Below are positions 1 to 38,572 of a DNA stretch of 38,572 bases, in pieces. This DNA comes from Opitutus sp. GAS368. Lineage in GTDB: Bacteria; Verrucomicrobiota; Verrucomicrobiia; Chthoniobacterales; Chthoniobacteraceae. Location of the stretch: contig CALQFT020000013.1 in the NCBI GenBank assembly GCA_943329925.2, positions 1 to 38,572 of the forward strand, read 5' to 3'. A program made the position numbers and the translations under genes. The notes under the pieces were generated by a model. That model saw only the letters and a list, made by a program, of their open reading frames with translations, did not search any database and was not told the DNA's origin. Numbering within the stretch: position 1 is the stretch's first letter; each line of letters starts with the position of its first letter.

Positions 1-1497
1 GCGCTGTGCGGCGGCACATTTGGATTGATGGGTGGGTGGCTGATCGATCGTTTTGGTCGTAAGCGCATCATGGCGGCCAGCATTTTTCTGTATGCATTCT
101 CGCCGTTTGCGGCGGCGTTCTCGACCAGCCTCGCAAGCTTTGTCTTCTTCCGTAGTCTCACCTTCGTTGGCGTGTGCATTGAGTTTATCGCAGCCATTAC
201 GTGGTTGGCGGAGTTGTTTGAAGACCCGAAACAGCGCCAATTTGCACTTGGATTTACGCAAGCGTTCGCCTCATTAGGCGGTATTCTGGTGACCGCATTA
301 AATGGTTGGATTGTAATACACTCAAACGAATTTACAGCGTTACCCATCCCCGATATTTTCAATGCCCATGCCTCATGGCGGTACACGCTAATGACTGGCA
401 TTTTGCCCGCGCTTCCTATCGCTCTGCTGCTGCCGTTTGTGCCCGAGTCTCGCGTCTGGCTGGATCGCCGTGCCTCGGACTCGTTCGCTCGACCCAGTCT
501 GGCGGGTTTGTTTACTCCGGAACTGCGCCGTACGACTTTGGTCACGGCGGCTCTGTCGGCGTGTGCTTACGCCGCAGCTTTTGGGGCTTTGCAACTCACA
601 CCGCTACGGATCATTCCTGGCGTGCCGGAACTCGCTGAGCAGCGTGCGCTTCTCAAGCCGCTTCAGGACGAGGCGAGGACGATCAACGTCGGTATTCTGG
701 AACTTGATCCAGCTTTGAAGGCGGGTTACGGCACGGTCCCGGGGCTGCGCGAATTAGCGGCAAAACGAGCCAAGAATCGTATTGCGTTCAGAGCGGCGCT
801 CAGGGCTGATGACAAAGCGCGGGCAGCGGAACTTGGTGCCGAATTCAAGGCACTAGGCGAGGCATTAGATCAACTCACCAGCACGGCCCCTGATGCGAAG
901 AAGAGCCTTGTAGATCGGGAAAAGCTGCTCAAACAACTCGGCGACAACCGGGAGAAACAGGAGACGCCGGATAAGGCGATTAAGGCACGGGGTAATGCCG
1001 CCCAGCTTTGGCAGGAGATGGGTGGTTTGATCGGCCGGATTTTACTCGCGATCCTAGTGGTTCTCGCAGTAACGCGCCGCAGGTTGCTCCGGATTTTTCT
1101 CATCCCGGGATTGCTTGCGGTTCCGCTGACATACTTCTCACTCTATCACACCGGAGGTGCTGGATTAAACTGGGCCATAGCAGTTTGTGGTCTTTTGGTG
1201 GTCGCGCAGTTCTCCTACTTCGGTGAGTTTCTGCCCAAGGTTTTTCCCGTGCATTTGCGCGGCACGGGTGGTTCCTTTGCGACAAACGTGGGGGGCCGTA
1301 TGATTGGGACTTCCGCGGCTTTTCTAACAACCAACATTCTGGCGCCGCTCATGCCCGGCGTTTCCACTTTCGACAAAGTGGCTTTTGCGGCCGGCGTAGT
1401 TGGCACAACGGTTTTTGCCATTGGATTTGCGCTGAGCTTTCTCCTTCCTGAGCCGACAGTCGAAAAGGCGGTGGAGCCTGCTCGCCTCGTACATTGA
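1..1497 (+). CDS. MFS transporter, 5' end outside window
   Basis: Major facilitator superfamily transporter, probably the exporter or importer for the product of the operon it opens. The reading frame is open from base 1, so the first helix and true start lie to the left. The MFS motif A between helices 2 and 3 is visible (GGWLIDRFGRKR, about 30-65 bp in). Hydrophobic helices follow, and 'FVPESRVWL' sits after the first six. Between helices 7 and 8 (about residues 200-335 of the visible part) there is a long hydrophilic, Lys/Glu/Ala-rich, probably helical segment that ordinary MFS proteins lack; by topology it should be periplasmic. The protein ends with three or four further helices. The next gene starts 46 bases downstream on the same strand. 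The family call is solid. The substrate is unknown. Confidence 0.85.
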   Translation, partial: ALCGGTFGLMGGWLIDRFGRKRIMAASIFLYAFSPFAAAFSTSLASFVFFRSLTFVGVCIEFIAAITWLAELFEDPKQRQFALGFTQAFASLGGILVTALNGWIVIHSNEFTALPIPDIFNAHASWRYTLMTGILPALPIALLLPFVPESRVWLDRRASDSFARPSLAGLFTPELRRTTLVTAALSACAYAAAFGALQLTPLRIIPGVPELAEQRALLKPLQDEARTINVGILELDPALKAGYGTVPGLRELAAKRAKNRIAFRAALRADDKARAAELGAEFKALGEALDQLTSTAPDAKKSLVDREKLLKQLGDNREKQETPDKAIKARGNAAQLWQEMGGLIGRILLAILVVLAVTRRRLLRIFLIPGLLAVPLTYFSLYHTGGAGLNWAIAVCGLLVVAQFSYFGEFLPKVFPVHLRGTGGSFATNVGGRMIGTSAAFLTTNILAPLMPGVSTFDKVAFAAGVVGTTVFAIGFALSFLLPEPTVEKAVEPARLVH

Positions 1498-1543
1498 TAT
1501 CTCCGAGAAAGACCGACTTTTCACAGACTAAAATTTCCTCTTT

Positions 1544-2614
1544 ATGACAGCCCCTACTCCCGAAGCAGCACACGAAGCGCTTGAATCACACCTGCGAGAA
1601 ATTGTTCAGTGGCATTTTAACCCAGAAACCGGCTCTCCATTTTGGCTGAACTGGGCTGCCAAAGCAGGCTGGGATCCCAGAGCTGAAATCAAAACGGTGG
1701 CGGATTTGCAAAAGTTTCCGCATTTTGAAGATGAATGGCTTCGTGATCTGCAGCCGGAAGTTTGGGTTCCAAAAGCATTTGCTGGACGCCCATTCAACAT
1801 CTTTGAGACCGGCGGCACTACTGGAATGCCCAAGCAGCGCATCGGTTGGGAGGACTACAAGGTGGATTACAGCGAGTTCAGCGATAAGATCAGCGACGAG
1901 CATTTTCCCCGTAATCATTACTGGCTGATGATGGGGCCCACTGGTCCGCGTCGTTTGCGTCTCGCCATCGAGCATCTTGCCAATGTGCGGGGCTCTTCGT
2001 GCTATTTTATCGATCTCGATCCCCGTTGGGTGAAGCGTCTGATTACTAACAAACATTTTGATCAGGCCAAGGCCTACATGGAGCATGTGGTTGATCAGGC
2101 CGCTAACATCTTAAAACATCGCAAGGTCAGCGGCTTGTTTACCACGCCAAAGCTCCTCGAAGCGCTGGCTGAACGAGTGAACATTTGGGACGCCGGCATC
2201 CGCGGTGTATTCTGCGGCGGTACGACGATGTTGCCGCAGTACACCCGCTTCATTGTGGAGGAGGTCCTCGAGAATCGCATCGGCTTTTATCCCACCTACG
2301 GAAACACCTTAATGGGGCTGGCTGCATCCGTTCCGCTGACTCCCGCAGACCAGTATTCTATTACTTATTACGCTCCGCAACCTCGTGCTATTCTTCGGGT
2401 TGTTGATCCAGAAAATACAGCGACAACCGTGGAGTACGATTCCTGGGGCCGCGTGGAACTCACCACCCTGACGCGTGAATTTTTCATGCCGCGCTTTCTT
2501 GAGCGAGACGAGGCTATTCGGCGCAAACCGCGTGGACAATACGCGTGGGATGGCGTGGCCGAGGTTCGGCCTTTTGGCGCAATGCAGAAGACCATCGTGG
2601 AGGGCGTCTACTAA
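1544..2614 (+). CDS. EhpF-like adenylate-forming enzyme (aryl/acyl-AMP ligase)
   Basis: Predicted to activate a carboxylic acid as its acyl-adenylate. It is 356 residues long, shorter than CoA ligases, like the phenazine-biosynthesis proteins related to EhpF and the LuxE/PaaK branch. The glycine/threonine-rich ATP loop is seen as FETGGTTGMPKQR at residues 88-99, and a GFYPTYGNT segment resembles the A5 region. EhpF, with EhpG, reduces a phenazine dicarboxylate towards griseoluteic acid. The next gene is EhpG-like and overlaps this stop by one base (TAATG), so the two probably work as a carboxylate-reducing pair. Given a chorismate lyase domain in the same operon, a benzoate-type substrate is a reasonable inference. 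There is no carrier-protein domain here. Family call good, substrate unproven. Confidence 0.75.
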   Translation: MTAPTPEAAHEALESHLREIVQWHFNPETGSPFWLNWAAKAGWDPRAEIKTVADLQKFPHFEDEWLRDLQPEVWVPKAFAGRPFNIFETGGTTGMPKQRIGWEDYKVDYSEFSDKISDEHFPRNHYWLMMGPTGPRRLRLAIEHLANVRGSSCYFIDLDPRWVKRLITNKHFDQAKAYMEHVVDQAANILKHRKVSGLFTTPKLLEALAERVNIWDAGIRGVFCGGTTMLPQYTRFIVEEVLENRIGFYPTYGNTLMGLAASVPLTPADQYSITYYAPQPRAILRVVDPENTATTVEYDSWGRVELTTLTREFFMPRFLERDEAIRRKPRGQYAWDGVAEVRPFGAMQKTIVEGVY

Positions 2615-4062
2615 TGGAAGCCTCAGAACTGAACACGCTGCCGCACTTGCCCGCGCTTCGTCGGGGACGGCCCTACGACAGTCTCGAAAAAACTGAGATC
2701 GTTGATCACAGTACGGGCAGGGTCGTGGCTGTGGTGAGCCAAGTGAATGCGGGGATTTTAAAAAAAGATCTCCAGCGCATCGATGAAGGCCGCGCGGCTT
2801 TGCGCAAGTTTTCTGTCGCGGAGCTTATTGAGATTTCAGCCAAGGCCGGCGAGTTGTTTTTGCACGGGACTCTGCCCCTAGGGGACCGCGGCCACACGCA
2901 ATCGGCGGATGATTATGTGCGCACTCTCTCTGGGACCAGCGGGTTGCCTCATGTCATGGTTCGCCGGAACATGGCGAAGATTCACTACGCACTTACCCAC
3001 GTTGGGACAGTGTTGAACGGACTCACGCGCGGACTGCCGATGGAAGTCATTGACCGGGGATATGGTGAGCAGAGCGGAGCGGCGGTTAGTTATTATCCTA
3101 CTACCCAAGCGCTTGGATTGGTGATGCCAAGCAATTCGCCCGCCGTGAACTCGCTTTGGCTTCCTGCCATCGCGCTCAAGACTCCCGTGGTGATTAAGCC
3201 GGGGCGTGAGGAGCCGTGGACTCCTTATCGTCTTATCCAGGCTTTCCTCGCTGCCGGTGCGCCCCCAGAGGCGTTTGGTTTTTATCCGACGGATCACGAG
3301 GGTGCGGGCGAGGTCATGCGTCTGTGCGGGCGGGCCCTGATCTTTGGCGATGCCAATACGGTCGCGCAATACCGTGACAACCCCAAGTTTTCCGTACACG
3401 GCCCGGGCTTTTCTAAAATCCTGCTCGGAGAAGATTGTGTCGAGCAGTGGCCGGAATATATCGAGCTGATGGCGGCCTCTATCGCCGAAAACGGTGGGCG
3501 CTCATGTGTGAACGCCTCGGCTGTAATAGTGCCGCGTTACGGAAAAGAAATAGCCGATGCTCTGGCGAAAATACTCGGTCCGGTGACTCCTTTGCGTTCC
3601 GAGGACGAGGGTGCAAAACTTTCCGGATTTGCGAATCCAAAGATGGCCGACTACATTGATTCAGCCATCGATGATGGACTAAAAGTCAATGGTGCTGAGG
3701 ATGTAACCGCTCGATACCGTAACGGGGAGCGGAAGGTAATTTTTGAAGGCGGCACTTTTCTACGTCCAACTATAGTGCTGTGCGATTCGTTCTCCCATCC
3801 GCTGGCAAATCGTGAGTTTCTTTGCCCGTACGCGAGTGTTGTGGAGGTTCCGCAGAGTGAGATGCTGCGGCAAATCGGAGCGTCTTTGGTGGTCACGGCA
3901 ATTACAAAGGACCCCGCGTTTACATCCCAGCTATTGGATTCTCCGCTTATCGAACGTCTCAATCTAGGGCCGATCTCGACGATGAAAATTTCGTGGGATC
4001 AGCCGCATGAAGGGAACATGTTTGAGTTTCTCTACAAACGGCGTTCGATAGAGCGCGCCTAG
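2614..4062 (+). CDS. EhpG-like aldehyde-dehydrogenase-superfamily reductase
   Basis: Aldehyde dehydrogenase fold protein of 482 residues, likely reducing the acyl-adenylate made by the preceding enzyme to an aldehyde. The start was set at the ATG of the TAATG overlap with the upstream gene; an in-frame ATG 69 bases earlier lies inside that gene and is less likely. Visible features are the nucleotide-binding region (LGLVMPSNSPAVNSLWLPAI, residues 167-186, then PVVIKPGREEPW) and the catalytic cysteine, C298, in NGGRSCVNAS. It resembles LuxC/EhpG-type acyl reductases more than oxidising ALDHs. It is followed after 12 bases by an alcohol dehydrogenase, which could take the aldehyde on to the alcohol. 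Function is inferred from family and position. Confidence 0.75.
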   Translation: MEASELNTLPHLPALRRGRPYDSLEKTEIVDHSTGRVVAVVSQVNAGILKKDLQRIDEGRAALRKFSVAELIEISAKAGELFLHGTLPLGDRGHTQSADDYVRTLSGTSGLPHVMVRRNMAKIHYALTHVGTVLNGLTRGLPMEVIDRGYGEQSGAAVSYYPTTQALGLVMPSNSPAVNSLWLPAIALKTPVVIKPGREEPWTPYRLIQAFLAAGAPPEAFGFYPTDHEGAGEVMRLCGRALIFGDANTVAQYRDNPKFSVHGPGFSKILLGEDCVEQWPEYIELMAASIAENGGRSCVNASAVIVPRYGKEIADALAKILGPVTPLRSEDEGAKLSGFANPKMADYIDSAIDDGLKVNGAEDVTARYRNGERKVIFEGGTFLRPTIVLCDSFSHPLANREFLCPYASVVEVPQSEMLRQIGASLVVTAITKDPAFTSQLLDSPLIERLNLGPISTMKISWDQPHEGNMFEFLYKRRSIERA

Positions 4063-4074
4063 AGCCTTTTTGCC

Positions 4075-5211
4075 ATGCTTCCGTTTGACTACCAACCGCG
4101 TACGAGACTCATCTACGGCGCGGGTACGCTTTCGCGGGTAGGGCAACTGGCGCGCGAATTGGGGGGCTCGCGTGTGCTCGTGGTGACCGATCTTGGAATA
4201 GTAGCCGCCGGGCACGCGGCTCGCGCGCTGGACGCGTTGCGTTCTGAGGGGATCGTCGCAACGATGTTTGATGGGGTGCGCGAAAATCCAGACGCAAGTG
4301 ATGTTGAGCGCTGCGTCGCAGTGGCTCGATCTGGGGACGTTGATTTGTTTGTCGGTCTCGGTGGCGGGAGCGCAATGGACACGGCTAAGGGAGCGAATTT
4401 CGTGCTCACAAACGGTGGAGAAATTGCTGATTACAAAGGGATAGGAAAGGCGCTCAGGCCAATGCTTCCCCTAATCGCCATCCCCACGACGGCGGGTACA
4501 GGAAGCGAATGTCAGTCTTTTGCTCTCATCAGCGATCCTGTCTCACATTTGAAAATGGCCTGCGGCGATCCTAAGGCCGCTGCAAAAGTTGCGCTGTTGG
4601 ATCCCGAGCTCACGCTCTCCCAACCGCCGAGAGTAACCGTCTGCACGGGAATTGATGCACTCGTCCACGCCTTGGAAACCGCGGTGACTAAAAAGCGCGG
4701 CGCCTTGTCCCAGTTGTTTTCGCGAGAGGCATTTCGTTTGTGCATCCATGCGCTGCCGAGGGTTCTATCCGTGCCGGGAGATTTGGCGGCGCGCGGCCAG
4801 ATGCTGCTTGGGGCTGCTTATGCGGGGATTGCGATTGAGAATTCGATGCTGGGTTGCACGCACGCGGCAGCCAATCCCCTAACTGCTAGGTACGGAGTAG
4901 CGCATGGGCAGGCGGTGGGTCTACTCGCGCTGGGCGTGCTTCGCCGCAACTTCCAGAATGCAGCCGCAGCAGACGAGTATCTGGCGCTGGCCCGTCATGC
5001 GGGTATGGATTCCGTGGATGAGTTGCAGACCCATTTTGCGGCGCTCTTGCCTCTTGCGGGTCTGCAAGTCTCGCTCTCAAAACTCGGGGTGATCAGGGAG
5101 TCATTGCCGGAGATGGCGGCTGAAGCAGCGAAGCAATGGACGGCTTCTTTTAATCCAGTGGAATATTCGGTATCGGATTTCGAAAGCCTTTACCAAGAGG
5201 TTCTTGAATGA
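4075..5211 (+). CDS. Iron-containing alcohol dehydrogenase
   Basis: Group III (Fe-type) alcohol dehydrogenase, 378 residues, the usual family length. The N-terminal half carries the NAD(P)-binding GGGSAMDTAK motif. The C-terminal half has the metal-site pattern: Asp in ALLDPELT, then His residues in GIDALVHALE, GCTHAAANPL and VAHGQAVG. The TTAGTGSE motif is also present. In this operon it probably interconverts the aryl aldehyde made by the EhpF/EhpG-like pair and the corresponding benzylic alcohol. Its stop overlaps the next start (ATGA), so the two genes are translationally coupled. Direction and substrate cannot be read from sequence. Confidence 0.85.
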   Translation: MLPFDYQPRTRLIYGAGTLSRVGQLARELGGSRVLVVTDLGIVAAGHAARALDALRSEGIVATMFDGVRENPDASDVERCVAVARSGDVDLFVGLGGGSAMDTAKGANFVLTNGGEIADYKGIGKALRPMLPLIAIPTTAGTGSECQSFALISDPVSHLKMACGDPKAAAKVALLDPELTLSQPPRVTVCTGIDALVHALETAVTKKRGALSQLFSREAFRLCIHALPRVLSVPGDLAARGQMLLGAAYAGIAIENSMLGCTHAAANPLTARYGVAHGQAVGLLALGVLRRNFQNAAAADEYLALARHAGMDSVDELQTHFAALLPLAGLQVSLSKLGVIRESLPEMAAEAAKQWTASFNPVEYSVSDFESLYQEVLE

Positions 5212-6350
5212 GCAATGCACGTTTTATTCGTCAGTTTTCCGGCATGTTGCTCAGCGCCTGTATTCTCGCGTTCGCTCCCGCAGTACACGCGGATTGGTTC
5301 ATGCACCGAGGCGGGCCACAGCTTGCCGGAGTTTCGTCGATGGACGCGGCGGAGTGTCCCAAAGAGGTTTGGAATTTCGCGACAGGAAAGCCGATCAAGG
5401 GCGGGGCTGCCATTGTTGGCGGCAAACTTTTTATTGGAGATGACGCTGGAGTTTTGCACGCGCTGAGTCTCGAAAAGGGCAGAGAAATATGGTCGTTCAA
5501 AACAGAAGGGCCGATAGAGGCCACGCCTCTAGTTCTCGGTGGTCGGGTTATTGTGGGTGCCGGGGATGGCATTCTTTACGCATTGGATTTCGAGACGGGT
5601 GCGCAGGTTTGGACTTACACCACGGGTGATAAGATTATCGGCGGCGCCAACACCGCAAAGAGTCCGGACGGTGCGAATGACTGGATTTTTATCGGGAGTT
5701 ACGACTCACAATTGCATTGTGTGGACGCGGCCACAGGCAAGGCGGTGTGGACATTTGCGGCCGATAATTACATCAACGGAACGCCCGCGGTATTGCCGGG
5801 TGGCGAGCTTATTTTTGGAGGCTGTGATTCTCAATTGCGCATGGTTTCCACGGTCGACGGCAAGCAGTTGCGTCACATTGAGGCCGATGCGTATATTGCT
5901 TCCTCAGTGGCGGTTGCTCCGGATGGAATGGCGTATGTTGGAAATTACGGAAATGTGGTGCTCGGTTTGAATCCAAAGGAGGCAGCAGTTTCTTGGACGT
6001 TTCGCAGTCGGAGTTTTCCTTATTTGTCCAGCGCGGCAGTTGTGGCAGATCGCGTTCTGATAGGGGGTGGGGATAAACGGTTGCACTGTATTGAGCGGCA
6101 GTCCGGGAAGGAGCTTTGGGAATTTACCACTCGCGGCAAAGTTGATGGCTCGCCCGTGGTGTGTGGGGATACTGTGGTGGTGGGAAGTTTTGACGGCCGA
6201 TTGTATGGCGTAGCGCTCGCCGATGGGGTGGAACGCTGGGCATACGACCTTGGCTCGCCGGCAACCGCATCCCCTGCAGTAACGGACGGTTGGATTGTGA
6301 TCGGCACCGAAGACGGAACAGTACACGCACTCAAAGTCCCAAAGAAATAG
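5208..6350 (+). CDS. Exported PQQ-type beta-propeller repeat protein
   Basis: Secreted or periplasmic beta-propeller of 380 residues. A signal peptide ends at about residue 28 (hydrophobic LLSACILAFAP, then AVHA before DWFMHRGGP). The rest is a run of repeats of the PQQ/BamB type, such as 'GVLHALSLEKGREIWSFKT', 'GILYALDFETGAQVWTYTT', 'SQLHCVDAATGKAVWTFAA' and 'KRLHCIERQSGKELWEFTT', giving roughly seven or eight blades. There is no extra catalytic domain of the methanol dehydrogenase type, so a scaffold or binding role is as likely as a true quinoprotein. It overlaps the upstream gene by four bases and a radical SAM gene follows two bases later. A second protein of this kind ends the operon. 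Confidence 0.8.
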   Translation: MSNARFIRQFSGMLLSACILAFAPAVHADWFMHRGGPQLAGVSSMDAAECPKEVWNFATGKPIKGGAAIVGGKLFIGDDAGVLHALSLEKGREIWSFKTEGPIEATPLVLGGRVIVGAGDGILYALDFETGAQVWTYTTGDKIIGGANTAKSPDGANDWIFIGSYDSQLHCVDAATGKAVWTFAADNYINGTPAVLPGGELIFGGCDSQLRMVSTVDGKQLRHIEADAYIASSVAVAPDGMAYVGNYGNVVLGLNPKEAAVSWTFRSRSFPYLSSAAVVADRVLIGGGDKRLHCIERQSGKELWEFTTRGKVDGSPVVCGDTVVVGSFDGRLYGVALADGVERWAYDLGSPATASPAVTDGWIVIGTEDGTVHALKVPKK

Positions 6351-6352
6351 TT

Positions 6353-7699
6353 ATGACCTCTGCCTCTTCGTCAGTACCAACGGCAAACGAAACTCCTGAT
6401 GCGGGCGAAACCACAGCAGGAAATTATTTTGTTTCCAACTATCCGCCCTTTCATTTTTGGGACCCTGGAACGGCGCGTCATCTGGGCGAATTGCTTTCAA
6501 AGCCCGCTGATCCTTTAACCCCTCTGGGTGTTTATTTTCATATTCCATTCTGCCGTAAACGCTGTCATTTCTGCTACTTCCGCGTTTATACGGAGCGTAA
6601 TGCGAGCGAGATTCAGCGTTACTTGGACGCGGGCATCGCGGAGCTAAAGCATTATGCGGCTACTCCTTTTGTCGCTGGGAGGCTTCCCCGCTTCGTATAT
6701 TTTGGAGGGGGAACACCGAGTTATCTGAGCGTAGCGCAACTCAAGTCGCTGAGTGACCGAATGAAGGAAATTCTGCCTTGGGAGCAGGCGGAGGAAGTGA
6801 CGTTTGAAGCGGAACCGGGAACCTTAAACGAAGGGAAACTAAGGGCGATTCGGGAGATGGGGGTGACCCGTTTAAGTTTGGGCGTTGAAAACTTCGATTC
6901 CCATATTTTGGAAATCAACGGGAGAGCGCATCGGGCCGACGAAATTCACCGCGCTTATGGTGCCGCGCGGGCGGCGGGTTTTCCGCAGATAAATATCGAT
7001 TTGATCTCCGGAATGGTCGAAGAGACTGAAGAGAATTGGCGTGAGAATGTGCGGAAGCTTATCGCGATGGAGCCAGATTGCGTGACGATTTATCAGATGG
7101 AAGTGCCCTACAACACGGGCATTTTCAAACAGATGAAAGCAGAGGGAAAGCTTGTTGCCCCAGTGGCGAATTGGGCGACCAAGCGCGCCTGGGCGGGCTA
7201 CGCGTTTGCTGAACTAGAGAAGGCCGGATACACCGTCACGAGTGGTTACACTGCGGTGCGGAATCCCGATCGCACAAAGTTCGTATACCGGGATTCTTTG
7301 TGGAAGGGCGCTGATCTAATCGGCGCGGGCGTCTCGGCGTTTTCACATCTTGGAGGGGTGCACTTTCAAAATATCACCGAGATAGAACAGTACATCGAGA
7401 CCACTGAACGGGGTGAGTTTCCGGTGTTGCGTGCCATGGCGACCACGCCCGAGGAGCGGATGATTCGCGAGTTAATTTTGCAAATGAAACTCGGCCGGGT
7501 ATCGGCGGAGTATTTTCAGCAGAAGTTTAGCGAGGACATTCATGTGCGCTTTGAATTGAATTGGAACGACTTAATCGCACAGGGGTTGGGGAGGTGGCAC
7601 GGCGGCTTCTTTGAGTTAACCCGCGAGGCACTCCTGAAAGTCGACTCGTTATTGCACGCCTTTTTCCTGCCACAACATCAGAACTCTCGTTACGTATGA
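6353..7699 (+). CDS. HemN/HemW-like radical SAM enzyme
   Basis: Radical SAM protein of 448 residues of the coproporphyrinogen III oxidase-like group. The cluster motif is FCRKRCHFCYF (CX3CX2C), preceded by GVYFHIP. YFGGGTPSYLS, FEAEPGTL and RLSLGVENFD follow in the HemN/HemW order. The C-terminus has a HemN_C-like region ending in 'FELTREALLKVDSLLHAFF'. The fourth cysteine that follows the motif in true HemN (FCxC) is absent, which argues against a heme-biosynthesis role and fits HemW, heme-degrading or tailoring subgroups. The ATG at 6353 was chosen because it lies just after the upstream stop; an earlier in-frame ATG is inside that gene. Its role in this operon is unknown; modification of the aromatic product is possible. 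Confidence 0.8.
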   Translation: MTSASSSVPTANETPDAGETTAGNYFVSNYPPFHFWDPGTARHLGELLSKPADPLTPLGVYFHIPFCRKRCHFCYFRVYTERNASEIQRYLDAGIAELKHYAATPFVAGRLPRFVYFGGGTPSYLSVAQLKSLSDRMKEILPWEQAEEVTFEAEPGTLNEGKLRAIREMGVTRLSLGVENFDSHILEINGRAHRADEIHRAYGAARAAGFPQINIDLISGMVEETEENWRENVRKLIAMEPDCVTIYQMEVPYNTGIFKQMKAEGKLVAPVANWATKRAWAGYAFAELEKAGYTVTSGYTAVRNPDRTKFVYRDSLWKGADLIGAGVSAFSHLGGVHFQNITEIEQYIETTERGEFPVLRAMATTPEERMIRELILQMKLGRVSAEYFQQKFSEDIHVRFELNWNDLIAQGLGRWHGGFFELTREALLKVDSLLHAFFLPQHQNSRYV

Positions 7700-9525
7700 G
7701 CGTGTCGTTTGAAGAATTGCTTTCTCCGCTGCGGCGCTTTCGGTCCGTGGAGTTTGCCACCTTCGAGGCCATTGCGCCCCGAGCGGTGCCTGAGCCTTTG
7801 CGCACGTTGTTAGTGCACGAGGGAGATATGACGTCGCGCCTTCAAGCGTTTCATCAAAGCGAAATTCATTTGGAGGTTTTAAAGTTAGAACGAGATGGAG
7901 GCTCCTATTTCCGCGAGGTGCTTCTGCGCGGGAATTTGAATGCAGGTCCGGTGGAGTACGGAGCGATTGAGATTCTTTTAGAGCATTTCGAACCGGAGCT
8001 GCAGCGTCAGATTCTGGAGGGGCGTGTGCCGTTGGGCGGGCTATTGAACGCAAGCGGGTTAAAATATCACAGCGAGCCTCAGGCCTACTTTTCGGTGCGG
8101 CATGACACGCAGCTTGCCCAATTGATGGGAGTTTCTGCCGAGCTGGCCATGTATGGGCGTTGCAATGTGCTGCGCTTGGAGTGTGGAAAGGTGCTTGCGC
8201 GCATTGTGGAAGTCCTTCCTGTTATTAATATAGAGAAAAAGGAGACAAAGGCTATGCCGTCTAAAGAGAAGTACGATGTCATTGTAATCGGCGGTGGGCC
8301 TGCGGGCGCAACCGCTTCTGCTTTGCTTTCTGCCAAGGGCCGCAGTGTGCTTCTTTTGGAGAAGGAGAAGTTCCCTCGCTATCACGTGGGCGAGTCGCTG
8401 ATGCCGTTTTGCTGGTTCACGCTTTCAAAGTTAGGGGTGCTCGAGGAGATGGATCGCATCGCCTTTACGCGAAAGTACAGCGTTCAGTTTGTGACGCCAG
8501 AGGGTAAGAAATCGCAGCCTTTTTACTTCTTCCAACATCTCGATCACCCGGCTGCAAACACCTGGCAGGTGGAGCGAGCGGACTTTGATTTGATGCTCTT
8601 GGAGAACGCAAAAAAGAAAGGCGTAGAGGTTCATGAGCGCACCCGCGTAGAGCGGGTCCTTAAGAATGAATGTGGGACTGTTGTGGGAGTGCAGGCGGTA
8701 GGGGTGGATGGTGTGTCCTTCGAGGTGTTCGCCCCAATTACCATTGATTGCTCTGGTCGCGAACAGGTTGCAACTTTGAAGGAAGGCTGGCGTGTACGTG
8801 ACCCTAAGCTGAACAAGCTTGCCGTATGGACTCTGTACAAGGGTGCCAAGCGGGACGAGGGGGTCGACGAAGGAACAACCACCGTCGCGTACGTACCTCA
8901 ACGCGGGTGGTTTTGGTACATTCCGTTGCGAGGGGACATTGTCAGTGTCGGAATCGTTGCGGAGCGGGACTATTTGTTTTCCTGCTCGAAGGATCCAGCA
9001 GAGATTATGCGGCGTGAGATAGAGAACAATGCGTGGATCCGCGAGTACCTTTCTGCTTCGCAGCAGACGGGGGAGTATTGGGTGACAGGAGAATATTCGT
9101 ATCGATCGCGTGCGTGTGCCTCGGATGGTTTGGTGTTGGCAGGCGACGCGTTTGCTTTTCTCGATCCGGTATTTTCCAGTGGCGTCTTTCTCGCACTCAA
9201 AAGTGGCGAGATGGCCGCGGAGGCGGTGGATACAGCGCTCTCGGAAGGAGTGATAAGCGGTTCATTTTTCGAGGAATATGGCGAGAGGTTGTGCGACTCC
9301 ATCGAGAACATGCGTAATCTTGTGTATGCCTTCTATGATGAAAATTTCAGTTTTGCCGACATGCTCCGCAAATACCCAGAAATGAGAGGTAAGCTCACGG
9401 ACTGCCTTATTGGCGACGTGGACGGCAAGGATTACAGCGATCTTTTCGCGAGGGTTGCCGAGTTCGCGGCGCTTCCTGAACCTATTAAACATGGCCGCGC
9501 GCCTATGTCCGTCGCAACAGTATGA
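7696..9525 (+). CDS. Chorismate lyase-like domain fused to FAD-dependent halogenase-like oxidoreductase
   Basis: A 609-residue two-domain protein. Residues about 1-178 look like a chorismate pyruvate-lyase (UbiC type): 'LRTLLVHEGDMTSRLQ', FREVLLRG with R73, VPLGGLL, and a terminal 'ARIVEVLP' with E172, in the places of the UbiC Arg and Glu. That reaction gives 4-hydroxybenzoate plus pyruvate. Residues about 190-609 are a flavoprotein: GGGPAG (199-204), KFPRYHVGES (225-234), WFWYIP (405-410, matching the WxWxIP halogenase motif) and LAGDAFAFLDP. This fits PltA/CndH-like halogenases, although related hydroxylases and reductases share some of it. The linker carries a ribosome site and ATG (8254), so a separate flavoprotein may also be made. 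Both ends overlap their neighbours (ATGA). Confidence 0.7.
   Translation: MSVSFEELLSPLRRFRSVEFATFEAIAPRAVPEPLRTLLVHEGDMTSRLQAFHQSEIHLEVLKLERDGGSYFREVLLRGNLNAGPVEYGAIEILLEHFEPELQRQILEGRVPLGGLLNASGLKYHSEPQAYFSVRHDTQLAQLMGVSAELAMYGRCNVLRLECGKVLARIVEVLPVINIEKKETKAMPSKEKYDVIVIGGGPAGATASALLSAKGRSVLLLEKEKFPRYHVGESLMPFCWFTLSKLGVLEEMDRIAFTRKYSVQFVTPEGKKSQPFYFFQHLDHPAANTWQVERADFDLMLLENAKKKGVEVHERTRVERVLKNECGTVVGVQAVGVDGVSFEVFAPITIDCSGREQVATLKEGWRVRDPKLNKLAVWTLYKGAKRDEGVDEGTTTVAYVPQRGWFWYIPLRGDIVSVGIVAERDYLFSCSKDPAEIMRREIENNAWIREYLSASQQTGEYWVTGEYSYRSRACASDGLVLAGDAFAFLDPVFSSGVFLALKSGEMAAEAVDTALSEGVISGSFFEEYGERLCDSIENMRNLVYAFYDENFSFADMLRKYPEMRGKLTDCLIGDVDGKDYSDLFARVAEFAALPEPIKHGRAPMSVATV
8236..8256 (+). 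promoter_or_regulatory. Internal ribosome binding site and possible second start
   Basis: Inside the fusion gene, AAAAAGGAG at 8236-8244 lies nine bases before an in-frame ATG at 8254 (residue 187). The flavoprotein domain begins a few residues later. This is one of the strongest Shine-Dalgarno matches in the window. It looks like a former intergenic junction that has lost its stop codon. Confidence 0.5.
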
Positions 9526-10826
9526 AACGCCCAGTTTTGCTGATAGCAGGATTGTTGCTCGTTATCGGATTGGCTTCGGCTGTGGCGGGGGATTGGCCTC
9601 GTTTGTTAGGGCCGGGCAATGATTTGCGCGTGGCGGTATCCGACGCGAAGGGGTTTTGGCCGGAGAGCGGGCTGGTGCGCGATTGGGATTTTTCCAAAGG
9701 AAAGGGCTGGGCACCGCCTGCGGTCGTAGAGGGAAAGGTGCTGCTCTTTCATCGCGAGGCGGGACAGGAAGTTTTGAGCTGTCTCGGTTTAGAGTCAGGC
9801 AAATCGCTCTGGCGCATGGGGTACGAGGTTTCCTACCGGGATCGGTATGGTTCGGGCGATGCGCCGCGGACCAGTCCAGTCGTGGCGGACGGCAAGGTTT
9901 GGATTTTCGGAATAACCGGGGTGTTGCATTGCGTGGAGTTAAAATCCGGGGCGGTTTTATGGAAGCGGGATTTGGGAGCGGATTATGCGATGGAACCGAA
10001 TTTTTTCGGGCACGGTTCGACGCCGCTTGTGATGGGTGGAAAAGTCATTGTGCTGATTGGTGGCTCCCAAGAGCGTTGCGTTGTGGCGCTTTCCGCGAAT
10101 GATGGGGCGGAGGTATGGGTCGCGAAGCACGCTTGGGGTGCTGGGTATGCGTCTGCGATCCCCGCGAAGTTCGGAGAGGCAACTGCGCAGCGGGATTGCG
10201 TATTGGTGTTCGCTGGAGGCCAGAGTCGTCCGGCGACAGGCGGGTTGTTGTGTTTGGACGCGGAGACGGGAAAAGTACTTGGAGAAGCACCTCACCGGGC
10301 AAAAATGGCGGAGTCCGTAAATGCGGCTTCTCCGGTTTTGGTCGGCTTGAATCGCGTGTTTACGACCGAGGCTTATGGCAGTGGAGGCGTCCTTAGCGAG
10401 ATTGGTGTGGATGGTTCGCTGCGGAAAATTTGGGGCACGGTGAAACTTGGATCACACTTTGGAACGCCGCTTTCCAAGGACGGGATGATTCTCGGCTTTG
10501 ACGGACAGAGTCCTCGTTTGGCGGAGTTAGTGTGTCTGGATGCGGTGAGCGGTGAGGAAAAATGGCGCTCGGATTTCGGAGGGAAGTTTGGGCGCGGAAG
10601 TTTGGTCGATCTTGGTGAAGAGGGTGCGCTTGCGCTGGGAGAATTCGGGGAGTTGTTGCGTTTCAAAGTGGGCACGAAAGGGCTGGAAGTATTGCAGCGC
10701 AGCAAGTTGTTCGAAGCGCCGGAAACATGGGGCCATCCGGTTTTGGCGGGCCGCCGGTTGTTGGTGATGCAGAACGAGCGTTCCGGCGATGGTGCGGCAC
10801 CGAGGCTGATTTGCTATCGGTTTTAA
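9522..10826 (+). CDS. Exported PQQ-type beta-propeller protein, last gene of operon
   Basis: Exported beta-propeller of 434 residues. A short positive N-terminus, the hydrophobic stretch LLIAGLLLVIGLASAV and a likely cleavage near residue 23 are followed by DWPRLLGPGND, a start common in planctomycete and verrucomicrobial PQQ-like repeat proteins (W/P-rich 'DWPRFRGP'). Repeats include 'EVLSCLGLESGKSLWRMGY', 'GVLHCVELKSGAVLWKRDL' and 'LVCLDAVSGEEKWRSDFG'. It overlaps the fusion gene by four bases and closes the operon. It is related in type but not closely similar to the beta-propeller protein at 5208. Role unknown; it could bind a redox cofactor or the aromatic product, or act as an assembly scaffold. 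Confidence 0.8.
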   Translation: MKRPVLLIAGLLLVIGLASAVAGDWPRLLGPGNDLRVAVSDAKGFWPESGLVRDWDFSKGKGWAPPAVVEGKVLLFHREAGQEVLSCLGLESGKSLWRMGYEVSYRDRYGSGDAPRTSPVVADGKVWIFGITGVLHCVELKSGAVLWKRDLGADYAMEPNFFGHGSTPLVMGGKVIVLIGGSQERCVVALSANDGAEVWVAKHAWGAGYASAIPAKFGEATAQRDCVLVFAGGQSRPATGGLLCLDAETGKVLGEAPHRAKMAESVNAASPVLVGLNRVFTTEAYGSGGVLSEIGVDGSLRKIWGTVKLGSHFGTPLSKDGMILGFDGQSPRLAELVCLDAVSGEEKWRSDFGGKFGRGSLVDLGEEGALALGEFGELLRFKVGTKGLEVLQRSKLFEAPETWGHPVLAGRRLLVMQNERSGDGAAPRLICYRF

Positions 10827-10898
10827 AAGGTCCCGTGTAAGGCGACAGATAGAAAAATTGGGGCGGAGAGTCTTGGTGCGCGAGCCCTCCGCACGGTG

Positions 10899-11621
10899 TT
10901 ATAAAATCAGTTTGATAGCGGCTGCTGTTGCTGAGAGCAGGAGTATGGTTTCGAACGCGCGTTGCGGAATCCGGCGTATTAGCCTTTTGCCTATAATGTT
11001 TCCAACAAGCACCAGCGGGGCGAGAGAAAGATCCAGAAGTAGGGATGGCATCTGGAGCAGGCCGAGGGATGCTGAGAAGGGCAGCTTGAAAACGTTAATG
11101 ATCAGGAAGAGCCACGCGCTGGTGCCGATGAGGTTTTCCTTTGGAAGTGCCAGTGCGATAAAGTAGACGGCCATGATTGGTCCCGCGGCGTTGGCGACCA
11201 TCGTGCTCACGCCAGCCCAGATACCCATGGCCCAGGCAAAGGCAATGGAGTTTGGAATTCGCCCGCCGAATTCCGGAAAAACGGTGCGTACGCCTTGCAG
11301 TAAGACGGTGCTTAACAGCATCCAGCCTAAGAGAGGTCTGAAACTTGCGTCTGGAAGGGAGCGCATCAGAAAAAAGCCCGCGACGATTCCTAGGATTGTC
11401 GGCGGCAGCATCCGCGCGATTTGTTGCCAAAGCGTATGTTGTCGGAAGGCGTGCACTGCGCATAGGTCGCCAATGATGAGAAGCGGCAGCAAAATTCCCG
11501 TGCTTTGGCGTGCGGGGAAAGCCTCCGCCATGAGGGCGACGGTGACGAGGCTCACGCCTGGAAAGCCGCTTTTGGAGAGGCCTACGCAAAGGGCTGCGAG
11601 CAAACAAAGGGCAGGAGGCAT
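10899..11621 (-). CDS. TauE/SafE family permease
   Basis: Integral membrane protein of 240 residues with about seven to eight hydrophobic helices and the TauE/SafE pattern near the N-terminus (CVGLSKSGFPGVSLVTVALM) and again mid-protein (GIWAGVSTMVANAAGPIMAVYF). Family members export or take up sulfite, sulfoacetate or related organosulfur anions, but most have no known substrate. It follows UbiE/MenG after an 18-base gap on the same strand, so they probably share a transcript. It converges with the large operon on the plus strand. The start ATG at 11621 gives a somewhat short first helix, but the family match is clear. Confidence 0.85.
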   Translation of the reverse strand: MPPALCLLAALCVGLSKSGFPGVSLVTVALMAEAFPARQSTGILLPLLIIGDLCAVHAFRQHTLWQQIARMLPPTILGIVAGFFLMRSLPDASFRPLLGWMLLSTVLLQGVRTVFPEFGGRIPNSIAFAWAMGIWAGVSTMVANAAGPIMAVYFIALALPKENLIGTSAWLFLIINVFKLPFSASLGLLQMPSLLLDLSLAPLVLVGNIIGKRLIRRIPQRAFETILLLSATAAAIKLIL

Positions 11622-11639
11622 CGTGCGTGCTGGTGTGCC

Positions 11640-12329
11640 TTAGCCGCGGCGTGCGATGTAAAGCGCTGCGATGCCGCCCAGAAGCGGTTGGTAATGTGCT
11701 TCTTTGTAGCCGTTAGCCTCCAGCCGCTCACACATCGCCGCTCCGTTTGGAAACGACTCGATGGAATCAGCAAGGTAATCGTAGGCTGAGCGCTGGCCGG
11801 TGAGCGCTGCGGCGAGGCCGGGTAAAAGATGGTGAAGATAAAAGCGATAGGGCGAGAGCAAGGGCGGCTTTGGCAACCCAAAGTCTAGGATCAAGAGATG
11901 CCCGTCTGGGGTCAGGACGCGCCGCATTTCGGCCAAGGCTTCGGTCCATGAGGCCATGTTACGCAAGCCAAAGGCGACGGTGACGACCTCAAAGCTGTCT
12001 TTTGCGAAAGGAAGTTGCAGCGCATCGGCAACCACGAGGCGCGGAAGTTGTTTGCGACGTGCAACGCGCAACATCGGCTCGCAAAAGTCCGCTCCAACCA
12101 GGAAGGCGTCCGGGCAGGCGCGCTTGAGGGCGCAGGCGAGGTCGCCGCTGCCCGTGGCCAAGTCCAGAATCGACTTGGGTTTCCACGCCTTCACAACATC
12201 GGCCGCGCGCAGCCTCCAGAGCACGTCGAACCCAGCACTCAAGAGGTGGTTGACGAGATCGTAACGCGACGCGATTTTTGAAAAATATGCGCGCACGCGA
12301 GTTGCCTGAATTGAGCCGTCTAAAGCCAT
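11640..12329 (-). CDS. ubiE: Demethylmenaquinone/ubiquinone C-methyltransferase UbiE/MenG
   Basis: SAM-dependent C-methyltransferase of quinone biosynthesis, 229 residues. Motifs in order are FSKIASRYDLVNHLLSAG (the UbiE signature after the N-terminus), the SAM loop ILDLATGSGDLA, VADALQLPF, and TVAFGLRNM, which is highly typical of UbiE/MenG. The C-terminal 'GGIAALYIARR' is also family-like. It methylates demethylmenaquinone to menaquinone (or the ubiquinone precursor). No other quinone genes are nearby, so the organism's quinone cannot be decided from this gene alone. Probable operon with the downstream TauE-type permease. Confidence 0.9.
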   Translation of the reverse strand: MALDGSIQATRVRAYFSKIASRYDLVNHLLSAGFDVLWRLRAADVVKAWKPKSILDLATGSGDLACALKRACPDAFLVGADFCEPMLRVARRKQLPRLVVADALQLPFAKDSFEVVTVAFGLRNMASWTEALAEMRRVLTPDGHLLILDFGLPKPPLLSPYRFYLHHLLPGLAAALTGQRSAYDYLADSIESFPNGAAMCERLEANGYKEAHYQPLLGGIAALYIARRG

Positions 12330-12436
12330 GGGCTATATGTTTGGCGTTGAAATCGGGGGATGGGAAGTCCGCTGTTGGAGGTTAGCAGGAAGGAATTGCA
12401 AGCTGTTGGCAGTTTGGCCCTCTGCTTGCTTATATT

Positions 12437-14053
12437 ATGGCTATGTCACTTCAGGCACTTAGCAATGGGCGCTTCCTCATCGTAGACGATGAGGCTTCCA
12501 ACGTGCGCTTGTTGGAGCGAGCGCTGGCCTTTGCCAAGTCTGGCCCGGTGGCTAGCACCACGGATGCGCGTAAGGCGCTGGAGTTGTTTCATTCCACTAA
12601 GCCGGACATCGTCCTGCTGGATCTTCACATGCCCTATGTGGACGGCTTCGCGCTCATTGCTCAGATCAAGGCGGCCCTTCCGCTTGGCGAGTATCTTCCT
12701 ATTCTCGTGCTCACGGCTGATGTGACATCTGAAACCAGGCAGCGCGCGCTAAGCAAGGGTGCGCAGGATTTTTTGACCAAACCGCTGGATCCCCATGAGG
12801 TGCTTTTGCGGATAGGCAATCTTCTGGAGACAAGATTTTTGCATATGGAGTTGCAGCGTCAAAACGGGGCCTTGGAGCGTCTCGTGGCACAGCGCACCAG
12901 TCAGTTAGAAGATGCGCTGCAACGCTTGACGGCAGCCCAGCAGCAGTTGGTGAAGCAGGAGCGTTTGCGCGCCTTGGGTATGATGGCGAGCGGCGTCGCC
13001 CACGATTTTAATAATGCTTTGACCATGGTGCTCGGGCACGGAGCGTTGCTGGAGCCTTTTTTTGAAAATGAGGCACCCGCTTCCGAGTGTGAAAAATTTC
13101 GCCATCTCATGGCCGCAGCGGAGGATGCCTCCCACGTCGTCACCCGTTTGCGCGACTTCTACCGGCCCGCGGATCAGGACGAACTGCGAGTGCCTGTGGA
13201 CGTGAACCTGTCTATCCAACAGGCAATTGTCCTAACGGCTCCGCGCTGGAGGGACAAAGGAAGGTCTGAGGGAATCACCATTGAAATTGAAACGGAGCTC
13301 CTCGAGGTGCCGACGTTTGTCGGGCATCCGCCGGAATTTCGGGAGGTGCTCACGAATCTTATTTTCAACGCCATCGACGCCATGCCCGGTGGCGGGAAGC
13401 TGCGATTTTCGACAGCATGCGAGGATGGTCTCATCATTGTAAAAGTTTCTGACACTGGCTTTGGGATGAGCGAAGAGGAGGCGAGTCGGTGCCTAGAGCC
13501 GTTTTTTACGACCAAGGGTGAACTCGGTACAGGGCTCGGGCTGGCAGCCGTTTACGGGTTTGTGCAGCGTTACGGGGGTTCTCTCGGAATAGACACACGC
13601 AAGGGCCACGGGGCGTCTTTCACCATCAAATTGCCGGCGGCTGGTACGTTGTTGCCACCGGCCCAAGGTCCGGCGTCCCCTGATGTGAGAGTGTTGCGCG
13701 TATTGGTCGTGGACGATCAAGAGATCATTCGGGAAATTATTTGTGGAATGCTGCGCGTTGAGGGACATATCGCCCATCCAGTGGAGGATGGGGTGGCAGT
13801 TTTAGCCGCGCTGGCGGAGGGTTCCTGGGATTTGGTCATCTCCGACCAGTCCATGCCTGGAATGACTGGGGCGCAGATTGCCTCGGAGGCGCTGGCGGCT
13901 GGGGTGGCGGTTCCGTTTATACTGTTGACGGGATTTGGAGATGAGATGCGCGCTAAGGGAGGCACTCCGCCGGGAGTGGATTTGCTTTTGAGCAAGCCGC
14001 TAACTTCCAGTCTTTTACAAAAAGCATTGCAGACGGTGTTCCCCGCAGCGTAG
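12437..14053 (+). CDS. Hybrid sensor histidine kinase with N- and C-terminal receiver domains
   Basis: Cytoplasmic two-component protein of 538 residues with no membrane segment. N-terminal receiver: FLIVDDEAS with D17/D18, phospho-acceptor D62 in IVLLDLHMP, K115 in FLTKPLD. A coiled-coil linker covers about residues 135-178. The phospho-acceptor His is H189 in GVAHDFNNALTMVLGH, an NtrB-like DFNN-type H-box. The ATPase domain shows N311 in LIFNAIDAMPGGG, D339 in SDTGFGM and GTGLGLAAVYG. C-terminal receiver: VLVVDDQE, D470 in LVISDQSMPGM, K520. It resembles response-regulator-led kinases driven by another phosphodonor. No output regulator is adjacent. It starts 107 bases from the divergent ubiE. 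An in-frame ATG at 12443 is an equally possible start. Confidence 0.9.
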   Translation: MAMSLQALSNGRFLIVDDEASNVRLLERALAFAKSGPVASTTDARKALELFHSTKPDIVLLDLHMPYVDGFALIAQIKAALPLGEYLPILVLTADVTSETRQRALSKGAQDFLTKPLDPHEVLLRIGNLLETRFLHMELQRQNGALERLVAQRTSQLEDALQRLTAAQQQLVKQERLRALGMMASGVAHDFNNALTMVLGHGALLEPFFENEAPASECEKFRHLMAAAEDASHVVTRLRDFYRPADQDELRVPVDVNLSIQQAIVLTAPRWRDKGRSEGITIEIETELLEVPTFVGHPPEFREVLTNLIFNAIDAMPGGGKLRFSTACEDGLIIVKVSDTGFGMSEEEASRCLEPFFTTKGELGTGLGLAAVYGFVQRYGGSLGIDTRKGHGASFTIKLPAAGTLLPPAQGPASPDVRVLRVLVVDDQEIIREIICGMLRVEGHIAHPVEDGVAVLAALAEGSWDLVISDQSMPGMTGAQIASEALAAGVAVPFILLTGFGDEMRAKGGTPPGVDLLLSKPLTSSLLQKALQTVFPAA

Positions 14054-14135
14054 TGGTCGGCGTGGGCGGAAGTTTTTGAAAAAGTGCCTCGGCACGAGTG
14101 CCCCTTCTAGCCAAGATTTGAAGGAGTTACCCCCG

Positions 14136-14253
14136 ATGCGCGCCTTTTCAATCACCCGCCTTGCGCTACGCAGGCCTTGGACGGTCTTGCGTCGTTGTCG
14201 CCGCCTTGTTGCTTAGAGCTTGGTCGGCAAGCCAGCGTATGGCGCAGGACGTG
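14136..14253 (+). pseudogene. Remnant of RND efflux pump N-terminus (frameshifted)
   Basis: An ATG at 14136 with GAAGGAG nine bases upstream opens MRAFSITRLALRRPWTVL, which looks like the amphipathic start of RND/AcrB-type pumps. One extra base at about 14190 breaks the frame (the original frame hits TAG at 14214). In the +1 frame the match continues as VVVAALLLRAWSASQRMAQDV, resembling the first RND helix and the 'RMPVDVFP' that follows. The similarity stops at about 14253, where a TolC-like fragment begins. This was recognised by eye from a short stretch, so confidence is moderate. Confidence 0.45.
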
Positions 14254-14255
14254 TG

Positions 14256-14396
14256 GTTCTGGAATATGTGCTTGCTAAGGAAGAGCTTGCAGGCGCAAGG
14301 TTAGCCGTGGCACGGGCCGCTGTCGAATTCAACCGCGCCCAAAAGGCTCTTCTGCTCGCTGTTGGAGAATTTCCAGCCTCCGCAAACCCCAAGTAA
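14256..14396 (+). pseudogene. Remnant of TolC-family outer-membrane efflux protein C-terminus
   Basis: The frame ending at the TAA at 14394-14396 reads VLEYVLAKEELAGARLAVAR and then VEFNRAQKALLLAVGE. This matches the last helix of TolC-type proteins, where 'A.aeyNrAq..Ll.AlG' is the family ending. The open frame extends upstream only to TAG at 14214, with no plausible start, so only about 47 codons of similarity remain. It directly follows the RND-like remnant and ends two bases before the next gene's ATG. Most of an RND-TolC efflux locus seems to have been deleted. Confidence 0.5.
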
Positions 14397-14398
14397 TT

Positions 14399-15796
14399 AT
14401 GAACCATCCTACTCCCAGTCTTCCCCGTTCAGAAACTCGTCAAGTTCCCGGTTGGAGCGAGCTTTGGCTTAAAGAGGACTGGTGGGCGGTTTGGATTGGC
14501 TTGGGCCTCGTGCTTCTCTCCTACGCGCTTTTTCGCGCCGGCTCGACGCTGGAGTGGATCGCGGTCGCGCCAAAAAAGTGGGCGAATATGGAGCAACTCA
14601 CCGCTGATTTCGCCGGAAAAACTCTCCGCTATCTGGCTCAATGTGGTTTGTTTCTCACGCTGTTTGCCGGAGCGGGCGCGATCATGGGTCACCGGCCCAA
14701 GGCTTTCATTCCGTCGTTTCTTTTTATCTACGCCATCTCCTTGGGAGTGAGTATTTTGGGTGCTTGGGAAAAAGCCGGTAAGTTTACGCTGGAGCCTCCC
14801 CTAATCGCGCTGTTTCTCGGGCTTCTGATCTCCAATTTAACGGGCCTACCCCGCTGGCTCGATGCTGGATTCCGTGTGGAATTTTATGTGAAAACCGGGG
14901 TTGTTCTGCTCGGCGCCGGCCTGCCTTTTACGCTGATCATGTGGGCCGGTCCTGTGGCGATTCTTCAGGCTTCTATAGTGTCAGTCGCCACGTTCCTCAC
15001 CATTTTCTTTGCCGCCCGTAAGCTCGGATTAGAGCCGCAACTCGCGGCGACGCTGGGTGCTGGCGGTGCGGTATGCGGCGTGTCAGCCGCGATTGCCGTG
15101 GCCGGGGCCGTTCGTGCGAAAAAAGAACATCCGCCCATCGCCATCACGCTGGTGGTGCTGTACGCGATCGTGCTGGTCTTCGCGCTGCCGCTTGCTGCGC
15201 GCTTTCTGCATCTGCCCGCGGGCGTCGGTGGGGCGTGGATCGGCACCTCGGAATTCGCCGATGCCGCGGGACTGGCGGCGGCGCAAAGTTATGGCGGACT
15301 TGCGGGGCCGGAGACGGGGATTTCCGGGACCCAAGAGCAAGCAATTAATGCTTATACACTTATAAAAGTAGTGGGCCGCGACGCTTGGATTGGGATTTGG
15401 GCCTTCGTGCTTTCCATCATTTCCATCACCGTCTGGGAGCGCTCCGAATCCAATCGTAAGGCTGATGCCGCTCAAATCTGGTGGCGGTTTCCGAAGTTCA
15501 TCGTCGGCTTTCTTCTCGCTTCGCTTCTAGTCACCTATGCGGCGCGTAATGCTGCATTTGGCGATTACAACAAAGTTCTCAAACCGGGTTTGGTAGCGCC
15601 TTTGATTGCCCTGCGCACTTGGTGTTTCACCTTTTGTTTTTTGAGCATCGGTTTGACCACGCGTTTGCGTGAGTTTACTCCGGCTGGAGGCAAGCCGTTC
15701 CTGGCGTTCACGATAGGGGTTGTGGTGAATCTGATTCTGGGGTACATTCTTTCCGTTCACGTCTTCGCGCAGCATTGGGCAAATCTCTCAAACTAA
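14399..15796 (+). CDS. YeiH-type putative sulfate exporter family transporter
   Basis: Polytopic membrane protein of 465 residues of the YeiH / 'putative sulfate exporter' family (PF03601). Recognisable parts are 'PPLIALFLGLLISNL', the FYVKTGVVLLGAGLPFTLI segment, the conserved LAATLGAGGAVCGVSAAIAV and a GPETGISGTQEQAINAYTL-type region before 'VVGRDAWIGIWAFVLS'. The N-terminal 100 residues add two or three extra helices compared with the shorter YeiH proteins. The transport substrate is not established for most of the family. The ATG lies two bases after the TolC-like remnant, with no clear ribosome site, so its upstream region may be a product of the deletion. A small Cys-rich gene follows directly. 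Confidence 0.85.
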   Translation: MNHPTPSLPRSETRQVPGWSELWLKEDWWAVWIGLGLVLLSYALFRAGSTLEWIAVAPKKWANMEQLTADFAGKTLRYLAQCGLFLTLFAGAGAIMGHRPKAFIPSFLFIYAISLGVSILGAWEKAGKFTLEPPLIALFLGLLISNLTGLPRWLDAGFRVEFYVKTGVVLLGAGLPFTLIMWAGPVAILQASIVSVATFLTIFFAARKLGLEPQLAATLGAGGAVCGVSAAIAVAGAVRAKKEHPPIAITLVVLYAIVLVFALPLAARFLHLPAGVGGAWIGTSEFADAAGLAAAQSYGGLAGPETGISGTQEQAINAYTLIKVVGRDAWIGIWAFVLSIISITVWERSESNRKADAAQIWWRFPKFIVGFLLASLLVTYAARNAAFGDYNKVLKPGLVAPLIALRTWCFTFCFLSIGLTTRLREFTPAGGKPFLAFTIGVVVNLILGYILSVHVFAQHWANLSN

Positions 15797-16033
15797 GTGG
15801 GTGCAACTACTCAACCTGAGGTGCTCGGCGGCCACGTCACCGAGGCTGTGTGCGGCGTCTGCGTCCACTTTTCCAACGCCCCCGAGGGGCTGGAGAAGGC
15901 CTTCCCGGGCCTCTCGGTCATGAGTTCGGGCCATGCTTCTGTGCGCGGACAGGACGGCCTATGCGCCAGACACGGCGTCTATCTTTCGTTCAATGCTTGC
16001 TGCGCTGATTTTGAACGGATTAAAGGCGGATAA
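15797..16033 (+). CDS. Small Cys-rich protein, translationally coupled to the YeiH-type gene
   Basis: A 78-residue protein with a GTG start that follows the upstream TAA directly (TAAGTG), so coupling is likely. I do not recognise the family. Five cysteines are arranged as C19-x2-C22, C56 and C68-C69 (AVCGVCVHF, GLCARHG, NACCADFE). With the aromatic residues and the 'DGLCARHGVYLSFNACCADF' layout it resembles small zinc- or iron-binding proteins with a CxxC...C...C pattern. No signal peptide or membrane helix is visible, so it should be cytoplasmic. Position suggests a partner or regulator of the transporter, but that is only inference. Confidence 0.6.
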   Translation: MGATTQPEVLGGHVTEAVCGVCVHFSNAPEGLEKAFPGLSVMSSGHASVRGQDGLCARHGVYLSFNACCADFERIKGG

Positions 16034-16221
16034 TTCGGGTTTTTTGGTGCTCGGAAGAGTTTCTGGCGAGTGAAAATGGGGTTTGCGTGGTTTTTTTTCA
16101 ACAAAAGGCGCGATTTTTGCAGACTGTTTCCGAATCGCCACATGATTGACACAATGTGCCGCGAAGGTGCGCACCGCTTGAGCTGCCCCGCGAGTGCCAA
16201 CTTCCCATGGGAGGTGCATCC

Positions 16222-16263
16222 ATGGTGGTGGACTCAACAAAACCAAAAAACACACCATGTTGA
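16222..16263 (+). CDS. Possible 13-codon leader peptide overlapping the porin start
   Basis: GGGAGG at 16209-16214, seven bases before ATG 16222, is a strong ribosome site, whereas the porin ATG at 16257 has none. The ATG at 16222 opens a 13-residue peptide (MVVDSTKPKNTPC) whose TGA at 16261-16263 lies just past the porin ATG in another frame. This layout allows translational coupling by a terminating ribosome. It could also be chance. Confidence 0.35.
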   Translation: MVVDSTKPKNTPC

Positions 16264-17693
16264 AACAATCCACCGTTCAGCTGATGGCCCTCGGGCTTGT
16301 CGGCTCTTTCGCAGCCACCGCAGCAGCCCAAGATTCCGGCGCCCTCATTGACGCACTGGTCCGCAAAGGCGTGCTGAAAGATCAAGAAGCTGAGCAGATC
16401 CGCTCCCAGCTTTCCCGTGACTATGCCGCCAACACCCCAGCCGGCAAGTTGAATATCTCCTCTTCTGTCAAGGAACTGAAGCTCTCCGGCGATGTACGCC
16501 TGCGCTATCAGTATGATGACGCGCATGATGCCGGAACCCTGTTCAACGGCACTGGCAGCACCAACAACGGCGCCAACCAGCGCTCGCGTTACCGCCTGCG
16601 TCTCCGTGTGAACGCAGATTACAAACTCGCTGATGATTTCTTCGCGGGATTCGGTCTTCAAACCACTCAAAACAACGATAGTGGGAACCAGACGATGGGT
16701 GGAGGGACCGCTGGGGACTATAACCAGAATTACGGCATCTTTATCAGTAAAGCCTTCTTGGGATGGACCCCAATATCTGGAGTCACTCTAATCGGTGGTA
16801 AACAGGCCAATCCTTTTTACACTACGGACATGCTTTGGGACGCAGACATTAGTCCCACGGGCTTCACTCAGAGATTTGATCTCCATAAAATATTCGGATT
16901 CTCAGGCCTTGAATTGTCTCTTGTTGGTGGAGAATTCGTCTTGTCCGACAACACGGAAAGTGGTGCACCAAATGCAACCCTCGGACACAAGACTGTTACT
17001 GACGCATTTGCGTACCAAGTGCAGTTGATTGCTGCCTCAGAAATTGTTGAAGGTGTAAAGTTAACCGTCGCACCTGGTATCTACACGACAAACACCGCTG
17101 CGCTCGCGGCCACGACTTCCGACGGTGGCGGAGAGTTTAATTCATCCAAATGGTCCACGAAGCTTGATCAGCTTCAGGGCTTGAAACTCGCACTACTCCC
17201 AGGGGATGTCTCGTTTAAGGTCGCCGGTAAGCCGGTCAAGTTCCTGTGGGATCTGGCGTGGAACGCAGATGGAAAGGCTCGTGCTGCCCTTTACGACAAG
17301 GATATGTCAGGTAAAACGGCGACTGTGGCAGCTGCTAGCACAGTTACTGTCGTTCATTCTGAGCGGGATGATTGGGCTTACTTGGCGGGTTTCCAGTTCG
17401 GGGAGAACAAGAAAAAGGGTGATTTGTCATTCATGGCCAACTACCGAGTGGTTGGTTTGGCGTCGGTTGATCCCAATATCAATGACTCCGACTGGGCGCT
17501 GAGTTACACAAACATGCAGGGACCAAAGGTTGGGTTCCTCTATAGTTTGGGTGATGCAACCACAGTTGGCGCAACTTACTATTCGGCTCAGAGCCTGCGT
17601 AAGGATCTTGGCGCAGGCCATGTGAGTGCCGGCCCTGGGTCGCAGCGTGACAACGTCCAGGTTCTGCAAGTGGACATGTCTGTAAAGTTCTAA
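16257..17693 (+). CDS. Outer-membrane porin
   Basis: Beta-barrel porin of 478 residues. A signal peptide (MLKQSTVQLMALGLVGSF, cleaved near ATAAAQ at residue 25) is followed by a short helical region (DSGALIDALVRKGVLKDQEA) of the kind found at the start of 'putative porin' proteins of this phylum. Alternating amphipathic strands then begin at 'LKLSGDVRLRYQYDD'. The protein ends in VDMSVKF, the terminal Phe expected for BAM-assembled barrels. It lies directly upstream of pstS, so it could serve phosphate uptake as OprP/OprO do, but a hairpin separates the two and anion selectivity cannot be read from sequence. The start was set at 16257 because it begins the signal peptide. Confidence 0.85.
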   Translation: MLKQSTVQLMALGLVGSFAATAAAQDSGALIDALVRKGVLKDQEAEQIRSQLSRDYAANTPAGKLNISSSVKELKLSGDVRLRYQYDDAHDAGTLFNGTGSTNNGANQRSRYRLRLRVNADYKLADDFFAGFGLQTTQNNDSGNQTMGGGTAGDYNQNYGIFISKAFLGWTPISGVTLIGGKQANPFYTTDMLWDADISPTGFTQRFDLHKIFGFSGLELSLVGGEFVLSDNTESGAPNATLGHKTVTDAFAYQVQLIAASEIVEGVKLTVAPGIYTTNTAALAATTSDGGGEFNSSKWSTKLDQLQGLKLALLPGDVSFKVAGKPVKFLWDLAWNADGKARAALYDKDMSGKTATVAAASTVTVVHSERDDWAYLAGFQFGENKKKGDLSFMANYRVVGLASVDPNINDSDWALSYTNMQGPKVGFLYSLGDATTVGATYYSAQSLRKDLGAGHVSAGPGSQRDNVQVLQVDMSVKF

Positions 17694-17714
17694 ACCTCTT
17701 CGGTGTGCTAACTT

Positions 17715-17744
17715 CAGCCGGGGACGCGAGGGTGTCCCCGGCTG
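17715..17744 (+). terminator. Hairpin after the porin gene
   Basis: Perfect 11-bp arms CAGCCGGGGAC (17715-17725) and GTCCCCGGCTG (17734-17744) with an 8-base loop, starting 21 bases after the porin stop. There is no clear T-run, so it may work as a terminator or as an mRNA-stabilising 3' stem. Confidence 0.65.
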
Positions 17745-17780
17745 GAGATCGCCGCTGAAAGTTACCAATTATAAATCACG

Positions 17781-17829
17781 AATTACAAATCAAAGCACCG
17801 CTGCGCTTTGTCATTCGTCATTTGTAATT
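17781..17829. repeat. AT-rich inverted repeat upstream of pstS
   Basis: Outer arms AATTACAAAT (17781-17790) and ATTTGTAATT (17820-17829), and inner arms CAAAGC (17791-17796) and GCTTTG (17805-17810), form an interrupted hairpin. The flank contains further ATAAATCACGAATTACAAAT-like sequence, and a similar AT-rich stretch (ATTCGTAATC..TTTGTAATTTTTAATTC) lies before phoU at about 22543-22575. This looks like a dispersed intergenic repeat. TTGTCAT/TCGTCAT heptamers within it recall half Pho boxes but have the wrong spacing. Confidence 0.5.
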
Positions 17830-17900
17830 AGCCATATTTGGCCCGCAGCTACTTTTCCTCCCCGGAATAACTCCAACTCAGTCTGTACACACATCATCTT

Positions 17901-18716
17901 ATGATTCGTTCGCTCTCTATAGCTTCTCTTGCCCTGGTTGTCGGCGTGACTGCCGCGCAGGCTGAAAAAATCGTCATTAAGGGCTCCGACACCCTCGGCG
18001 CAAAGCTGGTTCCTCAGCTCGCCGAAGCCTACAAGGCCGCCAATCCCGGCACCGAATTCTCCATCGCCGCCGAAGGGTCCACCACGGGCCTCGCCGCGAT
18101 CATCGATGGCAACGCCGACATCGGCATGTCCTCCCGTCGCGCAAAGCCCACCGAAGTGTCGGCCGCCAGCGCCAAGGCGGTAAACCTCACCCCGACCATC
18201 GTCGCCTATGACGGCATTGCCGTTGTGGTGAACGAAAAGAGCCCCCTCAAGGGCCTCACCAAGCAACAGGTCGAAAAAATCTTCACCGGAGATGTCAACG
18301 ATTGGTCCGCAGTGGGCGGCAACCCTGGCAAAATCTCCATCTACACGCGCAACACTTCTTCCGGCACCTACTCGGACTGGAAGGAATTGGCGATGAACAA
18401 GCGCGATTACGCCGGCGGCTCGCAGAAGCTGGCGGGTAACGAGCAGATCGTCGCCGAAGTGGCCAAGAATCCCAATGGCATCGGTTATGTGGGGCTCGCG
18501 TATGCCAAGTCCGCAGGGATCAAGGTGATCGCCATCGATGGCAGTCTTCCCACCGCCGACAAAGTGCGCGCGAAGACCTATGCGTACAGTCGCCCGACGT
18601 TCTACTTCACCAACGGCGAACCCGCTGGCAAGGCAAAGGCGTTTGTGGATTTCACGCTGAGTGCTAAGGGTCAGGCTATCGCCGAACAAATCGGGTTTGT
18701 TTCACTAGCTAAGTAA
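17901..18716 (+). CDS. pstS: Phosphate ABC transporter substrate-binding protein PstS
   Basis: Periplasmic phosphate-binding protein of 271 residues. The signal peptide MIRSLSIASLALVVGVTAAQA is cleaved before EKIVIKGSDTLG. Phosphate-contacting loops of the PstS family are visible: KGSDTLGAKL near the N-terminus, AAEGSTTGLAAII, IGMSSRRAK and TRNTSSGTYSDW. It delivers phosphate to the PstCA permease encoded downstream. The Pst genes run pstS-pstC-pstA-pstB-phoU, all on the plus strand. A strong hairpin lies between this gene and pstC, which would give more PstS than permease. Confidence 0.93.
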   Translation: MIRSLSIASLALVVGVTAAQAEKIVIKGSDTLGAKLVPQLAEAYKAANPGTEFSIAAEGSTTGLAAIIDGNADIGMSSRRAKPTEVSAASAKAVNLTPTIVAYDGIAVVVNEKSPLKGLTKQQVEKIFTGDVNDWSAVGGNPGKISIYTRNTSSGTYSDWKELAMNKRDYAGGSQKLAGNEQIVAEVAKNPNGIGYVGLAYAKSAGIKVIAIDGSLPTADKVRAKTYAYSRPTFYFTNGEPAGKAKAFVDFTLSAKGQAIAEQIGFVSLAK

Positions 18717-18733
18717 CTTATTTGTAACATATT

Positions 18734-18775
18734 GGAGTCCGCGCTGTAACACAGGTGCGGACTCCTTTTGTGTTT
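18734..18775 (+). terminator. Hairpin with T-run between pstS and pstC
   Basis: Arms GGAGTCCGC (18734-18742) and GCGGACTCC (18757-18765) with a 14-base loop, followed by TTTTGTGTTTTT. It begins 17 bases after the pstS stop. It probably acts as a partial terminator that lowers pstC-phoU expression relative to pstS, or as a full one if pstC has its own promoter. Confidence 0.75.
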
Positions 18776-18884
18776 TTGGCAGAAGTGGTCTCACCCTAGG
18801 GCCGCTTCCAGAGCTGGAGGGGAGGGTTTGCTTCTCGTTTCTAAAGACGCTTTGCTTAGCTTAAGGAACGACGCCCCAACTTTT

Positions 18885-20486
18885 ATGTCCATTAATGAAC
18901 AAAACGCAGCACTGAGCGCCGCCTTGAAGGGCCGTGCTCGGGCCAAGGTTCTCGGACTCACGTTTGACGACGTGATGCGCTATTTCTTTGGGGGGAATGC
19001 GACGGTGGCGGTGATCGTGCTGGTGCTGATTCTTGTGTTTTTGGGGAAAGAAGGGGCGGGTTTCTTTGGGCAAAATCAGGTTAATCTTTCCGTGTACCGC
19101 AAGGCTGGTCTGGAATACGTCGACCTGATGCGCATGCCGATGGAGGAGTTCACCGGTCTTACGCGCGGGCTCAATGACGTGCGGTTGAATCGCTTCAAGG
19201 TACTGTTGGCTTCCGGGAAAGATGCGGAGCAGGCAAACGCGGCTTTGGAGGAGTTTGACGCGTTCGCGGACCAGTTAGGGGCGGTTGCAGGGGATGCGCG
19301 CGGGTTGATGTCGGATTTGACGGAGGTGGTTTCTGCGGTGAAAACGCGGGTGCAGATTGCTGCGGACAAGGATTTGGAGCGGGATATGTTGCGGCACGCG
19401 GGCCGGGAAGCGGAAGCCAAGGCGCTGAAGTCTGAGGAGGTGGATTTCCAAAAGGAGATAGCGGCTATCAAGTCGGCTGCGGGCGCTTGGAAGCCTGCCT
19501 CAGAGGCAATGGGCGCTGGGTTGAGGGCGGCAACGGCAGCGGCGCGCTCAGCGGCGTGGGCGAAGGGAGACAAGTTGCTGGAAAAGCTGCTCTTGAAGGC
19601 TGAGAAATTCGCGGTGGATCTGCCTGAGGTTGAGGTGCGCATGGCGGCTTGGCGCTGGGATGAGCCGGTGCCGTATTCGAGGTCGGTGGCGGCTTTCCTG
19701 TATGGACGGGAATGGATAACGGCCAGTTTCTGGCAGGATTGGTACGGAATGTTGCCGCTTTTGTCAGGGTCGCTGCTGGTGGCGATTATCGCGATGGTTG
19801 TGGCAGTGCCGCTGGCGATTTCGTGCGCCATTTACGTGTCGGAAATTGCGACGCCCGGAGAGAAGGCGGTGATCAAGCCCTACATTGAGTTTGTATCGGC
19901 GATTCCCTCGGTGGTGCTGGGCTTTTTCGGGATTGCGGTGCTTGGGACGGTGATTCGGAGTCTGTCGCAGGTGGAGTTCCTGCACTGGATACCGGGGTTC
20001 CCGATGAGCGAACGCCTCAATGCGCTTACTGCAGGGTTGTTGTTGGCGGTGACCTCGATTCCGACGATTTTCTCGCTGGCCGAGGATGCGCTGGCCAACG
20101 TGCCGAGGCATTTCAAGGAGGCGTCTTATGCGTTGGGCGCGACGCGGTTTCAGACGCTGGTGAGGGTGCTCATTCCCGCGTCGCTTTCAGGGATCATCTC
20201 AGCGATCTTGCTGGGCTTCGGCCGGGTGATTGGGGAGACGATGGTGGTGTTGCTTTGCGCGGGGAATCGGATCGCGATACCGGATTTTACGCAAGGGGTG
20301 AGCGCCTTTTTCCAGCCGGTACACACCATGACGGGCATTATCGCGCAGGAGATGGGCGAAGTGGCGCAGGGGAGCATCCATTACCGGGCGCTGTTTATGG
20401 TGGGGATTATCCTGTTTTTCGCATCGTTAATCATCAATTACATTGCGCAAAAAGTGGTCCGGAAATACCGCATCTCAATTGGGTAG
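18885..20486 (+). CDS. pstC: Phosphate ABC permease PstC with large periplasmic insertion
   Basis: Inner-membrane permease of 533 residues; PstC is normally about 300-330. The first helix (VAVIVLVLILVFLG, residues 41-54) is followed by about 200 hydrophilic residues, rich in Ala, Glu, Lys and Leu and probably coiled-coil. The canonical permease part then starts around residue 280 at 'WYGMLPLLSGSLLVAIIAM'. The PstC/PstA-type EAA region is ASYALGATRFQTLVRVLIPA, and VSAIPSVVLGFFGIAVLG is conserved. The insertion should be periplasmic, facing PstS. The ATG at 18885 was chosen; an earlier in-frame start at 18768 would lie in the terminator T-run. Confidence 0.9.
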   Translation: MSINEQNAALSAALKGRARAKVLGLTFDDVMRYFFGGNATVAVIVLVLILVFLGKEGAGFFGQNQVNLSVYRKAGLEYVDLMRMPMEEFTGLTRGLNDVRLNRFKVLLASGKDAEQANAALEEFDAFADQLGAVAGDARGLMSDLTEVVSAVKTRVQIAADKDLERDMLRHAGREAEAKALKSEEVDFQKEIAAIKSAAGAWKPASEAMGAGLRAATAAARSAAWAKGDKLLEKLLLKAEKFAVDLPEVEVRMAAWRWDEPVPYSRSVAAFLYGREWITASFWQDWYGMLPLLSGSLLVAIIAMVVAVPLAISCAIYVSEIATPGEKAVIKPYIEFVSAIPSVVLGFFGIAVLGTVIRSLSQVEFLHWIPGFPMSERLNALTAGLLLAVTSIPTIFSLAEDALANVPRHFKEASYALGATRFQTLVRVLIPASLSGIISAILLGFGRVIGETMVVLLCAGNRIAIPDFTQGVSAFFQPVHTMTGIIAQEMGEVAQGSIHYRALFMVGIILFFASLIINYIAQKVVRKYRISIG

Positions 20487-20508
20487 CTGTACGAGAGATT
20501 TCTAATTT

Positions 20509-21645
20509 ATGGCCACCCAAGACGTTTCGAATATGGAAGTTCCGCCGCCGCATCCCTTCATGCGGCCTGCGACCGCTGCAATGCGTTCGGAGCGTCGGGC
20601 GTTTAATGTGTTCCGCATGGCGACCTACTCGGTTTTGCTGGCGGCTACGGCCATCTTTGGTGTGATTTTTGTGAAAGGTGCGGATACGATTTTCACACGG
20701 GAGTTTCCGTTTGTGAACATCGCTTTTTTAATCGAATCACCCGAGACGTTGCATGTGTTCGATCATGAGGGGCAGCATCATGAGATTGGCGATCGCGAGT
20801 TTCGCAAATACATGGAGGCACATGCAAATCCGACCATTGCCGAGGAAACGTACGTGTACAGTGCCGGCGGCATTTTTCCGTGTATTGTAGGGACCTTTTT
20901 TCTGGTGGTGGGGTCGATGGCGATTGCGCTGTTTGTGGGGATTAGCGCGGCGGTGTTTTTGAACGAATACAGCCGGGGCGGGCGGATGGTGGAGCTGCTG
21001 CAGCTGGCGATTTTGAACCTCGCGGGAGTTCCGTCCATCGTGTTTGGGCTTTTTGGGTTCGGACTGTTTGTGCTGTTTGCCCCGATCTTCGCTTCGGCTC
21101 CGGATCCGAGTCACCTCTACATACCGTTGGGATTTGGCTACCTGAACTTCACGGGGTGGGGCGTGTCGCTGATATCCGGGTGGTTCACGCTGGCGTTTAT
21201 GGTCTTGCCGGTGGTCATTACAGCAAGTGAGGAGTCGCTCAAGGCGGTGCCGAAGGGTTTCCGGGAAGGGTCGCTGGCCTTGGGTGCTACCCAATGGGAA
21301 GCCATTCGTACCAACGTGCTACCGTACGCGTTGCCGGGGATTTTGACGTCCTCTATTTTGGGAATAGCACGTGTGGCGGGCGAGACTGCGCCCATCATGT
21401 TCACCGCCGCGTATGTGGTGCGGGACCGACTGCCTTGGCAGGTGGACCATGTGCTGGACGTCCTATTTCAGGGGGTGATGGCGCTGCCCTATCACATCTA
21501 CGTGGTTTCCTCCAAAATTCCGCAGAACGCCTACACCGAGCGCGTGCAGTTTGGAACTGCATTTGTGTTTCTCGGGCTGGTTCTTGGGATTGCGCTTTCT
21601 TCCGTGATTTTACGTAACAGGCTGCGAGCCCGCTACCGTTGGTAA
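20509..21645 (+). CDS. pstA: Phosphate ABC permease PstA
   Basis: Second permease subunit, 378 residues, starting 22 bases after pstC. The first helix ([18 protein letters not shown], near residues 43-60) is followed by an extra hydrophilic stretch of about 50 residues (containing [17 protein letters not shown]). The conserved PstA core then starts at [17 protein letters not shown]. '[18 protein letters not shown]' and the EAA loop '[20 protein letters not shown]' are typical. The extra loop is smaller than that of PstC but sits in the equivalent position, so both permease subunits are enlarged on the periplasmic side. Confidence 0.92.
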
Positions 21646-21674
21646 CCGTGCGGGGCCTTTTTTAATTGTTTCTT

Positions 21675-22514
21675 ATGAGCTCTCAACTCGCTGATATGCC
21701 TTCCAAGATTGTGAATCCGCCTTCCATTCAACCAGCCGCCGATGCCCTCCCAACTCCGACTCCGATGATCGTAGTAGATCACTTGGATTTTTATTATGGA
21801 AAATCAAAGGCGCTCCATGCGGTGAATATGAATATAGCGGCCAAGCATGTCACGGCGTTCATTGGGCCATCCGGATGTGGAAAATCGACGCTTTTACGGT
21901 GCTTTAATCGTATGAATGATCTCATTGAGGGCACGCGCATCGGTGCCGGAGAGGTTCGCATTCAGGGTGTGAATATTTATGATCCCACGGTGGACGTCAT
22001 CTCGCTGCGGCGCCAAGTGGGGATGGTGTTTCAGAAGTCGAATCCGTTTCCCAAAAGCATTTACCAAAACATTTCCTACGGCTTGGAGTTGCAGGGAGTG
22101 AAGGATAAGAAGCGACTGGATGAAGTGGTGGAGAAGAGCCTTCGTGGCGCGGCGTTGTGGGATGAGGTAAAAGACCGTTTGCACAGTAGCGCGCTGGGAC
22201 TTTCCGGCGGGCAGCAGCAGCGCTTATGCATCGCCCGCGCGATTGCGGTGGAACCGGCGGTGATTTTAATGGACGAACCTTGTTCGGCATTGGATCCGAT
22301 TGCCACAAGCAAGGTCGAAGAGCTTATCCAAGAATTGAAGAAGAAATTTACGATTGTGATTGTGACCCACAGCATGCAGCAGGCCGGTCGTTGCTCGGAT
22401 ATGACGGCGTTCTTTTACCTTGGTAAACTCATTGAGATGGATGCCACGCAAAAGATCTTCACCAAACCGAGCCAGCAGCAAACCGAAGATTATATCACCG
22501 GCCGTTTTGGTTAG
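21675..22514 (+). CDS. pstB: Phosphate ABC transporter ATP-binding protein PstB
   Basis: ATPase of the Pst system, 279 residues. Walker A is GPSGCGKST, the Q-loop is [12 protein letters not shown], the signature is [15 protein letters not shown], Walker B is [13 protein letters not shown] and the switch His lies in VTHSMQQA. The '[14 protein letters not shown]' segment is PstB-specific. ATG 21675 was chosen; an in-frame TTG nine bases upstream is unlikely. The N-terminal 35 residues are Pro-rich and longer than usual. Confidence 0.95.
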
Positions 22515-22583
22515 AAGTTAGGCGGTAGGGGTCCATTCATTTTATTCGTAATCTTTCTTTGTAATTTTTAATTCCTCTTTTTT

Positions 22584-23246
22584 ATGTCCGTGTATTGGGA
22601 ACAACATTTGAACGAAATCCGTGAGCAGTTGCTCATGATGAGCGGCCTCACTGAACGCAATTTGGGGCAAAGCATTCGTGCTCTAATGGAGCGTGACGAT
22701 CATCTGGCGGTACTCGTGGAGGCTGAGGACGCCGAGGTCGACCAGTTGGAGAAGTCCATCGACGAGAAGGTGGTTACTTATATCTCCACGCATGGGCCGA
22801 TGGCGCGGGATTGCCGGTTTTTGATTACAGCCTCCAAGATCGCCAGCGAATTGGAACGCATCGCTGATCAGGCCACGACCATCGCACGTCGCGCCCGGGA
22901 TTTGAGCCGCGGACCTGAGTTAAAGTCGCTCTCGAACATCCCGTTGATGGCGGCGGAGGTGCAGTCGATGTTGCGTCATAGTATTAAGGCTTTTGTGGAG
23001 CGGGACACGGATTTGGCGCTGGAGGTTATCGGGCGCGACAAGCTGGTGGATGCGGAATACAAGGAGGCCGCGCGGGAAGTGGAGAATAGTATCGTGGCGG
23101 ATCCCTCGACGACGGCGCGGGAGCTGCATTTGTTGACCGTGGCCAAGGCGCTGGAACGGGCGGGGGACCACGCGACGAACATCGCCGAAGAGGTGTTTTA
23201 CTTGTACAAGGGCGAGGACATTCGCCACCAGAAGGGCGAACGGTAA
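22584..23246 (+). CDS. phoU: Phosphate signalling protein PhoU
   Basis: PhoU of 220 residues, the normal length, made of two three-helix PhoU repeats. Metal-binding-type motifs are seen as DAEVDQLEKSID and SELERIADQATTIARR in the first repeat and KALERAGDHATNIAEEVFYL in the second. It links the Pst transporter to the PhoR/PhoB-type kinase system and prevents toxic phosphate uptake. No phoR/phoB genes are in the window. It lies 69 bases after pstB across an AT-rich stretch. Confidence 0.95.
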   Translation: MSVYWEQHLNEIREQLLMMSGLTERNLGQSIRALMERDDHLAVLVEAEDAEVDQLEKSIDEKVVTYISTHGPMARDCRFLITASKIASELERIADQATTIARRARDLSRGPELKSLSNIPLMAAEVQSMLRHSIKAFVERDTDLALEVIGRDKLVDAEYKEAAREVENSIVADPSTTARELHLLTVAKALERAGDHATNIAEEVFYLYKGEDIRHQKGER

Positions 23247-23391
23247 GGGGCGCTTTAGGAGCGTTGCTGGGATGTCGTAAAATCCCATGCCCACAGGCCG
23301 AGTGCGGTATCGCGCCTTGCCTTGGTGCATCAAAGGTCTCGCATCTCGCAAGGGCTTGCGTCTGGCGCATTGGATCTGTTAGGCTACGCTC

Positions 23392-24555
23392 GTGACTGAC
23401 CTTCCCTCCCTTTCCGTTGTTCCCCTTCAACCCGCTAGTGCGACTGTTCCTGAAAAAGCGTTGTACGTGATGCTGGGCGGTTTTCTCGGCGCAGGTAAGA
23501 CGACGGCCGTGGCGGCTTTTGCCCAGCGCCTGGTCTCCAAGGGATTGCGCGTGGGTCTTATCACCAACGATCAGGGGCAGGAGCTGGTTGATACTGCGAT
23601 GCTGCGTTCCAAGGGCTTTGCCACCGAGGAGATTCCGGGAGGCTGTTTTTGCTGCCGATTCAATTCTTTGGTGGATGCCGCTGAGCGTCTTACGGAAGCC
23701 AGCCGCCCGGACGTCTTCATCGCCGAACCTGTGGGCAGTTGCACCGATTTGGTTGCCACGGTGACCTACCCGTTGCGGCGCATGTATGGCGACCAGTTTC
23801 GCGTGGCTCCGCTGAGCGTGCTGGTGGATCCCGAACGTGCGATGCGTGTATTTGGATTGGCACCGGGCGGCAATTTTTCGGCGAAGGTGCTTTATATTTA
23901 TCGCAAGCAGTTGGAGGAGGCCGATGTGGTGGTCATTAGCAAATCCGAGCTGCTGGTTCCTGGGCAAATGGAGGTGCTCAGCTCGGCGATCCAGCGCGAA
24001 TTTCCGCAGGTGAAGGTGCTGGCGGCATCTGTGCGAACGGGCGCTGGGCTTGAGGAGTGGTTTTCGCAAATTGAGGCTGGTGAGCAGGTGCAGCGTGCCA
24101 GTATGGACGTTGATTATGAGGTGTACGCGGAAGGGGAGGCGTTGTTGGGCTGGCTCAATGCCACGGTCGCCTGCACGGTGGAAACTGAGTTTGACGCCAA
24201 CGGGTTCCTCCGTTCTTTGGCCGGGGAAATGCAGCGCCGTTTATTGGAGATGGGGGCTGAAATTGCGCACTTAAAAATGACATTCAGTCCGGAGGTCGGC
24301 TTGGGCGACATCGCCGTGGTCAACTTGGTGCGCAACGATTTTGTGCCTGAACTGGCGATTCGGTTGGAGCAGCCTGCAGGCTCCGGTCAGCTGATTGTGA
24401 ACTTGCGCGCCGAAGCGGACCCGACGCAACTTGCCGAGGTGCTGCGCGCGTCGCTGCCTCCCGTAGCGCGGGAGGTCGCGGGTTTATCAGTGGCCCTAGA
24501 GCATCTGGAGTATTTTCGCCCCGGCAAACCGGTCCCGACGCATCGGGTGCTCTAG
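23392..24555 (+). CDS. CobW/P47K-family GTP-binding protein
   Basis: G3E-family GTPase of 387 residues with a GTG start. The P-loop is GGFLGAGKTT at residues 29-38. The metal-binding CxCC motif is IPGGCFCCRF and the base-specificity region is VVISKSELL. The C-terminal half (after about residue 230) does not look like the usual CobW_C domain and has no His-rich stretch, ending 'YFRPGKPVPTHRVL'. G3E proteins deliver or sense metals such as zinc or cobalt for target enzymes. No metal enzyme is adjacent, and its place after phoU does not by itself imply a phosphate role. A 145-base gap with a weak hairpin separates it from phoU. Confidence 0.8.
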   Translation: MTDLPSLSVVPLQPASATVPEKALYVMLGGFLGAGKTTAVAAFAQRLVSKGLRVGLITNDQGQELVDTAMLRSKGFATEEIPGGCFCCRFNSLVDAAERLTEASRPDVFIAEPVGSCTDLVATVTYPLRRMYGDQFRVAPLSVLVDPERAMRVFGLAPGGNFSAKVLYIYRKQLEEADVVVISKSELLVPGQMEVLSSAIQREFPQVKVLAASVRTGAGLEEWFSQIEAGEQVQRASMDVDYEVYAEGEALLGWLNATVACTVETEFDANGFLRSLAGEMQRRLLEMGAEIAHLKMTFSPEVGLGDIAVVNLVRNDFVPELAIRLEQPAGSGQLIVNLRAEADPTQLAEVLRASLPPVAREVAGLSVALEHLEYFRPGKPVPTHRVL

Positions 24556-24583
24556 CCGTGGCGCGCTGGGTGGACGCCTCGCT

Positions 24584-26053
24584 TTACCAGGTGTAATGCA
24601 CCGTGTACGTGACCACGGTTTCACCCTCCGCAGGGACCGGCACCACGCACTCCACGGTGTGGCTGTCCAACGGCTGAAACTCCTGACTCTTCGCGGTTAA
24701 CTTCCAATTGGCCGTCCGCACCAAGTGTTCTACTACGCGGATCTCGACTGCGTTTTTTCCTTGGTTACGCAGTCTGATTTCAAAGCTCTCATCCATCATC
24801 TTTCGGGCATTATCCAATTGGAAGTCCGTCCGTTTGCGCTCCCCGACCAGATCAAACGCGTTGCCCAGCTTCACTTGGACCTTTTCGTTGCGCGGCGTGT
24901 GATCCAGTCGGTCTTCCCCCACGAATTCCAACTGCTCACCATCCTTGCGATAGACGCGCAACACCCCGGCAGGCAGCGCAATTCCGAGCTTTGACGCTTC
25001 GGAATTCGTGAACTCCAGGCGCGACTCCACCTTCTTGGAGGGGGACGCTCCCCAATTGCTCTCGATGATGATCTGGCCAAAAAACTGCGCCCCAAGCAGC
25101 GGGTCGTATAAGTAAGTTCGCTTTGTGGGGATTCCGGCTGCGCGCGCAAATTCCACTTGTTTGGTTTCCTGATCCCGCAAGGTGGTTGGGCGCGGGAGGG
25201 TGTAGAGGTGGAAATCGTCGAAGGTTTTCTCTGAAACTTCGGGTAAAGAATCACTCTTGGCGCGGGCCATCATGGCCAGCATTTGGGGAGCGCCAGGCGG
25301 CGGCTCCGCGCGGTGTACGTCTCCCGCGAGCAGCTTGATGTGGGCGCTGTCAAACTGTTTGCCAGAGTGGTTGTTCATGGTCACCCAACCGTTCATGTCG
25401 GCGAGTTCTCCGGTTTCGGGCAGCACCAAATTGTAGCTGGCGCTCCACTCCAGCCCTTGGGTGAGATACGCCAGTTCCGCCTGTAAACTGGCGGCCTCGG
25501 GGCTTTGAATTTTCCAACTCAACACCGGCTTGAGCAGCACCCCCTCGTCTTTGACCGCTGGGAACAGGGGCCGTCCAGGCAGCTCAAACACGATCTTGCC
25601 GTCCACCTCGATCATCGGTTCGACGGATTGCCCTCCGGGAACATACCCGCTGCGGATGATTTTCCCCTCCACGACACGATCTGCTTTTTGCGCCTCGTGG
25701 ACCAGAAAGCTCAGCACCTGCCCCTCGTAGCGATCCAGCAATGTGAGCTGATTCACCGGGTCGTTTTGGTAGTTTTGTTCCAAAATCGAAAGCGGAACCT
25801 TACCCGACGGATCTCTCAGAATGACGGTACTAGGGTCCAAGCTGGCCGTTGCCCCGGAGTAACGGATGCTGTTTTCACCGGCCTTGAGTTCCAGCGGGAC
25901 AGAGTCGCGCACAACGGCGAATCGGCCGTTGTAAATCGTGAGCCCAGGATGGGCCAAACCCGAGATGGTTAGCATCGCAAAACCGGCCATCGCGGCGGCC
26001 ACACGCGCCGGACGGCAGAGGCACAGGGACAAAAAACGGGAAGAGTGGTTCAT
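24584..26053 (-). CDS. Exported DUF4139-family protein
   Basis: Secreted or periplasmic protein of 489 residues. The N-terminus has a long positively charged lead (RFLSLCLCRPARVAAAMAGF) and a hydrophobic core ending near 'ISGLAHP', a plausible Sec signal. The middle and C-terminus match DUF4139 proteins: 'ELAYLTQGLEWSASYNLVL', 'GWVTMNNHSGKQFDSAHIKLLAGDV', 'RTYLYDPLLG', 'EVRVVEHLVRTANWKL' and a closing 'VVTYTVHYTW'. The family has no firm biochemical role. It lies 71 bases downstream of the ManA-type gene on the same strand, and converges with the CobW gene 28 bases away. Confidence 0.75.
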   Translation of the reverse strand: MNHSSRFLSLCLCRPARVAAAMAGFAMLTISGLAHPGLTIYNGRFAVVRDSVPLELKAGENSIRYSGATASLDPSTVILRDPSGKVPLSILEQNYQNDPVNQLTLLDRYEGQVLSFLVHEAQKADRVVEGKIIRSGYVPGGQSVEPMIEVDGKIVFELPGRPLFPAVKDEGVLLKPVLSWKIQSPEAASLQAELAYLTQGLEWSASYNLVLPETGELADMNGWVTMNNHSGKQFDSAHIKLLAGDVHRAEPPPGAPQMLAMMARAKSDSLPEVSEKTFDDFHLYTLPRPTTLRDQETKQVEFARAAGIPTKRTYLYDPLLGAQFFGQIIIESNWGASPSKKVESRLEFTNSEASKLGIALPAGVLRVYRKDGEQLEFVGEDRLDHTPRNEKVQVKLGNAFDLVGERKRTDFQLDNARKMMDESFEIRLRNQGKNAVEIRVVEHLVRTANWKLTAKSQEFQPLDSHTVECVVPVPAEGETVVTYTVHYTW

Positions 26054-26124
26054 GGGAGTGGTCGATTATACGCTCCCCAACTATCCGCCAACTCTGCGGG
26101 TTCTCAACCGCATTTTGTGCAGTT

Positions 26125-27072
26125 TTAGCAACTGCAGTCAGGAAGGCTGACTCGTAACAGGGCCGCACCTTCCGTTTGGGGAACAAACTCCACCGCCCCC
26201 GCCTCCACCGGTAGGACAAACCAATCGCCTTTCACCGCCCGGTGCGCCCCCACCTGAACCTCTCCCTCCACCACCATGAACAGTGGACCCGTCTCCCCTA
26301 CGACATTGCGGCTTTCCTTTAAATCGAGCCACTCCACGCCAAAAAAATCACAGCCAAATGCAGCCTTCTGCAAGGGGGGGGCCAACGAGGGCTCGTGGTC
26401 GCTAAAATCAATGCATGCCAGCGATTCGGAGATGTGCAAAGGCCGCGCCTGCCCATCCAATCCCACTCGATTCCAATCAAAAATACGGTAGGTTGTGTCG
26501 CTGTTTTGTTGCACTTCCGCAATCAGGCACCCGGCTCCTATTGCATGGCAGCGCCCCACCGGCACGTAAATGGAATCCCCCTTCGCCACTGGAATCCGGT
26601 GCAGCAGCGCCTCCACTTCGCCCGTTGCGAGTGCCTGTTCCAGCGCCGCCCGATCCACTCCCTTACGAAAGCCCGCGTACACTGCCGCACCTGGCTCCGC
26701 TTCAAGAATGTACCACCACTCATTTTTAGGCTCCGTACCGCTCTCTCCCGCCTCCAGTCCGGAGGGATGCACCTGCACGGAGAGCGTTTCCCGAGCATCC
26801 AGCAGTTTAATTAACAGAGGAAATCGCTCGGATTGCCCTGCGTTTTTCCCGAAAACTGCCGCCCGGTGTCCCTTCCAAAGCGAGTGCAAGGTGGCCTCTG
26901 CGTAAGCGCCTGCGCATGCTGCACTTTGCGCTTCTGGACGGTCCACCATCTCCCACGCTTCCCCAACGATCGCTCCTGCTCGTAGGCGGCGCCCGTAGTG
27001 CTCCTGAAGCGCCCGACCGCCCCAAGGCCGTTCTTGATAAATGGGGGCAAAGACTATCGGTTGATTGAGCAT
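26125..27072 (-). CDS. manA: Class I mannose-6-phosphate isomerase (ManA type)
   Basis: Zinc-dependent cupin isomerase of 315 residues interconverting mannose 6-phosphate and fructose 6-phosphate. Visible landmarks are YQERPWGGRAL at the N-terminus, PLLIKLLDARETLSVQVHP (zinc-ligand region with Gln and His), KNEWWYILEAEPGA (Glu ligand) and VPVGRCHAIGAGCLIAEVQQNSDTTYRIFDWNR (His ligand plus family signature). It resembles the short YvyI/Bacillus-type enzymes. The ATG at 27072 was chosen over an in-frame TTG at 27099. It diverges from the zinc dehydrogenase at 27208, which hints at a shared sugar-metabolism theme. Confidence 0.9.
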   Translation of the reverse strand: MLNQPIVFAPIYQERPWGGRALQEHYGRRLRAGAIVGEAWEMVDRPEAQSAACAGAYAEATLHSLWKGHRAAVFGKNAGQSERFPLLIKLLDARETLSVQVHPSGLEAGESGTEPKNEWWYILEAEPGAAVYAGFRKGVDRAALEQALATGEVEALLHRIPVAKGDSIYVPVGRCHAIGAGCLIAEVQQNSDTTYRIFDWNRVGLDGQARPLHISESLACIDFSDHEPSLAPPLQKAAFGCDFFGVEWLDLKESRNVVGETGPLFMVVEGEVQVGAHRAVKGDWFVLPVEAGAVEFVPQTEGAALLRVSLPDCSC

Positions 27073-27207
27073 GGGTTCCAGTTGCGCTTGGGATGGCAAA
27101 CTAAAATCATCATCGCAATTCGCTATTCATAGTCACAATCTTTTCCTCGTGTTTGCCGTTTTTTCCTCCGATTTAGCGGCCCGATTTTGCATAAACAATT
27201 CCATTAG
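27073..27207. promoter_or_regulatory. Divergent promoter region between manA and the zinc dehydrogenase
   Basis: AT-rich 135-base gap between two divergent genes, so it must hold starts for both transcripts. No convincing -35/-10 pair or operator palindrome could be identified by eye. Confidence 0.35.
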
Positions 27208-28239
27208 ATGAAAGCCCTCGTTCTCTCCCAATACCGCCAACTCGAATTACAGGATCTGCCCCAACCCAGCCCCGCTTCTGACGAAGTCTTGATTCAAGTT
27301 CGCGCCTGTGGCATCTGCGGCAGCGATGTACACGGCTATGACGGTAGCACGGGCCGCCGCATCCCTCCTCTGGTCATGGGCCATGAGGCCGCCGGGGTTA
27401 TTGCCGCCCTTGGTAGTGGTGTAAAGGACTTCGCCCTTGGCGACAGGGTGACCTTCGACTCCACCATTTCCTGCGGGCAGTGCCATTTTTGCAAACGTGG
27501 CCAGATCAATTTGTGTGATGCCCGGCAGGTGCTGGGCGTCTCCTGTGGCGACTATCGCCGGGCGGGGGCCTTCGCGGAATTTGTGACGGTGCCCGCACGG
27601 GTGCTTTACCGTTTACCGGAGGGGCTTGCGTTTGAGAAGGCCGCGATGATCGAGGCTATTTCCGTTGCAGTCCATGCCGTGCATCTGACTCCTGTGGAAC
27701 TTAACGACACCGCAGTGGTCGTTGGCGTCGGCATGATTGGCCTGCTGACCCTCCAAGCCGCCAAACTTGCCGGTTGCCGCAAGATCATCGCCGTGGACGT
27801 TGACGAAGGGCGTCTTCGCATCGCCTTAAGCCTCGGAGCGACCCATTCTATTCTCGCCAAGGAGCAGGATGTCCCCGCCTTGGTGCGCCAATGGACAGAC
27901 GGTCGGGGCGCCGATGTTGCCTTCGAATGCGTGGGCACCAGTGTCACCGTTCAGTCAGCGATAGAAAGCACACGCAAAGGCGGCACCGTGACCCTTGTGG
28001 GTAACATCGCCCCGCGTATTGAGCTTCCATTGCAATCCGTGGTGACCCGGCAAATCCGGCTCCAAGGCTCTTGCGCGTCCGGCGGGGAAATTCCTGCGTG
28101 CATCGAACTGCTCGCGGCCGGCCTAATTCAGGTCGAGCCCATGCTCAGCGCCTTTGCTCCTCTGGAGGAAGGTCCACTCTGGTTTGAGCGCCTTTACTCG
28201 CATGAAGCGGGCCTTATGAAAGTCGTTCTCCACCCCTAA
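27208..28239 (+). CDS. Zinc-dependent medium-chain alcohol/polyol dehydrogenase
   Basis: MDR-family dehydrogenase of 343 residues. Catalytic zinc: C37 in CGICGSDVHGY and H59-E60 in MGHEAAGV. Structural zinc cysteines: C89, C92, C95 and C103. The Rossmann motif is VGVGMIGLLTLQAAKLAG. It is most like sorbitol, galactitol-1-phosphate or threonine dehydrogenase-type enzymes that oxidise a sugar alcohol with NAD. It is followed 14 bases later by an SDR gene, so the pair could act in successive steps on a sugar acid or polyol. Substrate not determinable. Confidence 0.88.
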   Translation: MKALVLSQYRQLELQDLPQPSPASDEVLIQVRACGICGSDVHGYDGSTGRRIPPLVMGHEAAGVIAALGSGVKDFALGDRVTFDSTISCGQCHFCKRGQINLCDARQVLGVSCGDYRRAGAFAEFVTVPARVLYRLPEGLAFEKAAMIEAISVAVHAVHLTPVELNDTAVVVGVGMIGLLTLQAAKLAGCRKIIAVDVDEGRLRIALSLGATHSILAKEQDVPALVRQWTDGRGADVAFECVGTSVTVQSAIESTRKGGTVTLVGNIAPRIELPLQSVVTRQIRLQGSCASGGEIPACIELLAAGLIQVEPMLSAFAPLEEGPLWFERLYSHEAGLMKVVLHP

Positions 28240-28253
28240 CCTGCTCTTTATAT

Positions 28254-29033
28254 ATGCAATTTTTCGACTTATCCGGCCGGGTGGCGCTCATCACCGGCAC
28301 CAGCCGCGGTCTCGGGCAGTACTTCGCACGCGCCCTCGCCCTCGCCGGTGCGGACATCGCCATGACCAGCCGTAACGCGGATTCGCTGGCGCCGTTTCAG
28401 CGTGAAATCGAGGCGCTCGGGCGCCGCACCTTTGCCACCTCGCTGGATGTGCGCGATCACGGCTCCATTCAGGAAGCGGTCGCGCAAGTGGAGGCTGCAT
28501 TCGGAAAAATCGACATTCTGGTGAACAACGCGGGTTGCAATGTTCGCAAGCCCGCCATCGACGTGACTTGGGATGATTGGAACTTGGTTGTCGATACCAA
28601 CCTGCGTGGCACCTTTTTCACGGCCCAAGCGGTTGCCCAATCCATGATCCGCAACGGTTATGGTCGCATCATCAACATTGGCTCGGTCACCTGCGTGGCC
28701 GGTTATGCAGGCTTGGCGCCTTATGGAGCCAGCCGGGGCGGCGTCAAACAGCTTACCATGAGCCTCGCCGACGATTGGGGAAAACACGGGATCACCGTCA
28801 ATTGCCTCGCGCCAGGTTGGTTTCGCACCGATCAAAACAAGGTGTTGTACGAAAACGCCGAATGGCTCGCTTACCTCTGTGATCGAATTCCATTGAAGCG
28901 TCCCGGTGCGCCTAACGATCTGGATGCGCCGGTCATATTCCTGGCCTCAGAGGCCAGTCGTTATGTCACCGGTCAAACGCTGCTCGTGGATGGAGGCATC
29001 TCGACTGGAGCGACGAAGGCCACTCTCAGCTGA
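28254..29033 (+). CDS. SDR-family oxidoreductase with catalytic Lys replaced by Arg
   Basis: Classical short-chain dehydrogenase of 259 residues, closest in style to gluconate 5-dehydrogenase / 3-oxoacyl-ACP reductase-like proteins. The cofactor loop is TGTSRGLG (residues 15-22), NNAG is at 91-94, N116 is in VDTNLRGTF, S144 is in NIGSVTC, and the active-site Tyr is Y157. The fourth catalytic residue, normally Lys in YxxxK, is R161 (codon CGG, in YGASRGG). The rest is intact, including 'NCLAPGWFRT' and 'YVTGQTLLVDGG' near the end. It is likely co-transcribed with the zinc dehydrogenase upstream. It converges with the DUF6600-like gene 54 bases away. Confidence 0.88.
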   Translation: MQFFDLSGRVALITGTSRGLGQYFARALALAGADIAMTSRNADSLAPFQREIEALGRRTFATSLDVRDHGSIQEAVAQVEAAFGKIDILVNNAGCNVRKPAIDVTWDDWNLVVDTNLRGTFFTAQAVAQSMIRNGYGRIINIGSVTCVAGYAGLAPYGASRGGVKQLTMSLADDWGKHGITVNCLAPGWFRTDQNKVLYENAEWLAYLCDRIPLKRPGAPNDLDAPVIFLASEASRYVTGQTLLVDGGISTGATKATLS

Positions 29034-29087
29034 GGGGAGATTCTCTTAATCCGCGGCGCTCGGAAGTGAACTTCGGCGTGCCCAGCC

Positions 29088-30287
29088 CTAATGCGTGCTG
29101 GGCATGTCGCGCTTGGCGTCGAACGACTCGGCTGGGTGTGTCTCAGGAGACATTCCCGCAGATTCCTTCGCGATTTTTGCCAGAAGCAGCGTCCGCTCTT
29201 CCTCACGCAGCGGCTCCCAACCACTCAAAACCGCTACCTCTCTTATTACGGGCGCTTCTTTGGCCTCGGCTTCGAGCGCCGGCGCCGTTTTGCCCTCCAA
29301 CCAAACCACGGTGGAGACTTTCTTATCTTTCTCTTCTACTTCCCCAGTAAATCCCAACGCATCCGCACGGCGTGGGTCGGAAAGAAGTCCCCATTCTGGA
29401 GAGACCATCGTGACACGGTGCCCTTGAATCAGATCCTTGAACACCGCCGGGCCATCAGCCGACTCGCGCAACTGTTCCCTGAACTTTACCAGACTGCGTT
29501 CTTTCACCACGCGGATCACCGGTAATTCACCGCGTACACGCGCCGCCACCCAGTTGTAGGCGGGGCCGCCAACAAATATGGATTTCCCCAACTCCGAGAT
29601 GTTTGTGATGTTGACGGTGTGTAAAATGCAGGCGCCATTTTCCGAGGGGTCTATCAAAGCCGTGCTCAGATCCGCATCATCAAAATCCTTGATGGAACAA
29701 AACACGTAATTGTCGGGGCCGGTATTGTACTCGCGGTCTGCCCAAATGCCTATTCCAGTGGCGGGATTCCACTTGGCTTTGGGCGGAAGCGGAGCCCAGC
29801 CGATGGTTTCCGTCCCGTAGCGCCAACTGACCCAAGCGGCGGCCCATTCCAAGTCAGGTGCCCAACACCAGCCCTCTTCTTTGGCATGCACCCAGCGGCC
29901 GAAGTGGTACACAATTCCACCGAAGTCTTCGTTGCTCAGCCATGTCCAACCGTAGCGGGAGTAAGCCCAAGATCCGACCGTGTAGGGGGCCCACGTTTCT
30001 GCCACGTTTTTGGGCTTCCAGCACCGGCCATACTCACCCAAATCAAGCCATTCCCCGTAGGGAGAAAGGGCCTCCTTGAAGAAGCGGCGGGCCATTTCTT
30101 GCGGTTCGACCTTTAAAACCGGCTTAATGGGGGACGCCTGCCCGGTTTCGCTATCCACCATGGAACTCGGGGTGGAGGCTACTTTCTTCTGCGGTTTGGC
30201 CGCTGTTTTGGCGAAAGCGGAGCTCGCCAGTCCCACAAAAAGGGCGAGCGAGGCGAGGAGTGTGAATGATCTAAAGCGAGATCTCAT
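29088..30287 (-). CDS. Exported DUF6600-like protein
   Basis: Secreted protein of 399 residues. The start was placed at ATG 30287 because it begins a clean signal peptide (MRSRFRSFTLLASLALFVGL, then ASSAFA). The open frame continues 50 codons further upstream but through a tandem repeat array, so those codons are probably not translated. The mature part starts with a low-complexity Ala/Lys/Pro stretch. A Trp/Tyr/Gly-rich region follows (SPYGEWLDLGEYGRCWKP, SRYGWTWLSNEDFG, FGRWVHAKEEGWCWAPD, WRYGTETIGWAPLP), the pattern of DUF6600 proteins. The C-terminal third is charged. Function unknown; probably envelope-associated. Confidence 0.7.
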   Translation of the reverse strand: MRSRFRSFTLLASLALFVGLASSAFAKTAAKPQKKVASTPSSMVDSETGQASPIKPVLKVEPQEMARRFFKEALSPYGEWLDLGEYGRCWKPKNVAETWAPYTVGSWAYSRYGWTWLSNEDFGGIVYHFGRWVHAKEEGWCWAPDLEWAAAWVSWRYGTETIGWAPLPPKAKWNPATGIGIWADREYNTGPDNYVFCSIKDFDDADLSTALIDPSENGACILHTVNITNISELGKSIFVGGPAYNWVAARVRGELPVIRVVKERSLVKFREQLRESADGPAVFKDLIQGHRVTMVSPEWGLLSDPRRADALGFTGEVEEKDKKVSTVVWLEGKTAPALEAEAKEAPVIREVAVLSGWEPLREEERTLLLAKIAKESAGMSPETHPAESFDAKRDMPSTH

Positions 30288-30370
30288 GGGTACGAATCGG
30301 GTGCGGCTTCCCGAGTTGTCCCGGGTCGAATTGCTGCCTGCAAGGTGTTTTAAATTAAGGAGATAAGCGC

Positions 30371-30430
30371 CTGGAAGTGTATCTGAAAGTTTGTCTGGAA
30401 GTGTGTCTGGAAGTGTATCTGAAAAATGTA
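30371..30430. repeat. 12-bp tandem repeat array A
   Basis: Four to five copies of a 12-base unit, CTGGAAGTGTAT and variants (CTGAAAGTTTGT, CTGGAAGTGTGT, CTGGAAGTGTAT, CTGAAAAATGTA). It lies upstream of the DUF6600-like gene and, read on the minus strand, would extend that frame with a DTLP repeat. Confidence 0.85.
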
Positions 30431-30638
30431 AGGTCAACTGGGTGGCCGCAGATGCATCCCGTGAGGGTCTATTCCGTCCCAGCCGGCAAAAAAGATAAAG
30501 AAAGGGGGTATTCTAAGCAAGGTGAAGCAGGTTTCGGGCTAGAGGGGTTTATCACCTCAATTTTACTCATTTTCCTCAAACTTTTCCCCCCTTGAAATCC
30601 GTAGCAAACATTGAACTACCAACACCAAGGAGGACTCG

Positions 30639-31286
30639 ATGCAAACACCTAACAATCTTAGTTGCAATCCATGCCGCAATCCACGGCTATCCAAACTTAT
30701 TCCCCATTTAACACCCCATTTAACACCCCATTCGATACCTCATTCGATACCTCATGCACCAAACCTTAGTGCTGCGAAGCTGGCTATTGCGGCCGAAGCC
30801 CCTTCGCCGATGCGCCGGTGGACTCGTGTTTTGCGAAACTTTCTTTCGCTCGTGAGCCCCAAGCCCCTGGCCTTTGGCTCTGTACACACTTCCCACACTT
30901 CCCACACTTCCCTCTGTTGGGAGCTCCCTTCAGGCTTTGCCATTTCGCAGCCCGAACAAATTCAGTGCGCCGAGCATCGGTTGAATCATCGTCTGATTCT
31001 AGGGGCGGCTGGGTTGGTCGCCTTGGTCTTCCTTTCTAGCTGCGCCCATTGCCCAAAGTGTGGGCAGTGTGCCCAGGGGCAAAAAACGGCGGCGCCCGCT
31101 AAAGCCTCCGGCAAAGTGTCTTCGATGCACCACGGCCATGCGCATAAACATGGCTCCGGATACTTTGCGCCGGGAGACGGAGAGGGGCAGCCCGTTTCCC
31201 CGGCTGCTAGTCGGCCAAAGAGCGCCAAAGAGCGCCAAAGCCAAGCGGGCCAATTCAACCCAACCCGCTTCAACAAAGGAGGCTGA
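30639..31286 (+). CDS. Putative small lipoprotein with unusual long N-terminal region
   Basis: A frame of 215 residues with a strong ribosome site (AAGGAGGA six bases before ATG 30639). The only clear domain signal is a lipoprotein signal peptide at about residues 119-137 (LILGAAGLVALVFLSSC), with the lipobox Cys followed by AHCPKCGQC. The mature region is short, Gly/Ala/Ser-rich and has a His cluster (MHHGHAHKHG). A lipoprotein signal so far from the start would not work normally, so translation may begin at TTG 30981 (residue 115), or the long start may be non-functional. Residues 24-40 and 82-90 are encoded by tandem repeats. I do not recognise a family. The His/Cys content hints at metal binding. 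Confidence 0.5.
   Translation: MQTPNNLSCNPCRNPRLSKLIPHLTPHLTPHSIPHSIPHAPNLSAAKLAIAAEAPSPMRRWTRVLRNFLSLVSPKPLAFGSVHTSHTSHTSLCWELPSGFAISQPEQIQCAEHRLNHRLILGAAGLVALVFLSSCAHCPKCGQCAQGQKTAAPAKASGKVSSMHHGHAHKHGSGYFAPGDGEGQPVSPAASRPKSAKERQSQAGQFNPTRFNKGG
30702..30761. repeat. 12-bp tandem repeat array B
   Basis: Two copies of CCCCATTTAACA, then CCCCATTCGATA and CCTCATTCGATA, and a partial fifth unit. The array is in frame with the lipoprotein gene's upstream part and encodes an HLTPHLTPHSIPHSIP-type repeat. The unit differs from array A. Confidence 0.85.
30885..30911. repeat. 9-bp tandem repeat array C
   Basis: Three perfect copies of CACACTTCC, encoding His-Thr-Ser three times in the lipoprotein frame. 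Confidence 0.85.
31214..31240. repeat. 10-bp tandem repeat array D
   Basis: GCCAAAGAGC twice, then GCCAAAG. It lies in the 3' part of the lipoprotein gene. A 10-base unit would shift the frame if the copy number changed. Confidence 0.75.
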
Positions 31287-31360
31287 GACGGCTCCAAACC
31301 CGCTTGAGACCCCCATACGCAGAAGTTTTCGTTAGCCTCGTGAAGATTGCGCCCGTGGAC

Positions 31361-31387
31361 TTCGCGTGGAGTTCGCGTGGAGTTCGT
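31361..31387. repeat. 11-bp tandem repeat array E
   Basis: TTCGCGTGGAG twice, then TTCGTG. It lies 49 bases before the start of the dihydrolipoamide dehydrogenase gene, in its leader. Confidence 0.7.
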
Positions 31388-31435
31388 GCAAGGAGAGTTG
31401 ACCGTGTCCCGTCGTGCCGCCATGGTTCGGCGCGT

Positions 31436-32824
31436 ATGAACTACGACCTGATTGTCATAGGTGGCGGGCCGGCTGGCTATGTGGCGGCTATTCGAGCAGC
31501 ACAGCTTGGGAAAAAAGTGGCCTGCGTGGAAAAAGAGCGCGCTGGTGGCACCTGTCTGAACTGGGGCTGCATTCCGACGAAGTCTTTGCTGCGCAACGCC
31601 GAACTGTATCACATCTTTGCTCACCGAGCAGCTGAGTTTGGGATTAAGGCAGATAATGTCTCCTACGACTGGACTAAGATCGTGGGCCGTTCGCGCGATG
31701 TCTCGGACAAAAATGCGGGTGGAATCGAGTTTCTCTTCAAAAAGAACAAGATCGACTACATCAAGGGGGAGGCTTCTTTGGACAAAGCCGGCTCGGTGAC
31801 GGTGAAGGCCGCCGACGGAGCGGTTCAGACGCTTGCTACTGCCAAAATTTTGGTCGCCACGGGGTGCCTTCCTCGGCCGATGCCCGGATTCGGGTTCAAT
31901 GGCAAGACGGTCATCTCCAGCAAGGAGGCGATGATTTTACCCCAGCAGCCCAAGAGCCTCATTGTCATTGGCGCGGGGGCGATCGGGGTGGAGTTTGCGT
32001 ATTTTTACAACGCATTCGGCACCAAGGTGACGGTGGTGGAGATGCTGCCGAATTTGTTGCCCGTGGAGGATGTCGAAGTTTCCGTGGAGTTGGAGAAATC
32101 CTTTAAAAAGCAGGGGATTAAGGTGTTGACGTCGCACAAGACAGTCAAAACCGAGGCGGACGAACACGGTGTGAAAATTACGGTGGAGGATGTAAAGGGA
32201 GTGCGGCAGGAGCTGGAGGCTGAGGTGTGCTTGGTCGCGATTGGAGTGCAACCGTTGCATCCTGGTGGGACGCTGAAGCTAGCCTTGAATGAACGGGGCT
32301 ACATTCAGACCAGCGAGCGTTACGAGACAAATGTGCCGGGAGTGTACGCGGCGGGCGACATTATCGGGCCGCCATGGCTTGCGCATGTGGCTAGTTTTGA
32401 GGCAGTTCAAGCGGTGAATGGAATGTTTCAGGCAGGGTTCCCGCCGAAGAAGGTCGGGACTTTCCCAGGCTGCACATACTGCCAGCCTCAAGTGGCGAGC
32501 GTGGGGCTGACGGAACGGGCCGCGAAGGAAAAGGGCATCTCTTTCAAGGTGGGCAAGTTCCCCTATGCCGCGAGCGGTAAAGCGCGTGCGATTGGCGAAA
32601 TTGAGGGTTTTGTGAAGCTGATTCTGGGCGAACCTCATGGCGAAGTGCTCGGCGCGCACATTATCGGGTCGGAAGCCACCGAGTTGATCGCAGAGCTTGG
32701 TTTGGCCATTACTTTGGAGGCGACCATCGACGAAATAGAAGGCACCATCCACGCTCACCCCACGTTGAGTGAAATGATTCACGAAGCCACGGGGCAGGCC
32801 CATGGTCACGCCATACACCTGTAA
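31436..32824 (+). CDS. lpdA: Dihydrolipoamide dehydrogenase
   Basis: FAD-dependent E3 component of 2-oxo acid dehydrogenase complexes and glycine cleavage, 462 residues. The FAD-binding IVIGGGPAGYVAAIRAAQLG is at the N-terminus, and the redox-active disulfide is C40-C45 in GGTCLNWGCIPTK. The NAD loop is VIGAGAIGVEFAYFYNAFG, the second FAD motif is GVYAAGDIIG, and the C-terminal catalytic His-Glu is in HAHPTLSEMIHEA. ATG 31436 was chosen because it starts the family-typical sequence; an upstream in-frame start would add 44 unrelated residues. No E1/E2 genes are nearby. Confidence 0.95.
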   Translation: MNYDLIVIGGGPAGYVAAIRAAQLGKKVACVEKERAGGTCLNWGCIPTKSLLRNAELYHIFAHRAAEFGIKADNVSYDWTKIVGRSRDVSDKNAGGIEFLFKKNKIDYIKGEASLDKAGSVTVKAADGAVQTLATAKILVATGCLPRPMPGFGFNGKTVISSKEAMILPQQPKSLIVIGAGAIGVEFAYFYNAFGTKVTVVEMLPNLLPVEDVEVSVELEKSFKKQGIKVLTSHKTVKTEADEHGVKITVEDVKGVRQELEAEVCLVAIGVQPLHPGGTLKLALNERGYIQTSERYETNVPGVYAAGDIIGPPWLAHVASFEAVQAVNGMFQAGFPPKKVGTFPGCTYCQPQVASVGLTERAAKEKGISFKVGKFPYAASGKARAIGEIEGFVKLILGEPHGEVLGAHIIGSEATELIAELGLAITLEATIDEIEGTIHAHPTLSEMIHEATGQAHGHAIHL

Positions 32825-32881
32825 GTTTCTCACTATCAATCTAAAGCAGACCTAACTTATTCCCAATACACCCCATAAGCC

Positions 32882-33844
32882 ATGAGTACCCTTTCCCAGC
32901 TCGAACAACTCAAGCAATTCACCAAGGTCGTCGCCGATACGGGCGATTTTGAGTCCATGCGTGAATTCAAACCCCAGGATGCGACCACTAATCCGTCCTT
33001 GATTCTCCAGGCTGCCACCAACCCCAAGTACAGCCCCATTTTGGATTCGGCTATTGCCGATCGTAAAAATAGCGGCCTTACCGGAGCCAAACAGCTCGAT
33101 GACATCATCGACCATATCCTCATCGCCTTTGGGTTGGAGATTTTGAAAATCGTCCCCGGCCGCGTTTCCACCGAAACCGACGCTCGCCTCTCTTTCGACG
33201 TCGTCGGGACGGTGGCCAAGGCACGGCAGTTGATTGCATTGTATGAAAAGGCGGGCATCTCCAGAGACCGCGTGTTGATCAAAATCGCGTCCACTTGGGA
33301 AGGTATCAAGGCCGCAGAAATCGTTCAGAAAGAAGGCATTCATTGCAATCTTACGCTTCTTTTCTCCCTGCCTCAGGCCGTGGCTTGTGCGGAAGCTAAA
33401 GTGCAGCTGATTTCTCCTTTCGTGGGCCGAATCTATGATTGGTACAAGAATGCCAACAAGCGGGATTACACGGGCGCGGAAGATCCAGGGGTGCAGTCGG
33501 TTGCAACCATTTTTAACTACTACAAACATTTCGGTCACGAGACGGAAGTCATGGGGGCGAGCTTCCGCAATGTTTCTCAGATTGTTGAGTTGGCGGGGAG
33601 TGATTTGCTGACCATTTCGCCTGATTTACTCGCGAAATTGGCCGCCTCCACGGAGCCTGTGGTGCGGAAACTCGACGTGGCTGCCGCTAAGGCTGCCCAT
33701 GTGGAAAAAATGCACCTTGATGAGAAAGCGTTCCGCTTCTTGTTCAACGAAGACGCAATGGCTACGGAAAAAACTGCCGAAGGCATCCGGAAGTTTGCGG
33801 CAGACATCGTTAAACTGGAGCACGCGGTGGCCTCTCACCTGTAA
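32882..33844 (+). CDS. tal: Transaldolase
   Basis: Pentose phosphate pathway enzyme of 320 residues, typical of the TalB-type subfamily. The N-terminus ([23 protein letters not shown]) and [10 protein letters not shown] are classical. The Schiff-base lysine lies in [16 protein letters not shown], and [17 protein letters not shown] and '[13 protein letters not shown]' are conserved. It transfers a dihydroxyacetone unit from sedoheptulose 7-phosphate to glyceraldehyde 3-phosphate. It starts 57 bases after lpdA and is followed by a terminator. Confidence 0.96.
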
Positions 33845-33867
33845 ATCCTACTGACAGTACATTTGCA

Positions 33868-33899
33868 AAGCCCCAGTCCCTTGCCAGGCTGGGGTTTTT
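33868..33899 (+). terminator. Rho-independent terminator after transaldolase
   Basis: Arms AAGCCCCAG (33868-33876) and CTGGGGTTT (33889-33897, one G-T pair), 12-base loop, ending in a run of five T. It begins 23 bases after the stop. Confidence 0.8.
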
Positions 33900-34104
33900 G
33901 CTTTGTGCGTCTCTCTCCTTTTCGCTAAGGGCTTCAAGCCGAAGTCCTAAGTTCTGGATTCAACGCGATGCGGGTTACAGACCGCTGGGAATTCCGGCTC
34001 ACGCGGGGTAGCTTTTTTAGATCTCATTTCCCATGGATCGGCACGAACGCCCCGCCAGCCTCAAGCTTTCTTCCCCGGCCCGCCAAGAGTTGACTCGTTC
34101 TCTC

Positions 34105-35388
34105 ATGGTTTACCGGCTTGCTCTTCCGTTTGCCGCGGCGCTGCTGTTGCCGGGTCTTTTGCGGCGTATGTTTCGCCGGGGAAATTTTCAGGCGGGATTT
34201 GGCCAACGTTTAGGACGGTTTGAACCGGGAGACTTTGCGCGGCTTAAAAGTCGACGCTGGCTTTGGATTCGTTCCATCAGTGTGGGCGAAACACTTGTGG
34301 CGTTGAAGCTTGCCCGCGCCCTGAAGGCGGAAGTCCCGGAATTGTCCATCGTCCTGTCCGTGACGACTTCCACCGGCTACACCCTCGCTACGGCTGCGGC
34401 TGCAGAGTGGTTGTTCCCCATGTACAATCCCGTGGACAGCCAAAGTGCGGTGCGACGAACGCTTGATTTGATACGTCCCCTCGGGCTTTTGCTGGTGGAG
34501 GGCGAAATCTGGCCGAACCTGATGGTGGACTGCCAAGCCCGCGGGATTCCGGTGATGCTCGCTAATGCCAGGCTTTCGCCGAGATCCGCCGGGCGCTTTG
34601 CCAAGTCCAAGCGATGGGTGGCGCCGTTTTTCCAACTTTTGGAGTGGGTAGGCATTCCTGACGAGGAGGATCGTGCGCGTTGGGAAGTCGTGGGAGTAGC
34701 CCCGGAGCGATTGCACCTGACGGGAAGCGTTAAGTTTGATCATGCGGCAAAGGTGGGCTCATGCGTTCCCGCGTTGAGACAACTCCTAAAGGCCTCCGGA
34801 ATGCCCGAGCACGCCCCTCTGTGGGTGGCCGGCAGTACCCATGATGGAGAGGAGTCCTTGTTGGTGGAGTGTTGGAAGCGGTTGCGCCTCCGACATCCGA
34901 CGCTGCGCCTCGCCATTGCTCCCCGGCATGTGGAACGTGTTGCTGGGTTGCTTGCGGAATTAGAGGCCTTGAACGTTTCCGTCGTTCTCCGCAGCGCACT
35001 GCCCACCGCTTCGCCTTGGGATGTCTTATTGGTGGATACCACAGGTGAACTCACCGATTGGTACGCGTTGGCAAGCGTGACTTTCGTTGGCAAAAGCCTC
35101 AGGGCTGCGGGCGGGCAGAACCCTGTCGAACCCGCGCTTGCTGGAAAGGCGGTGGTTTTCGGGCCACACATGGAAAATTTCGAAGCCGTGGTACGGCTGC
35201 TTCTGGCGGCAGATGGCGCGGTTCAGGTGGCGGACGAAACCGCCATGGAGGAAGCCATTTCGTCTCTGCTTGGAAATCCCCTTCGCTGCGAGGCTTTGGG
35301 GGTGAATGCGATGTATGCGCTGCGGGACCATCAGGGCGCAACGGCCCGGACGGTCGAACTCGTTCTGCAGACCTGCCGGGTACGGTAG
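34105..35388 (+). CDS. waaA: 3-deoxy-D-manno-octulosonic acid (Kdo) transferase
   Basis: Inner-membrane-anchored glycosyltransferase that adds Kdo from CMP-Kdo to lipid A precursor, so the cell makes LPS. From ATG 34105 it has 427 residues, the usual length, and starts with the anchor MVYRLALPFAAALLLPGLLR. An in-frame ATG at 34033 would add 24 residues, and neither start has a good ribosome site. Catalytic Glu is in RSISVGETLVALKLAR. LSVTTSTGYTLA, LLVEGEIWPNLM and ANARLSPRSAGRF are family hallmarks. The C-terminal domain has TGSVKFD, VAGSTHDGEE, GGQNPVEPA and GPHMENF. Confidence 0.93.
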   Translation: MVYRLALPFAAALLLPGLLRRMFRRGNFQAGFGQRLGRFEPGDFARLKSRRWLWIRSISVGETLVALKLARALKAEVPELSIVLSVTTSTGYTLATAAAAEWLFPMYNPVDSQSAVRRTLDLIRPLGLLLVEGEIWPNLMVDCQARGIPVMLANARLSPRSAGRFAKSKRWVAPFFQLLEWVGIPDEEDRARWEVVGVAPERLHLTGSVKFDHAAKVGSCVPALRQLLKASGMPEHAPLWVAGSTHDGEESLLVECWKRLRLRHPTLRLAIAPRHVERVAGLLAELEALNVSVVLRSALPTASPWDVLLVDTTGELTDWYALASVTFVGKSLRAAGGQNPVEPALAGKAVVFGPHMENFEAVVRLLLAADGAVQVADETAMEEAISSLLGNPLRCEALGVNAMYALRDHQGATARTVELVLQTCRVR

Positions 35389-35408
35389 GAAAAGCAGCAA
35401 AGGTGGGA

Positions 35409-35426
35409 CGGAAACTCTTGTTTCCG
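35409..35426. repeat. Small hairpin after the Kdo transferase gene
   Basis: Arms CGGAAAC (35409-35415) and GTTTCCG (35420-35426) with a 4-base loop. It is the first of three hairpins in the 210-base gap between the Kdo transferase and the convergent channel gene. Confidence 0.5.
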
Positions 35427-35489
35427 ACATATCCTTCCCGTTCCCAAGGGGGTCTTGGAAACGTCCTAAAAGCCTTGCGATCAGCGAAA

Positions 35490-35509
35490 GGCGAATCCCC
35501 TGATTCGCC
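35490..35509. repeat. Hairpin in the convergent intergenic region
   Basis: Arms GGCGAAT (35490-35496) and ATTCGCC (35503-35509) with a 6-base loop. Confidence 0.5.
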
Positions 35510-35551
35510 CAGCGCAGTTCCTCGGGGTGGGGGGCCACCGTCCGCACCCCC

Positions 35552-35581
35552 GGTTGCGCGTGGAATTCACCACGCGCAACC
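35552..35581. terminator. Bidirectional hairpin between convergent genes
   Basis: Perfect 12-bp arms GGTTGCGCGTGG (35552-35563) and CCACGCGCAACC (35570-35581) around AATTCA, 17 bases from the channel gene's stop. Being symmetrical, it can act for both the Kdo transferase and the channel transcript. No long T-run on either side. Confidence 0.65.
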
Positions 35582-35598
35582 GATGCGCACTTTACTTA

Positions 35599-37077
35599 TT
35601 ACGCGGTGGTCTCTGGACCGGATTCATTCTCAGACTTGGCGGCTTCAGCAGCGGCCTTGGCAGCGGCGAGATCGCGGTCTTCCTTGGTTTTGCGGTTTGC
35701 CGCAGCGCGTTTCTCTGTAATTTCGACGACGTTGCGATCGAAGTCTTCATAACGGGAACGCAACTGGTCGAAGCCGCTTCGGTCTAGAACGTAGACGTCG
35801 CAGTAAGTGGTGGCTTGGACGCTGGCGTTGCGTTTATCCCCAGAGACCAGAGCCATTTCACCGAAAGGCGATCCCGTGGTGAGCCCCGCGACGCGGTGTC
35901 CGTTCACAATGATGTCCACCTCCCCGTTGGTGAGGAAGTACATCCGAGTGCCGAACTCGCCCTCGCGGATGATGTAATCCCCAGGAATATAAGCTTCTGT
36001 GGTCAACATTCCGACGACTTCGCGGATGAAAATTTCCTTCACGCCCTTGAAGAACTCCACCTTCTGCAAAATGTCGTTGTTAAGGAAAACGAGCACATCG
36101 ACGGAAAGGGCGTGCGGTAGAGTGCCGAGGACTTCGGCATCGGACACGTTTTTGCGGGACTCCCAGAGATACTGGTAGTAGTCGCGAACGCGATCCTGCA
36201 TGCCGACGGGCAGCTGCTTAATGCGCATGAATTCATTGATGATTTCATTGCGGCTTTCAAACGCGGCGCGCGCAGCATCGCGGTTGGCGATCAAAACAGG
36301 GATGTTACCGACGATGTATCCGTAGAAGGACACCCCGGCGATCTGTGCGAAAATGGTGAAGATGATCTGCTGGTTGTTGTCCTTCGCCGGGCTGTAATCC
36401 CCGTAACCGATAGTGGTCATCGTCGTGACCGTCCAGTAAAGGGAGCGCAGGTACACCTCAAAGTTGGTAAACTTCCGGGTCTCCGGCTCTGCGATGGTCT
36501 TTTGAACCAACTGTGTCTTTTGGTCATCTTCCCAAACCCAGGCGACTTTCGCGGGCGTGGTATCGATGGAATCTGGCGAGCCACCGGCCCACCACCAGCC
36601 CAAGGCCACTGCGTGCATCGCTTGAATCGCCCAGTATCCCAGCGACATGAGCTGCATCATCGCGCGGGGCAGCTGGAGAATCATTTGGAGATCCGCAAGC
36701 ACCGCGGACACCTTGAACGTTTTGGTCAGGGGAAGCACTCGCAGCAGCAGGAACCAGTCGCTTTCCCAGTGAAAAACGTCCGCAAAATACTCGAATGGAA
36801 TGGCCGCCAAAAGATCCGGAATCATCCACCCACGGGAATAAAGACGCAGCACAGAGCGGAAGTCTTTGACCACCTCCATGCGGTGTTTTTTGGTGCTGGA
36901 AATGTCCAGGAGGAAATCCGTGAACATGATGGAAATCATCACCCAGTAAAACAGATCGTGAACAATCTCACCGGTGCGCATTCGATAAGAAAGCGTCACG
37001 CCGAAAATAAGGTTGGCCGGGACTAGGAAGAGTCCCCAATTGCCGCGGAGTTTACCGTTGTGACTGATGAGAGGCAT
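35599..37077 (-). CDS. Cyclic-nucleotide-gated K+ channel with C-linker (CNG/EAG-like)
   Basis: Six-helix ion channel of 492 residues. A voltage-sensor-like domain covers about residues 15-150, with a weak S4 (LLRVLPLTKTFKVSAVL) carrying few basic residues. The pore helix and selectivity filter are at 215-230 (TVTTMTTIGYGDYSP, GYG at 224-226), giving K+ selectivity. After S6 comes a long linker resembling the eukaryotic C-linker (FMRIKQLPVGMQDRVRDYYQ, then LGTLPHAL). A cyclic-nucleotide-binding domain (about 345-440) follows, with the phosphate cassette GSPFGEMALVSGDKRNASV including E407 and R416. The tail is an Ala/Lys/Glu-rich helix. It belongs with bacterial SthK-type channels. No cyclase is adjacent. 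Confidence 0.9.
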   Translation of the reverse strand: MPLISHNGKLRGNWGLFLVPANLIFGVTLSYRMRTGEIVHDLFYWVMISIMFTDFLLDISSTKKHRMEVVKDFRSVLRLYSRGWMIPDLLAAIPFEYFADVFHWESDWFLLLRVLPLTKTFKVSAVLADLQMILQLPRAMMQLMSLGYWAIQAMHAVALGWWWAGGSPDSIDTTPAKVAWVWEDDQKTQLVQKTIAEPETRKFTNFEVYLRSLYWTVTTMTTIGYGDYSPAKDNNQQIIFTIFAQIAGVSFYGYIVGNIPVLIANRDAARAAFESRNEIINEFMRIKQLPVGMQDRVRDYYQYLWESRKNVSDAEVLGTLPHALSVDVLVFLNNDILQKVEFFKGVKEIFIREVVGMLTTEAYIPGDYIIREGEFGTRMYFLTNGEVDIIVNGHRVAGLTTGSPFGEMALVSGDKRNASVQATTYCDVYVLDRSGFDQLRSRYEDFDRNVVEITEKRAAANRKTKEDRDLAAAKAAAEAAKSENESGPETTA

Positions 37078-37182
37078 AGCGCAGAAGGGTGGATAAATTG
37101 CGCAACGGATGGTAGCACGAACCGCGCCACTGCCGGCCTTCTTCGTAAAAAGACAATGGGTCTTTCTATAAACGGTGCCGCC

Positions 37183-37581
37183 TTAGGGAGAATCCACCAC
37201 ACACACACCGATAGGGAAGAGCGAGGCAAACGCGAGTTTCACATGTTGCAGTGCGAAGGGGATTCCGATGATCGTGAGCGCGCATCCCAGCGCCAAGGTC
37301 AGATGCACTGCGGCCAGATGCCACCCAGCGAAGACCAACCATAGTATATTGCCCAGAAGCCCCCAGCCGCCCGTTCCAAGATCCCCCTGGCCGGTGAATG
37401 CGCGCCGGTTGACGACCTGCCGCCCAAAGGGCCACATCGAAAAAGTTCCCAACATAAAGCAGGCGCGACACCAAGGCAGCCCCACAATACTCAGCGCCAT
37501 CAACACGCCGACCGCATACCAATGGAGGGCGTTCAAGGCCCCACCGCAAAAGAACCAAAGGAGATTGAGAAGGGTCCTCAT
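37183..37581 (-). CDS. yccF: YccF-family inner membrane protein
   Basis: Small membrane protein of 132 residues with two YccF (DUF307) repeats: LLNLLWFFCGGALNALHWYA with SIVGLPWCRACF, and NILWLVFAGWHLAAVHLTLA with TIIGIPFALQHVKLA. Three or four hydrophobic segments are present. Function is unknown in the family. It lies upstream of the channel gene on the same strand with a 105-base gap, so co-transcription is possible. A longer frame starting at 37630 in another phase overlaps it but has no family resemblance. Confidence 0.85.
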   Translation of the reverse strand: MRTLLNLLWFFCGGALNALHWYAVGVLMALSIVGLPWCRACFMLGTFSMWPFGRQVVNRRAFTGQGDLGTGGWGLLGNILWLVFAGWHLAAVHLTLALGCALTIIGIPFALQHVKLAFASLFPIGVCVVDSP

Positions 37582-37641
37582 CCCCGCATTTTAACACATT
37601 AAGATCATCGAGGAAGGGGCCGCATTGCAAAAAACCGTCTT

Positions 37642-38572
37642 TTATTGCCGGCCATGCGTTGCTGGGCCCCTGCGTTTATGCAATTCCAACGCGCAAAGTA
37701 TTATAATTAGCGTTATTAATATCAAAGCAGAGCCACGGAGAAGCATCCGGGTGTTTAGCTGAGCGCCAGCAGCCGCTACTATAACGGCCCCCAATACGTT
37801 CGGAATGACCATTGCTAAATCTAAAAACGAATTGGCCCGTGCATTAAAATCCTGAGGTAAACGCAAGGATACAAAATCAAGCTGACAGGTAATTCGGCCA
37901 AAGAGCAGCGCCCCGTAAACAAAGGCGAAGGCAAATGCCAAAGGTGTGTTGGTCAGTGAAGTCCAAACCGTTAGACTGAAGCCTTCTCCAAGTACTAGAA
38001 GGCGCAGGGCGGCTTCTACTGAAACTCGCTTGAGCGTCGCGGGAATTAATAAGCTGCCCACGGCCCCGCCGATGCCGAAAACACCAAGCAAAAAGCCATA
38101 AGAGGAGGGTTGGAGTTTTAAGATTTCTGTGGTGAAGGGGAGCATCATGGGGATCACAATGCCGAGTGCGGTGCTGGCAAGGATGCAGCGCAGGATGATC
38201 CAAAAGAAATCGGGGCGTGAGCGCACTAGGGCAAGCGCGTCGCGGAGTTCCTGCAGAAATCCGGCATCGGCGGGTGCCTGTATGGGAAGGGAAGGTTGTT
38301 TCGTATTAAGGAGCAAAAGTTTCGAAAGCAATCCCAAGCCGACAAAGTAAGTGGCCAGATCAAAGAGCAGAATCGGGGAAAGGCGTCCGATACTCGCGTA
38401 TAAGAGAGCTCCAGCGATGGGGCCGAAAGCGTGGAGGAAGGCGAAACTGACAGAGAAAAGGGAATTGGCGCGGGCGATGAGGGAGTTGGGCAGGATTTGG
38501 TTCATCAACGCCTGTCGGGTGGGATTAAACATCCCGGAAAAAAATGCCACCCCTCCGTTTCCTAGAATGAGC
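37642..38572 (-). CDS. MFS transporter (EntS-like), 5' end outside window
   Basis: Major facilitator transporter of the MFS_3/EntS group. At least 310 residues are visible, and the frame is open to the right edge of the window, so the true start is beyond it (a GTG at 38550 is probably internal). 'AFFSGMFNPTRQALMNQILP' is the typical segment after helix 3 in this group ('P.R.a.lp.lvp...L..AN.l'), followed by 'ARANSLFSVSFAFLHAFGPIAGALL'. About eight more hydrophobic helices follow and the end is positively charged. These proteins export siderophores, drugs or macrolides; the substrate here is unknown. Confidence 0.82.
   Translation of the reverse strand, partial: LILGNGGVAFFSGMFNPTRQALMNQILPNSLIARANSLFSVSFAFLHAFGPIAGALLYASIGRLSPILLFDLATYFVGLGLLSKLLLLNTKQPSLPIQAPADAGFLQELRDALALVRSRPDFFWIILRCILASTALGIVIPMMLPFTTEILKLQPSSYGFLLGVFGIGGAVGSLLIPATLKRVSVEAALRLLVLGEGFSLTVWTSLTNTPLAFAFAFVYGALLFGRITCQLDFVSLRLPQDFNARANSFLDLAMVIPNVLGAVIVAAAGAQLNTRMLLRGSALILITLIIILCALELHKRRGPATHGRQ

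Follow-up and report, generated by a model that had tools for sequence, protein, structure and literature searches.

A candidate gene-cluster family for a chorismate-derived aryl compound in Verrucomicrobiota and Planctomycetota

The window analyzed here, 38,572 nucleotides in length, is the entire contig CALQFT020000013.1 of a member of the Chthoniobacteraceae (Verrucomicrobiota), and its left edge is the end of the contig. Reading of the sequence gives eight open reading frames, all on the forward strand, which run from a transporter through a set of reductases to a lyase/flavoprotein frame and a last exported propeller (Table 1). In an earlier note, it was postulated that these genes form an operon for a new aromatic metabolite, with a chorismate lyase fused to a halogenase and a module that reduces a carboxylate to an alcohol. 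The locus thus raises the question of whether the genes are one functional unit and, if so, what that unit would make or handle.

The strict order postulated for the eight genes stands, but of the seven junctions just four, or five by one choice of start codon, show overlaps of one to four bases. There are 4-base overlaps at the FeADH-propC, rSAM-lyase, and flavoprotein-propD junctions and a 1-base overlap between EhpF and EhpG, while gaps of 46 bases and 12 bases separate MFS from EhpF and EhpG from FeADH, respectively. At the propC-rSAM junction, an ATG lies 2 bases past the propC stop, and an alternative GTG overlaps by 1 base. The operon had also been thought to be truncated at the left edge, and this is borne out: a second contig, C170, is identical to window positions 1-149 over exactly 149 bases, extends the operon leftwards, and contributes two further exported propeller genes upstream. 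Scanning the window against Rfam and for tRNAs gave no matches, and promoter and terminator patterns at 9500-12500 are at chance level. A single weak inverted repeat is present at 11993-12093. The UbiE/MenG-like gene at 11640-12329 is disfavored as a member of the unit, given that it lies on the opposite strand and was seen only in the window in the locus comparison.

Table 1. Features of the operon in the window, with the basis of each assignment
Feature	Position	Strand	Basis
MFS transporter, 3' 498 codons	1..1497	+	5' end on contig C170 (L003); Pfam MFS_1 E 1.2e-18, above cut-off
EhpF-like (GriC-type) aryl-acid adenylating enzyme, 356 aa	1544..2614	+	PDB EhpF 3l2k/3hgu, E 5.5e-44
EhpG-like (GriD-type) ALDH-superfamily acyl reductase, 482 aa	2614..4062	+	Pfam Aldedh
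Iron-type alcohol dehydrogenase (Fe-ADH), 378 aa	4075..5211	+	Pfam Fe-ADH E 7e-49
propC, exported PQQ_2-type beta-propeller, 380 aa	5208..6350	+	Pfam Beta-prop_ACSF4 E 3.6e-51, PQQ_2 E 1.1e-45
HemN-type radical SAM enzyme (rSAM)	6353..7699	+	Pfam Radical_SAM + HemN_C
Chorismate-lyase-fold domain, N-terminal part of 609-aa frame	7696..8253	+	AlphaFold model, pLDDT 90.9
Possible separate flavoprotein start: AGGAG, nine bases ahead of in-frame ATG at 8254	8240..8244	+	Sequence
Flavin-dependent-halogenase-type FAD protein, C-terminal part of frame	8254..9525	+	PDB halogenases 8zop, 3e1t, 5dbj, 3i3l; Trp_halogenase-type
propD, exported PQQ_2-type beta-propeller, 434 aa	9522..10826	+	Pfam PQQ_2 E 1.7e-20

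A search for the same gene order in other genomes has revealed that it recurs, beyond chance, in Verrucomicrobiota and Planctomycetota, in many of the 80 loci that were fetched. When only loci whose contig has room are counted, and propA/propB are scored upstream within 7 kb, EhpF is accompanied by propA/propB in 53 of 58 loci, by the transporter in 56 of 73, by EhpG in 45 of 66, and by Fe-ADH in 34 of 59; rSAM (20/50) and the lyase (17/49) lie nearby in under half of the loci with room. Among 97 relatives, EhpF is present in 31, the lyase in 32, and rSAM in 31, and these are nearly the same genomes: the lyase is found in all 31 EhpF-positive genomes and rSAM in 30 of them, and the sole genome with the lyase and without EhpF is 73% complete. 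When the window's own genome was searched along with the genomes behind 32 of the 80 EhpF loci, the lyase turned up in 32 of the 33, and at least 17 genomes have it on a contig other than that of EhpF; one EhpF genome, G126, gave no lyase match. Furthermore, in a phylum sample, five other genomes matched the lyase strongly and all five have EhpF, and the marker genes are present in 12 of 12 sampled genomes of the genus. Because presence within the family follows genus, few independent events lie behind the within-family counts. Since the genes co-occur across genomes, the objection raised in the note itself, that the homologues might rarely do so, fails, and the proposal of one functional unit is upheld.

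The unit as first described is real but understated, as fuller versions carry more genes. The genes fall into two modules, which lie together in some genomes but at separate places in others. Module A consists of propA, propB, an MFS or SSF transporter, EhpF, EhpG, and Fe-ADH, and the tightest linkage is along propA-propB-transporter-EhpF-EhpG-FeADH. Module B consists of propC, rSAM, the lyase, usually the flavoprotein, a glycosyltransferase, a hot-dog thioesterase, and a small membrane protein, with a PaaK-like ligase, a LolD-like ATPase, and a large FtsX-type permease as further members; of the 20 regions fetched, 8 contain it as far as the permease. Of the added genes, those for the PaaK-like ligase, thioesterase, glycosyltransferase, and permease are also found in the genome that the window comes from. 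The note had no polyketide synthase (PKS) or NRPS in view, and there is none among the recurrent neighbors run through Pfam. In the EhpF tree, four changes are needed for Planctomycetota; because bins can be mislabeled, no claim of recent transfer between the phyla is made.

Judged by sequence, EhpF/EhpG is a predicted two-component aryl-acid reductase, as had been proposed; the homology, the adenylation loop, and the adjacent Cys-bearing ALDH partner all point to this type. EhpF is 31, 35, and 37% identical to the AMP-binding half of ALDH pairs on Pantoea, Burkholderia, and Streptomyces plasmids, respectively, and EhpG is 26, 25, and 28% identical to the corresponding partners. The EhpF homology is full-length, and both the GGTTG..PK loop and the EGVY end align with the Pantoea protein; the C-terminus is short. 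A fourth record, a Streptomyces "arylcarboxylate reductase" (34% identity), has a PKS as neighbor and no ALDH; the EhpF/EhpG adjacency is seen in the window and the three plasmid records. In the alignment of 81 EhpF sequences, 179 positions are at least 95% conserved, and every listed relative is at least 65% identical to the window protein, making this a tight sequence group of its own. EhpG Cys298 is invariant in the six sequences aligned. In Fe-ADH, residues D194, H198, H263, and H277, which we take to be metal-binding, are kept and are at least 95% conserved in 40 sequences. Like the window pair, griseoluteate EhpF/EhpG consists of an AMP-binding enzyme of about 360 aa followed directly by an ALDH-type reductase. 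The GriC/GriD pair of grixazone is likened to it by role rather than by sequence: in the available text of PMC10179220, aminohydroxybenzoate is converted to an acyl-AMP and then to the aldehyde. In contrast to both systems, the window pair is followed by Fe-ADH and has propellers and transporters around it, while genes for phenazine or aminohydroxybenzoate are absent from its surroundings. For the MFS transporter, the best NCBIfam subfamily, aromatic acid/H+ symport, scores 72 bits, below its cut-off of 418.55; in other loci, its place is taken by a symporter of the SSF family together with DUF3311, and SSF is matched over its full length in 27 loci.

The source of the aryl acid would be the lyase domain. 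The earlier claim of a chorismate lyase holds as far as the modeled fold is concerned, but there is no match to a Pfam chorismate lyase: the window domain matches no family, and no lyase model matched any of 17 members. A Foldseek search with the model places DUF98 proteins at ranks 1-3 (best 2nwi, E 9.0e-8, TM 0.69/0.79), and UbiC (1g81) follows at rank 11 (E 6.9e-5). Ranks 4-10 are taken by UTRA domains, which share the fold and are non-catalytic and effector-binding. Given this order and the lack of a Pfam lyase match, the domain could instead be a UTRA-like ligand-binding domain, with the aryl acid coming from elsewhere. The sole PHROGs match, to an HTH family, could be read the same way, but it is insignificant (E 0.25), and the lyase protein has no significant match to a DNA-binding domain. 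Against this idea, which we regard as improbable, stand the DUF98 top matches and the REV.L-like, PLG, and GR stretches that align with E. coli UbiC. In addition, all 17 sequences compared keep R73 and E172. The two residues align with R and E of the DUF98 protein AF1396; R73 also aligns with UbiC, where the alignment ends before E172. We take R76 and E155 to be the active-site residues of UbiC, and Rv2949c is presumably a DUF98-type chorismate lyase. Unlike UbiC and DUF98 proteins, with which it shares fold and stretches, the window domain has no Pfam match (by sequence it matches DUF98 weakly, E 0.015), and in a few species it is in frame with a flavoprotein. It is plausible, from the model, that the domain works like a chorismate lyase; because no Pfam lyase model matched, it is not filed as a member of either family.

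The flavoprotein is halogenase-like, as the note had it. Its closest PDB matches are halogenases of the 8zop/CndH/PltA/CmlS type, and in an alignment of 34 rows (33 distinct genes), WxWxIP and DPxFxSG are present in all rows and the aligned Lys in 33; GxGxxG is also present in 33, the exception (L145) being a gene split into two frames. According to the available text of a review (PMC10696468), replacement of this Lys abolishes halogenation, and WxWxIP is proposed to prevent hydroxylation. Motifs and overall sequence are thus shared with 8zop, CndH, PltA, and CmlS, but the window type differs in its surroundings: the recurrent neighbors examined include neither a carrier protein nor a PKS or NRPS, and the usual neighbor is the chorismate-lyase-like gene. 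The same pathway might nevertheless run without halogen, with the flavoprotein hydroxylating or dehydrogenating an aryl intermediate. In NCBIfam, it matches, among others, the monooxygenase QhpG (E 1e-35) and the family of geranylgeranyl reductases, and the CmlS halogenase model reaches only 189 of 900 bits, far under the cut-off. Furthermore, the L069 homologue lacks the catalytic Lys, and two of the eight fuller B modules (L153 and L155) have no halogenase-type protein. With the motifs kept nearly throughout and the best structural matches being halogenases, we consider a halogen-free route a real but lesser possibility. The proposed fusion is a continuous frame in the window but is found in only 4 of 12 genus genomes, and the flavoprotein has a possible start of its own and is missing from some clusters; a general fusion enzyme is rejected, since 16 of 17 other full-length lyase genes are in separate frames and only one is continuous. 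The lyase has no flavoprotein next to it in five of the genus's loci. A second flavoprotein subfamily occurs elsewhere in such genomes, mostly adjoining a Na+/H+ exchanger-like gene, and some genomes have that subfamily only.

The radical SAM enzyme matches HemN (1olt, E 2.2e-48) and NocN (9p2u) in the PDB, and C68, C72, and C75 of its CxxxCxxC motif (counted from the GTG at 6350) are invariant in 13 of 13 sequences. Against the NCBIfam subfamilies HemN, HemW, HutW, and STM4012, all listed models score below their curated cut-offs; with no subfamily cut-off reached, heme chemistry of the HutW/HemN kind was set aside. The N-termini of propC and propD look like signal peptides by eye, and in those of the closest Chthoniobacteraceae loci whose sequence extends to this point, propD comes after the lyase or flavoprotein. 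Conservation of propB is strong, with 50-52% identity to the most distant rows, and its model does not discriminate between BamB, tetrathionate hydrolase, and quinoprotein dehydrogenases, all of which it matches. A search of 29 genomes, 25 of them with EhpF, found pqqC in one, Chthoniobacter flavus (G026), and not in 24 of the 25 EhpF genomes. This weakens PQQ-dependent alcohol oxidation by the propellers, for which PQQ could be taken up from outside.

Taken together, these results have led to a model, which we hold to be somewhat better than even, in which some Verrucomicrobiota and Planctomycetota share a conserved set of co-inherited genes that makes and handles a chorismate-derived aryl compound. 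The set occurs in bacteria from soil, lakes, and the sea; its probable role is to build a compound with a ring, which may bear chlorine or bromine, reduce its acid, add a sugar, and move the product across the envelope. In this model, the lyase domain would convert chorismate to 4-hydroxybenzoate, the flavoprotein would halogenate the ring, the PaaK-like ligase and thioesterase would route the acid via a CoA ester, and rSAM would change it further. EhpF would adenylate the free aryl acid, EhpG would convert the adenylate to the aldehyde, and Fe-ADH would convert the aldehyde to the alcohol; the glycosyltransferase would cap the compound and the ABC system export it. The MFS or SSF protein, and in some loci TonB proteins, may act with the exported propellers to bind the compound or retrieve it. 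The order of the steps, and the action of EhpF on the lyase product, are guesses. A halogenated or hydroxylated 4-hydroxybenzaldehyde or benzyl alcohol, the product first suggested, is chemically plausible but incomplete: the fuller clusters also carry the PaaK-like ligase, thioesterase, glycosyltransferase, and ABC/FtsX exporter, and therefore the pathway need not stop at the free aldehyde or alcohol.

Similar parts are known from aryl polyene and flexirubin clusters, which share a hot-dog thioesterase, a FlxY-matching ligase (here E 1.1e-32, far below the cut-off), a glycosyltransferase, a halogenase-type flavoprotein, and an exporter. In the present system, however, the exporter is of the LolD/FtsX type, and no ketosynthase, acyl carrier protein, or dehydratase is among the recurrent neighbors given to Pfam. 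Fatty-acid or polyketide extension, as in aryl polyenes, flexirubin, or xanthomonadin, is disfavored, since what recurs next to the fuller modules is a glycosyltransferase, a thioesterase, a PaaK-like ligase, an ABC ATPase, and an FtsX permease rather than ketosynthases. The genes could also serve uptake and breakdown, with the transporter, TonB receptor, and propellers importing aryl alcohols or aldehydes from plants, which Fe-ADH and the ALDH-like protein would oxidize. The transporters are of importer type, a TonB receptor is at the cluster head in four loci, and both oxidoreductase classes catalyze reversible reactions. However, the lyase-fold domain, the adenylating EhpF, the glycosyltransferase, and the ABC exporter suggest synthesis; no ring-cleavage family is among the recurrent neighbors given to Pfam; and the three EhpF/EhpG pairs elsewhere are surrounded by aromatic biosynthesis genes, one of them in a phenazine cluster. 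Breakdown is therefore given little weight. Equally doubtful is a further idea, that of an extracellular aryl-alcohol/aldehyde/acid redox cycle, or a new aromatic redox cofactor, serving periplasmic propellers in cells without PQQ synthesis. Here, a (halo)hydroxybenzyl compound made from chorismate would be exported, oxidized outside by propA/propB, re-imported by the MFS or SSF protein, and re-reduced by EhpF/EhpG/Fe-ADH. This would fit because the linkage of exactly these genes is the tightest and because propB is strongly conserved in genomes that nearly all lack pqqC. Wood-rot fungi run a chlorinated anisyl alcohol cycle; if the idea were true, this would be its bacterial counterpart.

Biosynthesis and handling of an aryl compound thus remains the preferred reading, and the locus is rated as a new gene-cluster family assembled from known enzyme kinds. 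A literature search combining these enzymes with Verrucomicrobiota or Planctomycetota found no paper. Verrucomicrobiota are common in soil, lakes, and the sea, and to our knowledge, little is known of their small molecules. The cluster may provide a context for ocean homologues of the halogenase Bmp2, of which, in the available text of PMC6195506, 64% are from Verrucomicrobia and a third from Chthoniobacter. A named isolate, Chthoniobacter flavus Ellin428, carries the cluster, and direct testing is therefore possible. With its markers in every sampled genome of the genus, and common to Planctomycetota as well, the pathway resembles a core trait more than an occasional antibiotic.

The genome from which the window derives (3.8 Mb in 287 contigs, 93.5% complete) holds it as an entire contig, C13, which opens with a run of eight frames (table); the closest named relatives place this genome in the Chthoniobacteraceae. 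In the earlier note, it was postulated that these form an operon for an aromatic metabolite. The gene identities given there are correct, and the logic of the pathway is broadly so; however, the operon is not the whole unit, as the set is larger and more widely distributed. The leftward extension that the note had called for does continue the operon: the end of contig C170 is identical to the first 149 bases of the window, and C170 supplies the rest of the MFS gene and, upstream of it on the same strand, two further β-propeller proteins predicted to be exported, propB (530 aa) and propA (849 aa).

Locations of the operon and of other features in the window and in related genomes (L, fetched locus; G, genome; C, contig)
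Feature	Location	Strand	Remarks
Operon, eight frames	window 1-10826	+	MFS transporter (truncated by left edge), EhpF-like adenylating enzyme, EhpG-like ALDH-superfamily protein, iron alcohol dehydrogenase (FeADH), propC (predicted exported), HemN-type radical SAM enzyme (rSAM), 609-aa lyase-like plus halogenase-type flavoprotein frame, propD (predicted exported)
In-frame ATG	window 8254		AGGAG nine bases upstream
TauE-like and UbiE/MenG-like genes	window 10899-12329	-	converge on operon end; named from reading translations
PstS-, PstC-, PstA-, PstB-, PhoU-like phosphate uptake set	window 17901-23246		after a porin-like gene; named from reading translations
Inserted gene pair	L058:9182-9965		between SSF or MFS gene and EhpF; also in L064, L065
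MarR-type regulator gene	L042:3480-3968	-	upstream of propA
Second flavoprotein subfamily with exchanger-like gene	L164:8326-10976		
pqqC of Chthoniobacter flavus	G026:C58:132932-133621		above cut-off

The EhpF protein of the window matches EhpF in the PDB (E 5.5e-44), and it is 31, 35, and 37% identical to the AMP-binding halves of pairs from a phenazine cluster of Pantoea and from plasmids of Burkholderia and Streptomyces, respectively, with EhpG being 26, 25, and 28% identical to the three partners. Furthermore, Cys298 of EhpG is retained in all six aligned sequences. A fourth EhpF relative, named arylcarboxylate reductase, adjoins a PKS and has no ALDH beside it. GriC forms the acyl-AMP of 3-amino-4-hydroxybenzoate, which GriD reduces to the aldehyde [PMC10179220, in part].

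A pattern-based scan of genome_contigs for EhpF (one genome per species, 84,980 species) confirmed 133 relatives, of which the best 80 were retained as loci L034-L113; their titles indicate Verrucomicrobiota and Planctomycetota, with one Acidobacteriota label and a few lacking a group. The recurrence in other genomes that the earlier note had proposed as a check is borne out, since the order propA-propB-transporter-EhpF-EhpG-FeADH-propC-rSAM-lyase-flavoprotein is seen repeatedly among these 80. When counts are restricted to loci with sufficient contig, propA or propB lies upstream of EhpF in 53 of 58, and a transporter (56/73), EhpG (45/66), FeADH (34/59), rSAM (20/50), or the lyase (17/49) lies nearby. 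An SSF symporter, often accompanied by DUF3311, can take the place of MFS (full-length SSF match in 27 loci), and a TonB receptor is an extra gene in L105, L106, L108, and L109. The L058 copies of the inserted gene pair match nucleotidyltransferase and HEPN (toxin-antitoxin-like) families. The MarR-type gene cluster is present in 34 loci, with the assignment coming from one member run against Pfam and the position confirmed in a few loci; on the window's side (locus L003), another gene occupies this place.

The lyase is found with EhpF even when the two are not neighbors. A lyase profile match, one copy each, was obtained in 32 of 33 genomes (the window's own and those of 32 of the 80 EhpF loci), and in at least 17 of these the two genes lie on separate contigs. 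The 97 relatives include 31 with EhpF, 32 with the lyase, and 31 with rSAM at E 1e-100 or better; the lyase accompanies EhpF in 31/31 cases and rSAM does so in 30/31, while the sole lyase-positive, EhpF-negative genome (G033) is 73% complete. However, presence among these relatives tracks genus, and the counts are consequently few independent events. A sample of 193 genomes across the phylum is a better test. Seven of these had a lyase match: the window's own, five strong (E 7e-30 or better), and one weak (E 4.7e-5). EhpF, at 65-80% identity, is present in all five strong cases and absent from the weak one; this search covered the lyase-positive genomes together with those of the 186 lyase-negative ones that are also among the 97 relatives. 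Genome G126 has EhpF, rSAM, and much of the second module described below, with no lyase profile match.

This second module surrounds the lyase genes. Besides propC, rSAM, and the lyase, it usually includes the flavoprotein; its other members are a glycosyltransferase of family GT4, a thioesterase of the 4HBT/YbgC type, a small membrane protein that matches no Pfam family, a PaaK-like ligase, an ATPase resembling LolD, and an FtsX permease of 1096 aa. It is complete to the permease in 8 of 20 fetched regions (L145, L146, L148, L150, L153, L155, L162, and L163), with L153 and L155 lacking the flavoprotein. In the window's genome, several of its genes lie on other contigs (ligase and membrane protein on C183, glycosyltransferase and thioesterase on C11, permease on C29). 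The closest NCBIfam models for the ligase are PaaK and the flexirubin ligase FlxY, both below cut-offs, and no ketosynthase or carrier protein was found among the chosen representative neighbors put through Pfam.

The lyase domain itself has no Pfam match, and by sequence its PDB match is a weak one to AF1396/DUF98 (E 0.015). Its structure model (pLDDT 90.9) ranks DUF98 best (E 9.0e-8), followed by UTRA effector domains and then UbiC (E 6.9e-5). REV.L-like, PLG, and GR stretches align by hhalign, at a probability of 47 and E 1.9e-4, with UbiC of Escherichia coli, in which they have catalytic roles. The lyase and flavoprotein share a continuous frame in 4 of the 12 genomes of the genus (the window's, L034/G006, G004, and G010); for G004 and G010, continuity was judged from equal open-frame lengths of both matches, the G010 frame being truncated by the contig end. 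Separate lyase frames are seen in 16 of 17 other full-length lyase genes compared, and the AGGAG and in-frame ATG within the window's fusion suggest that the flavoprotein may also be made separately. In L035, L036, L037, L039, and L041, propD directly follows the lyase.

The PDB matches of the flavoprotein are the halogenases 8zop, CndH, PltA, and CmlS. Among 34 aligned rows of >380 aa (33 distinct genes, as L101 and L162 share one), WxWxIP and DPxFxSG are each present in 34 and the aligned lysine in 33; this lysine is crucial for halogenation, and WxWxIP has been proposed to block hydroxylation [PMC10696468, in part]. The distribution is uneven, however. Of 30 family-f1 genomes with a strong match, 19 have the main subfamily and 11 the second subfamily alone (by bit score). 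In 8 of the 10 loci that were read, the latter adjoins a gene resembling Na+/H+ exchangers (one neighbor member tested with Pfam), and a LysR-type gene (one member tested) lies close to it in five loci. G076 and G082 have strong flavoprotein matches, yet are EhpF-negative, and G007 (88% complete) and G008 (68% complete) have EhpF without a strong flavoprotein match. Given this unevenness and the second subfamily, it is likely rather than certain that halogenation belongs to the pathway wherever the latter occurs. Rather than in the free aldehyde envisaged in the earlier note, the pathway probably ends in a modified aryl compound that is glycosylated and perhaps halogenated.

Literature searches, which mostly did not reach subscription papers and so do not prove novelty, returned nothing linking EhpF with Verrucomicrobia and nothing joining chorismate lyase, halogenase, Planctomycetes, and gene cluster; Verrucomicrobia, halogenase, biosynthetic gene cluster, radical SAM, and Planctomycetes; 4-hydroxybenzoate, Verrucomicrobiota, and chorismate lyase; or Verrucomicrobia, arylpolyene, and halogenase. 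For Chthoniobacter, halogenase, and biosynthetic gene cluster, the one paper returned touches, in the portion seen, solely on Bmp2 homologues in ocean data, which are largely from Verrucomicrobia [PMC6195506]. The system is rated a new family of gene cluster assembled from known enzyme kinds.

The propellers are not classed as PQQ enzymes. Of 29 genomes searched, 25 of them carrying EhpF, only that of Chthoniobacter flavus has pqqC; this match is the only positive check on the search, as 14 named control genomes were all negative. In addition, the propB model (pLDDT 88.8) is alike similar to BamB, tetrathionate hydrolase, and quinoprotein dehydrogenases. The oddest observation is that a cluster apparently making an aromatic compound usually has strongly conserved propellers at its head, in cells that have no pqqC, and because of it one may entertain, as a long shot, an aryl redox cycle or a new aromatic cofactor that would serve these propellers.
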